Shown here: in pieces, positions 1-64,000 of the stretch
How positions within the stretch are numbered: position 1 is the stretch's first letter
Layout: the number at the start of each line of letters is the position of its first letter
Source: Nakamurella lactea DSM 19367
GTDB lineage: Bacteria; Actinomycetota; Actinomycetes; Mycobacteriales; Nakamurellaceae
Assembly (NCBI RefSeq): GCF_000426645.1
Contig: NZ_AUFT01000005.1
Location: 1-64,000, forward strand
Reading direction: 5' to 3'
DNA length: 64,000 bases
Notes under the pieces: generated by a model
Database searches by the model: none
Told to the model about the DNA's origin: nothing
What the model saw: the letters and a program-made list of their open reading frames with translations, nothing else
Made by a program: the position numbers and the translations under genes

Positions 1-1077
1 CCGGCGGGTGCGGATCTGCCGGACCTGCGGCCGGCGGGGGTGCGGCGGGGGCAGGCGCTGGTCGAGGTGTGTCGGCGGTTCTTGAAGGCCGGTGCGGGGC
101 CGAAAAGTGGTGGGGTGCGTCCGCAGGCGACGGTCACGGTCGGGCTGGCCGAGCTGGCTTCTGGGCAGGGGGTCGCGACGCTGGATTTTGTCGGGACGGT
201 GTCGGTGCGGATCGCCCGGTTGTTGACCTGTGATGCGGATGTGCAGCCGCTGGTCCTGGGATCGACGGATCTGCCGCTGGAGGCGTGGGCGAAGGCCCGG
301 TCGTTCCCGCCGGCGTTGCGGCGGGCGATGGTGGTCCGTGATGGGGCGGGCTGTGCCTGGCCCGGTTGTGATACCCCGGCTGGTTGGTGCGATGCGCACC
401 ACATCGTTTTCTGGGCCGATGGTGGTTTGACGGTGTTGGAGAACGGGGTGTTGATTTGCGGGTTCCATCACACGGAGATCCACTTGGGCAGGTGGGTGTG
501 TCGGATGGCCGCGGACGGCCGCCCGGAGTTCATCCCGCCCAGATGGCTGGATCCGGCCCAGCGGCCCCGCCGGAACCACCTGTTCACCGCTGGCGGGCAC
601 TTCACCGGGACTGCCGGCCCTGCCGACACCCAGTCCGACGACCCCGACTCGAGCCGGGCTGGTTCCGGCGACACCAACTCCGGTGACCCCGATCCCGGTG
701 GCACCAAGTCCGGCGACCCCGAATCTGGCCGGCCCGAAACATCTTCGCCCGATACCTCCCCGCCCGATACCTCCCCGCCCGGGGCCGGACCCAGGTCCGC
801 CGGGCTACCCAGAGACCCCAGGGCTGGCAAGACTTCCCGACCGTCGACATCGGCGTCCGGACGATCCGGCGACCGACCGGCCAAAGTGCCGGCCCGGTGG
901 TTCGACGACCACCCGGCCGGACCCCGACCCACATCCGATCCCCGGCCACGGCACCGCCGGCGCCAGCGGCCGACGCCGGCCGGGCAGCCACTGGACAGCC
1001 GATGCCGGCCACCGATCGACCGGGTCTGGCCCGGTATCCGGACGGGCCTCCAGATCACCCTGCGCCGACGGCACTGA
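1..1077 (+). CDS. DUF222-type HNH endonuclease, 3' portion (5' end outside window)
   Basis: The frame is open from the first base, so the start lies upstream of the window; the GTG at 40 is only an internal codon. Around 350-495 the protein has the HNH zinc-finger nuclease core: CAWPGC, then CDAHHI, then an Asn, and finally CGFHH followed by EIH. This layout is typical of the actinobacterial DUF222/HNH (13E12-like) family, which is abundant and repeated in these genomes; its cellular role is not settled. After the nuclease core, from about 620, there is a long disordered Pro/Asp/Ser/Gly-rich tail with repeats such as DTSPPDTSPP. The nuclease motif looks intact. The N-terminal DUF222 part cannot be judged here. 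Confidence 0.85.
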   Translation, partial: PAGADLPDLRPAGVRRGQALVEVCRRFLKAGAGPKSGGVRPQATVTVGLAELASGQGVATLDFVGTVSVRIARLLTCDADVQPLVLGSTDLPLEAWAKARSFPPALRRAMVVRDGAGCAWPGCDTPAGWCDAHHIVFWADGGLTVLENGVLICGFHHTEIHLGRWVCRMAADGRPEFIPPRWLDPAQRPRRNHLFTAGGHFTGTAGPADTQSDDPDSSRAGSGDTNSGDPDPGGTKSGDPESGRPETSSPDTSPPDTSPPGAGPRSAGLPRDPRAGKTSRPSTSASGRSGDRPAKVPARWFDDHPAGPRPTSDPRPRHRRRQRPTPAGQPLDSRCRPPIDRVWPGIRTGLQITLRRRH

Positions 1078-1182
1078 GGAGCACACCACCGCGCGAGGAC
1101 CCGTACGACGAGCCTGAACCCATCGGACTCGCCGGGCACCAACGCGCAGCGGCCACGCGCCGATGCCCCGGCCACCATCCAG

Positions 1183-1827
1183 CTACCCCAGGGCGACCCG
1201 GATCGGGATCGCGCCGTCGTTGAACTCGATGGTGCGCCCGATCGTCGACGGCAGGTCCAACGACGCTGCGATCACGGCTGCCACGTTGCCGCGACTCACC
1301 GAGCCCGGCTGCACGCCGTCGCCTGTCTCGATCCGACCCGTCGGAGCCTGCGGCGTCAGCCCGCTCGGTCGCAGGATCGTCCAGCCGAGCTCAGTCCCGG
1401 CGAGATGGGCATCGGCCAGGGACTTGGCCTCCGCGTACGGGTAGAAGCTGTCCTCCGGCGGCACACCGTGCTCGGCACCGGCACCGAAGTACGACACCAT
1501 CAGGTACCGGTCTACCCCGGCCTGCCCGGCGGCGTCGATCGACCTGATCGCGGCGTCCCGGTCGACGGCCCAGGTGCGTTCCGGGTTCCCGCCGCCGGCA
1601 CCGGCGGACCACACCAGCGCGTCGAATCCGCCGATCAGCTCGGCGATCTCCGCTGTCGACCTGCGTTCGATGTCCGCCACCACCGGTGTCGCTCCGGTGG
1701 CCGCGACGTCGCCGGCTTGATCGGGCCGGCGAATGATGCCGGTCACCTGATGACCGGCCTGGATCAGCAGCGGCTCGAGCAGCAGGGCCACCTTTCCGTG
1801 GCCACCGATGATGCCGACGTCCGTCAT
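1183..1827 (-). CDS. NAD(P)-binding atypical short-chain (NmrA/SDR-like) protein
   Basis: A 214-residue protein starting MTDVGIIGGHGKVA, a Rossmann nucleotide-binding glycine motif (GGHGKV) at the very N terminus. It continues with VVADIERRS and a YPYAEAKSLAD segment (YxxxK-like), as in atypical SDR or NmrA-like NAD(P)H-binding proteins, often annotated as SDR family oxidoreductase. I placed the start at the ATG that puts the Rossmann motif at residues 5-11; the longer open frame upstream runs into low-complexity DNA and is unlikely to be translated. It is transcribed away from hisD. The substrate cannot be inferred. Confidence 0.8.
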   Translation of the reverse strand: MTDVGIIGGHGKVALLLEPLLIQAGHQVTGIIRRPDQAGDVAATGATPVVADIERRSTAEIAELIGGFDALVWSAGAGGGNPERTWAVDRDAAIRSIDAAGQAGVDRYLMVSYFGAGAEHGVPPEDSFYPYAEAKSLADAHLAGTELGWTILRPSGLTPQAPTGRIETGDGVQPGSVSRGNVAAVIAASLDLPSTIGRTIEFNDGAIPIRVALG

Positions 1828-1950
1828 GAGGATCAGGCTATCCGGGTCGGCGCCGGTGCCGATGCCGACGCCGATCCAGATGCCGGGGTCAGCGCCGGTC
1901 GGCGGCGGCCCTAGGCTTGTCCACAACCACTCCGACAGTGCAGGGGTCCC

Positions 1951-4995
<3,045 letters not shown>

Positions 4996-4999
<4 letters not shown>

Positions 5000-5109
5000 G
5001 CCAACAGCGAGCGGAGGCAACGGACGCGGGAGCGGAGGCAACGGACGCGGGAGCGGAGCGAGCGTGGCCGGCCCGTAGTGAGCGCGGAGGCGAACGATCG
5101 TGGCTGTGA
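4996..5109 (+). CDS. Putative 37-codon linker ORF between hisB and hisH
   Basis: The GTG at 4996 overlaps the hisB stop as GTGA. The frame reads about 37 codons ([12 protein letters not shown] then a repeat of AEATDAG) and ends in TGA at 5107-5109. That stop overlaps another GTG (5106), which opens an eight-codon frame ending at 5130-5132, and this last stop overlaps the GTG at 5129 that I take as the hisH start. Ribosomes could therefore move from hisB to hisH through two stop-start overlaps. The peptide is Ala/Glu/Arg-rich with no known motif. It could equally be an untranslated repeat insertion. Confidence 0.3.
5011..5058 (+). repeat. 21-bp tandem repeat in the hisB-hisH linker
   Basis: The unit GCGGAGGCAACGGACGCGGG-A occurs twice in succession (5011-5031 and 5032-5052), followed by a partial GCGGAG. 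The period is seven codons, so copy changes do not break the short linker reading frame. Confidence 0.85.
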
Positions 5110-5128
5110 CGACGAACGAGTGGGCGCT

Positions 5129-5773
5129 GTGACAGCCGTACCCCCGCGGGTGGTCGTCCTCGACTACGGGTCGGGCAACCTGGCTTCGGCCAGGCGGGCA
5201 CTGGCCCGGGTCGGGGCGGACGTCGAGGTGACGGGTGATTTCGACACCGCACTGGCCGCCGATGGTCTGGTGGTACCCGGCGTCGGCGCCTATGCCGCCT
5301 GCATGGCCGGGCTGCGCGCCGTGCGTGGGGACCGGATCATCGGTCGCCGGCTGGCCGGGTCACGGCCGGTGCTGGGCATCTGCGTCGGGATGCAGATCCT
5401 GTTCGAACGAGGGGTCGAGCACGGCGTCGAGACCGAAGGCGTCGGTGAATGGCCCGGCGTCATCGAGCGGTTGCGGGCGCCGATCGTGCCGCACATGGGC
5501 TGGAACACCGTTCGACCCGGCGCCGGCAGCAGATTGTTCGACGGCATCGACCCGGACACCAGGTTCTATTTCGTGCATTCCTATGCCGCCCGCAGTTGGG
5601 ATCTCCAGGTTCATCCTCCGTTCCCGGAACCCGCGGTGACCTGGGCCGATCACGGCGGCGATGGCTTCGTGGCCGCGGTGGAGAACGGGCCGCTGACGGC
5701 CACCCAGTTCCATCCGGAGAAGTCCGGCGATGCCGGGGCCGAGATCTTGTCGCGATGGGTGAAGAACCTCTAG
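5129..5773 (+). CDS. hisH: Imidazole glycerol phosphate synthase, glutamine amidotransferase subunit
   Basis: A 214-residue class I amidotransferase that feeds ammonia to HisF. The catalytic triad is visible: nucleophile Cys about residue 85 in GICVGMQ, and His/Glu about 195/197 in QFHPEKSG; the oxyanion motif PGVGAY is present. I chose GTG at 5129 because it begins just before [10 protein letters not shown] and overlaps the preceding short frame as GTGA. GTG codons at 5078 and 5120 are alternatives that would add poorly conserved residues. Its partner hisF, and hisA, do not follow; the next gene is the SOS gene imuA', whose promoter overlaps the hisH stop codon. Confidence 0.93.
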
Positions 5774-5776
5774 TAT
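5747..5776 (+). promoter_or_regulatory. Candidate leaderless promoter of imuA'
   Basis: A TTGTCG -35-like hexamer (5747-5752), an 18-bp spacer and a TAGTAT -10 (5771-5776, TANNNT type). Transcription would start about 5783-5784, at the imuA' ATG itself, giving a leaderless mRNA. The -10 shares its first three bases with the hisH stop codon. Confidence 0.45.
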
Positions 5777-5794
5777 CGAACAGATGTTCGATAC
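5773..5794. promoter_or_regulatory. LexA (SOS) box at imuA'
   Basis: A perfect palindrome with nine-base arms, GTATCGAAC-AGAT-GTTCGATAC, containing the actinobacterial LexA consensus TCGAAC-N4-GTTCGA. It covers the end of the -10 element and the ATG at 5784, so bound LexA would block initiation. An identical sequence in opposite orientation lies at imuB. Confidence 0.9.
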
Positions 5795-6770
5795 TCAGGA
5801 GATTCCGACGGTAGCCCCCTCCCGGGAGCAGATACTGGCCGAGCTGCGCCGCCGAATCGGTGGCGATGCGTTCAGGCCCTCCCGGAGGCCGACAGCACCG
5901 CTGGCCGTCCCGGGAACTTCCCGGAAACACGTGGCAGCCGCCGGTATCGACTCCGAGGTGTTACCGGTGCTCGGCCCGTTGGCCGAGATCCTGCCCCGCG
6001 GCGGGCTGCCCCGCGGCGGAGTGGTCGCCGTCCAAGGCGGGAAGTACCCCGCAGAACCTGCCGCCGGACCCGGCAGCGGGCAGCGCGCCGGACCCGGCAA
6101 CGGGCGGCGCGCCGGACCCGGCAACGGGCAGCTCGCCGGACCCGGCAACGGGCGGCTCGTCCGCCTCGGCAACCGGCTGGGTGCCGACGGCGCCGGGGCC
6201 GAGGCCTGGACGGACCCGGGACCCGGCGGTGCCTCCAGCCTGCTACTGAGTCTGCTTGCCTCGCCGACTCCGCGATGGACGGCGGTGGTCGGTATGCCGG
6301 ACATCGGGTTGGTGGCCGCTGCCGAGCTCGGCGCCGATCTGGAGCGGCTGGTGGTGATACCCGATCCCGGACCCGATGTCCTGCATGTGGTTTCGGTGCT
6401 TGTCGACGGTGTCGAGCTGATCGTCGCCGGCGCGCCGTGCGGACCGTGGGGGACACCCGCTCGGCTGCGGGTGCTCTCCGGTCGGCTTCGACAGCACGGC
6501 ACGGTGCTGCTGGTGGCGGGGAGCTGGCCAGGTGCGGATCTGGTCCTGCGAGCCAGACACACCGGGTGGGCGGGCATCGGGCAGGGGACCGGCAGGCTGC
6601 GGGATCGGGAGCTGACGATCGAGGTCGGCGGTCGTCGAGCCGGCCGACCGGGACACGAGCACACGGTGCTGTTGTCCGGGCGACGGGACGGCACCGTCGC
6701 CATGGTCGACACCGCGACCGGGACCGCGATCACCGAACCGATCGCCGCCCCCATCCCGGCGGCGATGTGA
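5784..6770 (+). CDS. imuA': ImuA'-like SOS mutagenesis protein
   Basis: A 328-residue protein with a short N-terminal helix (SREQILAELRRRIGG) and then a RecA-like fold region (VLGPLAEILPRGGLPRGGVVAVQGG, GGASSLLLSLLA, DLERLVVIPDPG, GVELIVAG, RLRVLSGRLRQHGTVLLVAG). This pattern fits the actinobacterial ImuA' protein that works with ImuB and DnaE2 in damage-induced translesion synthesis. The canonical P-loop region is interrupted by a Gly/Pro/Asn-rich repeat insert (about residues 90-135), so ATP binding is doubtful. There is no ribosome-binding site in front of ATG 5784, which lies inside the LexA box; a leaderless mRNA explains this. The identification rests on motif layout and the SOS context. 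Confidence 0.8.
   Translation: MFDTQEIPTVAPSREQILAELRRRIGGDAFRPSRRPTAPLAVPGTSRKHVAAAGIDSEVLPVLGPLAEILPRGGLPRGGVVAVQGGKYPAEPAAGPGSGQRAGPGNGRRAGPGNGQLAGPGNGRLVRLGNRLGADGAGAEAWTDPGPGGASSLLLSLLASPTPRWTAVVGMPDIGLVAAAELGADLERLVVIPDPGPDVLHVVSVLVDGVELIVAGAPCGPWGTPARLRVLSGRLRQHGTVLLVAGSWPGADLVLRARHTGWAGIGQGTGRLRDRELTIEVGGRRAGRPGHEHTVLLSGRRDGTVAMVDTATGTAITEPIAAPIPAAM
6066..6161 (+). repeat. Four 24-bp tandem repeats inside imuA'
   Basis: Four consecutive eight-codon units encode GPGSGQRA, GPGNGRRA, GPGNGQLA and GPGNGRLV. They expand the loop where a RecA-type P-loop would lie. Confidence 0.9.
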
Positions 6771-6840
6771 GGAGACGTCGAATCCCCACCTGGCAAACGC
6801 GGCGGGAGGCGCAGTTATCGGTCGAAGAGACCGGGTGCAG

Positions 6841-7851
6841 TCAGGCGGTGAAGAGCGCGCCGTAGGCGTTCAGCGCCGGCTGCCCGCCGAGATGCGCGTA
6901 GAGCACCGTTGAGTCCTTGCCGATTTGTCCGCCGCTCACCAGGTCGATCAGCCCGGCCATCGACTTCCCCTCGTACACCGGGTCGATGATCATGCCCTCC
7001 AGCGACCCGGTGAGCCGGATCGCCTCCAGGGTCGAGTCGACCGGAATCCCGTAGTAGTCACCGGCCCAGCCGGGCAACACGGTGATCTCGTCATCGGTCA
7101 GCTCCCTGCCCAGGTCGATCAGCTCCGCGGTGTTGCGGGCGATCCTGGCAACCTGTGCCCTGGTCTCGTCCAGCTTGGCTGAGGCATCGATCCCGATCAC
7201 CCGGCGCGGACGGTCCTGCCCGGCGAAGCCGGCGATCATGCCGGCGTGGGTGGATCCGGTCACCGAACAGACCACGACGGTGTCGAAGAAGACGCCGAGC
7301 TCCGCCTCCTGGCGTTGCACCTCGTCAGCCCAGTTCGCGAAGCCCAGCCCGCCCAACGGATGATCGGACGCGCCGGCCGGAATCCCGTACGGCTTGCCGC
7401 CGCGCTCCCGGACGTCGTCCAGCGCCTGGTTCCACGAGTCCTTGAACCCGATACCGAACCCGGCCGGATCCAGCCGAACCTCCGCCCCCATGATCCGGGA
7501 CAGCATGATATTGCCGACCCGGTCGTTGACGACGTCCGGCCAGTCGACCCATTTCTCCTGTACCAGAACGGCTTTCAGTCCCAGATGGGCAGCGAGGGCG
7601 GCCACCTGCCTGGTGTGGTTGGACTGGTATCCGCCGATGGAGACCAGCGTGTCGGCGCCCTGCGCCAGGATGTCCGGAACCAGGTACTCCAGCTTTCGGG
7701 TCTTGTTCCCGCCGAAGGCCAGGCCGCTGTTGCAGTCCTCGCGCTTCGCCCAGATCCGGGCGCCGCCCAGGTGCCGACTCAGCCGATCCAGGGGATGAAC
7801 CGGGCTGGGTCCGAACAACAGGGGATGACGGGGAAAATCCTTGAGTGCCAT
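6841..7851 (-). CDS. acdS: 1-aminocyclopropane-1-carboxylate deaminase
   Basis: A 336-residue PLP enzyme of the ACC deaminase / D-cysteine desulfhydrase family, cleaving the ethylene precursor ACC to 2-oxobutyrate and ammonia. Residues that mark true ACC deaminases are all here, one position earlier than in the Pseudomonas enzyme: PLP-Lys50 (GGNKTRK), Ser77 (YQSNHT), Tyr293-Glu294 (PVYEGKS) and Leu321 (AHLGG). The desulfhydrases have Ser/Thr at the last two. The start is the ATG at 7851 behind AAGGAG; an upstream in-frame ATG at 7872 lacks support. It lies 17 bases after a GntR regulator in the same direction, forming a likely gntR-acdS operon. Confidence 0.93.
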
Positions 7852-7868
7852 AGCGTCTCCTTCGTCGA

Positions 7869-8612
7869 TCAATGATCAGCGGTGTCGGTGTCGGTGTCGG
7901 TGTCGGTGTGAGTGTGGGTGGCGGTAGCGGTGTGGGCGGCGCCGCCGGTCGGTTCTTGGATCGCGTCCAACAGTGGCGCCAGGGTCTGCCAGGTCCGATA
8001 CGAGGCGGCGGCTGCTGCCTCGACGTCACCGGCCGCGCACAGGTCGATCAACTCGGTGTGCAGCCGCACCGATCCGCGACCGGCGATCGAGGCGAACCGG
8101 GCCCGTTCCAGCCGACGTACCACCGGGGTGAACTGCTCCAGCACCGCAACCACCGCGGAGTTGTTCGCGGCGGCCACCGGGATCGCGTGCAGTTCGTCGT
8201 CGGCGCGCAGTGCCGCTTCCGCATCAGCGGCCCGGATGGCCGCCGCGAACAGGCGGTTCGCCGCTCGCATCCGGTCCAGGTCGTCGGCGGTGAGCTGGCC
8301 GACGGCTTCCCGGACCGCGAGTTCGTGCATCGATGCGACCACGGATTGGGCGTCGCGAACGGCCCGGAGGTCCAGGCTGCTGACGACCGTCGACCGGCCC
8401 GGAGCGGTGATCACCAGGCCGGCCTGCTGCAGTCGGAGCAGAGCTTCCCGGACCGGGGTGCGGCTCACCCCGAGCCGGCCGGCGAGTTCGCCGTCGCGCA
8501 ACTGCTCACCCGGAGCCAGGCTGCCGTCGACGATGGCATCCCTGAGCCGCTGGTAGACGTCGTCCCGCAGCAGGCTACGGGTCAGCGCCGGGACCTCGGC
8601 AGAAATCGGCAT
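7869..8612 (-). CDS. GntR-family (FCD type) transcriptional regulator
   Basis: A 247-residue repressor-like protein: winged helix-turn-helix at about residues 14-80 ([39 protein letters not shown]) and an all-helical FCD ligand domain to about 225. The last 20 residues are a Thr/Asp/His run encoded by a hexanucleotide repeat. The gene precedes acdS on the same strand, so it probably controls ACC deaminase and itself in response to a small acid or amino acid. Known proteobacterial acdS genes are often controlled by an Lrp-type AcdR; here the regulator is a different family. The ATG at 8612 is the last triplet of an operator palindrome. Confidence 0.88.
7881..7910. repeat. Hexanucleotide repeat (GGTGTC)n in the gntR 3' end
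   Basis: Four perfect GGTGTC copies followed by a GGTGTG variant. On the minus strand they encode alternating Thr and Asp at the regulator's C terminus. Copy-number changes would keep the frame. Confidence 0.85.
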
Positions 8613-8648
8613 GCAATATATTGCACCGGACCTGGTGGACCGTGTCAA
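8612..8648 (-). promoter_or_regulatory. gntR-acdS promoter with 14-bp operator palindrome
   Basis: On the minus strand a perfect TTGACA (8648-8643) precedes, with a 19-bp spacer, CAATAT (8623-8618). The perfect palindrome TGCAATATATTGCA (8612-8625) spans this -10 and reaches the first base of the gntR ATG. Transcription would start at or beside the ATG, so the mRNA may be leaderless. The palindrome is the natural candidate for autoregulation by the GntR protein. Confidence 0.65.
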
Positions 8649-8834
8649 GCCGACGAGGCCCCTGTCTAGGTCGCCACGGCTTGGGCGAAGCCGAGGGCTG
8701 GCCGGCATCGAGCCGGGCCGAGCTCTCGGCGATCGACGCGAGGGCCGCGGGTGTCACCCTGAGTCACCGCTGAACCATTTGTTGCGGCAGTTGCGTGAAG
8801 GTGATTGAGAATGGCGGAAAACGCGCAGCGAACA

Positions 8835-8863
8835 TTGCCGGGGATCGACCATCGACGTAGCGT
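8835..8863 (+). promoter_or_regulatory. Candidate leaderless promoter of the GH3 gene
   Basis: TTGCCG (8835-8840), a 17-bp spacer and TAGCGT (8858-8863, TANNNT) are placed so that transcription would start at about 8870-8872, the ATG of the GH3 gene. No ribosome-binding site precedes that ATG. The rest of 8649-8834 shows no gene that I can support. Confidence 0.45.
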
Positions 8864-8871
8864 CTCGCGCC

Positions 8872-10734
8872 ATGACACGACGAGCGGGCGGCAGGTTCAC
8901 CGGACGATTCAGGATGGCGACAGCAACAGCGGTTTCCCTGTTGATGGCCGGCTCGATGCTGGCCCCGGCCGCTTCTGCCGCGGCTTCGGCGCCGTCAGCC
9001 CCCGTCGCATCCGAGATCTCCGGCTCGTCGGCCTCGGCTCACCAGCGGCCGGACCTCTCCGAGCTGCTCGGTCGGATCTGGGCCCGAAACACGCTACGGC
9101 ACATGACGATCCAGGAGAAGGTCGGTCAGCTGTTCTCCACCCATGTCTACGGCACCACGGTCGACTCGTCGGACCCGAACAATGTCGCCGAGTACGGTCT
9201 GGCCACCCCGCGGGAGATCATCGCCAAGTACCACCTCGGTGGCGTGCTCTACTTCGCCTGGACCCACAGCGTCGACAACCCCATCCAGGCGGCCGGTTTG
9301 TCGAACGGCATCCAGCGAGTCGCTCTGAGTACCGGTGCACACGTCCCGATGTTGATGTCGATCGACCAGGAGGGCGGGCTGGTCACCAGGATGCTGGAGC
9401 CGGCGACCCAGACGCCGGGCGCGATGGCTCTGGGCGCCACCCGTGACGCCGACGGTGCCCGCGATATCGCCGCCATCCAGGGCAAAGAGCTTGCCGCCGT
9501 CGGCGTTCGGCAGAACTTCGCCCCGGTGGCCGACGTCAACGTCAACCCTGACAATCCGGTGATCGGCGTGCGCTCGTTCGGCTCGGACCCGACCACCGTC
9601 GCCCGGCTCACCGCCGCGCAGGTGCGCGGCTATCAGGACGATGCCGGGATCTCTTCCGCCGCAAAGCATTTCCCCGGACACGGTGACACCGACGTTGACT
9701 CGCACTACGGATTCCCGGTCATCAATCACACCCGGCAGCAATGGGACGAGATCGACAAGCCGCCGTTCGAGGCGGCGATCAAGGCCGGGATCGACGTCAT
9801 CATGACCGCCCACATCCAGGTACCGGCGCTCGATCAGTCCGGTGACCCGGCCACCCTGTCCAAGCCCATCCTGACCGGGATCCTGCGTGGCGAACTCGGC
9901 TTCAAGGGCGTCATCGTGACCGATTCACTCGGTATGCAGGGCGTACGGGACAAGTACGGAGATGCCAGGGTTCCGGTACTCGCGCTGAAGGCCGGTGCCG
10001 ACATCCTGCTGAACCCGCCGGATCTGGACGTCGCCTACAACGGGGTGTTGTCCGCGGTGGCCTCCGGCGAATTGACCACCGGGCGGATCGACGAGTCCGT
10101 CACCCGGGTGCTGATGCTGAAGTGGCGCAACGGGACGGTCCTGCATCCGTTGGTGAACGAGCGAAAGGTACCGGCGATCGTCGGCATCCAGCCGCACCTT
10201 GACCGGGTCCAGCAGGTCACCGACGACTCGACGACGGTGCTGAGCAACGACGGTGGCACGCTGCCGTTGGCGGTGTCCGGCAAGAAGATCCTGGTGACCG
10301 GTTACGGCGTCACGACCAAGCAGACGTTGGCCGACAAGCTCGCCGAGCGTGGTGCCGACCCGTCGATCGCCGCCACCTCGACCAATCCGACCGATGCGCA
10401 GATCTCCGGTGCGGTCGCGGCCGCCGGCGCGACCGATGCCACCGTCGTGCTCACCATGAACGCGGCGGCGTCGCCCGGGCAGGCGAAGCTGGTTGCCGCC
10501 TTGCGGACCAGTGGCGCCACGGTGATCGTCGCCGCGGTCCGCAATCCTTACGACGTCGCCGAGTTCCCCGACGTACCGACCTACCTGGCCACCTACTCCT
10601 ACCAGGCAGTGGCCATCGAGTCGCTGGTCCGGGTGATTGTCGGCGAGGTCGGACCGACGGGCACTCTTCCGGTCGCGGTACCGGAGAAGGGCGGCGGCAC
10701 CCTGTACCCGCTCGGGGCCGGTCTGACCTGGTGA
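8872..10734 (+). CDS. Secreted glycoside hydrolase family 3, beta-N-acetylhexosaminidase type
   Basis: A 620-residue exported enzyme. Residues 1-40 form a twin-Arg-rich or Sec signal (MTRRAGGR, then a hydrophobic core ending ASAAASA). The GH3 TIM barrel follows: MSIDQEGGLVTR, NFAPVADVN, the NagZ-type loop KHFPGHGDTDVDSH with its catalytic His near residue 277, and the nucleophile Asp near 351 in VIVTDSLGMQG. A C-terminal beta-sandwich domain (about 430-620) is present. The KHFPGHG signature marks N-acetylglucosaminidases, so peptidoglycan or chitin fragments are likely substrates. If the start is not ATG 8872, an ATG at 8914 would give a shorter signal peptide. Confidence 0.9.
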   Translation: MTRRAGGRFTGRFRMATATAVSLLMAGSMLAPAASAAASAPSAPVASEISGSSASAHQRPDLSELLGRIWARNTLRHMTIQEKVGQLFSTHVYGTTVDSSDPNNVAEYGLATPREIIAKYHLGGVLYFAWTHSVDNPIQAAGLSNGIQRVALSTGAHVPMLMSIDQEGGLVTRMLEPATQTPGAMALGATRDADGARDIAAIQGKELAAVGVRQNFAPVADVNVNPDNPVIGVRSFGSDPTTVARLTAAQVRGYQDDAGISSAAKHFPGHGDTDVDSHYGFPVINHTRQQWDEIDKPPFEAAIKAGIDVIMTAHIQVPALDQSGDPATLSKPILTGILRGELGFKGVIVTDSLGMQGVRDKYGDARVPVLALKAGADILLNPPDLDVAYNGVLSAVASGELTTGRIDESVTRVLMLKWRNGTVLHPLVNERKVPAIVGIQPHLDRVQQVTDDSTTVLSNDGGTLPLAVSGKKILVTGYGVTTKQTLADKLAERGADPSIAATSTNPTDAQISGAVAAAGATDATVVLTMNAAASPGQAKLVAALRTSGATVIVAAVRNPYDVAEFPDVPTYLATYSYQAVAIESLVRVIVGEVGPTGTLPVAVPEKGGGTLYPLGAGLTW

Positions 10735-10740
10735 CCGGCC

Positions 10741-11502
10741 TCAAGCCTTCCGGGCGAGGTGCACGGTGAGGTCGGCGCTGATCCGCACAGAATCGGGCAG
10801 CGCCCGGCGGATTCGCTGCAGCACGGTCACTCGAGCCGACTCGGCGAGGGTGAGGTAGGCGGACACGGTCGTGAGATGGCCGAGGTAGTCGTCGGCGGAG
10901 ATCGTCATGCGCCGCTGCACGGTCAACTGCTGCACGTCGATGAAGCGTCCCGACCGGATCAGTTCGGATCCCGGCCACTGCATCGGGTCTTCCGGTGGAG
11001 TCCCGTCGGGCGAAGGGATCTCGTCGGAGTCGACGACCGCTGATCTGGCCGCCCGCACCGCGGCCGCGACGTCAGGGTCGGCCGGCTGCAGCTGGCCGCC
11101 GAAGGAGGCGAAGGTCCCGCCCGGCGCGAGCAGCGCGGCGATGCGTGCCGGACGTTGCCGGGCCGCCGTCCAGTGCAACGCGGCCGCCGCGTACACCAGG
11201 TCGTAGCCATGGTCGATCGGTATCAGTTCCTCGAACGCCGCCAGCACCGTCGTCACCGTTGCCGGCAGGTGGGTGCGCAGCTCCTCGAGCATGGCCGGGT
11301 CGGGTTCGCTGGCGGTCACGGCGATGCCACGACCGGCGAATGCCCGGGTGGCCTTGCCGGTGCCGGCGCCGATCTCCAGCGCGGTCCGGACCGGGCGGCC
11401 GGCGTAGCCGAGCACGTGATCGACGAGTTCGTCCGGGTAGCCGGGACGGAATCGCTCGTAGGCCGCCGCCGCCGATCCGAAGCTCCGTGAGCGCTCGGTC
11501 AT
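10741..11502 (-). CDS. Class I SAM-dependent methyltransferase
   Basis: A 253-residue protein with the SAM-binding motif I ALEIGAGTGKATRAFA near residues 40-55, an acidic motif II (VTASEPDPAM) and YDLVYAAAALHWT typical of the methyltransferase 11 family (YcgJ/UbiE-like). The substrate is unknown. It converges on the GH3 gene with only six bases between the stops, so neither gene has its own visible terminator here. Confidence 0.85.
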   Translation of the reverse strand: MTERSRSFGSAAAAYERFRPGYPDELVDHVLGYAGRPVRTALEIGAGTGKATRAFAGRGIAVTASEPDPAMLEELRTHLPATVTTVLAAFEELIPIDHGYDLVYAAAALHWTAARQRPARIAALLAPGGTFASFGGQLQPADPDVAAAVRAARSAVVDSDEIPSPDGTPPEDPMQWPGSELIRSGRFIDVQQLTVQRRMTISADDYLGHLTTVSAYLTLAESARVTVLQRIRRALPDSVRISADLTVHLARKA

Positions 11503-11619
11503 CTGGTCGGCCCTGTCATCTGGTCGGCTTGGTCATGGTCGGCCCTGGCATCCGGTGATCCTCCCGCATTACGTCGATCCGGACAGCGTGACGTCTCCGT
11601 GGTGAGCTCCCGCCACACT

Positions 11620-11648
11620 TTGTGTATCGAACATCTGTTCGATACGAT
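11620..11648 (+). promoter_or_regulatory. imuB promoter with LexA box in its spacer
   Basis: TTGTGT (11620-11625) and TACGAT (11643-11648) are separated by 17 bp. The 22-bp palindrome GTATCGAAC-ATCT-GTTCGATAC (11624-11645) fills the spacer, the classic position for LexA repression. It is the exact reverse complement of the imuA' box. Confidence 0.85.
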
Positions 11649-11669
11649 GAGGTGGTCGAAGGAGGAGCG

Positions 11670-13364
11670 ATGGTCCGCACGCTGGTGGTCTGGTGTCCGG
11701 ACTGGCCGGCGGTGGCCGCGGCCCAGCAGGCCAGGAAGCCGGCCACCGGGCCGGTCGCGGTGTTCCACGCCAACCGGGTGCAGGCCTGCACCGCTGCCGC
11801 CAGGGCCGACGGTATCCGGATCGGCATGCGCCGCCGGGAGGCGCAGTCCCGGTGCCCAGAACTGGTGGTGCTGCCCGTCGATCACGATGCGGCGGGTCGT
11901 GCGTTCGAGTCGGTGGCCGCGGCGGTGGAAGCCGTTGCGCCGGGAATCGAGGTGCTCAGGCCCGGCATGATCGCCTGCCCTGCCCGTGGTCCACGACGCT
12001 ACTTCGGTAGCGAGAATGCTGCCGCCGAAAGGATTGTCGACGCCGTCGAGGCGCTCGACGTTGAGGCCAGGGTCGGCATCGCCGACGTATTGCCGGTGGC
12101 CGTACTGGCCGCCCGTCAGCAGCGGATCGTTCCGGTCGGGGACGCGGCCGAGTTCTGCGCCGGGTTGCCGATCGCCGAACTGGCCAGGGACCCGGCGATC
12201 TCCCCGCCGGAGCGGGCCGGCCTTGTCGATCTGTTGGTGCGGTTGGGCATCACCACCGTCGGGGCGTTCGCGGCGTTGCCACAGGAGCGGGTGGCCACCA
12301 GGTTCGGGCCGGATGCCCTGCTGGCGCACCGGCTGGCCCATGGTCTGGCCGAACGGGGGATCTCCCGGCGCAGCATCCCGCAGGACCGGGTCATCGAGCA
12401 GGTCTGCGATCCGCCGCTGGACCGGGTGGACACCGCTGCCTTCCTCGGCCGGGCGCTGGCCGAGAGGTTCCACGCCGGTCTGGCCGACGCCGGCCTGGCC
12501 TGTACCCGGCTGGCCATCTCCGCGCGTACCGAGCGCGGTCGGACCCTCCGGCGGGTCTGGCGGTCGGCCAGGCCGCTCACCCCGGCCGCCACCGCCGACC
12601 GGTTGCGCTGGCAGCTCGAGGGGTGGCTCACCTCCACTGCCCGGCGTGACACTGCCCGGCAGGATGCGGTCCGGTCCGGCAGCGCGTCCGATCCCACCGA
12701 GAGCGCCGGTCCCGGCGCCATCATCGCGTTGCGGCTCGAACCGATCGAGGCCGTGGACGCCGGCCGGGTGCAGTACGGCCTGTGGGGCAGCGACGGCGAG
12801 GACGATCACCGCGCCGGCTGGGCGTTCGCCAGGGTGCAGGGCCTGCTGGGGCCGGAATCCGTTCTGACGCCGGTTCTTTCGGGCGGACGTACGCCGGGCG
12901 ACCGGGTCACCCTGGTCAGCTGGGGTGACGAGCGGGTTCCGGCCAGGGACCCCGCCGCGCCCTGGCCCGGCGCGTTGCCGGCGCCGTCACCCACCAGGCT
13001 CGCCGATCCCAGCCGGCCTGGTGGTCAGCAGGCCGGGCGGGAGCGGATCGGTGCGACCCGGCGGGTCGAACTCCTGGACGACGTCGGGCGCCCGGTGTTG
13101 CTGACCGGGCGCGGGCTGTTGAGTGCGACCCCGGTTGCCGTCGACGGCCGGCAGATCGCGGGGTGGGCAGGGCCGTGGCTGGTCGACGAGCGGTGGTGGG
13201 AACCGAATCAGCCGCCCGCATCACTGGTCGCGGCACCGCCGCAGGTCGCGGCCCGGATGCAGGTGCTCTGCCGCGACGGACCCGTCCTGTTGCTGCGATA
13301 TCTGACCGCGGCATCGGTGCAGAGTCCGGCACAACCATGGCAGATCGAGGGGGTGTACGACTGA
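11670..13364 (+). CDS. imuB: ImuB, catalytically degenerate Y-family polymerase of the SOS mutasome
   Basis: A 564-residue DinB/UmuC-like protein beginning MVRTLVVWCPDWPAVAAAQQ. In active Y-family polymerases this first motif carries metal ligands and FFAxVE; here it reads CPDWPAVAA. The SIDE motif is replaced by a GPRRYFGSE segment, so catalysis is lost, as known for ImuB. ImuB is the adaptor binding the beta clamp, ImuA' and DnaE2. Palm, fingers and thumb regions are recognisable to about residue 330 and a long Arg/Pro-rich C-terminal region follows. The start at 11670 has AAGGAGG upstream. The stop overlaps the dnaE2 ATG by one base. Confidence 0.9.
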   Translation: MVRTLVVWCPDWPAVAAAQQARKPATGPVAVFHANRVQACTAAARADGIRIGMRRREAQSRCPELVVLPVDHDAAGRAFESVAAAVEAVAPGIEVLRPGMIACPARGPRRYFGSENAAAERIVDAVEALDVEARVGIADVLPVAVLAARQQRIVPVGDAAEFCAGLPIAELARDPAISPPERAGLVDLLVRLGITTVGAFAALPQERVATRFGPDALLAHRLAHGLAERGISRRSIPQDRVIEQVCDPPLDRVDTAAFLGRALAERFHAGLADAGLACTRLAISARTERGRTLRRVWRSARPLTPAATADRLRWQLEGWLTSTARRDTARQDAVRSGSASDPTESAGPGAIIALRLEPIEAVDAGRVQYGLWGSDGEDDHRAGWAFARVQGLLGPESVLTPVLSGGRTPGDRVTLVSWGDERVPARDPAAPWPGALPAPSPTRLADPSRPGGQQAGRERIGATRRVELLDDVGRPVLLTGRGLLSATPVAVDGRQIAGWAGPWLVDERWWEPNQPPASLVAAPPQVAARMQVLCRDGPVLLLRYLTAASVQSPAQPWQIEGVYD

Positions 13365-16300
13365 TGGGCTGGTCCAACCCCAACGTCCCGTGGTCCGAGC
13401 TGGAACGGGCGCTGTCGGGTCGGCCGCCCCCGCCCGGCCGCGGGCCGGGAGCGTTCGTGCCGGCCCCCGAGAACCCGTCAGGAGACCCGTCAACCCTGCC
13501 GGAGGATCCGCGCGGTCCGCACCCCGATCTGCTCGGCCCGGTGTCCCGGCACCGCCGGGACCGTCTCCGACCGCCCGTGCCGGCGTCACCGCAGACCAAG
13601 GTGGCATCGAAGACCAGGGTGCCGTTCACCGAGCTGCATGCGCATTCGGCGTTCAGCTTCCTGGACGGCGCGTCTAACCCCGAACAACTGGTCGGTGAGG
13701 CGGTCCGGCTGGGCCTGGACGGCCTGGCCCTGACCGATCATGACGGCTTCTACGGAGTGGTCAGGTTCGCCGAGGCGGCGGCCGGCACCGGGCTGAAAAC
13801 CCTGTACGGATCGGAACTCTCGCTCGGCCTGCCGGAGCCGCAGCTCGGCGTTCCGGATCCGGTGGGGGAGCACCTGCTGGTGCTGGCCCGTGGTCAGGAG
13901 GGTTATCGGAGGTTGTCCCGGCAGATCAGTCGGGCGCAGCTGAACGGCGGCGAGAAGGGCCGTCCGAGCTATCAGCTGGATGCGCTGGCCAACGCCGCGG
14001 ACGATCATTGGTTGATCCTCACCGGTTGCCGCAAGGGCAGCGTCCGCCGGGCACTGCAGCGACACGGCCCCGATGGCTCCCACGGTGCCCGGGAAGCCTT
14101 GCGGCAGTTGACGGATCGATTCGGGCGGGACAACGTGGTGGTGGAGTTGACCTCGACAACGGCGCCGACCGACGACGAGGACAACGACATGCTGGCCGCG
14201 CTGGCCGCCGAGTTGCGCCTCCCGCTGGTGGCCACCACCGGTGCGCATTACGCAACGCCGGACGCGAGCCGGCTCGGCGCCTCGTTGGCCGCGGTCCGGG
14301 CCAGGCGGAGCCTGGACGAGGCGGATCCCTACCTGCCGGCCGGTCCCGGCGCACACCTGCGGTCCGGCGCGGAGATGGCCGCGCTGTATGCCCGTCATCC
14401 CACCGCGGTGCCGACCGCTGCCGCCATCGGCGAGCAATGCGCCTTCGACCTGACCCTGATCGCGCCCAACCTGCCGCCCTACGACGTACCGCCGGGGGCG
14501 GACGAGAACAGCCATCTGCACGAGCTCACCATGGCCGGCGCGGCCCGGCGTTACGGGTCGCGGGCGGACAATCCGGCTGCCTACCGGCAGCTCGACAAGG
14601 AGCTGCGGATCATCGCGGAGCTCGAGTTCCCTGGTTACTTCCTGATCGTCAACGACATCGTGAAGTTCTGTCAGGACAACGACATCCTCTGTCAGGGTCG
14701 GGGATCGGCGGCCAACTCGGCGGTCTGCTATGCGCTGGGCATCACCGCCGTCGATGCGGTGCGCTACGAGCTGCTCTTCGAACGGTTCCTCGCCCCGGAG
14801 CGGGACGGACCGCCGGACATCGACGTCGACATCGAGTCCGACCGCCGGGAGGAGGTGATCCAGTACGTCTACACCAAGTACGGCCGCGACCATGCCGCGC
14901 AAGTGGCCAACGTCAACACCTTCCGGCCACGGATGGCGGTGCGGGACATGGCCAAGGCGATGGGGCACTCGCCGGGGCAGCAGGATGCCTACTCCCAGCA
15001 GATCGACGGCTGGACTCCACTGATCGCACAGCGGCAAGCAACCGGAGGCGCAGATCGCGGCCGACCGGCCGGCCGCGCCGACTCCACCGGCCGCGCCGAC
15101 TCAACCGGCAGGGACGGATCCACCGACGATGACGGCCTGCAGATCCCCGCCCCGGTACTGGATCTCGCGCAACAGGTACAGGACTTCCCGCGGCATCTGT
15201 CCATCCACTCCGGGGGCATGGTGATCTGCGATCGGCCGGTGGCCGAGGTCTGTCCGGTGGAGTGGGCCAGGATGGCGAACCGATCGGTGCTGCAGTGGGA
15301 CAAGGACGACTGCGCGGCGATCGGGCTGGTGAAGTTCGACCTGCTGGGCCTTGGCATGCTGTCCGCCCTGCACTACGCCGTCGACCTGATCGCCGACCAC
15401 GAGAACATCGAGATCGACTTCGCTGCCTTGGATCTCGAGGAGACCGCGGTGTACGAAATGTTGCAGAAGGCCGACTCCGTCGGCGTGTTCCAGGTGGAAT
15501 CCAGGGCCCAGATGGCCACCCTGCCGCGGCTCAAACCGAGAGAGTTCTACGACCTGGTGGTCGAGGTGGCGCTGATCCGGCCCGGCCCGATCCAGGGCGG
15601 TTCGGTGCATCCGTACATCCGGCGTCGCAACAAGCAGGAGAAGGTGACCTTCGATCATCCGATCATGGAGAAGTCGCTGGGTAAGACACTGGGCATCCCG
15701 TTGTTCCAGGAGCAGCTGATGCAGCTGGCCATCGACGTGGCCGGCTTCGATGCCGGCGAGGCCGACCAGCTCCGCAGGGCGATGGGTTCGAAACGTTCAG
15801 TGGCCAAGATGGAGGAGCTCAGAGCGCGCCTGTACGAAGGGATGTCGCGGCTGCACGGGATCACCGGAGCCGCCGCGGACCGGATCTACGAACGGCTGCT
15901 GGCCTTCGCCAATTTCGGTTTCGCCGAGTCGCACGCGCTGAGCTTCGCCGCCCTGGTCTTCTACTCGTCCTGGCTCAAACTGCACCATCCGGCGGCGTTC
16001 TGCGCCGCCCTGCTGCGGGCGCAGCCGATGGGGTTCTACTCGCCGCAGTCATTGGTTGCCGACGCCCGCCGACACGGCGTCACCATCCGTCTGCCGGACA
16101 TCAACCGCTCCAACTACTATGCCGATCTCGAGCCCGCCGATCTCAAGGCCGTCGAGCTCAAGCCCGCCGGCCTCAAGGCCGTCGACCTCGAGCCTGTCAC
16201 TCCCGGGCGCACCGAGCCGCGACCCGCCGGCCCGGGGGCCGGTGGCCGCCGCGCTCGCCGGTACCGAGGTCGGAACCTGCCCGGCAGCGGGACCCTCGCC

Positions 16301-17029
16301 GTCCGGCTGGGTCTGGACGAGGTGCGCACCATCGGCACGGAACTGGCCGAGCGGATCGTCGCGGCTCGGCCGGCGGACGGCTACCGCAGTATCGACCAGC
16401 TCACCCGGCTGGTCACCCTCACCTCCGCCCAGGCGGAGGCACTGGCCACCGCCGGCGCCCTTGACAGCCTGGGTCGGGCGGCCGACGGCGACCGGCCGAC
16501 CGACCGTGGGCAGGCCAGAAGGGCCGCGCTGTGGGCATCGGGTGCGGCGGCCGGAGAACGGGCCGGCACCCTGCCGGGGACGGTCGTCGGGCTGACGGCG
16601 CCCACCCTGCCCGGGATGAGCGACATCGAGCTGACCCTGGCCGACATCTGGGCCACCGGCATCTCCCCGGACCGCTACCCGACCGAATACTCCAGGGAGC
16701 GGCTGGCCGGACTGGGCGTGCGGACAGCGACCGATCTGTTCGGCGTGCAGCACGGCACCAGGGTGCTGGTTGCCGGGATGGTGACCCATCGGCAACGACC
16801 GGCGACGGCGTCGGGCGTGGTGTTCATCAACCTCGAGGACGAGACCGGGATGCTCAACATCATCTGCTCCAACGCGCTGTGGCGCCGCTACCGACGGGTG
16901 GCAAGGGGAGCGCCCTCATTGCTGATCCGCGGAATGGTGGAACGGGCAGGTGGTGCCATCTCGGTGCTGGCCGATCGGATAGCCGCGGTCGACCTGATCG
17001 TCGCGATGCCCTCCAGGGACTTCCGCTGA
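13364..17029 (+). CDS. dnaE2: Error-prone DNA polymerase III alpha subunit DnaE2 (ImuC)
   Basis: A 1221-residue C-family polymerase, somewhat longer than usual. It begins MGWSNPNVPWSELERALSG, the typical DnaE2 start. After a Pro-rich stretch comes the PHP domain (TELHAHSAFSFLDGAS near residue 88), then the catalytic Asp motif PPDIDVDIESDRREE near 482, helix-hairpin-helix region and an OB domain with FINLEDETGMLNIIC near 1150. Two inserts stand out: a Gly/Arg/Ser/Thr stretch near 562-589 and a repeat stretch near 920-962. It is coupled to imuB by a TGATG overlap and therefore LexA controlled. It performs mutagenic translesion synthesis with ImuA' and ImuB. Confidence 0.95.
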   Translation: MGWSNPNVPWSELERALSGRPPPPGRGPGAFVPAPENPSGDPSTLPEDPRGPHPDLLGPVSRHRRDRLRPPVPASPQTKVASKTRVPFTELHAHSAFSFLDGASNPEQLVGEAVRLGLDGLALTDHDGFYGVVRFAEAAAGTGLKTLYGSELSLGLPEPQLGVPDPVGEHLLVLARGQEGYRRLSRQISRAQLNGGEKGRPSYQLDALANAADDHWLILTGCRKGSVRRALQRHGPDGSHGAREALRQLTDRFGRDNVVVELTSTTAPTDDEDNDMLAALAAELRLPLVATTGAHYATPDASRLGASLAAVRARRSLDEADPYLPAGPGAHLRSGAEMAALYARHPTAVPTAAAIGEQCAFDLTLIAPNLPPYDVPPGADENSHLHELTMAGAARRYGSRADNPAAYRQLDKELRIIAELEFPGYFLIVNDIVKFCQDNDILCQGRGSAANSAVCYALGITAVDAVRYELLFERFLAPERDGPPDIDVDIESDRREEVIQYVYTKYGRDHAAQVANVNTFRPRMAVRDMAKAMGHSPGQQDAYSQQIDGWTPLIAQRQATGGADRGRPAGRADSTGRADSTGRDGSTDDDGLQIPAPVLDLAQQVQDFPRHLSIHSGGMVICDRPVAEVCPVEWARMANRSVLQWDKDDCAAIGLVKFDLLGLGMLSALHYAVDLIADHENIEIDFAALDLEETAVYEMLQKADSVGVFQVESRAQMATLPRLKPREFYDLVVEVALIRPGPIQGGSVHPYIRRRNKQEKVTFDHPIMEKSLGKTLGIPLFQEQLMQLAIDVAGFDAGEADQLRRAMGSKRSVAKMEELRARLYEGMSRLHGITGAAADRIYERLLAFANFGFAESHALSFAALVFYSSWLKLHHPAAFCAALLRAQPMGFYSPQSLVADARRHGVTIRLPDINRSNYYADLEPADLKAVELKPAGLKAVDLEPVTPGRTEPRPAGPGAGGRRARRYRGRNLPGSGTLAVRLGLDEVRTIGTELAERIVAARPADGYRSIDQLTRLVTLTSAQAEALATAGALDSLGRAADGDRPTDRGQARRAALWASGAAAGERAGTLPGTVVGLTAPTLPGMSDIELTLADIWATGISPDRYPTEYSRERLAGLGVRTATDLFGVQHGTRVLVAGMVTHRQRPATASGVVFINLEDETGMLNIICSNALWRRYRRVARGAPSLLIRGMVERAGGAISVLADRIAAVDLIVAMPSRDFR
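16124..16183 (+). repeat. 30-bp tandem repeat in dnaE2
   Basis: Two ten-codon units (DLEPADLKAV and ELKPAGLKAV), followed by a partial third (DLEPV). They lie between the polymerase core and the C-terminal domains. Confidence 0.8.
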
Positions 17030-17084
17030 TCACGCGGGTGGACCAACGGAACTGTCGAACCCGATGGAATGGGTCCTGGCCCGA

Positions 17085-17429
17085 TCAGTTCCCGAACCCG
17101 CCGAAGATCATCTGCAGCAACCGCCAGAGCGCTGCAGCACCTTGGGCCACGCCCTCCTTGATCTCGTTGGGCCAGATCAGCAGCGCGATCACCGCGGCCA
17201 GTGCCGCCGCCGCGCCGATCACGATCCAGATCAGCTGCCGCCGCCGCACCGCTCGCAGGAACGCTGCGGTCTCCGGATCGGCGGGCATCGGGAGCGGCAC
17301 TTGCGGCTGCGCGGAGGTCATCTGCACCGACGACCAGGCGGCATTCGACACGGCGGCATTCGGCACGGCAGCATTCGACACGGCGCGGGTCGGCGCGGTG
17401 ACCGGCTGCGTCGGCGGCATCGGTTGCAT
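17085..17429 (-). CDS. Small single-span membrane protein, unknown function
   Basis: A 114-residue protein with a Pro/Ala/Asn-rich N-terminal half that includes the repeated NAAVSNAAVPNAAVSNAAW-like unit (a 24-bp DNA repeat), then one hydrophobic segment LIWIVIGAAAALAAVIALLI near residues 65-85 and a short amphipathic tail. It converges on dnaE2 and is divergent from xthA. I do not recognise a family. GC-rich third positions and a plausible ATG support it being translated. Confidence 0.6.
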   Translation of the reverse strand: MQPMPPTQPVTAPTRAVSNAAVPNAAVSNAAWSSVQMTSAQPQVPLPMPADPETAAFLRAVRRRQLIWIVIGAAAALAAVIALLIWPNEIKEGVAQGAAALWRLLQMIFGGFGN

Positions 17430-17464
17430 GACAACACGCTAACCCGCTCTGGAAGGATTGGGGC

Positions 17465-17524
17465 ATGAGTCGAGGAAATCGCTGCTGCCGGACCTTCGTC
17501 GTCACCGGTGGGACCGCTCGGTGA
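17465..17524 (+). CDS. Putative 19-codon leader ORF upstream of xthA
   Basis: The ATG at 17465 has GGAAGG eight bases upstream. The frame encodes MSRGNRCCRTFVVTGGTAR and stops at 17522-17524, overlapping the GTG at 17521 (GTGA). It could couple translation into xthA, which has no good ribosome-binding site of its own. It contains two adjacent Cys codons. It is a prediction from layout only. Confidence 0.35.
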   Translation: MSRGNRCCRTFVVTGGTAR

Positions 17525-18324
17525 GCGATCCACTCCGGCTGGCCACCTGGAACGTCAACTCGATCAGGGCCAGGACCGACCGAGTCATCGAGTTCCTGCG
17601 GCGCAGTGATGTCGATGTGCTGGCGATCCAGGAGACCAAGGTCCGCGACGACGGCTTCCCGGTAGCGGCGATCTCGGACCTCGGCTACCAGGTCGCTCAC
17701 CACGGGCTGAACCAGTGGAACGGGGTCGCCGTCCTGTCCAGGGTCGGACTGGATGACGTCCAGGTCGGTTTCCCCGGCATGCCCGGTTACGGCGAACCTC
17801 CCGCAACCGAGGCCCGGGCGCTGTCTGCGGTGTGCGGTGGGGTGCGGGTCTGGAGTGTGTACGTGCCGAACGGCCGGGAGATCGAACATCCGCACTACCA
17901 GTACAAGCTCGCCTGGCTGGAGGCGCTGGCCCGCTACGGTACCGAGGCGCTGGCCGCGGATCCGGCCCTGCAGATGGCTTTCTGCGGCGACTACAACATC
18001 GCGCCCACCGACGCCGACGTCTGGTCGGTCGACTATTACCTGGACAAGACCCACACGACCCCGCCGGAACGCGCGGCGTTCCAGGCGGTGGTCGACGCCG
18101 GTTATGCCGATGTGGTGCGGCCGTACACCTCCGAGCCCAGGACGTTCACCTACTGGGACTACCAACAGCTGCGGTTCCCGAAGAACCGCGGAATGCGGAT
18201 CGACTTCGTGCTCGCGTCGGCGGCGTTGGCGGCGCGGGTCACCAGCGCCAGGATCGACCGGGAGGAACGCAAGGGCAAGGGCGCCTCCGATCATGCGCCG
18301 GTCATCGTGGAATTCGGTGGTTGA
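17521..18324 (+). CDS. xthA: Exodeoxyribonuclease III (AP endonuclease)
   Basis: A 267-residue EEP-fold nuclease of base-excision repair. Motifs are in order: LATWNVNSIRAR at the N terminus, AIQETKV (metal-binding Glu), VYVPNGREI, FCGDYNIAPTDADV (catalytic Asp/Asn), FTYWDY, MRIDFVLAS and SDHAPVIVEF (catalytic Asp-His). Length is normal. I took GTG 17521, which begins VSDPLRLATWNVN, because the family starts just before this motif; a TTG at 17458 could add 21 residues but has no properly spaced ribosome-binding site. Confidence 0.94.
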   Translation: MSDPLRLATWNVNSIRARTDRVIEFLRRSDVDVLAIQETKVRDDGFPVAAISDLGYQVAHHGLNQWNGVAVLSRVGLDDVQVGFPGMPGYGEPPATEARALSAVCGGVRVWSVYVPNGREIEHPHYQYKLAWLEALARYGTEALAADPALQMAFCGDYNIAPTDADVWSVDYYLDKTHTTPPERAAFQAVVDAGYADVVRPYTSEPRTFTYWDYQQLRFPKNRGMRIDFVLASAALAARVTSARIDREERKGKGASDHAPVIVEFGG

Positions 18325-18327
18325 GAA

Positions 18328-19029
18328 GTGAAGATCCTGCTGCTGCAGCATTCTGCCGAGGACGGGCCGCAGCGGCTCGGCCAGTGGCTCACCGAGGCCG
18401 GTGCCACGCTGGACGTGCGGCGACTGTACGACGGCGACGAGATCCCCTCCGACACCAGCGGTTTCGACGCGCTGGTCTGCCTGGGCGGGGCGATGTCCGC
18501 CTGGGACGACGAGACCGTCGATTGGTTGCCGGCGACCAAGGCGTTGCTGGCGACAGCGGTCACCGACAAGACGCCGACCCTGGCCATCTGCCTGGGCGCG
18601 CAACTGCTCACCCTGGCCACCGGGGGCATGGTGGAACCGGGCAACCGCGGCCCCGAGTACGGCGCCTATCTCACCGCGAAACGTGATGCCGCGGAGCGGG
18701 ATCCGTTGTTCGGCTGGCTCCCGATGACCCCTGATGTGATGCAGAGCCATGCCGATGTGATCACCGAGCTACCGCCGGATGCGGTGCTGCTGTTCGCCGG
18801 CACCGGGTACGAGAACCAGGCGTTCAGGGTCGGCGAAGCGGCGTGGGGCATCCAGTTCCACATCGAGGCCGACGCCGAGACCCTGCGATTGTGGGCGGCC
18901 GGCAAGGGATCTGCCGCCCGCCTCGGTCCCGCGCTCGATGAGGCGGCGGCGAACATGGCGGAGGTCTGGCGCGAGTTCGCACATCGCTTCGTCACCTTAC
19001 GACCGCGGCTGCCGCTGATCGGATCCTGA
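18328..19029 (+). CDS. Class I glutamine amidotransferase-like protein
   Basis: A 233-residue stand-alone amidotransferase domain of the GMP-synthase-like type. It has DALVCLGGAMSAWDD, the nucleophile elbow AICLGAQLL and the His-Glu pair in GIQFHIEAD. Such proteins are annotated broadly; the ammonia acceptor is unknown. It starts with GTG three bases after xthA and its TGA overlaps the glnE ATG by one base, so it is probably co-translated with glnE and may act on a glutamine-linked substrate. That functional link is inference from position only. Confidence 0.85.
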   Translation: MKILLLQHSAEDGPQRLGQWLTEAGATLDVRRLYDGDEIPSDTSGFDALVCLGGAMSAWDDETVDWLPATKALLATAVTDKTPTLAICLGAQLLTLATGGMVEPGNRGPEYGAYLTAKRDAAERDPLFGWLPMTPDVMQSHADVITELPPDAVLLFAGTGYENQAFRVGEAAWGIQFHIEADAETLRLWAAGKGSAARLGPALDEAAANMAEVWREFAHRFVTLRPRLPLIGS

Positions 19030-22000
19030 TGAGTCGACCGGCACCGCGAGCGGCAGTGCGCTACGGGCTGCCGGACACCGACCGGACCCAGGCCGATCTG
19101 GCGCTGGCCGGGCTGGCCACCCCGGACGGGCTGGTCGCTCCGGGAGCAGAACCGGTGCTGGGCGCGATTTCCCGGGCCGGTCGTCCGCGACTCGCCGTAG
19201 CGACCCTGGCCCGGCTGTTGACGGCGGCCGGACCGGACGCGCCGGCCATCACGGCCGCGTTGCGGGACGAGCGGGGCCTGCGGGCGCGACTGATCGCGAT
19301 CCTCGGTGGTTCGAGCGCACTCGGCGATCACCTGGTCGCGCACCCGGACGCCTGGCCGACGCTGCGGGTCGAGCCGCTGCAGGTGGCGCTGGTCGACCCG
19401 ACCGGCACCGTGCGGTCGATGGCGGCCGCGGTAGGGCTGACGCCGGAGGCCGCCCGATGTACCGGCACCGACGGCGCCCGGGCTCCGATCCACGGCCCAG
19501 AGGCGATCCCGCCGTTGCGACGGGCCTATCGGGACCGACTGCTGCTGATCGCGGCGCACGACCTGGCGCCGGCGGTCGATGCGACGCTGGAAGTTGTGCC
19601 GCTGCCGTCGGTCTGTCGAGCCCTGACCGACCTGGCCGACGCCACTCTGCAGACCGCGCTCGCGGTCGCGGCCGCCGAACTCCCGCCATCGGCGGCTCCG
19701 TGCCGGCTGTCGGTGGTGGCGCTGGGCAAAGCCGGTGCCAGAGAGCTGAATTACCTGTCCGACGTCGACGTGCTGTTCGTGGCCGACCATCCGGTGCTCG
19801 ACCTCCCGGCGGTCGGTGATCAGGCGAACGATCCGCCGGAGTCGGCGATGCTGGCCACCGCCAGTCAGCTGGCTTCGTCGATGATGCGGATCTGCGGCTC
19901 GGTGGCCTGGGAGGTCGACGCCAATCTGCGACCGGAGGGTGCGGCCGGCGCCCTTGTCCGGACCCCGGCGAGCCATCGGGCGTACTACAGCCGGTGGGCC
20001 GAGACCTGGGAGTTCCAGGCCATGCTGAAGGCCAGACCGGCAGCCGGCGACCCGGAGGCTGGCCGGGAATTCCTGGAGATCGCCAGGGCCGGGGTCTGGT
20101 CGGCGGCCGGCCGCGATTCCTTTGTCGAGGACGTCCAGGCGATGCGCCGCCGGGTGGAGGCGAACATTCCCGATGCGCAACGCGACCGGGAACTCAAACT
20201 CGGGCCCGGCGGGCTGCGGGACGTCGAATTCGCCGTGCAGCTGCTGCAACTGGTTCACGGCCGGACCGACGTGTCGCTGCGGGTCACCGGCACCCTGATG
20301 GCCCTGCGGCGGCTGATCCAGGGTGGCTACGTCGGCCGGTCCGACGGCGCCGAGATGGCTGGTGCTTACACGTTTCTGCGTCGGGCCGAACATCGGCTGC
20401 AGCTGCAGCGGCTGCGCCGCACCCATCTGTTGCCGGACTCCGAGGTCGACCTGGAATGGCTGGCCAGGGCAGACGGGTATACGGCGTCCGGGTCGGAGTC
20501 GGCGGCGCAGGTGTTCGCCGCCGAGCGGGTCCGGCATGCGGCGACGGTGCGCCGGCTGCACGAGAAGCTCTTCTACCGGCCGCTGTTGAACGCGGTCGCT
20601 GCGGTCGGCGACGACCTGCGGCTGTCCACCGAGGCGGCCGGCGAACGGCTTGCCGCGCTGGGCTTCTCGCCGGATTCTGCGCTGCGCCACCTGACCGCGC
20701 TGACCTCCGGCGTCAGCCGGCGGGCGGCGATCCAGCGCACGCTGCTGCCGGTGCTGCTGGATTCCTTCGCCGAATGTCCCGACCCGGATGGTGGATTGTT
20801 GGCCTACCGCAGGGTGTCCGAGGCGCTGGCCGACACACCCTGGTTCCTGCGCCTGCTCCGCGACGAGGGCACCGTCGCGATTCGACTGGCCGAGCTGCTC
20901 GGCGTCTCGAAACTGGTGGCCGAGCTGTTGTTGAGGGCACCGGAGGTGCTCCGGTTGATCGACGACGACGCGGCCCTGGTGGCGGTGAAGCCGGACACCG
21001 TCGCCGCCGCCTTGGTGGCCAGGAGTCGCCGGGCGGTCGCCGCTCAGGACGCCGCAGATTCCGCACGCTCGTCGCGGCGGCACGAGATGCTCCGTCTCGC
21101 CTGCGGCGATCTGCTCGGTCTGCTCGACCTGCCACAGGTGATGATCGGGCTGACGAAGGTCGCCGAGGCGACCCTGCAGGCGGCGTTCGAGGGTGCCCGG
21201 CGTCAGGTGGAGGCGGACCGCGGCCCCATCCAGGGCCGGCTGGCGGTGATCGGGATGGGCCGGCTCGGCGGCGGCGAGCTCGGATACGGCTCGGATGCCG
21301 ACGTGATCTACGTCGCCGAACCCGACGAGGGCGCCGATGTCGACCAGGTTCTCGCGGCCTGTACCACCGTCACCGAGTTGATCGGTCGGAATCTGGGCCG
21401 GTCCAGCCCGGATCCGGCGCTGGCGTTGGACACCGCGCTGCGTCCGGAGGGACGCAACGGTCAGCTGGTCCGCACACTGGACTCCTACCGCAGCTACTGG
21501 CGCAAGTTCGCCGCGCCGTGGGAACGCCAGGCAATGCTGCGCGCGCGGCCGGTGGCCGGCGACGACGAACTGGGTGCGGAATTCGTCGCCGCTGCCGACG
21601 AATTCCGCTATCCCGCTGATGGGCTCGACCACCACGACGTCATCGAGATCCGCCGGATCAAGGCCAGGGTGGACACCGAGCGGTTGCCAAGGGGCGCCGA
21701 TCCCACGACCCATGTCAAGCTGGGCCGCGGCGGGCTCTCCGACGTGGAGTGGACGGTGCAACTGCTCCAGCTGCAGCACGGCGGCCGGGTCGAGGGGCTT
21801 CGGACGACCGCGACCCTGCCGGCGCTCGATGCTGCGTTGGACGCCGGCCTGATCAGCAGGGAGCAGGCCAGGCGGCTCGGTGCCGCCTGGACGTTGGCGG
21901 CCAGGGTGCGCAACGCGTTGATGCTGGTGCTGGGCAAACCGGAGGATCAGATCCCGCGGCAGGGACATGCCCTGGAGGCGACCGCTGAGGCGCTCGGCTA

Positions 22001-22103
22001 TCCCCGCGGCAGTGACCCGGGTGAGTTCGTCGACGACTACCGCCGGACCGCCCGCCGGGCCCGTCGAGCGGTCGACCAGCTGTTCGACCGCGATCCGGGA
22101 TGA
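19029..22103 (+). CDS. glnE: Glutamine synthetase adenylyltransferase / deadenylylase
   Basis: A 1024-residue two-headed nucleotidyltransferase that adds AMP to and removes it from glutamine synthetase according to nitrogen status. Two half-repeats are visible, each with a nucleotidyltransferase motif: KAGARELNYLSDVDVLF near residue 238 (deadenylylation half) and GRLGGGELGYGSDADVIYV near 745 (adenylylation half). Both halves also carry the KLGPGGLRDVEF / KLGRGGLSDVEW helix motif and the LRPEG motif. Size is normal. It sits close to amtB-glnK-glnD, the upstream components of the same signalling chain. Confidence 0.96.
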   Translation: MSRPAPRAAVRYGLPDTDRTQADLALAGLATPDGLVAPGAEPVLGAISRAGRPRLAVATLARLLTAAGPDAPAITAALRDERGLRARLIAILGGSSALGDHLVAHPDAWPTLRVEPLQVALVDPTGTVRSMAAAVGLTPEAARCTGTDGARAPIHGPEAIPPLRRAYRDRLLLIAAHDLAPAVDATLEVVPLPSVCRALTDLADATLQTALAVAAAELPPSAAPCRLSVVALGKAGARELNYLSDVDVLFVADHPVLDLPAVGDQANDPPESAMLATASQLASSMMRICGSVAWEVDANLRPEGAAGALVRTPASHRAYYSRWAETWEFQAMLKARPAAGDPEAGREFLEIARAGVWSAAGRDSFVEDVQAMRRRVEANIPDAQRDRELKLGPGGLRDVEFAVQLLQLVHGRTDVSLRVTGTLMALRRLIQGGYVGRSDGAEMAGAYTFLRRAEHRLQLQRLRRTHLLPDSEVDLEWLARADGYTASGSESAAQVFAAERVRHAATVRRLHEKLFYRPLLNAVAAVGDDLRLSTEAAGERLAALGFSPDSALRHLTALTSGVSRRAAIQRTLLPVLLDSFAECPDPDGGLLAYRRVSEALADTPWFLRLLRDEGTVAIRLAELLGVSKLVAELLLRAPEVLRLIDDDAALVAVKPDTVAAALVARSRRAVAAQDAADSARSSRRHEMLRLACGDLLGLLDLPQVMIGLTKVAEATLQAAFEGARRQVEADRGPIQGRLAVIGMGRLGGGELGYGSDADVIYVAEPDEGADVDQVLAACTTVTELIGRNLGRSSPDPALALDTALRPEGRNGQLVRTLDSYRSYWRKFAAPWERQAMLRARPVAGDDELGAEFVAAADEFRYPADGLDHHDVIEIRRIKARVDTERLPRGADPTTHVKLGRGGLSDVEWTVQLLQLQHGGRVEGLRTTATLPALDAALDAGLISREQARRLGAAWTLAARVRNALMLVLGKPEDQIPRQGHALEATAEALGYPRGSDPGEFVDDYRRTARRARRAVDQLFDRDPG

Positions 22104-22170
22104 CGGCCGTCGGCTGAACGTCGTCAGGCTGATGTGCCTTGGATGGCGATCCGTTTGGGATGATGGCCCG

Positions 22171-23784
22171 GTGCCTAACTGGATCTGGATCCTCATTGTC
22201 GTAGTTGTCGTTGTCGCCGCGTTGTTCGTGGTCGGCCTGATGCGGGCGAACCGCCGTCGGATCTCGCTGCGGGACACAGCGCCGACCAAGCCTGCGGCCG
22301 TTGACGCCGGCAAGCCTCCCGCGAAGGGCGGCTACAAGGCCGGCGGATCGATCTCGTTCTCCAGTGGATCCGGGACAGCCGTGCAGGACCGGCCGCCGGC
22401 GCCGGCCCCCGAACCCTCACCAGAACCCGAACGCACCGAACCTTCACCTCAGGCAGAACCGTCGCCCGGAGCCGAATCGTCAGCTGCGGTCGAGCCTGCC
22501 GTCGAACCAGCCGCTGAGTCGCGGCCCGCGGAGGACGCAGTTCCGGGCGCGCAATCCGGGTCGGTAGCGCAAGCGACGCCGGTCGAAGACGCGGCAGCGG
22601 TGCCGACCGAGGAGGCCCTCCCTGCGGTGACCGGCCCGGCGGTCGAAACGACCCCGGCCCCTACCACTGCGGCACCCAGCACTGCGGAATCCAGCCCTGC
22701 GGAATCCACCACTGCGGAATCCACCACTGCGGAATCCAGCACTGCGGAATCCAGCACTGCGGAATCCAGCACTGCGGAATCCAGCACTCCGGAATCCACC
22801 ACTGCGGCCCCCGCCACCGTGCAAGCCACCGGCGTGGAGCCATCGCCGGATACCGAGATCGCCCCGACCGACGGCCGGCTCAACCGCCTGCGCGGCCGGC
22901 TCTCCCGCTCACAGAACGCCTTCGGCCGCTCCATGCTCGGCCTGCTCGGGGCCGGCACGATGGACGAGGACTCCTGGACGGATGTCGAGGACACCCTGTT
23001 GCTGGCCGATCTCGGCGCGCAGGCGTCAGCCGAGATCGCCGAGAAGCTGCGGGCCGAAGTGGCGGCCAACGGCATCGGCAGCAGCGCCGAGGCCAGGGCG
23101 CTGCTCCGTCGGGTCCTGGTGGAGGCCGTCGACCCGAGCATGGAACGCAGCGTCCGGGCACTGCCGCACGACGGCCGGCCGTCGGTGTCGCTGGTGGTCG
23201 GCGTCAACGGAACGGGAAAGACCACCACCACCGGCAAACTGGCCAGGGTGCTGGTGGCCGACGGTCACAAGGTGGTGCTCGGGGCCGCCGACACCTTCCG
23301 GGCGGCTGCAGCGGACCAGCTGGCTACCTGGGCGGAACGTGCCGGCGCCACCGTGGTGCGCGCCGATGCCGGCGCCGACCCGGCCTCCGTCGCCTTCGAT
23401 GCGGTGAAGACCGGGATCGCGACCGGCGCCGATGCGGTGTTGATCGACACCGCGGGGCGCCTGCACACCAAGGCCGGCCTGATGGACGAACTGGGAAAGG
23501 TCAAGCGGGTCGTCGAAAAACAGGCCGAGGTGGACGAGGTGCTGCTGGTGCTGGACGCCACCACCGGACAGAACGGGTTGGTCCAGGCCAGGGTGTTCGC
23601 CGAGGTCGTCAACATCACCGGCATCGTGCTGACCAAACTGGACGGGACCGCCAAGGGCGGGATCGTGGTGGCCGTGCAACGGGCCCTCGGGGTGCCGGTC
23701 AAGTTGGTCGGGCTCGGCGAGGGACCGGACGATCTGGCCCCGTTCGAAGCCGGCGCCTTCGTGGACGCCCTGCTCGGCGACTGA
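22171..23784 (+). CDS. ftsY: Signal recognition particle receptor FtsY
   Basis: A 537-residue SRP GTPase receptor. A single N-terminal membrane segment (WIWILIVVVVVVAALFVVGL) follows the GTG start, then a long acidic low-complexity region (about residues 45-230) with ten Thr/Ala/Glu/Ser repeats. The NG domain fills the C-terminal 300 residues: G1 GVNGTGKTTTTGK near 344, DTFRAAAADQL, G3 DTAGRLHTK and G4 TKLDGTAKGG. It receives ribosome-SRP complexes together with the product of ffh, which lies five genes downstream. The acidic linker is longer than usual because of the repeats. Confidence 0.95.
   Translation: MPNWIWILIVVVVVVAALFVVGLMRANRRRISLRDTAPTKPAAVDAGKPPAKGGYKAGGSISFSSGSGTAVQDRPPAPAPEPSPEPERTEPSPQAEPSPGAESSAAVEPAVEPAAESRPAEDAVPGAQSGSVAQATPVEDAAAVPTEEALPAVTGPAVETTPAPTTAAPSTAESSPAESTTAESTTAESSTAESSTAESSTAESSTPESTTAAPATVQATGVEPSPDTEIAPTDGRLNRLRGRLSRSQNAFGRSMLGLLGAGTMDEDSWTDVEDTLLLADLGAQASAEIAEKLRAEVAANGIGSSAEARALLRRVLVEAVDPSMERSVRALPHDGRPSVSLVVGVNGTGKTTTTGKLARVLVADGHKVVLGAADTFRAAAADQLATWAERAGATVVRADAGADPASVAFDAVKTGIATGADAVLIDTAGRLHTKAGLMDELGKVKRVVEKQAEVDEVLLVLDATTGQNGLVQARVFAEVVNITGIVLTKLDGTAKGGIVVAVQRALGVPVKLVGLGEGPDDLAPFEAGAFVDALLGD
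22666..22815 (+). repeat. 15-bp tandem repeats in the ftsY acidic linker
   Basis: About ten copies of ACTGCGGAATCCAGC and close variants, encoding TAESS or TAEST five-residue units. The period is a multiple of three, so copy changes keep the frame. Confidence 0.92.
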
Positions 23785-23845
23785 CCCGCGCGAGCTGCCG
23801 GCCAAGGGTCGCCGGCAACGAGATGGCAACTTAGCGGTCCACCGG

Positions 23846-23883
23846 TTCACACCCGGGAAACATTCGGGAACGGTCGGGGCAAC
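23846..23883. promoter_or_regulatory. GlnR-like box upstream of amtB
   Basis: TTCAC-N6-GAAAC-N6-GAACG-N6-GCAAC, with each five-base block 11 bp from the next. This matches the spacing and alternation of the actinobacterial GlnR consensus (gTnAC-N6-GaAAC, twice); the second GaAAC-type block is perfect, the third is weak. It lies about 65-100 bp before amtB, where nitrogen control is expected. The remaining 23785-23946 holds a perfect GGGAATTCCC at 23922-23931 and the amtB ribosome-binding site. Confidence 0.5.
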
Positions 23884-23946
23884 ACAACTGCGGGACAGTC
23901 TGCGAGTCCGAGGGAATTCCCCTCACCGGCCGTCTCGGAGGCTTGT

Positions 23947-25358
23947 ATGGTCCCCACGCTCGATACCGGAAACAACGCCTGGCTGCTCGCATCCGCGGCC
24001 TTGGTGTTGCTAATGACGCCAGGAGTGGCGTTCTTCTACGGCGGCATGGTCCGTCGCAAATCTGTGCTCAACATGATGATGATGTCGTTCTCGGCGATGG
24101 GCGTCGTCGGCATCGTCTACGTGTTGTGGGGGTACTCGATGTCGTTCTCGCCGAACGTGGCCGGCGGCCTGTTCGGCGACCCGGCAACGGCTTTCGGCAT
24201 GAAAGGGCTGTTCCCGGAGGGAGTCAACGCCGACGGCATCGAGACCGTCGCCAATTCCGTGCTGAGCGGCAGCGGCGTCAGCTCGATGGCGTTCGTCGCC
24301 TTCCAGCTGACCTTCGCGATCATCACCGTGGCGCTGATCTCCGGGTCGGTCGCGGACCGGATGAAGTTCTCCACCTGGCTGGTCTTCTCCGGCGTCTGGG
24401 TCACCCTCGTGTACTTCCCGATGGCCCATATGGTCTGGGGCGGCGGATTGCTCTCCGGCTGGGAGAACGGTATTGCGGCAAAGCTTTTCGGCACCACAGA
24501 CGGCGTAGCGAGCGTGGCGCCGATCGACTTCGCCGGTGGCACCGTCGTGCACATCAATGCCGGCGTCGCCGGCCTGATGCTGGCTCTGCTGTTGGGCAAG
24601 CGCCGCGGCTTCGGCAAGGAGCCGATGCGCCCGCACAACGTGCCGTACACCATGCTCGGCGCCGCGCTGCTGTGGTTCGGTTGGTTCGGCTTCAATGCCG
24701 GTTCCGCCGGCGCAGCCAATGGCCTGGCGGGTCTGGCCTGGCTGAACACCTCCACCGCCACCTCGGCGGCGATGCTCGGTTGGTTGGCGGTCGAGATGAT
24801 CAGGGACAAGCACGCCACGGGTGTCGGGGCAGCCTCGGGTGTGGTGGCCGGCCTGGTTGCCATCACCCCGGCGGCCGGCGCACTGAGCCCGGTCGGCGCG
24901 ATCGCACTTGGTCTGGTTGCCGGGGTGATCTGTGCTCTGGCAGTGGGTCTGAAGTACCGCCTGGGCTACGACGATTCGCTCGACGTGGTCGGCGTGCACC
25001 TGGTCGGGGGCATTATCGGCACCGTCGGCATCGGCTTCCTCGGAACCGACACCGGCCTGTTCTACGGCGGCGGCGGCAAGCAGTTGGTGGTGCAGATCGT
25101 GATAGCGGCCTGCGCGATCGTCTTCTCCGCGGTGCTCACCACCGTCATCGGCCTTGCCCTGAAGTACACGATGGGTCTACGGGCCGACGAAGAGAACGAA
25201 GCTGACGGGCTCGACATCACCGTCCACGGTGAGAGTGCCTACGACACCGAAGGTTCGGTGGGGTCCGGCGGGTCCGGTGGCACGCTGGCCGGCCGGCCGA
25301 AGCCCACGTCGTCGTCCGCCCGGGACGGGGAAGAGTCGAGCAAGGAAGAGGTCAACGC

Positions 25359-25362
<4 letters not shown>
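23947..25362 (+). CDS. amtB: Ammonium transporter
   Basis: A 471-residue Amt/MEP/Rh channel with about eleven membrane helices. Hallmarks are TPGVAFFYGGMVRRKSVLNMMM near the N terminus, VDFAGGTVVHINAG-type motif (here IDFAGGTVVHINAGVAGL, with the pore His), WFGWFGFNAGSA and DDSLDVVGVHLVGGIIG (second pore His). The C-terminal cytosolic tail is long, Gly/Ser/Glu-rich and likely to meet the PII protein. GGAGG stands close to the ATG. The stop overlaps a short frame leading to glnK. Confidence 0.97.
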
Positions 25363-25768
<406 letters not shown>

Positions 25769-25795
25769 TCCGACAGCTCGAAGGGAATCCTGCTC

Positions 25796-28162
25796 GTGCC
25801 AACCCCTATCGGCGATTCCTACACCGATCTGCGGGCGGCATTGTTGGCCCGGACTCCGATGTCCGGTCCGGCCCGCAGTCGGGCACTGAGCAGACTCACC
25901 GACGGCTGGCTGGCCGAACTGGCGGTCGACTCCGGGGTGACGGTCGGCGGTGTCGAACTGGTGGCGGTCGGTGGCTACGGTCGCGCCGAGCTGTCGCCGT
26001 ACTCCGATCTCGACCTGGTGCTGCTGCACTCGTCCGAGACGCCCGACGACTACGCAGCAATGATCGCCGAGCGGCTCTGGTATCCGATCTGGGACTCGTC
26101 CGTCCGTCTTGACCACGCGATGCGCTCGGTCGGTGGTGCGCGGCAGGTTGCCCGGGTCGACCTGGCAGACCTGTTGGGAGTACTGGACATCCGGCACATC
26201 GCCGGCGACCCGGAGCTCGCCGTCACGCTGCGCAGGCGGGTACTGGGGGACTGGCGGGCGGATGCCGACCGGCGGCTCCCCGAACTGCTCGAGATGTGCC
26301 GGCGTCGGTGGGAGCGCAGTGGCGACCTGGCCTTCGCCACCACCGGTGACCTGAAGAATTCCCGTGGCGGCCTGCGCGACATGGTGGTGATGCGGGCGGT
26401 GGCGGCGTCATGGGTGGCCGACTGTCCGCACCAGGGGCTGGAGGAAGCCAGGTTCGACCTGCTGGCGGTGCGGGACGCCATGCACACCGTGACGGGGCGG
26501 GCAACCGACCGGCTGCAGCTGCAGGACCAGGACGCAGTTGCCGCCAGGCTGGGCCTGGCAGACCGAGACGACTTGTTGCGCATGGTTTCCGCCATCGGCC
26601 GCCGGGTCGGGCATGCGGTCGACCTGACCTGGCACCGGGTCAAGCGGGCACTGGACGGTCGTGCGGTCGGGGCCGCCCCGGTGGGTCGCGCCGATCGGCA
26701 CCCGCTGGCGCACGATGTGGTCGAGCAGGACGGCGAGGCCACCCTGGCCAAGTCTGCCGACCCGGCCGGCGACCCTGCTCTCCCGCTGCGGGTGGCCGCG
26801 GCAGCAGCCCAGGCCGGGATCCCGATCGGGCCGGCGACCTTGGCCCGGTTGGCGCGGCTCTGTCCGCCGCTGCCCGAGCGGTGGCCGGCGACCGCCGGTG
26901 CGGAGTTCCTGCGGCTGCTCGGCGCCGGCGGACCGTTGGTCGGCGTCTGGGAGTCGATGGATCAGGTCGGCCTGATCAGTTCGTTGCTGCCCGGATGGGA
27001 GCGGCTGCGGTCGATGCCGCAGCGGGATCCGGTCCACGCCTACACCGTCGACCGGCACCTGGTGCAGACCGTGGTGGAGGCGGCCGCGCTGGTCCGACGG
27101 GTGGTCAGACCCGACCTGTTGCTGATCGCTGCGCTGCTGCACGACATCGGCAAGGGCACCGGGCGGGATCATTCGGTGGCCGGCGCCGAACTGGCCGGTC
27201 CGCTCTGTCGGCGGTTCGGGCTGGCCGAGCCGGACATCGAGGTGGTCGTGACCCTCGTCCGGCACCACCTGCTGCTGGCCGAGACCGCGACCCGACGTGA
27301 CCCGGACGATCCGGCAACGGTGGCGCTGATCGCCGAGGCGGTCGGGACGGTGGGAGTGCTGGACCTGCTGCAGGCTCTCACCGAGGCTGACGCGTTGGCG
27401 GCCGGGCCGGCCGCCTGGACGAGTTGGAAGGCCCAGCAGGTGGCGACACTGGCGGCCCGGACCCGGGCGGCGCTCGGCGGCTGGCGGTCGGCGGAACCGG
27501 AACCGCAGCTCGACCCGGAACCGCAGCCCGACCCGGAGCTCGGGCCGGAGCTGCGGGCGGCCGGCACCGAGCTCACGGTGCAGGTACATCCGGCGGCCGA
27601 TGGACTGACCGTGGTGGTCGAGGCACCCGACCGGGTCGGACTGCTGGCCGACATCGCCGGGGCCCTGACCGCCCAGCGGCTGAGCATCCGGTCGGCGACG
27701 GTCCGGACGGACCGCGGCAGGGCGGTGCAGACCTGGCAGGCCGAGCCGGAATTCGGCGACCCGCCCGAGCCGTCGACCGTCCGGGCGCTGCTGGTGGCCG
27801 CGCTGGCCGAGCCCGGCAACCCCGGGCCGGTGCGACGGCGATCGGCAGCGCAGCGGCCGGCCAGGAAAGACTTCGCTGCCCCTGAGGTGCTCGTCATCGA
27901 CGGTGCATCCGAGATGGCCACCGTGGTCGAGATCCGCGCGCACGACGCGGCCGGCCTACTGCACACCGCCGCCCGGGCGGTGGCGGCGACCGGCGCGACC
28001 GTCGTCACCGCGCTGGTGCACACCTGGGGCGCCGAGGCCGTCGACGTGCTGTACCTGCGTGGGGCCAACGGCAGGCCGTTGCCCTCGCAGGCGGCCGAGC
28101 GGCTGGCGACGCTGCTGCGGGCTGCGCTCGCTGCGGACGGGTCCGCGGCCGGTCCGGGATAG
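25796..28162 (+). CDS. glnD: PII nucleotidyltransferase / nucleotidyl-removing enzyme
   Basis: A 788-residue GlnD. Order of domains: nucleotidyltransferase near residues 55-80 (VGGYGRAELSPYSDLDLVL), a linker helix domain, the metal HD domain near 438 (IAALLHDIGKGTGRDHS) for removing the nucleotide, and two ACT domains near 595 and 705 that sense glutamine. The linker between HD and ACT1 contains a PEPQLDPEPQPDPE repeat. The start GTG 25796 lies behind AAGGGAA. It completes the amtB-glnK-glnD nitrogen operon. Confidence 0.95.
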   Translation: MPTPIGDSYTDLRAALLARTPMSGPARSRALSRLTDGWLAELAVDSGVTVGGVELVAVGGYGRAELSPYSDLDLVLLHSSETPDDYAAMIAERLWYPIWDSSVRLDHAMRSVGGARQVARVDLADLLGVLDIRHIAGDPELAVTLRRRVLGDWRADADRRLPELLEMCRRRWERSGDLAFATTGDLKNSRGGLRDMVVMRAVAASWVADCPHQGLEEARFDLLAVRDAMHTVTGRATDRLQLQDQDAVAARLGLADRDDLLRMVSAIGRRVGHAVDLTWHRVKRALDGRAVGAAPVGRADRHPLAHDVVEQDGEATLAKSADPAGDPALPLRVAAAAAQAGIPIGPATLARLARLCPPLPERWPATAGAEFLRLLGAGGPLVGVWESMDQVGLISSLLPGWERLRSMPQRDPVHAYTVDRHLVQTVVEAAALVRRVVRPDLLLIAALLHDIGKGTGRDHSVAGAELAGPLCRRFGLAEPDIEVVVTLVRHHLLLAETATRRDPDDPATVALIAEAVGTVGVLDLLQALTEADALAAGPAAWTSWKAQQVATLAARTRAALGGWRSAEPEPQLDPEPQPDPELGPELRAAGTELTVQVHPAADGLTVVVEAPDRVGLLADIAGALTAQRLSIRSATVRTDRGRAVQTWQAEPEFGDPPEPSTVRALLVAALAEPGNPGPVRRRSAAQRPARKDFAAPEVLVIDGASEMATVVEIRAHDAAGLLHTAARAVAATGATVVTALVHTWGAEAVDVLYLRGANGRPLPSQAAERLATLLRAALAADGSAAGPG

Positions 28163-28171
28163 CCTGTCGGA

Positions 28172-29740
28172 GTGTTCGAGACTCTTTCCGACCGGCTGTC
28201 CGGCGTCCTCACGGGCATCCGTGGCAAAGGCCGGCTGACCCCCGCCGATATCGATGCGACCTGCCGGGAGATCCGGATCGCCCTACTGGAGGCCGACGTC
28301 GCGCTGCCCGTGGTCCGGCAGTTCATCGCCGCGATCAAGGAACGCGCCTCCAGCGAGGAGATCTCGCAGGCGCTGAACCCGGCCCAGCAGGTCATCAAGA
28401 TCGTCAACGAAGAACTCATCGCCATCCTGGGCGGTGAGACCAGGCGGCTGCAGTTCGCGAAGAACCCACCCACCGTCATCCTGCTGGCCGGCCTGCAGGG
28501 CGCCGGCAAGACCACCCTCGCCGGCAAGCTGGCGAAGTGGCTCAAGGGCCAGGGGCACACGCCGCTGCTGGTGGCCGCGGACCTGCAGCGGCCGAATGCC
28601 GTCACCCAGCTACAGGTGGTCGGCGAGCAGGCCGGCGTCACCGTCTTCGCGCCCGAGCCCGGCAACGGGGTCGGCGACCCAGTAGCGGTGTCAAGGGCCG
28701 GCATCGAGACCGCGAAGTCCAAGCAGTACGACGTGGTGGTGGTCGACACCGCCGGCCGGCTCGGTGTCGACGCCGAGATGATGGCGCAGGCCGCCAACAT
28801 CCGCGACGCCGTCGATCCGGACGAGATCCTGTTCGTGGTCGACGCGATGATCGGCCAGGACGCGGTGGCCACCGCCGAGGCGTTCCGCGACGGCGTCGGC
28901 TTCACCGGCGTGGTGCTGACCAAGCTCGACGGCGACGCCCGCGGCGGTGCCGCGCTGTCGGTGCGGCAGGTCACCGGCGCGCCGATCATGTTCGCCTCCA
29001 CCGGCGAGAAGCTCGGCGATTTCGATACCTTCCACCCTGACCGGATGGCCTCCCGGATCCTCGGCATGGGCGACATGCTGACGCTGATCGAGCAGGCCGA
29101 GCAGGTCTTCGAGCAAGAAGAAGCCGAGCAGATGGCGGCCAAGCTGGCCGGCGACGACTTCACCCTCGAGGACTTCCTGCAGCAGATGCAGATGCTCAAA
29201 CGGATGGGCCCGATCGGCGGCCTGCTCGGCATGCTGCCCGGCGCCGGCCAGATGAAGGAGGCGATGGCCAACATCGACGATCGCGACGTCGACCGGACCG
29301 CCGCCATCATCCAGTCGATGACGCCGCAGGAGCGGGCCAACCCGAAGATCATCCAGTCGTCCCGGCGACAGCGGATCGCCAGGGGATCGGGATCCACTGT
29401 CTCCCAGGTCAACTCGCTGGTCGATCGGTTCTTCGAGGCCCGCAAGATGATGTCGTCGATGGCCGGCCAGTTCGGCATGCGACGGATGAACAACAAGAAG
29501 CAGAAGGGCAAGAAGGGCAAGAAGGGCAAGGGTTCCGGCCGCGGCCCCACCCCGCCGAAGATGAAGGGGATGCCCGGCGGATTCCCCGGCATGCCAGGCC
29601 TGCCCAACGGCCTGCCCGGCGGTATGCCCGGTCTGCCCGCCGGTGCCGGCGGCAAGGGTCAGCTGCCCGGCGGATTCTCGCTGGACGACCTACCGGCCGA
29701 CTTCGACCCGACGAAGATCCAGTTCCCCAAGGGGAAATGA
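28172..29740 (+). CDS. ffh: Signal recognition particle protein Ffh
   Basis: A 522-residue SRP54 GTPase. The N domain (FETLSDRLSGVLTGIRGKG) is followed by the G domain with GLQGAGKTTLAGK near residue 106, DLQRPNAVTQL, DTAGRLGVD and TKLDGDARGG, and by the Met-rich M domain with FLQQMQMLKRMGPIG and the RNA-binding segment SRRQRIARGSG. A Lys-rich run and a Gly/Met/Pro-rich tail end the protein. The start is GTG; it follows glnD by nine bases. With FtsY it targets membrane proteins. Confidence 0.96.
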   Translation: MFETLSDRLSGVLTGIRGKGRLTPADIDATCREIRIALLEADVALPVVRQFIAAIKERASSEEISQALNPAQQVIKIVNEELIAILGGETRRLQFAKNPPTVILLAGLQGAGKTTLAGKLAKWLKGQGHTPLLVAADLQRPNAVTQLQVVGEQAGVTVFAPEPGNGVGDPVAVSRAGIETAKSKQYDVVVVDTAGRLGVDAEMMAQAANIRDAVDPDEILFVVDAMIGQDAVATAEAFRDGVGFTGVVLTKLDGDARGGAALSVRQVTGAPIMFASTGEKLGDFDTFHPDRMASRILGMGDMLTLIEQAEQVFEQEEAEQMAAKLAGDDFTLEDFLQQMQMLKRMGPIGGLLGMLPGAGQMKEAMANIDDRDVDRTAAIIQSMTPQERANPKIIQSSRRQRIARGSGSTVSQVNSLVDRFFEARKMMSSMAGQFGMRRMNNKKQKGKKGKKGKGSGRGPTPPKMKGMPGGFPGMPGLPNGLPGGMPGLPAGAGGKGQLPGGFSLDDLPADFDPTKIQFPKGK

Positions 29741-29744
29741 CCGG

Positions 29745-30887
29745 GTGGCCGATACCGACGCCGAGCGAACTCCGATGAAACGCGCTGATCGTCTGCACAT
29801 CGTCGGCACCGATGCGGCCACCGGGGAGCCGGTCGAGCGTTGGACCGCCGAGGGCCGGTTCGTCGACGGACCGGTCGCCGGGGCCGTCGAACTCGGTGGC
29901 TGGACCCTGCCCGGCCTGGTGGACGCGCACTGCCACATCGGCTACTCGATGCGCGGCGCGGTCGACCTGCCGACCGCCGAGCGGCAGGCGCGCGACGACC
30001 TGGCCGCCGGCGTACTGCTGATCCGCGACTGCGGTTCACCCATCGATACCAGCGCCCTGGCCGGCCGGGACGACCTGCCGGTGCTGATCCGGGCCGGCCG
30101 ACACATCGCCCGCCCCAAGCGGTACATCCGGGACCTCGGCGTCGACCTGGACGACCCGGCCGACCTGCCGGCCGAGGTGGCGCGGCAGATCGAGTACGGC
30201 AGTGCGCCGTTCGGTACCGGCTGGATCAAGCTGGTGGGGGACTGGATCGACCGGGACATCGGCGACCTGGCGCCGTTGTGGCCGGACGACGTACTGGCCG
30301 AGGCGATTGCGGTGGCACACGGCGCCGGGGTGCGGGTCACCGCGCACGTGTTCGCCGAGGACGCACTGCCGGGCCTGCTGGCCGCCGGCATCGACTGCAT
30401 CGAGCACGGCACCGGGCTGACGCCGGCGACGATCGACGAGATGGTCCGCGGCGGCGTGCACCTGGTGCCGACCCTGATCAACATCGAAAACTTCCCCGAC
30501 TTCGCCGAGGCGGCAACGCGATTCCCGGCCTACGCCAAGCACATGCGGGACCTGTACGAGCGGCGCGACGAGACCTTCGCGATGGCGGTGGAGGCCGGGA
30601 TCGCCGTGCACGCCGGCACGGACGCCGGCGGCTACATCGAGCACGGCCGGATCGCCGACGAGGTCGCGGCGCTGGCCGGCATCGACGGGCTGACGGCGCG
30701 GCAGGCGATGGACGTCGCCTCGCACCGGGCCAGAGCTTGGCTCGGGGCGCCCGTCGGCGGCATCGGCGACCCGGCCGACCTGGTGGTCTACCCCGCCGAC
30801 CCGGCCGAGGACCTGGCTGTGCTGAAGTCTCCGCTCGCGGTGATTCGCGCCGGGGTCGTGCGGTCCGGCTCAGCATGGCGGGCGTGA
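29745..30887 (+). CDS. Metal-dependent amidohydrolase
   Basis: A 380-residue TIM-barrel amidohydrolase. Metal ligands expected for the superfamily are present in order: HCH in LVDAHCHIGY, a Lys in GWIKLVGDW that may be carboxylated, VTAHVFAED, IEHGTGL and the catalytic Asp in VHAGTDAGG. This resembles imidazolonepropionase-like or prolidase-like enzymes; the substrate is unknown. I chose GTG 29745, five bases after ffh with GGGGAAA upstream; ATG 29775 is the other good candidate. The TGA overlaps the GTG of the next gene. Confidence 0.85.
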   Translation: MADTDAERTPMKRADRLHIVGTDAATGEPVERWTAEGRFVDGPVAGAVELGGWTLPGLVDAHCHIGYSMRGAVDLPTAERQARDDLAAGVLLIRDCGSPIDTSALAGRDDLPVLIRAGRHIARPKRYIRDLGVDLDDPADLPAEVARQIEYGSAPFGTGWIKLVGDWIDRDIGDLAPLWPDDVLAEAIAVAHGAGVRVTAHVFAEDALPGLLAAGIDCIEHGTGLTPATIDEMVRGGVHLVPTLINIENFPDFAEAATRFPAYAKHMRDLYERRDETFAMAVEAGIAVHAGTDAGGYIEHGRIADEVAALAGIDGLTARQAMDVASHRARAWLGAPVGGIGDPADLVVYPADPAEDLAVLKSPLAVIRAGVVRSGSAWRA

Positions 30888-31492
30888 CGACGGAGATGAT
30901 GCCGAGCCCGGAGCTGCAAGAATCGCTGCGGACGCTGAGCCTGCGCATGGTGGATGGCACCGCCGACCGGGTGTCCGCGGACGGCGGCGACGAGTTGACG
31001 CCGTTGGACGTCGACAGCACCGGCCGCGCCGCGGCGACGCTGATCGCCCATGTCCGCCCGCGGGGCGTCACGGTGCTGCATTTCACCGGGCTGTTACGGG
31101 ATCGACATGGCTGGCGGACAGAACCGATGGGTTCGCTGCTGCTGTCGGCCGGCGAGCGGCCCGCCGGGGAGAGTTGCAACGTCCACGGTGGATCCGAGCG
31201 GCTGATCAGCTCCGGCGTGATGCCATGGTCGGGCTTCTATTTATGTTGCTGGTACCTGGAAACCGGCCCGGACCTCCGGCAGCTTCGCGTCGCAGGGCGG
31301 ATGCGGCCGATTCCGGATCACGGCCAGGTAATCGTGTGTTGGCGGGCGCGACAGCGGATTACCGAATGGGGACCTGGGCTGGCCGTACAGAGCGGCCCTG
31401 GTCCCGCGCCAGAGGTGGTTGCTGTCACCAGTGCTGGTAAACGCTTGCCGGTTGCTATCGGTGCGCGATCTGAACGTCAGGGCCGCAGGTAG
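30884..31492 (+). CDS. Hypothetical protein
   Basis: A 202-codon frame starting at a GTG that overlaps the amidohydrolase stop as GTGA (ATG 30875 is an alternative). The first two thirds have strongly GC-rich third positions, with segments such as LTPLDVDSTGRAAATLIAHV and GVTVLHFTGLL; from about 31220 codon use becomes less typical (YLCCWYLETG). No family recognised. Its last 16 bases overlap the convergent GNAT gene. The downstream part could have decayed or the real end could differ. Confidence 0.5.
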   Translation: MTTEMMPSPELQESLRTLSLRMVDGTADRVSADGGDELTPLDVDSTGRAAATLIAHVRPRGVTVLHFTGLLRDRHGWRTEPMGSLLLSAGERPAGESCNVHGGSERLISSGVMPWSGFYLCCWYLETGPDLRQLRVAGRMRPIPDHGQVIVCWRARQRITEWGPGLAVQSGPGPAPEVVAVTSAGKRLPVAIGARSERQGRR

Positions 31493-31881
31493 GCGTGCAG
31501 ACCGGACTCGTCGGAGCGCAGCAGACCGAGCGAGGTGTAGAAGGCGCGCTGGGTCCGGTCGTCATCGGTCAGCAGGACGAACTGGCGCAGGTCGGCGTAT
31601 TCGGCCAGCATCGCCGTCAGCAGCGTCCGGCCGACCCCGGTCCGCTGCGCGTCCGGGTGCACCAGGATGTCCTGCAGGTAGCAGACGCTGGCTCCGTCGG
31701 AGATGGTCCTGGCCAGCCCGACCAGCCGGCCGTCGTCATCCCGGGCGGTGAGCACCGCATGCGACCCGGCCACCGCGGCAGTCAGCCGGTCGGGATCGCG
31801 GGTATAGGCGCTCCAGCCGACGGCGTCGTAGAGGGCCAGCAGCTCGGGGGTCGCTGGGCGCTCGTTCGTCACGGTGGTCAT
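31477..31881 (-). CDS. GNAT-family N-acetyltransferase
   Basis: A 134-residue protein with the acetyl-CoA binding motif [11 protein letters not shown] preceded by the beta-4 strand [11 protein letters not shown], and a C-terminal [15 protein letters not shown] typical of small GNAT enzymes. The substrate is unknown. It is divergent from rpsP; its start region lies beside the rpsP promoter. Confidence 0.82.
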
Positions 31882-32038
31882 CGTCTGGCACAATAACGCC
31901 TGTCACGGCCGTCGCTCGGCCCCTCTCACCGGGCGTGGCCGCCATTCGTGTGTTCGCCGGCGGTGCCCCCACTCGCTCGCCGAACCCACACCCGCGGCGG
32001 AACCATCCGCCACACGTATCGAGGAGAAGTCCACCACA
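31865..32038 (+). promoter_or_regulatory. rpsP operon promoter and leader
   Basis: TTCGTC (31865-31870), 18 bp, CACAAT (31889-31894), inside a TCTGGCACAATA string that also occurs upstream of rplS. The leader would be about 135 bases. It contains the hairpin GGCGGA-ACCA-TCCGCC (31996-32011) shortly before GAGGAG and the GTG start at 32039. I see no supported gene in the leader. Confidence 0.45.
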
Positions 32039-32797
32039 GTGGCTGTCAAGATCAAGCTTGCCCGCTACGGCAAGATTCGCGAGCCGTTCTACCGCGTTGT
32101 CGTTGCCGATGCCCGCACCCGGCGCAGCGGCCGGGCCATCGAGACCATCGGGCGTTACAACCCGAAGGCCGAGCCCAGCGTCATCCAGATCGAGTCCGAG
32201 CGGGCGCAGTACTGGCTGGGGGTCGGCGCCCAGCCGACCGAGGCCGTTGTCGCGCTGTTCAAGGTGACCGGTGACTGGCAGAAGTTCAAGGGCCTGCCGG
32301 GCGCCGAGGGCACCCTGAAGCCGCAGCCGGAAAGGGTCGACAAGAAGGCCGTGTACGAGGCGGCCGTTGCCGCGGCCGGCGGCACCGTCGAGGACACCTC
32401 GGGCGCCACCACCGCACGGAAGAAGCCGGCCAAGAAGGCCGACGACACCAAGGCCGACGACAGCAAGGCCGACGACAGCAAGGCGGACGACAGCAAGGCG
32501 GAGAAGCCGCAGGCTCTCGTCGACGCTCCCGCCGCCAAGGCTGACGAGGCTGACGAGGCGAAGGCGGACGACGCGAAGTCGGACGAGGCCCCGTTCGGCG
32601 AGGGCTCGCACGCCCCGATCGCCGACGACGCGCAGCCGGACGGGTTCCCGATCAAGGGCAACGCCAGTTCGAAGCTGTACCACCGCCCGGGCACCCCGTT
32701 CTACGACTCGACCGTCGCCGAGGTCTGGTTCGCGACCGAGGAGGCCGCCGAGAAGGCCGGTTTCTCGCTGCCGAAGTCGCAGCAGGGTGACGAGTAA
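32039..32797 (+). CDS. rpsP: 30S ribosomal protein bS16 with extra C-terminal module
   Basis: Residues 1-115 are a normal bS16 ([37 protein letters not shown]). The protein is 252 residues, against 80-165 in most bacteria. After the ribosomal domain come a Lys/Ala/Asp repeat linker ([15 protein letters not shown], about residues 133-160), an acidic stretch, and a final module of about 45 residues with [19 protein letters not shown] and [16 protein letters not shown]. This last part resembles the short actinobacterial module called the sunset domain, found at the ends of several unrelated proteins. GAGGAG precedes the GTG start. Confidence 0.93.
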
Positions 32798-33045
32798 TGA
32801 GCATGTTGCCCGAGGCGCTGGAGCACCTGGTCCGCGGCATCGTCGACCACGATGACGACGTCAAGGTGGACATGACCACCGGCCGCCGCGGACGCACGCT
32901 CCAGGTTCGGGTGCACCCGGACGACCTCGGCAAGGTGATCGGTCGGGGTGGCCGCACGGCTACCGCGCTGCGCACCGTGATGGCGGCCGTCGGCGGGCGC
33001 GGGATCAGGGTCGACGTCGTCGACACCGATCGCCCCGGCCGCTGA
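32797..33045 (+). CDS. khpA: KH-domain RNA-binding protein KhpA-like
   Basis: An 82-residue protein holding one KH domain with the GXXG loop in KVIGRGGRTATALRTVM. The family (YlqC/KhpA) sits between rpsP and rimM in many Gram-positive genomes and binds RNA, often with KhpB. The ATG overlaps the rpsP stop (TAATG). The name is by synteny and motif. Confidence 0.92.
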   Translation: MSMLPEALEHLVRGIVDHDDDVKVDMTTGRRGRTLQVRVHPDDLGKVIGRGGRTATALRTVMAAVGGRGIRVDVVDTDRPGR

Positions 33046-33055
33046 GGTCGCTGAG

Positions 33056-33574
33056 GTGGATCTACTGGTCGGCCGGATCGGCCGTCCACACGGGGTGAAG
33101 GGTGCTGTCACCGTCGAGGTGCACACCGACGACCCCGAAACCCGGTTCGCCGCCGGGTCGGTGCTGGACACCGACCCGGCGGAGACCGGCCCGCTGACGG
33201 TTCTCACCTCGCGGCTGCACAGTGGCATCCTGGTGATCACCGTCGACGGGATCACCGACCGTAGCGGCGCAGAGTCGTTGCGCGGCACCAGGTTGCTGGT
33301 GGACGTGGAGGTCAGTCCGCCCAAGGACGACCCCGATGCCTTCTACGATCACCAACTCATCGGGCTGACGGCCCAGCACGTCGACGGCACCGGTCTGGGC
33401 ACGGTGACCGGCGTGCTGCATGCCCCGGCCGCGCCGGTGCTGACCATCACCACTGCTGCCGGTGAGGAAGTGCTGGTGCCCTTCGTCTCGGCCATCGTGC
33501 CGACCGTCGATCTGACCGCCGGCCGGCTGACGATCGACCCGCCGGACGGCATGTTCGACGCCGCGCAGGACTGA
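33056..33574 (+). CDS. rimM: Ribosome maturation factor RimM
   Basis: A 172-residue protein with the N-terminal barrel [17 protein letters not shown], the mid motif [11 protein letters not shown] and the C-terminal PRC-barrel strand [13 protein letters not shown]. RimM binds uS19 and helps 16S rRNA 3'-domain processing. GTG start, 10 bases after khpA. It belongs to the rpsP-khpA-rimM-trmD operon. Confidence 0.94.
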
Positions 33575-33615
33575 CCCTCCCGGAACCGGTCGACCCGGAG
33601 CAGATCGGAGTCCGC

Positions 33616-34452
33616 ATGCACATCGACATCGTCACCATCTTCGGCGAGTACCTGTCGCCGCTGCGGGAATCGTTGCTGGGCAAGGCCATCGAGGACGGCC
33701 TGATCGGTGTCGGCATTCACGACCTGCGGAACTGGACAACCGACCGGCACCGGACCGTCGACGATCCGCCGTACGGCGGTGGCCCCGGCATGGTGATGAA
33801 GGCCGACGTCTGGGGCGCAGCGTTGGACGCCGTCACCGACGGGGTCGAGCCGCCGCCGACACTGATCGTGCCGACCCCGGCCGGCCGGCCGTTCACCCAG
33901 CAGGTCGCGGCGGAGCTGTCGATCCTGCCGCGATTGGTGTTCGCCTGCGGGCGGTACGAGGGCATCGACCAGCGGGTGATCGATGAGGCCGCCGGCCGAA
34001 TGCCGGTGCGTGAGTTGTCGATCGGCGACTACGTGCTGGCCGGCGGCGAGGTCGCAGTGCTGGTGATGGTCGAGGCGATCGCCAGGCTGATCCCGGGCGT
34101 ACTCGGGAACCCGGAGTCGGCCGTCGACGATTCCTTCGGCGCCGGTCTGACGGGGCTGGTGGAGGCTCCCTCGTACACCAGGCCGCCGACCTACCGGGGG
34201 CTCGACGTGCCCGAGGTGCTGCTGGGCGGCAATCATGCCGCCATCGAGCGGCACCGTCGCGACGAGTCGCTGCGCCGGACGGCCGCCAACCGGCCCGACC
34301 TGCTGGCTGAGCTCACCGCCGATCAGTTGGACGGCGACGATCTGGACGTCCTGCTGGCGGCCGGTGTCAGCCCGCCGGCCGGGCTGGCCGAGCGGGTGGC
34401 CGCCGAACGCGCAGCCAGGGCGGCCAAGAAGGCGCGCCGCCGGCGGAGTTGA
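33616..34452 (+). CDS. trmD: tRNA (guanine-N1-)-methyltransferase
   Basis: A 278-residue SPOUT methyltransferase that makes m1G37 in tRNA. The trefoil-knot SAM site is clear: [24 protein letters not shown] and [19 protein letters not shown]. Slightly long at the C terminus (Arg/Lys-rich tail). It is the last gene of the operon and converges on the GH116 gene; the 37-bp gap contains GCCGGCC and GGCCGGC arms that could form a shared hairpin, without a T tract. Confidence 0.95.
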
Positions 34453-34489
34453 CGCCGGTCCGTTTGGACAGCCGGCCGACCAGGCCTGA

Positions 34490-36859
34490 TCAGCGGGCCG
34501 GCCACGCCCCGAGCAGTCCCCAGGACGCCATCGACCGCACGTAGTGATGGCCGCACTCGACCTCGTCGAAGGGGTTGCGGCGGGAGCCGTCATACCGGTC
34601 CCGGATGTCGGAGACGATCGTCAGCGCGTCCGCCTGCCGGCCCAGCCGGGCCAGCCCGATCGCCGCGGTGTACTCGATGCCGGTCCATACTTCGGCCCAG
34701 TAGGGGAACGGGCGCCGCGGGCGACCGCCGCGCGGATAGGCGGCGTTCACCAGTCCTCGTTCGTCCGCCGCCACATAGCTGCGCTTGTCGTTGGCGTGTC
34801 GGTGGAAGTCCGGCATCGAGTTGTACCGAACCACGCTGTCCATCGCGATCCGGACGTGCTCGGGATCCAACGGCACCGTCAGCCCTGCGGCACAGGCCAT
34901 CCAGTAGCCGACCAGCTGATCCGGCAGGCAGCCGGGCCCGATCTGTGAGTCCGGATCCTGCGACGGATCCTGCGGACCGATCTCGTCGTGGTGCCGCAGG
35001 CCGACGGCGATCGGGGTGTCCGGGCCGACCCGGTGGATCTGCTGCTGGTAGAACTCGCCGTTGAACAGGTGACGGTCCGTCCAGGCGGTGCCGCGGGTCA
35101 GCAGGTCCCGACAGGTGGCGGCGAAGTCGTTGTCCCGCAGCGCTTCCGCCAGTTCGACGGCGGCCGCCAGGGCCGCCAGGTACCAGGACTGGTTGACGCC
35201 GGAGGGGCCGTAGTACTCCACGTCCATGGTGTTGTGCTGACAGCCCTCCAATACTCCGTCCCGGTCCGCGTCCCAACCGCCGTCGAGCCAGGCGAATTCC
35301 AACGCCCGGCGGGCCGCCGGCCAGAGCTGGTGCAGCCGTTCGTCATCCCCGGTGATCCGCCACAACCGGTGCAGCCGGACGATGGTGCCCAGCTGCCCGT
35401 CGGCCGCCGCGGTCGGCCAGGCCGACGCGGGGTGATGGGCCGGCAGCGCGGAGCGGAAGGTCATCAGGCCGCGGTCGTCGGTGGAATCGATGAATTCGGT
35501 GTGCCGCATGGTCCAGGCCAACTCGGGGAACAGCTCCTCGACGGCGTACTGGTAGTTCCAGACGTGTGTGCAGCTGCCGAAACAGCTGCCGTGGTCGTCC
35601 CAGGTTCCCTCCCAGCCGTAGAAGGTCCCGTCAGCCGTACGGAAGCAGGTGGGGGACTTGAGCACCGCCAGGTTGGCCAGGGCCGCCTCGGCCACCGGCG
35701 TCGGGACGCCGGAATCGAGGACCTGTCGGACGAAGGCAACGGTGTCCCGCTCCAGCTCGTCGAGTCGGGGGATCACCGCCCGCAGAACTGCCGCGGCGTC
35801 GGAATGCTGTGTCGCGTAATGGTTTCCGACGATCACGTCGCCGTACCGGTCGCCCAGCGTCCAGTTCCGCCGGTTCGGGAAGTGCCACCCGATCAGAAAG
35901 TCGAACCGGCCGCTCGCGCCGGGTGCCAGTGTCCTGCTGGCGACCAGGGACGCAGTGGATGTCGGGCTGCCCTGGGCAGGACCGCCCTCGGCCGGGCCAT
36001 CGAGTTGGCCGTCGGCCGCGAAGTCGTCCCAGAAGTCGAGTACCTCGAACCGCCAGTTCCAGCGGCTCCAGTGTGATCGGGTGGAGCTGGCGGCGCCGAG
36101 CAATCCCAGCGCCAGGGTGCCGTAGGACTCTGCATCCTCGGCGACGGCGTCGGTCCTGCCGAGCAGCACTGTTGCCCCCGGGGTCGGTACCGCACGCCAC
36201 GGCGGATTCTCCGGGATGACGGAGCCCGGTTCCCGCCCGCAGATGTTCTGCACCGAACCGACAACCGAGACCTCGACCGGTACGTCGCCGGTGTTGCGCA
36301 GTGTCACCCGGTAGGCGAGCAGCGGAATGCCGCTGGCCTCGGCATCCCCGGGGATCAGCGGGTTGAATGCGCCGACGGTGACGGCCAGCGGGATGTCCGG
36401 GTCGGTCAGCTCGACTCGACCGAACGGGTACGCGGCACAGAAGCCGGCCTCCCGGAACCGCGGCAGACCGGCCACCGGCACCGTGCTGCCGTCCGCGCCG
36501 GACAGGTCGGCCGCCGACAGCTCGCCCTCCAGCACCTTGGTCACCCGCTCGCCGCCCTCGGGCAGCACGCTCACGGCGAAGAAGCTCCGCGCGTCGAAGC
36601 CCTTGGCCGGCCGGTTGAACAGTTCCCAGTCGCACAGCCGGCCGTTGCCGGCCAGGCTCACGCATCCGGTCCCGATGCCGCCGACCGGCATCTTCAGGTG
36701 GGTCAGCTGGTCACCGGTGAACCGGCGGACGGTCGGCCAGTCGCCGGTGCCGCCCCCGGAATCGGAGGGTCCGGTGTCGGGGTGTCCGCCGGTCAGGTGG
36801 CCGTCAGCAGCGCGCCGGTCCGGCGTCGGGTGGGCACTGCGCGGTTCGGGGGACGTCAT
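34490..36859 (-). CDS. GH116-type glycosidase (bile-acid beta-glucosidase / glucosylceramidase-like)
   Basis: A 789-residue protein without a signal peptide. The N-terminal beta-sandwich has the family signature GGIGTGCVSLAGNGRLCDWELFNRP; the C-terminal (alpha/alpha)6 barrel has GSCFGSCTHVWNYQYAVEELFP and the catalytic Asp region CQHNTMDVEYYGPSG. The nucleophile is probably the Glu in GWEGTWDDHG. GH116 enzymes release beta-linked glucose, xylose or N-acetylglucosamine; substrate choice is open. The start ATG 36859 has GGAG behind it; a longer frame to 36985 would begin in the ArsR control region and is unlikely. Confidence 0.88.
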   Translation of the reverse strand: MTSPEPRSAHPTPDRRAADGHLTGGHPDTGPSDSGGGTGDWPTVRRFTGDQLTHLKMPVGGIGTGCVSLAGNGRLCDWELFNRPAKGFDARSFFAVSVLPEGGERVTKVLEGELSAADLSGADGSTVPVAGLPRFREAGFCAAYPFGRVELTDPDIPLAVTVGAFNPLIPGDAEASGIPLLAYRVTLRNTGDVPVEVSVVGSVQNICGREPGSVIPENPPWRAVPTPGATVLLGRTDAVAEDAESYGTLALGLLGAASSTRSHWSRWNWRFEVLDFWDDFAADGQLDGPAEGGPAQGSPTSTASLVASRTLAPGASGRFDFLIGWHFPNRRNWTLGDRYGDVIVGNHYATQHSDAAAVLRAVIPRLDELERDTVAFVRQVLDSGVPTPVAEAALANLAVLKSPTCFRTADGTFYGWEGTWDDHGSCFGSCTHVWNYQYAVEELFPELAWTMRHTEFIDSTDDRGLMTFRSALPAHHPASAWPTAAADGQLGTIVRLHRLWRITGDDERLHQLWPAARRALEFAWLDGGWDADRDGVLEGCQHNTMDVEYYGPSGVNQSWYLAALAAAVELAEALRDNDFAATCRDLLTRGTAWTDRHLFNGEFYQQQIHRVGPDTPIAVGLRHHDEIGPQDPSQDPDSQIGPGCLPDQLVGYWMACAAGLTVPLDPEHVRIAMDSVVRYNSMPDFHRHANDKRSYVAADERGLVNAAYPRGGRPRRPFPYWAEVWTGIEYTAAIGLARLGRQADALTIVSDIRDRYDGSRRNPFDEVECGHHYVRSMASWGLLGAWPAR

Positions 36860-36965
36860 CGATGCTCCGGCGGGTGCAGCGGGCGGGGACGGGTGGTGCG
36901 GCGTATGGAGAACGGTAACGGAACGCCGTTTCGAGCAGTCCGCGGCCGGGAGTGCAGATATTTCG

Positions 36966-36995
36966 TTGCAAAGAGTTCTTTGCATGCCTTACGGT
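36966..36995 (+). promoter_or_regulatory. arsR-MFS promoter with ArsR-type operator
   Basis: The inverted repeat TGCAAAGA-GT-TCTTTGCA (36967-36984) lies between TTGCAA (36966-36971) and TACGGT (36990-36995), an 18-bp spacer. Transcription would begin near 37002, at the arsR ATG (37003), suggesting a leaderless message. The palindrome is a typical winged-helix repressor site. The rest of 36860-36965 shows the short leader of the GH116 gene and nothing else I can support. Confidence 0.65.
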
Positions 36996-37002
36996 TCATG
37001 CC

Positions 37003-37689
37003 ATGGCCCCAGAACCACATCCGGGCGACGCCGGCGACCAGGCGCCCCCTGACCTGCGAATCGTCCCGCCGAGCGACCCGGCGTCGGATCAGGGTCGCGA
37101 TCAGCCGGCGGCCGATCAGCACCAGCCCGATCAGCACACGGTCGGGCCGGCGGCGCTCAAGGGACTGGCCCATCCGCTCCGGCTGCAGTTGCTGGCGGCA
37201 CTCAACGACCGTGGGTCGGCGACGGCCAGCCAGCTGGCTGCCGCGCTGGGCGAGTCCAGTGGTGCCACCAGCTATCACCTACGCCAGCTGCACCGGCACG
37301 GCTTCGTCGAGGAGGATCCGGACGCCGGCTCGGGTCGCGAGCGCTACTGGATACCGCGGCGTGGCGGCTGGGATCTCCCGGTGTTGGACCTGGCGCAGGA
37401 CGCCGCCAACGCCGCGGCCATCGACCTGGTGATGCACGAGCAGCTGGTCGCCGACCAGCGGCGGCAGCTGGCGGCGCTGGCGAGTGCGCCGGGCTGGCCG
37501 GCCGAGTGGCGCAACGCGATCAGTCGGCACGAGGCGGTGCTCAGTCTGGACGCCGGGCAGACCCGGCGGATGATCGACGAGCTGGACGCGGTGATCCGCC
37601 GCTACCTAGCGCTGCCGCCGGGACCGGGCGCGCGCCGGGTCGCCGTCCTGCTCAACACCCTGCCCACCGACCACGAGGTCGACCGGTGA
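37003..37689 (+). CDS. ArsR-family winged-helix regulator
   Basis: A 228-residue protein with a disordered N terminus (Asp/Gln/Pro-rich, to about residue 48) and the ArsR-type domain ALKGLAHPLRLQLLAALND...SQLAAALGESSGATSYHLRQL near 50-100. The longer C-terminal half is helical and has no metal-binding Cys motif, as in the ArsR-like group paired with MFS exporters. It overlaps the MFS gene by GTGA and has a palindrome on its own promoter, so autorepression plus control of the exporter is likely. Confidence 0.88.
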   Translation: MAPEPHPGDAGDQAPPDLRIVPPSDPASDQGRDQPAADQHQPDQHTVGPAALKGLAHPLRLQLLAALNDRGSATASQLAAALGESSGATSYHLRQLHRHGFVEEDPDAGSGRERYWIPRRGGWDLPVLDLAQDAANAAAIDLVMHEQLVADQRRQLAALASAPGWPAEWRNAISRHEAVLSLDAGQTRRMIDELDAVIRRYLALPPGPGARRVAVLLNTLPTDHEVDR

Positions 37690-39002
37690 GCCGACCAAGA
37701 GCGCAGCAGGGAACGCCCAAGACACGGCCCCAGCCCCTCGGCACGCCGTTCTGGCGGCTGTTCACCTCCAGCGGCACCTCCAACCTGTCCGACGGCGTGC
37801 TGCAGGCGGCTCTTCCGCTGCTGGCCGCAACATTGACCCGCGACCCCGTCGCCGTGTCGGCGCTCGCGTCGCTGGCCTTCCTGCCCTGGCTGTTGTTCGC
37901 GCTGCCGGCCGGCACCCTGGTGGATCGGGTCAACCGGCGCACCGCGATGGCGGTGGCCAACGTGTTCCGGGCCGGCCTGCTGGCGCTGATGGCAACGGCG
38001 GTGCTCACCGGGATCGCCTCGCTGCCGCTGCTGTACGCGACGGCGTTCCTGCTCGGCTGCGCCGAGACCGTGTACGACAGCGCCGCCCGGGCGATGCTGC
38101 CCGCGGTCATCGGTAAGCAGCAGCTGGAACGCGGCAACAGCCTGCTGACGACAGGGGAGAGCGTCGGCAACATCTTCCTCGGCGCGCCGATCGGGGCCTG
38201 GTTGTTCGCCATCGCCGCATCGATCCCGTTGTGGACCAACGCGATCGCCTATCTGATCGCGGCCGCACTGATCGTCACCGTCGCCGGGAACTTCGCCAGC
38301 AGCAGGACCGAGAAGACCTCGGTCCGCCACGACATGGCGGTGGCGCTCCGCTGGTTGCGGCACCACCGGATCCTGCGGTCGTTGATGATCACCACCGGGA
38401 TCTCCGGGCTGTTGCAGTCCATGGTCAGCGGCATTCTGGTGCTGTTCGCCCTGCAGAATCTGGGACTCTCCGAGCAGGGGTTCGGCATCCTGCTGGCGGT
38501 GGCCGGAGTCGGGGCGGTGCTCGGCGCGGTCCTGTCTCCGCGGCTGACGGCGACCTTCGGCCGGACCGCCGCGATGGGTTGCGGTGAGATCGCCTCGTCC
38601 GCGGCGGTGGTGGTGATGGGCCTGTGGCAGCACCCCGTGGTCGGCATGGTGTGCTTTGCGATCACCGCCGGCGGCATTTCGTCGTTCAACGTGCAGATCA
38701 TGTCGGTGCGGCAGGCGCTGATCCCGGAGCACATGTTCGGCCGGGTGCAGGGCGCCTATCGCACGGTGATCTGGGGCGGCATCCCGCTGGGCAGCCTGAT
38801 AGGCGGGCTGCTGGGGCGACACTGGGGACTGCCGGCAGTGTTCGTCATCTCCGGCGCACTCGGCATCGCCGCCGGCCTGCTGACCTGGGCGATTCTGCAT
38901 CGGCACCGGGCGGCGATCGCGGCCGCGTTCGAGCCGGATCCAGCGGACGACGGACCAGTTGCTTCGATCGGCCACGACCCCGCCGCGGGATCCGCCCCCT
39001 GA
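37686..39002 (+). CDS. MFS transporter
   Basis: A 438-residue major facilitator with about twelve membrane segments. The motif-A loop LVDRVNRRTAMAVANVFRAG follows helix 2, as in the enterobactin-exporter-like/Bcr-type MFS group. Coupled to the ArsR gene by a GTGA overlap. Efflux of an antibiotic or metabolite sensed by ArsR is a reasonable guess, the substrate is not visible. The tail after about residue 410 is hydrophilic. Confidence 0.88.
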   Translation: MSRPRAQQGTPKTRPQPLGTPFWRLFTSSGTSNLSDGVLQAALPLLAATLTRDPVAVSALASLAFLPWLLFALPAGTLVDRVNRRTAMAVANVFRAGLLALMATAVLTGIASLPLLYATAFLLGCAETVYDSAARAMLPAVIGKQQLERGNSLLTTGESVGNIFLGAPIGAWLFAIAASIPLWTNAIAYLIAAALIVTVAGNFASSRTEKTSVRHDMAVALRWLRHHRILRSLMITTGISGLLQSMVSGILVLFALQNLGLSEQGFGILLAVAGVGAVLGAVLSPRLTATFGRTAAMGCGEIASSAAVVVMGLWQHPVVGMVCFAITAGGISSFNVQIMSVRQALIPEHMFGRVQGAYRTVIWGGIPLGSLIGGLLGRHWGLPAVFVISGALGIAAGLLTWAILHRHRAAIAAAFEPDPADDGPVASIGHDPAAGSAP

Positions 39003-39027
39003 TCGTCGTCGGTCGACATCCGCCGAT

Positions 39028-39226
39028 TTCGTGGGTGACGGTGGCTCTGGCACAATAGAACGGTTGCCTCATCCCGGGCCTGCCCCGGCGTTACCCGAGG
39101 AAAACCGCAGTTCCGGAGGCTGTCGTCAGCGATGGCAACGCTTCCGTGCCGTCCGTCCCGCCCCGGGGCGGGTGTGACCGCCCACGAGTTGTACGACGCA
39201 GAACACCTGAGAAACAAGAGGACATC
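39028..39226 (+). promoter_or_regulatory. rplS promoter and structured leader
   Basis: TTCGTG (39028-39033), 17 bp, CACAAT (39051-39056), again within TCTGGCACAATA as at rpsP. A leader of about 160 bases follows. It contains the perfect palindrome CCCGCCCC-GGGGCGGG (39157-39172) and ends with AAGAGGAC before the ATG at 39227. The strong stem could regulate rplS, but no known riboregulator class is recognised. Confidence 0.45.
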
Positions 39227-39580
39227 ATGAACACCCTGGACGCGCTCGACGCCGCCTCACTGCGGACCGACGTTCCCGATTTCCGGCCCGGCGACTCCGT
39301 CAAGGTGCACGTGAAGGTCATCGAAGGCTCCCGCTCCCGGGTGCAGGTCTTCGCCGGCCACGTGATCCGTCGTCAGGGCGGCGGCATCCGCGAGACCTTT
39401 ACCGTGCGCAAGGTGAGCTTCGGCGTCGGTGTCGAGCGAACCTTCCCGGTGCACTCGCCGAACCTGGACCGGATCGAGCTGGTGACCCGCGGCGACGTCC
39501 GCCGCGCCAAGCTGTACTACCTGCGCGAACTGCGTGGCAAGGCCGCGAAGATCAAGGAAAAGCGCGACACCGCACGCTGA
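39227..39580 (+). CDS. rplS: 50S ribosomal protein bL19
   Basis: A complete 117-residue bL19: [58 protein letters not shown] and [16 protein letters not shown]. It sits at the 30S-50S interface. It has its own promoter region and is followed by lepB, the usual actinobacterial order. Confidence 0.97.
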
Positions 39581-39631
39581 TCGGATCGGGCTGCGACCGA
39601 TCCCCATCGGACACACGTAGCCTGTCCACTG

Positions 39632-40666
39632 ATGAACGACTCCCAGGACGCCCGCGCCGGCGACGACACCACCGAATTGCCTTCGGTAGCAGCGACGCCG
39701 GACGCGGGCGTTGCTGCGCCCATCGACGCCCAGGCCACCGCGGTTGAGCACGGCCCGGTCGAGCACGACGCAGCGGCCGAGCACGATGCCTCCGGCACCC
39801 GCGCCGACAGCGCCGCCGCCGACAGCGCGGCCGCCGAGGCCGGACCGGTGGCCAGCGACGACCACGCGGATGCTGTCCGCAAGTGGCGGGAGAAGACGGC
39901 CCGCCGGCGCAAGCCGGCGAAGAAGCGCCCCTGGTGGGTCGAGGTGCCGATCCTGCTGGTGACGGCATTCGTGCTGACGTTCCTGATCCAGACGTTCCTG
40001 TTCAAGGTCTACTACGTGCCCTCCGGCTCGATGGAGCAGACGCTGCACGGGGTCGAGAGCGGCGGCGACCGGATCCTGGTCAACAAGATCGTCTACGACT
40101 TCCGCGACCCGGCGCCGGGAGACATCGTGGTCTTCAAAGGCCCACCGTCATGGGTCCCGGAGGCCAGTGTCGCCGGGCCGACGAGTTGGCTCGGCAAACT
40201 CGGCCAGGCGGTCGGATCGGTGGTCGGCATCGCCCCGCCGAATGAGAAGGACTTCGTCAAGCGGGTGATCGCGGTCGGCGGCCAGACCGTCAAGTGCTGC
40301 GATGCCGACGGCAATGTGGTGGTCGACGGAGTGTCGCTGAACGAGCCTTACATCTACGAACCGATCCCCTTCCTCCCCGGTGATCTCGATTGCAGCGAGG
40401 CGCATCTGGCCGAGCCGAGCCGTGATCATGTTTCCGGGCGCTGCTTCGGGCCGATCAAGGTGCCGGACGGCCAGATGTGGGTGATGGGCGACCACCGCTC
40501 GAACTCGAAGGATTCGTCGTTCGGCTGTCAGGGCGGCCTCACCACCGGTTGTCAGGGACCGGTGCCGATTTCGGATGCGATCGGCAAGGCGATCTTCATC
40601 ATCATGCCGGTCTCCCGGTGGGACACCCTCGGCGATCCGGGCATCGATCACCGCAGCGGCGGTTGA
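39632..40666 (+). CDS. lepB: Signal peptidase I
   Basis: A 344-residue type I leader peptidase. A long Ala/Asp/Glu/His-rich cytosolic N terminus (about 95 residues) precedes one membrane helix (PILLVTAFVLTFLIQTFLF). The catalytic Ser lies near residue 132 in VPSGSMEQTL and the Lys near 210 in FVKRVIAVGGQTV; box E is GDHRSNSKDSS. It cleaves exported preproteins outside the membrane. A Cys pair in TVKCCDADG and others may form disulfides. Confidence 0.95.
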   Translation: MNDSQDARAGDDTTELPSVAATPDAGVAAPIDAQATAVEHGPVEHDAAAEHDASGTRADSAAADSAAAEAGPVASDDHADAVRKWREKTARRRKPAKKRPWWVEVPILLVTAFVLTFLIQTFLFKVYYVPSGSMEQTLHGVESGGDRILVNKIVYDFRDPAPGDIVVFKGPPSWVPEASVAGPTSWLGKLGQAVGSVVGIAPPNEKDFVKRVIAVGGQTVKCCDADGNVVVDGVSLNEPYIYEPIPFLPGDLDCSEAHLAEPSRDHVSGRCFGPIKVPDGQMWVMGDHRSNSKDSSFGCQGGLTTGCQGPVPISDAIGKAIFIIMPVSRWDTLGDPGIDHRSGG

Positions 40667-40667
40667 G

Positions 40668-41531
40668 ATGACGGCGGTCGCGCCGAGGACGACCCGGCAG
40701 CGCGCGGGCGGCAGCGCTGAGGGCCGCGGCCTGCACCGGCCGAGCCTGCGCTTCGAGAAATCGCTGATCAGGGACGGTTGCCTGCGGCTGGCCGCGATGG
40801 ATGAAGTGGGCCGCGGCGCGCTTGCCGGTCCGGTGACCATCGGGATCGTGGTCGTCACCGAACGGATCGGCCGGGTACCGGAGGGACTGCGCGACTCGAA
40901 GCTGCTGACGCCCTCGGCCAGGGAGCGGCTGGTCGGTCCGGTGCGGCGGTGGGCACGTGGGGAGTTCGCGGTCGGCCATGCCAGCGCCGTCGAGATCGAC
41001 GCCATCGGCATCATGGCCGCCCTGCGGGCGGCGGCCCGCCGGGCGCTCGCCCAGCTCGATCCGGTCGACGCGTTGCTGCTGGACGGCAAGCACAACTACC
41101 TGGCTCCGCCGGACCCGACCCTGTTCGACGGCCTCGAGCCGGGCTACGAGGGTGACGACGGGGCTGACGGTGGGCCCGGTGGGCTCGGCGGCGGAGCTCG
41201 GGACGGCTGTGCCGGCCGACCGGCGGAGCTGCCGGTGTTCGGCGAGCGAACGCCGCCACCGGTGCACCTGAAGGTGAAGGCCGATCTGACCTGTGCCGCC
41301 GTGGCCGGTGCGAGCGTGCTGGCCAAGACCGAACGGGACCGCCTGCTGACCGCGCTGGACCCCTACTTTCCCGAGTACGGGTTCGCCGTGCACAAGGGAT
41401 ATGCCACGCCGGAGCACCGGGCCGCCATCCGGCAGCATGGAGCGAGCGTGGTGCACCGCCGCAGCTGGCAACTTCTGGGTCATGATGGACGCCAGAACGA
41501 CGGGTCCGAGGAAGAGGGTGGAATGTCGTGA
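40668..41531 (+). CDS. rnhB: Ribonuclease HII
   Basis: A 287-residue RNase HII. Acidic active-site motifs: AMDEVGRGALAGPV near residue 45, LLLDGKHNYL near 140 and the KTERDRLLTALD segment; KGYATPEHRAAI lies near the end. An insert of about 40 Gly/Asp-rich residues (GYEGDDGADGGPGGLGGG region) interrupts the fold after the second motif. ATG 40668 is one base after the lepB stop. It removes ribonucleotides from DNA. Confidence 0.94.
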   Translation: MTAVAPRTTRQRAGGSAEGRGLHRPSLRFEKSLIRDGCLRLAAMDEVGRGALAGPVTIGIVVVTERIGRVPEGLRDSKLLTPSARERLVGPVRRWARGEFAVGHASAVEIDAIGIMAALRAAARRALAQLDPVDALLLDGKHNYLAPPDPTLFDGLEPGYEGDDGADGGPGGLGGGARDGCAGRPAELPVFGERTPPPVHLKVKADLTCAAVAGASVLAKTERDRLLTALDPYFPEYGFAVHKGYATPEHRAAIRQHGASVVHRRSWQLLGHDGRQNDGSEEEGGMS

Positions 41532-41842
41532 GCGCGGAGGATCTCGAGCAGTACGAGACCGAGATGGAGCTCTCGCTGTACCGGGAGTACCGCGACATCG
41601 TCGGGCAGTTCGCCTACGTGGTGGAGACCGAGCGGCGCTTCTACCTGTGCAACGCGGTCGACCTGCAGGTTCGCAACGGTGACGGGGACATGTACTTCGA
41701 GGTCCGGATGTCCGACGCCTGGGTGTGGGACATGTACCGGCCGGCCCGGTTCGTCAAGAACGTGCGGGTGGTGACGTTCAAGGACGTCAACGTCGAGGAA
41801 CTGGACAAGCCCGACCTACGGCTGCCGGACAACATCGAGTAG
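41528..41842 (+). CDS. DUF2469 conserved actinobacterial protein
   Basis: A 104-residue protein, MSAEDLEQYETEMELSLYRE, FAYVVETERRFYLCN and MSDAWVWDMYRPARFVK. This family is confined to actinobacteria and is regularly placed after rnhB; its function is unknown. The GTG overlaps the rnhB stop as GTGA. Confidence 0.93.
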   Translation: MSAEDLEQYETEMELSLYREYRDIVGQFAYVVETERRFYLCNAVDLQVRNGDGDMYFEVRMSDAWVWDMYRPARFVKNVRVVTFKDVNVEELDKPDLRLPDNIE

Positions 41843-41995
41843 CGGCTGGCCGGCCGCCGATCCCAGATTTCCACCCGGTCGGTTCTGTCCACAATGTCGG
41901 CGGCGCTGTTCATCGCGGGCTCCGGTCGGCGTCATCCTGTCTACAGACCCGGTGCACATGGCGCGGTCGGGACGGGGACGGACAGGGGGCAAGGC

Positions 41996-42382
41996 ATGGG
42001 CGACGCCGGTGCGGGGAAGCGGGAGGACCCCCGCCGGGTGCTGGGTCGCCGGGGTGAGGACCTGGCCGCGCAGTACCTGACCGACCTGGGCCTGGTGGTG
42101 CTGGATCGGAACTGGCGCTGCCGGGAGGGCGAGCTCGACATCGTCGCCACCGACGGGATCAGCCGGATCTTCATCTGCGAGGTGAAGACCCGCAGCGGGA
42201 TCGGCTACGGCACCCCGGCCGAGGCGGTAACCCGTGGCAAGCGCCGCAAGATCCGGCGGCTGGCGAACCTGTGGCTGGCCGCGCACGTCGGCGCGTGGCG
42301 GCCGATGCAGTTCGACGTCATCTCCGTGCTCTGGCCTCCCGGGAGCGAGCCCGAGATCACCTATCTGCCAGCGGCTTTCTGA
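41996..42382 (+). CDS. UPF0102 YraN-like endonuclease-fold protein
   Basis: A 128-residue protein with a PD-(D/E)XK-type core: GRRGEDLAAQYL, GELDIVATDG and FICEVKTRSG. The start ATG 41996 has AGGGGG upstream; the open frame before it lacks support. In actinobacteria it usually precedes comM and dprA; here kup and a small gene intervene. Confidence 0.92.
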   Translation: MGDAGAGKREDPRRVLGRRGEDLAAQYLTDLGLVVLDRNWRCREGELDIVATDGISRIFICEVKTRSGIGYGTPAEAVTRGKRRKIRRLANLWLAAHVGAWRPMQFDVISVLWPPGSEPEITYLPAAF

Positions 42383-42491
42383 TTCGTCCGGCGGCACCGG
42401 CTGGTCAGCCGGCCCGTCATCGGGTCGGATGCGGTCGAGCCGCGCGGACCACAGCGCCGCGAGCACAGCGGACCGGGCTACCGTGCTGGGT

Positions 42492-42746
42492 ATGTCCGAA
42501 CCCAGTGATCTGCCGGATCTGACCGAGATCGACGAGACGGTCACCTTCATCGAGAACCGCAGCCCCGCGTCGAACACCCCTGAGCAGGCGGACCGGGACG
42601 AGGCAGTGCTCGGCTCGATCCAGCCCAGGCTCACCGAGATGCTGGCGCGTCAGCTTCCCGCGCGGTACGACAAGGACCGGATCCGGGGTCTGCTGGATCG
42701 GGTCAACAACACTATCGAGCGGATCCGGCGGGACCGGCTGTCCTAG
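42492..42746 (+). CDS. Small hypothetical protein
   Basis: An 84-residue acidic protein starting MSEPSDLPDLTEIDETVTFI and ending with an amphipathic helix LLDRVNNTIERIRRDR. Third positions are GC-rich. No known motif, no membrane segment. It stands alone between yraN and kup, in their direction; no good ribosome-binding site is seen. Confidence 0.55.
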   Translation: MSEPSDLPDLTEIDETVTFIENRSPASNTPEQADRDEAVLGSIQPRLTEMLARQLPARYDKDRIRGLLDRVNNTIERIRRDRLS

Positions 42747-42794
42747 CCGCGGGCTGCACTGTGGCCGGCCGCAAGGTCGGGCACACTTGCCGTC

Positions 42795-44813
42795 ATGAGC
42801 GGTCCCGATGCGCCCAGCACACCGTCGGATGACGCGTCGACGAATTTCGGCGCGCCCCCGGCCGCTGCTGCGAACGTTCCGGGCGGCCCCGCCGGCCGGC
42901 CGCACGGTGGCAACCCGAATCACCCGGCCGTAACCCGCACCGGACTGCTGGGATTGGCGCTCGGCGCCATCGGTGTCGTGTTCGGGGACATCGGCACCAG
43001 CCCGCTGTACGCCATGCAGACCGTCTTCGCGATCGACAACCACGCGGTGGCACCGACTCCCGACGACGTGTTCGGGGTGATCTCGCTGGTGTTCTGGTCG
43101 ATCACGGTGATCGTGTCGGTCAAGTACGTGGTGTACATCTTGCGGGCCGACAACGACGGCGAGGGCGGGATCATGGCGCTGGCCGCACTCATCAGGGAGA
43201 AGCTGGGGTCGCGCCGCCGCCGGATAGCCGTTGCCATGGTCATCGGCGTCATCGGGGCGTCGCTGTTCTACGGTGACAGCCTGATCACACCGGCCATCTC
43301 CGTGCTGTCGGCGATCGAAGGCGTCGAGGTGGCGGCACCCGGAGCGCACGGGATCGTGCTGCCGCTGGGCATCGCCATCGTGACCATTCTGTTCCTGGTA
43401 CAGCGCATCGGCACCCACCGCATCGGCAGGTTCTTCGGTCCCGTCATGGTGGTCTGGTTCGTCGTACTGGCGGCGACCGGGCTGCCCCACATCGCGGCCA
43501 GACCTGGGATCCTGCAGGCCCTCTCGCCGATCCACATCTTCGGGTTCGTCGGCGATCATCCCTATACGGCGTTCATCGCACTGGGTGCCATCGTGCTGGC
43601 GATCACCGGCGCAGAAGCTCTCTACGCGGACATGGGCCACTTCGGCCGCCGCCCGATCCGGATGTCGTGGTTCGCCGTGGTGTTCCCGGCCCTGACCATC
43701 AACTATCTCGGTCAGGGCGCCTTGATACTCGACAACCCGGGAGCCATCGCGAACCCGTTCTTCCTGCTCGCACCGAGCTGGGCGCGCATTCCGCTGGTCG
43801 TACTGGCCACCTGTGCCACGGTCATCGCGTCGCAAGCCGTGATCTCCGGCGCTTTCTCGGTCTCTCGGCAGGCGGTCCGCCTCGGCTTCTTGCCACGACT
43901 GACGGTGCGGCACACCTCGACCAAGGAGAGCGGCCAGATCTACGTTCCGGCAGTCAACTGGCTGCTGTTCGCCGGAGTGCTGATCCTGATGCTGACGTTC
44001 GGCTCGTCCAGCAAACTGGCCACCGCCTACGGTTTGGCGGTCACCGGAACGCTGCTGTTGACGACCACGTTGTTCCTGATCCTCGCCGGTTCCAGCTGGG
44101 GTTGGGCCAGGTGGCAGGTGGTGGTCGTCGGTGTCGTGTTCGGTGGCCTCGAACTGACCTTCTTCGCGGCGAACCTGACGAAGGTCGCACACGGCGGCTG
44201 GCTGCCGCTGCTGGTCGCGGTGGTCGTCGTCACCGTGATGATGACCTGGCAGCGCGGCCGCCGGGTGATCACCGAGCGCCGGCTGGCGGCGGAGGGTCCG
44301 CTACTGGCATTCGTCGAAACCCTGCGCGCGCACCCGGTGCCCCGGGTGCCGGGCACCGCGGTCTTCCCCCATCCCAGCAAAGAGACAGCGCCGCTGGCCC
44401 TTCGGGCCAACACGCAGTTCAACCGGATGCTGCACGAACACGTGGTGATCGTGTCCGTCGAATCCGAGAACGTCCCGCACATCCCGACCGATCAGCGGCT
44501 GACCGTCGACGAACTCGGGTACTCCGACGACGGCATCGTCTACCTCGCAGTCCGCGTCGGATTCCAGGACGAACAAGATCTCCCTGCGATACTGCGGCAT
44601 GCGGTCGGGCTGAGCCCGGAACTCGAATTCAACCCTGACGAGGCTCTCTACTTTCTCTCCCGGATGACGATCGAGCGGGGGAGTGACCCGCGCATGGCCA
44701 CCTGGCGCAAGCGATTGTTCATGGGACTGGCGCACAATGCAGCCAGTCCGGTCGAGGCCTTCCGTCTTCCCGAGGACCGCACGGTCGTGATGGGGTCACA
44801 CATCCGGCTCTGA
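42795..44813 (+). CDS. kup: KUP-family potassium uptake transporter
   Basis: A 672-residue K+/H+ symporter with about twelve membrane helices. The N-terminal signature GVVFGDIGTSPLYAMQTVF lies after a 45-residue disordered region; DNDGEGGIMALAALI, YADMGHFGRRPI, and the C-terminal soluble segment with VVIVSVESENVPH are typical. The C-terminal end is complete. Confidence 0.95.
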   Translation: MSGPDAPSTPSDDASTNFGAPPAAAANVPGGPAGRPHGGNPNHPAVTRTGLLGLALGAIGVVFGDIGTSPLYAMQTVFAIDNHAVAPTPDDVFGVISLVFWSITVIVSVKYVVYILRADNDGEGGIMALAALIREKLGSRRRRIAVAMVIGVIGASLFYGDSLITPAISVLSAIEGVEVAAPGAHGIVLPLGIAIVTILFLVQRIGTHRIGRFFGPVMVVWFVVLAATGLPHIAARPGILQALSPIHIFGFVGDHPYTAFIALGAIVLAITGAEALYADMGHFGRRPIRMSWFAVVFPALTINYLGQGALILDNPGAIANPFFLLAPSWARIPLVVLATCATVIASQAVISGAFSVSRQAVRLGFLPRLTVRHTSTKESGQIYVPAVNWLLFAGVLILMLTFGSSSKLATAYGLAVTGTLLLTTTLFLILAGSSWGWARWQVVVVGVVFGGLELTFFAANLTKVAHGGWLPLLVAVVVVTVMMTWQRGRRVITERRLAAEGPLLAFVETLRAHPVPRVPGTAVFPHPSKETAPLALRANTQFNRMLHEHVVIVSVESENVPHIPTDQRLTVDELGYSDDGIVYLAVRVGFQDEQDLPAILRHAVGLSPELEFNPDEALYFLSRMTIERGSDPRMATWRKRLFMGLAHNAASPVEAFRLPEDRTVVMGSHIRL

Positions 44814-44833
44814 CCGGCGCGGTTCGGCCGGTC
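44812..44833 (+). terminator. Possible hairpin after kup
   Basis: GACCGGC-GCGGTTCG-GCCGGTC, a seven-base perfect stem beginning in the kup stop codon. No T tract follows, so this is only a candidate terminator. Confidence 0.25.
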
Positions 44834-45248
44834 GGCCGTCGTGAGTCGGCGTCAGCACGTCACAGCATCTGCGTGCCGCGCCGTCGTCCGTTACCGAGCA
44901 TCGAGTGCCCGATGGTGGCTCTGAACATGTCTTTCACCCCGGGTGGCGGAGCTCGTCGAGCAGGGCCATCCAGCACTTCGCGGACTCGCCGTCACCGGCC
45001 CGCAAGGGACCAGCGGCTCGACTGCTTCGCAGCTGATGGGTGTGGCGGCGTCACTGTCCGCCGGGGATCTGCCGGAAGTGGTCGATGTGGTTTCGCGACC
45101 GGGCGGATCTGTCCGTGTCAGGGTGTCCACACAGCTGATTTCTTCCACATTCGTTGGTGGTGTCTCCGCCTGAATCGGCATCGAGGGCGAGGCTGGAACC
45201 GACCGATGGCCCGCTTCGGGACGTTCGGTAGGTGAGGGGGTCAGGCGA
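44814..45248. other. Intergenic region kup-comM without a confident gene
   Basis: About 435 bases. A GTG frame at 44943-45173 (76 codons, ending STFVGGVSA) and opposite-strand frames overlap each other; none has a ribosome-binding site or known motif. The base composition at 45110-45175 is less GC-rich than the surroundings (ACAGCTGATTTCTTCCACATT), which may mark the comM promoter. Nothing else is supported. Confidence 0.5.
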
Positions 45249-46763
45249 ATGTCGTTGGCGCGGACGTGGTCGGTGGCGTTGGACGGGGTGACGGGACATC
45301 TGGTGCAGGTGGAGGCACATCTGGCCGGTGGGTTGCCGGGAACCCTGGTGATCGGGCTCGGTGACGCCGCGGTCTATCAGGCCCGGGACCGGGTGCGGGC
45401 GGCGGTGATCAACTCCGGTCACAAGTGGCCGGACCTGCGCATCACCCTGGCCCTGTCGCCGGCGGCGTTGCCGAAGAAGGGCGCCGGTTTCGACCTGGCG
45501 CTGGCGATCGCCGTGCTCGAGGCTGCCGAGGTAGTACCTCGGGGGCGGGCCGGGGATACCGTGCTGATCGGCGAACTGGGACTCGATGGGGGGATCCGAC
45601 CGGTTCGGGGAGTGCTGCCGTTGTTGTTGGCGGCCAGGGCATCCGGCCGGCGTCGGGCGATCGTTCCGCTGGCGAACCTGACCGAGGCGGCGCTGTCCGG
45701 GCTGGATGTCCAGGGGGTCGCGGAGCTGGCGGACCTGTTGGCCCATCTCAACGGGGAATCGGATCGTCTCGTCGACTGTCCGCCGGTACCGGTGCCGCGG
45801 CCGCCGCGGATCGCCGACATGTCCGAGGTCCTCGGTCAACCGGAGGCCAGGGCGGCGTTGGAGGTCGCCGCGGCGGGCGGCCACCACCTGGCCATGATCG
45901 GGCCGCCCGGTTCCGGCAAAACCATGCTCGCTACCCGCCTTCCCGGTTTGCTACCGGGGCTGGACGCCGCGCAGTCGCTGGAAGTGACCGCGGTGCACTC
46001 GGTGGCCGGCGGGTTGGACGATGAGACACCGTTGATCACCCGGCCGCCGTTCGTCGACCCGCACCACACCGCGTCGCTGGCCGCGGTGATCGGCGGCGGC
46101 AGCTCGCTGATCCGGCCGGGCAGCGTCAGCCTCGCACATCGCGGCGTGCTGTTCATGGATGAGGCACCCGAGTTCAAACCTACTGTGCTGGACGGGCTTC
46201 GGCAGCCGCTGGAGTCGGGTGGGGTGATGTTGGCCAGGGCAAGTGGAGCGGTGCGGTTCCCGGCCAGGTTCCAGTTGGTGATCGCGGCCAACCCGTGCCC
46301 GTGTGCAGCGGCCCGCGATGTCGATTGCACCTGTGCCTCGGGCATCCGCCGGCGGTACCTGAGCCGGATCTCCGGGCCGCTGCTGGATCGGATCGACATC
46401 CGCGTCGACATCCCGCCGCTGGATCCGGCATCGCTGACGCAGTCCGCGGAGAAGCCGGAGGCCTCGGCGCCGATCGCGGAACGAGTGCTGGTGGCCAGGG
46501 AGCGCGCGGCCTACCGGTGGCGATCGACACCGTGGCGGTTGAACGCGGAAGCGCCAGGCCCCGTGGTGCGTCGGCAATGGCGGGCGGGCCGGTCGGAGAC
46601 GGAACTGGTGGAGCGGGCGGTGCGGACGGGTCGGCTGACCGGCCGGGGGTTCGACCGGGTGTTGCGCTTGGCGCTGACCAGCGCGGATCTGGCCGGTCGG
46701 GAGATACCGAACCGGGGCGACGTGGGGCGGGCCTTGGCGCTGCGCTGCGGGGAGGGGCTGTGA
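45249..46763 (+). CDS. comM: YifB/ComM-family Mg-chelatase-like AAA+ ATPase
   Basis: A 504-residue protein: N-terminal Lon-protease-like fold (GVTGHLVQVEAHLAGGLPG), Walker A MIGPPGSGKTMLATRLP near residue 220, Walker B GVLFMDEAPEF, and a cysteine cluster NPCPCAAARDVDCTCASG near 355-375. ComM is a branch-migration helicase that helps natural-transformation DNA integrate. It directly precedes dprA with a GTGA overlap. Confidence 0.93.
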   Translation: MSLARTWSVALDGVTGHLVQVEAHLAGGLPGTLVIGLGDAAVYQARDRVRAAVINSGHKWPDLRITLALSPAALPKKGAGFDLALAIAVLEAAEVVPRGRAGDTVLIGELGLDGGIRPVRGVLPLLLAARASGRRRAIVPLANLTEAALSGLDVQGVAELADLLAHLNGESDRLVDCPPVPVPRPPRIADMSEVLGQPEARAALEVAAAGGHHLAMIGPPGSGKTMLATRLPGLLPGLDAAQSLEVTAVHSVAGGLDDETPLITRPPFVDPHHTASLAAVIGGGSSLIRPGSVSLAHRGVLFMDEAPEFKPTVLDGLRQPLESGGVMLARASGAVRFPARFQLVIAANPCPCAAARDVDCTCASGIRRRYLSRISGPLLDRIDIRVDIPPLDPASLTQSAEKPEASAPIAERVLVARERAAYRWRSTPWRLNAEAPGPVVRRQWRAGRSETELVERAVRTGRLTGRGFDRVLRLALTSADLAGREIPNRGDVGRALALRCGEGL

Positions 46764-47941
46764 CGGCGAAATACGGTGTGGGACAAGGAGAGCAGCTGAC
46801 CATGGGCGAGAGTATCGACGAGATCCGGGTGGCCAGGGCCGGGCTGTTGCGGGTGATCGAACCACCGAGCCCGACGCTGGCCGCCTTCGTCGCCGAGCAT
46901 GGGCCGGTACTGGCCTGGGAGAAGATCCGTCACAGAGCTGCGCCGGGCGGACTACGGCGCTCGGCGTCGGGCCGGACGGATGGGTCCACGGCGGATCAGC
47001 TGCAGCGATTGGCGATCGACGACCTGCGCCGAGCCAGCGAGTCTGGGGCGCGGCTGGTGGTGCCCGAACAGGACGAGTGGCCGGCGGCGACGATGGCCGC
47101 CTTCGAGATGTCGGACCTGGTGGCTCCGTTGGGGTTGTACGTGCGCGGCACGGCGTTGCCACCGGAGCAACGAGGGGCGGTGACGATCGTCGGCAGCCGG
47201 GCATGCACGGCCTACGGCCGGCGGGTAGCGGCGGAACTGGCCGGGGACGTGGCCGGCCGGGGGTCTCGAGTGGTGTCCGGGGCGGCCTTCGGGGTGGACG
47301 CGGCGGCGCACCGCGGGGCGATGAGCGCTGCAGGTGCGCGATCCACGATCGCGGTCCTGGCCTGCGGGATCGACCGCGTGTACCCGGTGGCGAACAAGGA
47401 GTTGATCGACGAGATCGCGGCCGGTGGCGGGGTGGTGCTCAGCGAGTACCCGCCGGGGACAACACCGGCCCGGCACCGATTCCTGGTGCGCAACAGGCTG
47501 ATCGCCGCATTCGGAGCGGTGACGGTGGTCGTCGAGGCGGGCCGTCGGTCTGGGACGATCAGTACCGCCAACGCGGCGACGGAGCTCAACCGGGTGGTGA
47601 TGGCGGTACCCGGTCCGGTGACCTCGGCGCTGTCCATCGGGTGCCACGATCTGCTGCGCAAGGGCCAGGCGGTGGTGGCAACCAGCGCGTCCGATGTGCT
47701 GGACGCGATGGGGCTGTTCGAGCTGAGCCCGCCGCCGGAGATGCCCGCCAAACCCACGGATCTGGTGGTCGGTGAGACGGCGAAGGTGTACGAGGCGTTG
47801 CCCGGGCGCGGTGGCCGGACGGTCTGGGAACTCGCCCAGGAGTCGGGTGTACCGGCCGGCGAGGTGATGATCGCGTTGGCCGAACTCGAGCTGCAGGAAC
47901 TGGCCGAACGCGATGGCCCGAACTGGCGTCGGCTGCGGTGA
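46760..47941 (+). CDS. dprA: DNA-processing protein DprA
   Basis: A 393-residue Rossmann-fold DprA/Smf. Key stretches are VTIVGSRACTAYGRRVA, VVSGAAFGVDAAAHRGA, LACGIDRVYPVANKEL, FLVRNRLIAAFGAVTVVVEAG and RSGTISTANAATELNR. A C-terminal winged-helix segment (VYEALPGRGGRTVWELAQES) follows. DprA loads RecA on incoming single strands. GTG 46760 overlaps the comM stop; ATG 46802 with AAGGAG nearby is another possible start. ComM and DprA occur even in non-competent bacteria. Confidence 0.93.
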   Translation: MTAKYGVGQGEQLTMGESIDEIRVARAGLLRVIEPPSPTLAAFVAEHGPVLAWEKIRHRAAPGGLRRSASGRTDGSTADQLQRLAIDDLRRASESGARLVVPEQDEWPAATMAAFEMSDLVAPLGLYVRGTALPPEQRGAVTIVGSRACTAYGRRVAAELAGDVAGRGSRVVSGAAFGVDAAAHRGAMSAAGARSTIAVLACGIDRVYPVANKELIDEIAAGGGVVLSEYPPGTTPARHRFLVRNRLIAAFGAVTVVVEAGRRSGTISTANAATELNRVVMAVPGPVTSALSIGCHDLLRKGQAVVATSASDVLDAMGLFELSPPPEMPAKPTDLVVGETAKVYEALPGRGGRTVWELAQESGVPAGEVMIALAELELQELAERDGPNWRRLR

Positions 47942-48006
47942 GTGGCCCAGGCAGAACCTGTGGTGGCGCCTGCTGCGATGAACGCGCGGGTCCGGCCTGT
48001 GCCGGG

Positions 48007-48906
48007 TCAGCGGGTGCCGTCGATCGCCGCCTCGATGGTCCTGGTGACCGATCGAGGATCGGAGATCATCGGCAGGTGACCGGTTCTCGCGGTGCTGATG
48101 TGGGATCCGGCGCGGACGGCCATCGCCCGCTGGGCCGCGGCCGGGATCACCTTGTCGATGGTGCCGATCTGATACCACGACGGGATGCTCTTCCAGGCGG
48201 GTGCCGACGACGGTTCGCGGAGTGCGCCCAATGTCACCGGTCGTTGGGACACCGCCAGCACCTTCGCAATCCGGCCGGGCAGATCGTTGGCGAACGCCGT
48301 CACGAACAGCTTTGGAAGCACATACAGCTCGGTGGCGGCAGTGGGTGGCAGGGTCGTCGGGACGAACCGGAAGAGCTTGGTGGGATCCGGGTCGGCCAAC
48401 GCCGAATCGGGTCCGGGCAGCGCCAGCACGGGCTCGCCCAGGTCGGGCGCGAACGCGTCGACATAGACCAGGGCCTTGACGTTCGCATTGCCGGTAGCGG
48501 CATCGCTGATCACCGCGCCTCCGTAGGAATGGCCTACCAATACGATCGGACCGTCGATGGCGCCGAGGAAATCACGGAGCGCCGCGCTGTCGTCGGACAG
48601 GCTCTGCAAAGGTGTCGGGAACACCTGAACGTCGACCCGATCGTCCTGCAGCCGCTGGACCACGCCACTCCAGCTGGCGCCGTCCGCCCAGGCACCGTGC
48701 ACCAACACGACGGTGGGCACCGGCCCCTGCGGATGCTGGGTGGGGTGCTGGGCTGCGGCTTTCGGCAACGAGTGGGCCGCGGCCGCGGAGCCGGCTGCGG
48801 CAGACGCAGGGACCACGCCGGCGAGGATCAGGCCGACGACGGCCAGGGTCACCCCCAGGGTCCGGCGACGGCGGTGCGGTGAGTGACGGTGTGTCTGCGG
48901 CTTCAT
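48007..48906 (-). CDS. Exported alpha/beta hydrolase
   Basis: A 299-residue protein with an Arg/His-rich N terminus, hydrophobic signal segment (LGVTLAVVGLILAGVVPASA) and an alpha/beta hydrolase fold: TVVLVHGAWADGASW with the oxyanion hole, the nucleophile elbow LVGHSYGG, and a C-terminal GHLPMISDP His motif. It resembles the esterase/salicylate-esterase-like group; substrate unknown. It converges on dprA. Confidence 0.85.
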   Translation of the reverse strand: MKPQTHRHSPHRRRRTLGVTLAVVGLILAGVVPASAAAGSAAAAHSLPKAAAQHPTQHPQGPVPTVVLVHGAWADGASWSGVVQRLQDDRVDVQVFPTPLQSLSDDSAALRDFLGAIDGPIVLVGHSYGGAVISDAATGNANVKALVYVDAFAPDLGEPVLALPGPDSALADPDPTKLFRFVPTTLPPTAATELYVLPKLFVTAFANDLPGRIAKVLAVSQRPVTLGALREPSSAPAWKSIPSWYQIGTIDKVIPAAAQRAMAVRAGSHISTARTGHLPMISDPRSVTRTIEAAIDGTR

Positions 48907-48966
48907 GGGTGTGCCCTTCGTCGGTGTCGTCGGTCGGGTGTCTGCCGGATGCGTGTCTGTGGTCCG

Positions 48967-49956
48967 TCAGTCACGGACCAGTAGCACCGTCTTGCCGGGC
49001 GGGCGGTCGAAGTGCGCGCCGCTTTCGAAGGCAGCCCGGCCGGCGGAAAGCGGAAAGGTGGAAGCGATCTTGACCTCGAGTTCGCCGGCGTCCACCATCG
49101 CAGCGAGCGCACTCAGTTCGTCGCGGTTCGGGCTGACGACGAAGAACAAACCCTGAATGCCGTGCCGCGCGACCATTTCGGCGGACGGCGGCGCCTGCAG
49201 TGTCACCAGTCGACCGCCGGCGACCAGCACTGGGTACGAGCGCTCGAGGGTCGCGCCGCCAACCGTGTCGATGACCACGTCGAACGCCGCCGGTGTCGCG
49301 TCGAACTGTTGCGTGGCAACATCGATCACCCGGTGGGCGCCGAGTCGCAGGACGTGTGCCACGTCGGCGGTGAAGGCGGTGGCCGTCACCCGCGCGCCCA
49401 GTCGGGCGGCGATCTGGGTGACGTACGAACCCACGCCACCGGCGCCGCCGTGCACCAACACCCGCTCGCCCGGCTGGACCTTCGCCTGGTCGACGAGCGC
49501 CTGCCAGGCCGTCAGCGCGGCGAGCGGCACCGCAGCGGCGACGGTGTGTCCGACCGTCCGTGGCCGCGGCGCGAGGTCGGCGGCCGGTACCGAGACATAC
49601 TCGGCGGCGGCTCCGTCGCGGTCGAACCGGATCAGGCCGTACACCTGATCGCCGACCTGCGGCCAGGTCACTGACCGACCGACGGCGACGACCACTCCCG
49701 ACACCTCGTGGGACGGAATCATCGGCAGGTGCTTCCAGACCTCGTCCCACCCGAGTTCGGCGAAGGTGATGGCGGCGGCATGCACCTCGATCAATGCCTC
49801 GTCGTCGGCCACGGGCGGCGTCGGGGCCGGCTCCAAGGCCAGTTGCTCGGGCCCGCCCCGTCGGTGCGCCCGCAGTGCTGACATGGTTGCCGGCACCGGA
49901 CCGGAACGGGTACCTGGCACGACCGCAGGACCGCGCGCGGTGGAATTCCTCGACAT
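48967..49956 (-). CDS. Quinone-oxidoreductase-like zinc-free MDR dehydrogenase
   Basis: A 329-residue medium-chain dehydrogenase/reductase. The catalytic domain has IPSHEVSGVVVAVG, and the NADPH site is VLVHGGAGGVGSYVTQIAARLGA. Structural-zinc Cys residues are absent, as in quinone oxidoreductases. AAGGAA stands before the ATG at 49956; ATG 49884 (MSALRAHRRGG) is an alternative. It is in a run of minus-strand genes with the SDR and hydrolase. Confidence 0.88.
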   Translation of the reverse strand: MSRNSTARGPAVVPGTRSGPVPATMSALRAHRRGGPEQLALEPAPTPPVADDEALIEVHAAAITFAELGWDEVWKHLPMIPSHEVSGVVVAVGRSVTWPQVGDQVYGLIRFDRDGAAAEYVSVPAADLAPRPRTVGHTVAAAVPLAALTAWQALVDQAKVQPGERVLVHGGAGGVGSYVTQIAARLGARVTATAFTADVAHVLRLGAHRVIDVATQQFDATPAAFDVVIDTVGGATLERSYPVLVAGGRLVTLQAPPSAEMVARHGIQGLFFVVSPNRDELSALAAMVDAGELEVKIASTFPLSAGRAAFESGAHFDRPPGKTVLLVRD

Positions 49957-49998
49957 GGCATGCGTTCCTTTCCGTGCTCGGCACCGAGGGCGCGGAGA

Positions 49999-50781
49999 TC
50001 ACAGGGTGGTGATCAGGCCGCCGTCGATGATGTACGTGGCGCCGGTGACGTTGGCCGACGGCGCTCCGGCCAGCAGCAGGATCAGGTCGGCCACCTCCTC
50101 AGGTCGGGTGAACCGGCCGGTGATCATCTGCTGGGCGGCTGCGGCCGCCACGTCGTCGGCGGAGCCGCCGGTCCGATCGGCGACCGTCCGCGCGACGCCG
50201 CCGGCGCCGAGCCACAGATCGGTGGCCACCGGTCCGGGCGCGACGCTGTTCACCCGGATTCCGCGGCGGCCGAATTCCTTGGACAGCGACTTGGCCAGGC
50301 TGGACGAGGCAGCCTTGGCAGCGCTGTAGTCCAGCACCGCCGGGTCCGGCAGCATTGCGTTGACCGAACCGGTGAAGACGATCGAGCCGCCGTTCCCGGC
50401 GAGCATCACCGGCAGCGCCGCGCGGGTGGTGCGAACCGCGGCCATCAGGTTGATGTCGAACGTGTCTGCCCACTGCTGGTCGGTGATCGCCAGGAAACCA
50501 CCGGTTCGAGCGGGTGCGGACCCGACGTTGTTGACCAGCAGATCGATCCGATCACCGGCGGCCGCGATGAGTTCGGCGGGGCCGTCCGGCGAGCCGAGGT
50601 CCACCTCGACGAACTGGACGGGACCGGCAGACTGATCCTGCGCCAACGGCTCCGGCAGGTGCCGGGCGCCGGCGATCACCTGCATCCCTTCCCGCAAGCA
50701 GGCTCGCACGACCGCCAGCCCGATGCCGCGGCCGCCGCCGGTGACCACCGCGGTCCGACCGGCAAGTCCGAGTTCCAGCAC
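49999..50781 (-). CDS. Short-chain dehydrogenase/reductase
   Basis: A 260-residue classical SDR: VVTGGGRGIGLAVV cofactor motif, LLVNNVGSA, the catalytic Ser in FTGSVNA and YSAAKAA (YxxxK). C-terminal YIIDGGL is typical. Start GTG 50781 follows AGAAGGAG; the open frame extends upstream but over repeat-rich control DNA. The divergent hydrolase gene at 50994 shares its upstream region. Confidence 0.9.
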   Translation of the reverse strand: MLELGLAGRTAVVTGGGRGIGLAVVRACLREGMQVIAGARHLPEPLAQDQSAGPVQFVEVDLGSPDGPAELIAAAGDRIDLLVNNVGSAPARTGGFLAITDQQWADTFDINLMAAVRTTRAALPVMLAGNGGSIVFTGSVNAMLPDPAVLDYSAAKAASSSLAKSLSKEFGRRGIRVNSVAPGPVATDLWLGAGGVARTVADRTGGSADDVAAAAAQQMITGRFTRPEEVADLILLLAGAPSANVTGATYIIDGGLITTL

Positions 50782-50877
50782 GCCGTTTGCTCCTTCTCCG
50801 ACCGCCGCGGCCCGGCACAGTGCCGAACCGCAGGCTCGGTGCCGACGGTAGGACCGGCGCGCCGCGGCGGCTTCCGT

Positions 50878-50919
50878 CATCCGACTGCAGTCATCTGGTC
50901 ATCCGACTGCAGTCATCTG
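50878..50919. promoter_or_regulatory. Two 20-bp direct repeats with embedded palindrome, between SDR and hydrolase genes
   Basis: CATCCGACTGCAGTCATCTG occurs at 50878-50897 and again at 50900-50919, a 22-bp period or two helical turns. Each holds the perfect palindrome GACTGCAGTC. This layout suits a dimeric regulator binding two sites on one DNA face, between divergent genes. No regulator gene is directly adjacent; the LuxR/LAL protein nearby is one candidate. Confidence 0.6.
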
Positions 50920-50993
50920 ACCGAAGTGCAGATCCGGGTCCCGGTGTGACGATCACGGCGATGCGACCCCGACGGCCCAGGAGGACTTCTCAG

Positions 50994-51794
50994 ATGAGCG
51001 AACCGCAACGACCCGTCGTCTTCATTCACGGGCTGTGGCTGCATGCCACGTCCTGGACGCCGTGGATGGAGTACTTCCAGCAGCACGGCTACCAGCCGAT
51101 CGCGCCCGGCTGGCCCGGAGACCCTGACACGGTCGAACAGGCCAGGCAGCACCCGGAACTTATCGCCGATCACGGCATCGAAGACGTCACCGAGCACTAC
51201 GCGAAGATCGTCGCGGAGCTGGAGGTGCCGCCGATCCTGATCGGTCACTCCTTCGGCGGGATGATCGCGGAGAAGTTGTTGGGGGAGAACCACGGCGCGG
51301 CGGCCATCGGCATCGATGCCGCGCAGATCAAGGGCGTGCTGCCGCTGCCGCTGTCGTCGTTGCGAGCCACCCTGCCGGTCTTCAAGAATCCCGCCAACAA
51401 GCACCGGGCGGTATCGCTCACCGCCGACGAATTCCGGTACAGCTTCGGCAATGCGCTCAGCGAGGACGAATCGCAGGCGCTGTTCGACAAGTGGACCATT
51501 CCGGCACCCGGCAGGCCGCTGTTCGAGGCCGCCGCGGCGAACTTCTCGCTGCACTCACCGGCCAAGGTGCAGACGGACAACGCCGATCGCGGGCCGCTGC
51601 TGCTGGTGATGGCCAGCGAGGACCACACCGTGCCCGAGTCCATCACCAAGTCCACCTTCAAGCAGTACCGCCATTCCTCCGCCGTCACCGAACTTCTCGA
51701 GTTCGCCGGGCGCGGCCACTCATTGACCATCGATGCCGGATGGCGCGACGTCGCCGACGGCTGCCTGGGCTGGTTGACCGAACAGGGTCTCTGA
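50994..51794 (+). CDS. Alpha/beta hydrolase
   Basis: A 266-residue cytosolic hydrolase without a signal peptide. VVFIHGLWLHATSW forms the oxyanion region, the nucleophile is in ILIGHSFGG, and the catalytic His in AGRGHSLTID; the acid is probably the Asp in MASEDHTVP. AGGAGGAC lies before the ATG. Its last 75 bases overlap the convergent LuxR gene on the other strand. Confidence 0.88.
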   Translation: MSEPQRPVVFIHGLWLHATSWTPWMEYFQQHGYQPIAPGWPGDPDTVEQARQHPELIADHGIEDVTEHYAKIVAELEVPPILIGHSFGGMIAEKLLGENHGAAAIGIDAAQIKGVLPLPLSSLRATLPVFKNPANKHRAVSLTADEFRYSFGNALSEDESQALFDKWTIPAPGRPLFEAAAANFSLHSPAKVQTDNADRGPLLLVMASEDHTVPESITKSTFKQYRHSSAVTELLEFAGRGHSLTIDAGWRDVADGCLGWLTEQGL

Positions 51795-54566
51795 CGCCGG
51801 TCCGCGGCCGGACGCGCCGGCGCGGCCGCCCGTTGACGGTTCCGGTCGTCGGCTGGCCGCCGCGAGCCGGCCCGCCAACTGGCCGCGGGAGCTGATGTCG
51901 AGTTTCGGGAAGATCCGGTAGAGGTGGGAACCAACCGTCCGGTGGGACAGGAACAGCCGACTGCCGATCTCCCGGTTGGACAGGCCGTCGGCGGCCAACA
52001 GTGCGATCTGAAGTTCTTGCGCCGACAGTGGAATCCGCGCCGTCTCCGCGACTGCTGTCGATCGTCCGGCACCGGTGGCGGCGAGCTCGGCGGCCGCCTG
52101 ACCGGCCCAGGCGGCGGCACCGATCTGCTCAAGTCGGTGGTGGGCCGACCGCAGATACTGCCGCGACTCGGCGACCCGGCGGTGCCGGCGCAGCCAGCTG
52201 CCGTAGGCCAGTTCGACGCGCGCCAGCACCCAGGGCCACCGGTCAAGGTCGGCGGCCAGCGCTTGGACGAACAGCCGGTCGGCGTCCGCGTCCTGCGCCA
52301 GCACGGCCCGCGAGTACAGCAGTTGCACCCGCAACAGGGGTGACGGGGTGATCGTGGCCAGCTGCTCCATGTCGGCCAGCACCCGCCTGGCCGCGGCCTG
52401 TTCACCGACATGCACGGCGGCCTCCGCCAGGAACATGATGCCGCTGAACTGCTCGCGCTGATGATGGCAGGCGTCCGCGGTGTCGAACACTCTGGACAAT
52501 GCGCGGAAGGCATCCGCATACCGGCCGTCACTGAGCAGTGCGAAGCCGCGGGCGAGCTGCCCACAGGCCCGGAAGTCGTTGAGCGGGTGCGACATCAACG
52601 AACGATCCGCCTGGTCGGCCAGCTCGAGGGCCAGCGCCCCGTGGCCCGTCAGGCCGGCCACCCTGGCCTCGTTGACCAGGGTCCCGGCGCTCCAGATCGG
52701 TTGTCCGGTGTCGGCGGCGGCCCTTCTGCCCTCCGCCGAGGCGGCGCCGGCGCCATGCCAATCGCCCAGGTCCAGCAGTACCGACCCATGCATTCCGAGA
52801 ACCTGGGCCAGCAACCCCAGCCGGCCCTCGGCCCGGCAGGTGTGCTGCGCGCGTTCCAGGAAGTCCGCGGCCCGTGGCTGGTCGCCGATCGCGTGCGCCG
52901 CCATCCCGAGCAGCCGCAGCGCATCGGGATCGACCACCGACTCCGTCACCACCGCGGACAGCAACTCGTCCACATCGGCGGCACAGCCGACGGGTTCGGC
53001 GACGGCCAGTGCCGCGACGTATCTGGCGTCCAGATTCGCCCCTGACAGCGACCGAAGGGTGCTGGCCACCTCGGCGCCGGCCCGGGGCCCGCAGTCCGCC
53101 CACCAGCAGCGCAACGCTGCGCCCAGCAACAGGTTCAGTGCCAGATCGAGGTCGCCCGCGCCGGCCGCGACGGCGGCCCCCTGGCACAACTGGTGTACCC
53201 GGCCGGCATCACCGGGAACACCGTCGCTGAAGATCTCCCGGAGCCATTCCACCCTGGTCAGGTCCAAAGCGGACAGCGGCGTCCGCGCAGCCGCCCCGAC
53301 CAGCCGGGCGACCAGCTCGACCTGTCCGAGGGTGAAGGCGAGTTCGGCGGCCAACAGCAGCCGACGTCCCCGTCCGGCCGGATCGGCGGTCAGTTCGGCG
53401 GCCCGTTCCAGGGCAGAGATAGCCATCCGGATCGAGCCGCGACGGATGCATTCGTCATGGTTGGCCTCCAGCGCGTCGGCCACCTCGTCGTCCGGCCCTA
53501 CGACCGACTGCGAGCGGTACCAACTGCGGCGGAAGGGATCCCGGATCAGGATGTCCGCCAGCGCGGCGTTGGCAGCGTGCCGGCGCAGCCGGCCCTCCGA
53601 CTGGCGCACACCGGACCGGATCAGCGGGTGACGGAAGCGCAACCGCGTCGAACCCACCCGCACCAGCCCCGCCCGCTCGGCCGGCGCCAGAGCCGCGACT
53701 CCGACCTGCCGACCGGAGAGAACGGTTGCGGCGGCGAGGATCTCTCCGAGATCGTCCTCATCGTCGACCGAGGCCACCAACAGCACGTCCCGGGTGTCGG
53801 CCGGCAACTCTGCGGTCCGGTGCCCGAAGGCACGCTCGAGTCGCGCGGTGAGCGGGGCGTCGTCGGTCCCGGGCAGGTGTTCGGGCTGCCACACCGTCGG
53901 CAGTTCGACCAGGGCCAGCGGATTCCCGCCGGCCAGCCGCAGGATCCGCTCGACGCTCTCGGCCGGGAGCCGGACGTCGGACTGTTCGATGAGACCGCGG
54001 GCGCTGGCGTCGTCCAACGGCGGCAGGTGAAGATCGGCGAAGTCCTCCCAGGTCGGCACCCGATGGGCGGTCCGGATCGTGGCTACCACCAGCACCGGGT
54101 CGTCCGCGACCCGGCGGGCGACGAAGCCGAGCGCCGAGATGCTGGCGTCATCGAGCCACTGCAGGTCGTCGATCACCACCGCGACGGGGGTCCTGGCTGC
54201 TGCGTCGGTGATCAGGGCGAGCACCGTCATCGCCACTGCGAAGAGTTCCGGTGGTGGTCCGACCCTGATCCCGAACGCGGTGTGCAGCGCCAGTCGCAAA
54301 CCGGCTGGCAGCAGGTCTGCGTCGTGGATGACGGGCCGCAGCAACTGCTGCAGGCCGGCGTACGGCAACGGCGTCTCGGCCTCGACACCGGTGGTCCGCA
54401 ACAGCACGAATCCGCGGTCGCGGGCGCGCTGTGCATGCGCGGCCAGCAGACTCGACTTGCCGATGCCCGGCTCGCCGCGGACCACCAGGGTGCTGCCGTC
54501 GCCTGCCGCAGCGGCGGCCAACCGGGCGTCCAGCTGCCCGAGCACTTTGTCCCGTCCGAGCAGCAT
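51720..54566 (-). CDS. Large ATP-binding LuxR (LAL) regulator
   Basis: A 948-residue regulator. N-terminal AAA/NACHT-like ATPase: Walker A VVRGEPGIGKSSLLAAH near residue 28 and Walker B AVVIDDLQWLDDAS near 130. The middle is a long helical repeat region. The C-terminal HTH near 850-910 reads LSAQELQIALLAADGLSNREIGSRLFLSHRTVGSHL. A Pro/Gly tail of about 40 residues follows the HTH, unusual for the family. MalT-like LAL proteins sense small ligands; the target genes are not evident. It overlaps the convergent hydrolase by 75 bp. Confidence 0.92.
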   Translation of the reverse strand: MLLGRDKVLGQLDARLAAAAAGDGSTLVVRGEPGIGKSSLLAAHAQRARDRGFVLLRTTGVEAETPLPYAGLQQLLRPVIHDADLLPAGLRLALHTAFGIRVGPPPELFAVAMTVLALITDAAARTPVAVVIDDLQWLDDASISALGFVARRVADDPVLVVATIRTAHRVPTWEDFADLHLPPLDDASARGLIEQSDVRLPAESVERILRLAGGNPLALVELPTVWQPEHLPGTDDAPLTARLERAFGHRTAELPADTRDVLLVASVDDEDDLGEILAAATVLSGRQVGVAALAPAERAGLVRVGSTRLRFRHPLIRSGVRQSEGRLRRHAANAALADILIRDPFRRSWYRSQSVVGPDDEVADALEANHDECIRRGSIRMAISALERAAELTADPAGRGRRLLLAAELAFTLGQVELVARLVGAAARTPLSALDLTRVEWLREIFSDGVPGDAGRVHQLCQGAAVAAGAGDLDLALNLLLGAALRCWWADCGPRAGAEVASTLRSLSGANLDARYVAALAVAEPVGCAADVDELLSAVVTESVVDPDALRLLGMAAHAIGDQPRAADFLERAQHTCRAEGRLGLLAQVLGMHGSVLLDLGDWHGAGAASAEGRRAAADTGQPIWSAGTLVNEARVAGLTGHGALALELADQADRSLMSHPLNDFRACGQLARGFALLSDGRYADAFRALSRVFDTADACHHQREQFSGIMFLAEAAVHVGEQAAARRVLADMEQLATITPSPLLRVQLLYSRAVLAQDADADRLFVQALAADLDRWPWVLARVELAYGSWLRRHRRVAESRQYLRSAHHRLEQIGAAAWAGQAAAELAATGAGRSTAVAETARIPLSAQELQIALLAADGLSNREIGSRLFLSHRTVGSHLYRIFPKLDISSRGQLAGRLAAASRRPEPSTGGRAGASGRGPASETLFGQPAQAAVGDVAPSGIDGQ

Positions 54567-54629
54567 CTGCCGATAATGCCGCTTTGGGTGCCCTGGGTCA
54601 CCAAAGTCACCCGTCCGGCAGCACCGACC

Positions 54630-55625
54630 TCACCGGACGCGGGGACGCGCACTCGACTGCCGGACCTGCAGTCGGACCGGCATGACGATCTGACGGCGCA
54701 GTCGGCGCGTCGGGTGGTCGACCCGGGTGAACAGCCGTTCCGCGGCGGCGTCACCGAGTGCGGCCGGGTCCTGATCGACAACGCTGACGGACGGCCGCAG
54801 CGCTGCGGCCATCGGAAAATCACCGAAGCTCACCAGCGCGAGCCCCCGATTGCGGCGCGCGTGCAGTTCGGGCACCAACGCAATGGAGGTCTGTGAGTCC
54901 GCGCTGAAGATCGCGGTTGGCGGATCGGCAACCTCCGAGAGGGCGGCTAATGCCGCAGAGGGTCCGACCGCTGGGTCCAGCACGCGCTCCAGCCGGTGGT
55001 CCGGCGGTACCCCTGCGCTGCGCAACGCTGCTCGGTAACCATCCCGTCGGTGTTGGATCGTGGTCAGCGTCAAATCCCAACCGATGAAGGCGATCCGGCG
55101 ATGGCCGTTCGCCAGCAGGTGCTCCACCGCAGCCCGGGCTCCACCGGCATCGTCCTGCACGACGGCATCGGCCGCCAGATGCCGCGGTGGTCGATCGATG
55201 AAGACGAACGCTGTGCCGGCCCGCCACGGCTGCAGGTAGCGGTGGTCGTCGCTGGTCGGCGCGACGATCAACCCGGCGATGTGCCTGCGGAGCAACGACT
55301 CCGCCGCCGGCTGTTCGTCCTGCGGGCGAGATCCGAGGCTGGTGATGAGCACCGCAACCGAACGTTCCCGTGCCCTTTCGGTGACGGCCTGCACGACCGC
55401 CCCGAAGAACGGGTCGGCCAGGTCGGGGACCGCGACACCGATCGCGTTGTCCCGGCCGGTGCGAAAGGTCTGGGACAACATGTTCGGCACGTACGCCAGC
55501 TCGGCGATCGCCCGCTGCACCCGCTCGCGGACCTCCGCGGACACGTATCGGTCGTCGTTGATCACTCTGGACACCGTCTTGCCGCTGACACCGGCCAGCG
55601 CTGCAACCTCCCGCATGGTGCTCAC
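54630..55625 (-). CDS. LacI-family transcriptional regulator
   Basis: A 331-residue LacI/GalR protein: HTH (TMREVAALAGVSGKTVSRVIND), hinge helix region and a periplasmic-binding-like sugar domain (IGVAVPDLADPFFGAVVQAV, IAGLIVAPTSDD, RRIAFIGWDL). GTG 55625 fits a leaderless transcript from the candidate promoter; ATG 55616 is the other likely start. It is divergent from the dehydrogenase-xylulokinase operon and has two operators between them, so it probably represses that operon and itself until a polyol or pentose appears. Confidence 0.92.
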   Translation of the reverse strand: MSTMREVAALAGVSGKTVSRVINDDRYVSAEVRERVQRAIAELAYVPNMLSQTFRTGRDNAIGVAVPDLADPFFGAVVQAVTERARERSVAVLITSLGSRPQDEQPAAESLLRRHIAGLIVAPTSDDHRYLQPWRAGTAFVFIDRPPRHLAADAVVQDDAGGARAAVEHLLANGHRRIAFIGWDLTLTTIQHRRDGYRAALRSAGVPPDHRLERVLDPAVGPSAALAALSEVADPPTAIFSADSQTSIALVPELHARRNRGLALVSFGDFPMAAALRPSVSVVDQDPAALGDAAAERLFTRVDHPTRRLRRQIVMPVRLQVRQSSARPRVR

Positions 55626-55632
55626 CCGAGCG

Positions 55633-55717
55633 ACGATAGCCGTCAACCGGGGTTCTGTCACCGGTGTCAGGAACGGCCTCTGTCACCGGTGACAGATACG
55701 TCCACGTGCTCTACGCT
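55633..55717. promoter_or_regulatory. Divergent LacI / dehydrogenase promoters with two operators
   Basis: Operator 1, TGTCACCGGTGTCA (55656-55669, one mismatch), and operator 2, CTGTCACCGGTGACAG (55680-55695, perfect), have centres 25 bp apart and a central CG typical of LacI sites. Each holds a GTGACA -35. To the right it is followed after 17 bp by TACGCT (55712-55717) for the dehydrogenase. To the left it is followed after 17 bp by TATCGT (55638-55633, minus strand) for lacI. Confidence 0.75.
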
Positions 55718-55758
55718 CGGCGGCAGATACCCGGTACCGACAGAAAGTTGCCGCGACG

Positions 55759-56784
55759 ATGAGAGCAGTTCGCTACACCGCGCCCACCGAGTTCGAAGTG
55801 GTCGAGATCCAGACCCCGCAGCCGGCCGCGGGCCAGGTGCTGATCAAGGTGATCCAGACCGGGGTGTGCGGGACCGACCTGCACCTGCACCACGGCGATT
55901 TCGACGCCAAGTTCCCGATGATCCCCGGACACGAGGTGGTCGGCACGGTCGCTGCGTTGGGCGAGGGGGTGACCCGGTTCTCGATCGGCGAGCAGGTGAC
56001 GGTCAACCCGAACCTGCCCTGCGGCCTGTGTTCCTACTGTCTGTCCGGCCGGGTGATCCTCTGCGAGAACTCGACCGGGCTGGGTTCGAACATGCCCGGA
56101 TTCTTCGCCGAGTACGGCTGCGTGCCGGAGCAGTTGGTCTTTTCGGTGGAGGGTATGGGAGTGGACACCGCGGTCTTCACCGAGCCGGCCTCCTGCGCCA
56201 TGCACGGCTTGGAGACGCTGAACGTCCGGCCGGGTTCCACCGCGCTGGTGATCGGAGCCGGGCCGACCGGGTTGCTGCTCGCCCAGCTGATCGCCTCCGG
56301 CGGTGCCACCGCCGTCACCGTCGCCGGCCCGACCCCGTTCAAGTTGGAGACGGCGAAGGCGTTGGGCGCCACCAATGCCGTGTTGATCGACCGGAACGAC
56401 GCGGCCGGCAACATCGAGGCGCTGCGGGCGGCCTCACCGTCCGGCGACGGCTACGACATCGTCGTCGAGGCGACCGGTGCCACCACCGTCGGCGACATCT
56501 GCGTCCCGTTGACCCGCAACGGTGGCACCGTGCTGATCTACGGCGTCACCAGGGCGGACGAGGTGATGACCTTCCACCCCTACGACGTCTTCCGCCGGGA
56601 GATCACCATCAAGGGTTCGTTCGCCGAGATGACCTCGTTCGGCGCCACCATCGCGGCCCTGCGGGCCGGACGGGTCCGGACGGACGGCATCATCACCCAC
56701 CGGTTCTCGCTGGACGAGTACGGGACCGCCCTTCGGACACTGGCCAAGGACAAGACCGCGCACAAGGTCGTCATCGTTCCCTGA
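55759..56784 (+). CDS. Zinc-dependent polyol (arabinitol/sorbitol-type) dehydrogenase
   Basis: A 341-residue medium-chain dehydrogenase. Catalytic-zinc residues are Cys in GVCGTD and the GHE motif in IPGHEVVG; four Cys in CGLCSYCLSGRVILC form the structural zinc site. The NAD site is LVIGAGPTGLLLAQL. Followed by a xylulokinase, it most likely oxidises D-arabinitol or xylitol to xylulose. That substrate is inferred from context; other polyols are possible. Confidence 0.88.
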   Translation: MRAVRYTAPTEFEVVEIQTPQPAAGQVLIKVIQTGVCGTDLHLHHGDFDAKFPMIPGHEVVGTVAALGEGVTRFSIGEQVTVNPNLPCGLCSYCLSGRVILCENSTGLGSNMPGFFAEYGCVPEQLVFSVEGMGVDTAVFTEPASCAMHGLETLNVRPGSTALVIGAGPTGLLLAQLIASGGATAVTVAGPTPFKLETAKALGATNAVLIDRNDAAGNIEALRAASPSGDGYDIVVEATGATTVGDICVPLTRNGGTVLIYGVTRADEVMTFHPYDVFRREITIKGSFAEMTSFGATIAALRAGRVRTDGIITHRFSLDEYGTALRTLAKDKTAHKVVIVP

Positions 56785-56835
56785 CCGGTTCGACACCGCG
56801 ACAACCGACCGGTTCGAAAGATCTGGAGGACGGCA

Positions 56836-58359
56836 GTGACAGTACGGGTTGACGGCGCACTGCTGGGTATCGATCTGGGCACCAGCTCGGTCAAGGTGGT
56901 GCTGGTCGAGCTGGGCGGGAGCACGCTGGCGACCGCCGTCGTCGACTATCCGGTGCAGCGGCCGCGGACGCGCTGGGCGGAAACAGATCCGGCCCTGTGG
57001 TGGGCGGCCGTCGTGGACGCCGTCGGCCGGGTCAGGGCACAGTCCGATCGGATGCCTATCGGCATCGGCCTGTCCGGCCAGATGCACGGGGTGGTGGTGT
57101 GCGACGCATCCGGAAAACCGCTCCGGCCGGCGATGCTCTGGTCCGATTCCCGGGCGGAGCCGCAGCTGACGATCTATCGCGACCTGCCGACGGCGACCCG
57201 GGCCAGGCTGGGAAATCCGCTCAGTCCAGGGATGGCCGGACCGCTGTTGGCCTGGCTGGCAGTGGAAGAACCGGAGACGATGCGCCGGGCGAAGTGGGCG
57301 CTGCAGCCCAAGGACTGGATCAGGGCCAGGCTCACCGGCGAGTTCCGGTCCGAACCCAGCGATGCGTCGGCCACCCTGTTGTACGACCTGGTCGGCCGGC
57401 GGTGGGACGGCGAGGTGATCGAGGCACTCGGCCTCGACCCGGCGCTGTTCGCGCCCTTGCTGACGTGCTCGGGCGACCGGGCGGGGGAGCTGCTCGGCAG
57501 TGCCGCGGCCGAACTCGGGCTCCCGGCCGGCCTGGTGGTGGCGGCCGGCGCCGCGGACACGGCGGCGGCCGCCCTGGGATCGGGGCTGACGGAGATCGGT
57601 TGCCTGCAACTGACCATCGGCACCGGGGCGCAGCTGATCACCCCGGTGGCCGCACCGACCCTCGACGCACTGTCCGCCGCCGGCGAGCCGACGACACACA
57701 CCTACCGGGCCGCGACCGCGAACGGCTGGTACGCGATGGCGGCGGTGCTCAACGGCGGGTCGGCGCTGGACTGGGTCCGGCGGACCCTCGACGTGTCGTG
57801 GGCAGAGCTGTATGCCGCGGTCGACGACGACCCGGAGCCCGACGACGAGGGCCCGATCTTCCTGCCGTACCTCGCGGGCGAGCGGACCCCGCACCTGGAC
57901 ACCTCGTTGACCGCCTCCTGGATCGGGCTGACCGGCCGGCATCTTCGCCGTGACCTGCTCCGGGCCGCGCTGGAAGGGGTCGCCTTCGCCATCGCCGACG
58001 CCCGGGACGCCTTGCCGGGCACCGCCTCCACGGCAGCGGCCATCAGGCTCGGCGGCGGTGGCAGCCTGGCCGCCGGCTGGCGGCAGCTGCTGGCCGATGT
58101 GCTGGGGGCCCGGTTGGACGCACTGGAGGTACCGGGCGCGTCGGCCTCGGGGGCGGCGTTGACCGGGGCACTGGCCGCCGACCTGATCGACGAGGGATCG
58201 TTGATCGGCTCGGTGCAGCCGTCGGTCACCCCGGTCGCCCGGCCGAGAGCGGCCTTCACCGATCGGTACCGGCAGCGCAGGCAGGAGGCACACCGGCTGT
58301 TGACGGCGGTGCGTGGAACCCGATCGCCGGGACCAGGCAGTGACGTTCGTCCGGTCTGA
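56836..58359 (+). CDS. xylB: Xylulokinase (FGGY family)
   Basis: A 507-residue FGGY kinase: ATPase core LLGIDLGTSSVKVVLVE at the start, SGQMHGVV and the catalytic Asp near residue 241 in AAGAADTAAAALG, phosphate motif QLTIGTGAQL and GGGGSLAAGWRQLLADVLG near the end. SGQMHG points to xylulokinase rather than glycerol kinase. GGAGG stands before the GTG start. It makes xylulose 5-phosphate for the pentose phosphate pathway. No sugar transporter accompanies it here. Confidence 0.92.
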   Translation: MTVRVDGALLGIDLGTSSVKVVLVELGGSTLATAVVDYPVQRPRTRWAETDPALWWAAVVDAVGRVRAQSDRMPIGIGLSGQMHGVVVCDASGKPLRPAMLWSDSRAEPQLTIYRDLPTATRARLGNPLSPGMAGPLLAWLAVEEPETMRRAKWALQPKDWIRARLTGEFRSEPSDASATLLYDLVGRRWDGEVIEALGLDPALFAPLLTCSGDRAGELLGSAAAELGLPAGLVVAAGAADTAAAALGSGLTEIGCLQLTIGTGAQLITPVAAPTLDALSAAGEPTTHTYRAATANGWYAMAAVLNGGSALDWVRRTLDVSWAELYAAVDDDPEPDDEGPIFLPYLAGERTPHLDTSLTASWIGLTGRHLRRDLLRAALEGVAFAIADARDALPGTASTAAAIRLGGGGSLAAGWRQLLADVLGARLDALEVPGASASGAALTGALAADLIDEGSLIGSVQPSVTPVARPRAAFTDRYRQRRQEAHRLLTAVRGTRSPGPGSDVRPV

Positions 58360-58431
58360 TCCACCGGCGGCGGCCCGGCGGGCCGCGCGCCGCGCTTGAC
58401 CGGCGGCCCGGGTGCGGCCATCGTCTCAAGC

Positions 58432-59415
58432 GTGACGCCGAACAGTTCCGCCAACCGCCGGGCCGGAACGGCCGCGGCGCGGGACTCGCTGCCGGAACCG
58501 CTGACGGCTGCGTTGGACGGATTCGTCCGGCACCTGGCCGCTGAGCGCTCGCTGTCGGCGGCCACCGTGACCGCCTACACAGCGGATATCGCATCGCTGC
58601 TGGCCCACGCCGGTCGGCTCGGCGTCGTCACTCCGGAACAGCTCGAATTGGCGACCCTGCGTAGTTGGCTGGCCAAGCTCCGGACCCTCGGCGGGGCACC
58701 GGCTTCGCTGGCCCGCAGGGCCGCGGCGGCCCGGGCGTTCACCGGTTGGTGCCGACGCACCGGACGCAGTACGACAGACGCGGGGGCTCGGCTCGCATCA
58801 CCGAAGATCGCCAGGAACCTGCCGGGAGTGCTGCGCGAGGACCAGGCCAGCGGGCTGCTGGCGGCGCCGCCGGTCGCCGACGGGCCCGATGCAGACCCGG
58901 CCGACGTCGCGATCGCGCTGCGCGATCAGGCGATCCTCGAGCTGTTGTACGCCACCGGCATCCGGGTGTCCGAGCTGACCGGACTCGACCTGGGATCGAT
59001 CGATCACGCGCGCCGGCTGCTCAGGGTGATCGGCAAAGGCGACAAGGAACGCACGGTGCCGTACGGGGTCCCTGCCGGGCGCGCGGTCGGGCAGTGGCTG
59101 CAGACCGGGCGGCGCGAACTGGCGACCGACGGTTCCGGTGCCGCGGTCTTTCTCGGTCGGCGCGGTGGTCGGATCGACCAGCGCGCCGTCCGCACCCTGG
59201 TGCACCGCAGGACGGCCGCGCTCGACGGCGCACCCGAGCTCGGACCGCACGGTCTTCGGCATACCGCGGCCACCCATCTGCTCAACGGAGGTGCCGACCT
59301 GCGTACCGTCCAGGAACTGCTCGGGCATTCGAGCCTGGCCACGACGCAGATCTATACGCATGTGTCGGCCGAGCGGCTGGCCGCCGTCTACCGGCAGGCT
59401 CATCCGCGCGCGTGA
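58432..59415 (+). CDS. xerC: Tyrosine recombinase XerC
   Basis: A 327-residue recombinase with an N-terminal SAM-like core-binding domain ([22 protein letters not shown]) and the catalytic domain: Arg in [14 protein letters not shown], Lys in [17 protein letters not shown], His in [11 protein letters not shown] and the Tyr nucleophile in IYTHVS. It acts with XerD at dif. GTG 58432 is my start choice; a TTG at 58396 is also open. The position before the peptidase and rpsB is the usual actinobacterial place. Confidence 0.93.
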
Positions 59416-59574
59416 CCCGATGGGCCGAACGGGCCAAATCTGTCGGTAAAACCGGGCCGGACGCAACCGGGAACCGAGCTCGTGCATCTTCGGTACGATG
59501 AGCCAGCCTGCCGACGGCCGATGGGGACCGTTGGGGTGGGCCGGGGGACGTATCGAGGGGCTAAGGAGTCCAGC

Positions 59575-61233
59575 ATGCAGACAGTCGTCGACCAGACCCG
59601 GCGAACGGTTCGCCGACCGCGCCGAACTCGCTCTGCCCTTTCGCTCGGAGCGGCCATCGCGGTCGCCGCCGGGGTGATCCTGGCGGCTCCCGTCGGCGCG
59701 GCCCCGGTTGCGGTGGCCCCGGCGGCCGCCACCCTCGCGAAGGTTGGCACGACCGCGACGGTGACGCCGCAGAGCACGGTGATCCCGTTCGGCAAGCGCA
59801 CGACCGTGCAGGTGAAGATCTCGAACAACGCCAGCGGCTCGGTGACGCTGCGGGCGGGTTCCACCGTGGTCGGTACCAAGTCACTGTCCGGTGGTGCGGC
59901 CACCTTCGCGCTCCCGACGTCGCTGTCGGTCGGTCGGCACACGCTGACCGCGACCTACGCGGGGAACTCCTCGTACGGTGCGAGTTCCGCCAGCAAGGCG
60001 GTCGACGTGATCAAATCGCACCCCGGCGGCTTCGCCGTCACCCTGCTGCCGTCCACCGTGGTCGGATCGCAGCAGACCACGGTCCGGGTGAAGGTGGTCG
60101 GCGCCGGTGCGACCGTCACCGGTGCGGTACGAATCCTGGTGAACGGCACTGCGCGGGCGGCGTTCAGCCTGCGCAACGGCACCGGTGAAGTCAAGGTGCC
60201 GCGGCTGGCACCAGGCAGTTACGCCATCAATGCTCGCTACGACGGAGACTCGCATTTCGCGCAGACCGTGTCGGGCACCGTCCGGCTGAACGTCAAGGCC
60301 ACGTCGTCGACGTCGCCGAGTCCCACCCGTAATCCGGTTCCGTACGGCACTGCACTCCCGGTCACCGTCAAGGTGACCGCCTCCGGGGTGTCCAGTCCGA
60401 AGGGCTCCGTCTCGCTGGCCGCCAACGGGCACTCGATCGGCACCAAGGCGCTCAGTTCCGGCCAGGCCAAGTTCTCCGTCGGCCTCGCCTTCAATCCGGG
60501 TCGATACACCCTGAACGCCAAGTACACCGGCGAGGCTCGGGCCACCGCCAGTGCCGGGGTCAAGGCCTTCGACGTGATCAAGGCGCGGCCCGGCGTCGGC
60601 ATCTCACTGTCCGCGAGCACGGTGAAGACCACGCAACGGGTCCGGGTGAACACTGCAGTGAGCGGCGGGCCGGCGGCCTCCGCCGGCACGGTCAAGTTCC
60701 TGGTGGACGGCGTGAACCGGGGGAGCAAGCCACTCAAGTCCGGTCGTGCGGCGATCGACCTGCCGACGTTGAGCGCGGGCACCCACCGTGTCGTCGTGAG
60801 CTATGGCGGCGACGCCCGGTACACCCCAGCGGTGTCCGGCACCGCGACGATCACCGTGACCGCCCCCTTCGTCAACGGCTGTTCGGGCGCCGCGCGGGCG
60901 TGCGTCGATCTCACCCACAACCTCACCTGGATCCAGCAGAACGGCAGGATCATCTACGGACCGGTCCCGATGCTCTCCGGTCGTCCCGGGTACCGCACGT
61001 CCGCCGGGATGTTCTCGGTGTACTGGAAGGACATCGACCACAAGTCGTCCATCTTCGACGATGCGCCGATGCCGTACGCGATCTTCTTCGACGGTGGCAC
61101 TGCCTTCCACGAGGGCAGCCTGTACGTGCTGTCGCACGGCTGCATCCACCTGTCGCACTCGGCGGCGACCTACTACTGGAACGCCCTGGACTACGGCGAC
61201 ACCGTGCACGTGTTCGGCTACGGCCCCTACTGA
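59575..61233 (+). CDS. Secreted L,D-transpeptidase-like protein with four Ig-like repeats
   Basis: A 552-residue cell-envelope protein. CTAAGGAG precedes the ATG. An Arg-rich start and hydrophobic signal segment (residues about 20-50) lead to four bacterial Ig-like repeats of about 90 residues, each with a GSVTL / GxYTL...Y-type end (VGRHTLTATYAGNSSY, PGSYAINARYDGDSHF, PGRYTLNAKYTGEAR, AGTHRVVVSYGGDARY). The C-terminal YkuD fold has IFFDGGTAFHEG and the Cys523 motif SHGCIHLS. In most L,D-transpeptidases the position after Cys-Ile is Arg; here it is His. It may crosslink peptidoglycan or be an inactive relative. Confidence 0.88.
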   Translation: MQTVVDQTRRTVRRPRRTRSALSLGAAIAVAAGVILAAPVGAAPVAVAPAAATLAKVGTTATVTPQSTVIPFGKRTTVQVKISNNASGSVTLRAGSTVVGTKSLSGGAATFALPTSLSVGRHTLTATYAGNSSYGASSASKAVDVIKSHPGGFAVTLLPSTVVGSQQTTVRVKVVGAGATVTGAVRILVNGTARAAFSLRNGTGEVKVPRLAPGSYAINARYDGDSHFAQTVSGTVRLNVKATSSTSPSPTRNPVPYGTALPVTVKVTASGVSSPKGSVSLAANGHSIGTKALSSGQAKFSVGLAFNPGRYTLNAKYTGEARATASAGVKAFDVIKARPGVGISLSASTVKTTQRVRVNTAVSGGPAASAGTVKFLVDGVNRGSKPLKSGRAAIDLPTLSAGTHRVVVSYGGDARYTPAVSGTATITVTAPFVNGCSGAARACVDLTHNLTWIQQNGRIIYGPVPMLSGRPGYRTSAGMFSVYWKDIDHKSSIFDDAPMPYAIFFDGGTAFHEGSLYVLSHGCIHLSHSAATYYWNALDYGDTVHVFGYGPY

Positions 61234-61265
61234 TCGGTCGAGCGCCCGCCCGTTCCGGCCGCCGG

Positions 61266-61832
61266 CTAGCCGTCCCAGGGCTTGAGCCGAACCCGACGCC
61301 CGCCGAGCAGGGACAACGGGTCGATGTAGTGATCGGCCCCGATTCGGGCGCCCCAATGCAGACAATCGGCCGGTCGGCACGTCGGATGGCCGGCCTCGAG
61401 GGTCCCGATCACCTCGCCGGCGGACACCCGTTGGCCCGCCCTGACACTCGGCCGCACCGGCTCGTAGGTGGTGCGCAGGGTGTCGGTGTGCCGCACCGAG
61501 ACCACCTGACGCCCGGCCAGCAGCCCGGCGTAGGCGACGGTGCCGGCACCGGCGGCGCGCACCGCGGTTCCCACCGCCGCGGCGAGGTCGACGCCGCGGT
61601 GGCCGGCGCCCCAGCGTTCTGCCGGCGGCCGGAACGGGGTCAGCACCCGCGGCGGTCCCGGCACCGGCAGTTGGTAGCCGGCCGGCACGGACGCCATCCC
61701 GAGGACGCCAGGGCCGGACGCGGCTGACGGTGGCCCGGCGCGGCCGGACATCGCCGTGGCGGAGGTCGAACTCCCGGGCACCGCGAGGGTCAGCAGCACA
61801 CTGGTCACCGAGGTCAGCAGGATGGCTCTCAT
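61266..61832 (-). CDS. Exported M23-family metallopeptidase
   Basis: A 188-residue protein with a signal segment ([20 protein letters not shown]) and a LytM/M23 domain: [17 protein letters not shown] carries the zinc His and Asp, GTVAYAG and the final CLHWGARIG. The usual HxH motif near the end reads C-L-H, so the first His is Cys. Such proteins sit between xerC and rpsB in many actinobacteria. It may bind or cut peptidoglycan; full activity is doubtful from this motif. It converges on the transpeptidase gene. Confidence 0.88.
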
Positions 61833-62178
61833 CGGTCGAGCCTGCGGCCCACGGTGCCGCGCGCGGGCGGCGGTCGGCGATGACGGTGGACAACCTTCGC
61901 CGTGTGGACAACCCGATTCGGCCGGATTCGTCCATCCGTGCCGCCCTCCCGTAAGATCGACGTGCACCTTGTGCTCGCACGAGGTGACTTCGCACGCCCT
62001 TTCCCGCGGCCGTTCCATCAGCCGCACCGGCGGTGCACATCATGGTCCCCGGCGATCTGCCGGGGTGGTGTGCCCGAGGGCGTCAGGGCTCGCGGCCACC
62101 CGGCCGGGGGCGACAACCGAAACTGCGCGGCGTTGGGCCATCGGGCCCACCGACCGGGCACCACACGAAAGGACAGCC
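61833..62178 (+). promoter_or_regulatory. rpsB promoter and structured leader
   Basis: A TAAGAT -10 (61952-61957) predicts transcription from about 61964, giving a leader near 215 bases. Its first bases form a hairpin: CACCTTGTG-CTCG-CACGAGGTG (61965-61986), nine pairs with one G-U. A second, very stable stem is CCCCGGC-GATCT-GCCGGGG (62047-62065). The rest up to GAAAGGAC before the ATG is GC-rich with no supported gene. This is a plausible site of feedback control by ribosomal proteins. Confidence 0.45.
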
Positions 62179-63147
62179 ATGGCTGTCGTCACCATGCGTC
62201 AGTTGCTGGACGCCGGCGTCCACTTCGGGCACCAGACCCGTCGCTGGAACCCGAAGATGAAGCGCTTCATCCTCACCGAGCGCAACGGCATCTACATCAT
62301 CGATCTGCAGCAGACGCTGACCTACATCGACAAGGCGTTCGAGTTCGTCAGCCAGACCGTCGCCCACGGCGGCACGGTGCTGTTCGTCGGTACCAAGCGT
62401 CAGGCACAGGAGGCCATCGCCGAGCAGGCGACCCGGGTCTCGATGCCCTACGTGAACCACCGCTGGTTGGGCGGCATGCTCACCAACTTCTCCACCGTGC
62501 ACAAGCGCCTGCAGCGCCTCAAGGATCTCGAGGCGATGGAGCAGTCCGGCGAATTCGAGGGTCGCACCAAGAAGGAAGTTCTGCTGCTGACCCGCGAGAA
62601 GGACAAGCTGGCCAAGACCCTCGGCGGCATCCGCGACATGTCCAAGGTGCCCAGCGCCGTCTGGATCGTGGACACCAAGAAGGAACACATCGCCGTCGGC
62701 GAGGCCCGCAAGCTGAACATCCCGGTGGTCGCGGTGCTCGACACCAACTGCGATCCGGACGAGGTCGACTACCCGGTACCGGGCAACGACGACGCCATCC
62801 GGTCCGCCGCGGTGCTGACCAAGGTGATCGCCGAGGCCGTCGCCGAAGGACTGATCGCGCGCTCCGGTTCGTCCGCGGTGCAGCAGGGCGAAGAGCCGCT
62901 GGCCGAGTGGGAGCGCGAGCTGCTCGCCAACAGCGAGCAGGTCTCCGCTGCCGACGCTGCTCCGGCTGCGGACGCTGCTCCGGCTGCCGAGGCCGCTCCG
63001 GTCGTTGACGCTGCCCCGGTCGCCGAGGCTCCGGTGGATGCCGCGGCCGTCACCGAGGCCGGTGCCGAGGCACTGCTGCAGGTGCAGGCGGACGCGGTCG
63101 AGGGTGTCGCCGAGGTCGTCCCGAACGAGCAGGCCGGCCAGGCCTGA
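62179..63147 (+). CDS. rpsB: 30S ribosomal protein uS2
   Basis: A 322-residue uS2: [61 protein letters not shown] and [16 protein letters not shown]. From about residue 255 an Ala/Asp/Glu/Pro/Val-rich tail with repeats ([17 protein letters not shown]) makes it longer than most. GAAAGGAC precedes the ATG. It is followed by tsf, the universal partner. Confidence 0.97.
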
Positions 63148-63201
63148 CCGGCCCGCCGACCATCCATCACCAGATCACAGGAGAAGAGGGAACAGCGTCA
63201 C

Positions 63202-64000
63202 ATGGCGAACTACACCGCCGCTGACGTGAAGCGGCTCCGGGAACTCACCGGCGCCGGTTTCATGGACTGCAAGAAGGTATTGGAGGAGACCGACGGCGAT
63301 TTCGACAAGGCCATCGAGCTGCTCCGGATCAAGGGTGCGAAGGACGCGGGCAAGCGGGCCGAGCGGACCACCGCCGAGGGCATGGTCGCCACCAGCGGCA
63401 ACGCGCTCGTCGAGCTGAACTCCGAGACCGATTTCGTGGCCAAGAACTCCGAGTTCCAGGAGCTGGCGGCCGCGGTCGCCCAGGCTGCCGCGGGCGACGT
63501 CGAGGGGACCGTCGAGGCGGTGCTGGCCGCTCCGCTGAACGGCGGAACGGTGGCCGACGCGGTCACCGCGCTGTCCGCCAAGATCGGCGAGAAGCTGGTG
63601 CTCAACCGGGTCGCCAAGTTCGACGCCCCGACCACGGTCTACCTGCACAAGCGGTCCGCGGACCTGCCGCCGTCGATCGGTGTGCTGGTCGCCTACAGCG
63701 GTGACGGCGATGCTGCGGCCGAGGCCGCTCGCGCCGCCGCCCTGCAGATCGCCTCACTGAAGGCCCGCTACGTGTCCAGGGACGCCATCCCGGCCGACGT
63801 GGTCGAGTCCGAGCGGCGGATCGCCGAGGCGACTGCACGTGAGGAGGGCAAGCCGGAAGCGGCCCTGCCCAAGATCATCGAGGGTCGGGTCAACGGGTTC
63901 TACAAGGAGAGCGTCTTGGTCGAACAGCCGAGTGTGCTGGACTCGAAGAAGACCGTCGGTGCCCAGCTGGCCGAGGCCGGCGTCACCGTCACCGACTTCG
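63202..64000 (+). CDS. tsf: Elongation factor Ts, 5' portion (3' end outside window)
   Basis: The frame runs from ATG 63202 (preceded by AGGAGAAGAGG) to the window end, 266 residues without a stop. The N-terminal UBA-like domain reads [20 protein letters not shown], followed by [20 protein letters not shown], and the core begins with [14 protein letters not shown]-Ts recharges EF-Tu with GTP. Nothing unusual in the visible part; it is nearly complete. Confidence 0.97.

Follow-up and report, generated by a model that had tools for sequence, protein, structure and literature searches.

Divergent short-chain dehydrogenase and hydrolase genes are separated by a tandem repeat that forms part of two candidate operators, probably for an adjacent LAL regulator

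In the window, by which we mean the whole 64-kb stretch of DNA analysed, an alpha/beta hydrolase gene and a three-gene unit headed by a short-chain dehydrogenase/reductase (SDR) gene diverge from a region that carries a perfect tandem repeat. A gene for a large regulator of the LAL type adjoins the hydrolase gene. These features are the following.

48007-48906, minus strand: alpha/beta hydrolase, probably exported (judged from visual inspection of the N-terminus), last of the three genes in the divergent unit (Pfam)
48967-49956, minus strand: quinone-oxidoreductase-like MDR (ADH_N/ADH_zinc_N), middle gene of the divergent unit (Pfam)
49999-50781, minus strand: SDR, first gene of the divergent unit (Pfam adh_short_C2, 3.9e-44)
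50876-50919, plus strand: perfect 22-bp tandem duplication (direct sequence, repeat finding, genome search)
50994-51794, plus strand: alpha/beta hydrolase, 266 aa (Pfam Abhydrolase_6, 8.6e-19)
51720-54566, minus strand: LAL regulator, 948 aa, proposed binder of the operators O1 and O2 described below (AAA_16, 4e-21; GerE, 9.6e-13)

The longest SDR reading frame starts at an ATG within the repeat (50880); we take its start to be the GTG at 50781, which lies behind AAGGAG and would suit the start of the SDR fold better. Comparison of the 266-aa hydrolase with PDB sequences gave two weak matches (E = 6.3e-5 and 3e-4), and a comparison with NCBIfam at 1e-5 gave none. The protein encoded at 51720-54566 has the layout of a LAL protein, about 900 aa long with an N-terminal ATPase (AAA_16, residues 2-161, P-loop GEPGIGKSS) and a C-terminal LuxR/GerE helix-turn-helix (HTH, residues 846-898), in which the recognition helix reads SHRTVGSHLYRIFPKL; a Pfam search of this protein found no autoinducer domain. 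The hydrolase and luxR genes are convergent, and their 3' ends overlap by 75 bases (51720-51794) on opposite strands.

The repeat consists of two perfect head-to-tail copies of GTCATCCGACTGCAGTCATCTG at 50876-50897 and 50898-50919 (Tandem Repeats Finder: period 22, 2.0 copies, 100% match, score 88). The original prediction had described copies identical over 20 bases; their tandem identity was confirmed, with an extent of 22 bp. Each copy holds the perfect 10-bp palindrome GACTGCAGTC once (50883-50892 and 50905-50914). At up to three mismatches, the own genome (27 contigs, 5,820,860 bases, 98.27% complete) contains this tandem pair only, as would not be the case for a dispersed repeat element with several copies in non-regulatory DNA, and 100 dinucleotide shuffles of the window gave 0 matches to the repeat at the same threshold.

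For comparison, homologues of the hydrolase were gathered in two sets. Set 1 covered 61 genomes (the own genome and 60 relatives), 24 of which had a match at E<=1e-40, giving 30 loci; set 2 comprised the best 80 of at least 327 relatives among named genomes. Ten loci of set 1, the own included, and the 80 of set 2 provided 90 upstream regions. Among the set 1 loci left out, L012 and L018 coincide with L078 and L139, and the other 18 had identities below 60%.

A 20-bp palindrome around GTCA-NN-TGAC, with flanking arms, recurs upstream of these hydrolase genes. Of the 90 upstream regions (250 bp each), 16, that of the window among them, contain the core GTCANNTGAC exactly, whereas 100 shuffles gave 0.39 on average and never more than 3; at up to one mismatch, the count rises to 22 regions, the shuffle mean being 8.2. 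The exact core is missing from the other 74 regions, many of which have another arrangement or motif. In the window, this element is found twice, with palindromic centres at 50880.5 and 50916.5 and thus 36 bp apart, each with a putative -10 element on its outer side.

50845-50850, minus strand: putative -10 TACCGT for SDR transcription, 25 nt beyond the O1 core; start guessed at about 50838
50871-50890, minus strand: candidate operator O1, CTGCAGTCGGATGACGGAAG on this strand, SDR promoter (window and genome searches)
50907-50926, plus strand: candidate operator O2, CTGCAGTCATCTGACCGAAG, with core GTCATCTGAC at 50912-50921, hydrolase promoter (position as in orthologues)
50948-50953, plus strand: putative -10 GACGAT for hydrolase transcription, 26 nt beyond the O2 core; start guessed at about 50960

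A matrix built from 24 sites of other genomes, with the window left out, placed O2 (27.9) and O1 (20.2) at ranks 1 and 2 in the 64-kb window; the next other place (15.8 at 14098) lies within a long reading frame. The 24 aligned sites were collected by core pattern, which makes their invariant core partly a product of construction. Their arms are partly symmetric, in keeping with the inverted repeat of about 20 bp found at class II LuxR-type sites, and locus L098 has the perfect palindrome CTTGAGTCAGGTGACTCAAG. When the own genome was searched with CTKSAGTCANNTGACYSAAG at up to three mismatches, O2 matched with 0 and O1 with 2, and all other places with 3 (11 forward matches versus 3 for the reversed control pattern); since the window was consulted in composing this pattern, the 0 mismatches of O2 are partly built in. 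At locus L011, whose hydrolase shares 71% identity, CCGACTTCAGTCACCTGAC stands in place of the window's CCGACTGCAGTCATCTGAC. A search with CCGACTKCAGTCAYCTGAC at up to two mismatches matched 77 of 397 genomes of the order; its register was wrong and it was dropped. In the own genome, GTCANNNGACTGCAGTCNNNTGAC was found in the window and at five weaker places.

Two other repeats lie elsewhere in the window. The degenerate repeat GTCATCTGGTCGGCCCT at 11498-11556, of about 3.6 units, immediately precedes a leftward methyltransferase-like gene and has GTCATCTGGTC in common with the tandem repeat; as a candidate for a further operator it was rejected, the TGAC half-site being absent. At 22665-22807 there is an array of the 15-mer CACTGCGGAATCCAG (9.5 copies, 92% matches).

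The original prediction had centred the operator on GACTGCAGTC and assigned it to an unlinked regulator. This palindrome is indeed perfect over 10 bp in both copies. Among the 90 upstream regions, however, it is exact in the window alone and present at up to one mismatch in five, window included; L011 has GACTTCAGTC instead. In the window, GACTGCAGTC arises where two half-sites overlap, at the junction of one site's right arm with the left arm of its neighbour. We therefore reject it as the operator centre, and an operator of this kind for an unlinked regulator seems scarcely credible. The underlying idea of a regulatory region for two divergent transcription units stands; what had to be revised are the centre and the limits of the operator, since the functional unit probably runs from about 50871 to 50926, past both ends of the span first reported.

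The spacing between operator and -10 element was examined at promoter-proximal sites, defined by an exact or near-exact core at most 120 bp from the start, with the offset counted from the core end; the four distal sites L079, L116, L117, and L147 were left out. All 16 proximal sites have NAnnnT at exactly 25 (4 sites) or 26 nt (12 sites) past the core, where about 0.3 would be expected, and at the remaining offsets between 10 and 44 this pattern occurs five times in total. As a control, 30 loci (87 kb) retrieved for an unrelated purpose contain 11 palindromes, 10 of them without a -10 element at such a distance; the eleventh, which has one, is G044's own true site. The same geometry appears on the minus strand, with TACCGT at 25 nt from O1 in the window, TAGCGT at 26 nt in L011, and TACGGT at 25 nt in L072. 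At L084, which also has an SDR gene to the left, no -10 element at such spacing was found on the opposite strand. The number of palindromes per divergent region varies: L011 has one for both sides, the window two at 36 bp, and L072 two at about 156 bp.

Class II LuxR-type activators bind near -42 of the start site. With starts placed from the -10 elements, the 25- to 26-nt spacing corresponds to such a fixed position, and O1 and O2 are each centred at about -43 of their own inferred promoter, which suggests an activator role of the class II kind. The plus-strand -10 element of the window, GACGAT, is weak, and a scan of 50700-51060 for sigma-70 promoters and terminators found nothing. A rigid distance of 25 to 26 nt to NAnnnT would also suit recognition by an alternative sigma factor, with the conserved block being its extended promoter and not an activator site. 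However, the block forms a palindrome and has its core at about -48 to -39, not at -35; a single copy in L011 serves both strands, and the block tracks LAL genes and their helix type. We consider a sigma element very improbable.

The 22-bp phase of the repeat, at first read as the operator spacing, does not match that of the good operators, which lie 36 bp apart from centre to centre; the two cores between O1 and O2 score poorly with the matrix (9.0 and -4.6, window ranks 7 and 304). Removal of one 22-bp unit would leave two operators 14 bp apart with CTGCAG in common, and the inner operator halves seem to have been duplicated recently to give the repeat. It is conceivable that this duplication arose by neutral slippage and that O2 alone matters as a single site. 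The window's repeat is found in none of the other 89 upstream regions, and two of these (L015 and L074) have perfect tandem repeats of 12-40 bp of unrelated sequence, so that function does not follow from perfect tandem repetition by itself. The poor scores of the middle cores and the single palindrome of L011, with a -10 element on both sides, point in the same direction. Yet O1, at the opposite end of the duplicated stretch, ranks second in the window and has its own -10 element at 25 nt, and we judge a merely neutral duplication unlikely.

Across the hydrolase loci, the type of recognition helix in the LAL protein goes with the motif. The palindrome, here motif A, was found in relaxed form at 13 of 24 SHRT-type versus 0 of 9 STVE-type loci (p=0.005) and with the exact core at 10 of 24 versus 0 of 9 (p=0.03), and a different motif B (CTGGGGT...CCCC) at 6 of 9 STVE-type versus 0 of 24 SHRT-type loci (p=7.6e-5); these statistics treat related sequences as independent, and all p-values given here are rough. 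The remaining hydrolase loci comprise 13 with a third helix type and 44 without an HTH in reach. At the 11 SHRT-type loci that lack the relaxed motif before the hydrolase, it was found beside luxR instead in five (L103, L119, L132, L144, and L149), and the other six show none. Within the site, a right arm ending in -AAG was present at 10 of 17 HLYR loci versus 1 of 12 HLHR loci (p=0.008), counted with one row per locus, without the repeats L174 and L176 and rows lacking an HTH in reach, and with the coding-region site L173 taken as not-AAG. The window conforms to this pattern, having an HLYR helix and -AAG arms on both O1 (minus strand) and O2.

Motif B, CTGGGG...CCCC, precedes 15 of the 90 hydrolase homologues (L013, L015, L078, L081, L085, L092, L093, L096, L099, L102, L104, L105, L120, L126, and L140). 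It goes with the LAL helix STVE(Y/F)HLNK and resembles the PAS-LuxR box; a fixed -10 offset was not found at these 15 loci. Both LAL types occur together at L081 (232-485 + upstream of the hydrolase), each then with its own motif, the SHRT type with GTCACGTGAC and TAGCGT and the STVE type with CTGGGGTCCGTCCCC.

A second line of comparison started from LAL similarity alone. In 150 genomes of the order, 14 LAL homologues outside the own genome were collected, with five candidates scored per genome, which makes absences in this search weak. Exact GTCANNTGAC lies within 1.5 kb of six of them, and the palindromes beside these six have NAnnnT at 26 nt in 7 of 7 cases. Beside three more (L184, L186, and L187), the site has a CGAC core and is accompanied by a -10 element; for five of the 14, a site with a -10 element was not found within 1.5 kb, CGAC cores allowed. 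The strict pattern TSAGTCANNTGACTSAAGCG, which the window does not match at up to one mismatch, occurs at this threshold at two places in 394 genomes of the class, both beside LAL homologues (48% and 42%). The genome of L084, a 4.2-Mb MAG, contains the operator, and no LAL protein at E<=1e-60 was found in it; in the genome of L070, the best LAL match is in two halves. In 16 genomes of the same genus, with 17 to 51 candidates scored per genome, the best LAL match reached only 36% (E 1.4e-87) and any match at E<=1e-60 was found in 3 of 16; hence, the unit is not conserved in its own genus.

At L150, three LAL luxR genes stand in a row (8203-16323) between two operator sets. Beyond the last of these genes, at 16432-16469, there is a divergent operator pair, each operator with a -10 element at 26 nt.

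Because the helix type tracks the motif and LAL homologues found independently of the hydrolase are often accompanied by the site at equal spacing, the LAL protein encoded at 51720-54566 is probably the regulator of O1 and O2. The expectation that no regulator is encoded beside the repeat thus failed: this gene adjoins the hydrolase gene and is of the type that accompanies such operators elsewhere. With the same operators, the LAL protein could act as a repressor, as does the LAL-type protein SCO6993 through palindrome binding, according to the accessible text of its description (PMC9628970), or another LAL/LuxR paralogue could be the binder. Scoring 51 of 76 candidates in the own genome gave 4 matches at E<=1e-60, and three further LAL proteins with 35-36% identity are encoded there. 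However, a fixed position near -43 without a -35 element suits activation, and O1 and O2 are the sole places in the genome with fewer than three mismatches to the operator pattern, as would suit a local regulator; moreover, the adjacent LAL has the helix type that accompanies the site. Repression or a paralogous binder appears distinctly unlikely to us.

Taken together, we favor, with a probability of roughly 0.8, a bidirectional activator-dependent promoter with twin operators, at which a dimer of the adjacent LAL protein would bind O1 and O2 and activate both units. The dimer is proposed to contact the two 20-bp palindromes via its GerE helix-turn-helix and, placed at about -43 and so adjacent to RNA polymerase as in class II activation, would make up for the missing -35 element. 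O2 would turn on the hydrolase gene on the plus strand and O1 the SDR-MDR-hydrolase unit on the minus strand. In MalT, ligand plus ATP act on the regulator. By analogy, the LAL protein may respond to a ligand in conjunction with ATP; this signal could be a compound that the encoded enzymes use or produce.

The original suggestion that the divergent genes form one catabolic unit is plausible. In the stretches fetched for the 90 hydrolase loci, SDR homologues were found at 68, LAL-like matches at 49, and MDR homologues at 5, the MDR homologue being divergent from the hydrolase in L011 and L150; the SDR side also shows the same operator-promoter geometry. These uncontrolled counts lend support to a common pathway, with the proviso that SDR and LuxR genes are abundant.

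More broadly, a large actinobacterial LAL branch might use a common operator grammar, with GTCA-NN-TGAC at a rigid distance of 25-26 nt from the -10 element, in which a residue of the recognition helix reads the outer arm (HLYR with -AAG and HLHR with -NCG); to us the odds for and against such a grammar look even. If it holds, the targets of many orphan LAL proteins could be read from genomes, and the window would represent a tandem duplication by which a bidirectional operator common to both sides became two operators, one for each side. LAL proteins are numerous in actinobacteria, with 14 putative regulators in Streptomyces coelicolor as stated in the available portion of one report (PMC3282765), and if a site recurs beside them at a constant distance from the promoter, their regulons could be predicted and then tested. 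The divergent promoter of the window also illustrates how operators may be multiplied by tandem duplication.

The lux box of LuxR-type activators is positioned near -42, and MalT, AlkS, and other LAL-type activators are large ATPase-LuxR activators of catabolic genes. The window resembles the former systems in its 20-bp inverted repeat, the GerE-type HTH, and the operator centre at about -43 of the inferred promoter, and differs from them in the sequence of the site and in its 948-aa ATP-binding LAL regulator. With MalT and AlkS, it shares a large ATPase-LuxR regulator with predicted activation of catabolic genes. MalT boxes, in contrast to the 20-bp palindrome in the window, are short and asymmetric (cited in PMC9628970, accessible text), and the same text gives the LuxR site as a 20-bp inverted repeat. 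SCO6993 of S. coelicolor, a repressor, is described there as a LAL protein that binds promoter palindromes, including that of its own promoter, much as we propose binding for the window LAL; its authors could not predict a consensus from footprinting, and the four protected sequences quoted in this text, unlike the window, lack GTCANNTGAC (PMC9628970). The PAS-LuxR box of FscRI-type regulators, CTVGGGAWWTCCCBAG in the accessible text of PMC5143413, is likewise a palindromic site of actinobacterial GerE-domain activators; its sequence differs from that of the window site and resembles motif B of other hydrolase orthologues. Among the papers listed in the literature searches, where single-sequence or logo forms would escape, none was found to give the sequence of the window's site or to link it to a LAL branch; GTCANNTGAC as a text string occurred in two papers on oestrogen. 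As judged from sequence, a palindromic LuxR-type activator site is thus of a known kind, and what appears new here is its sequence and the link to this LAL branch.
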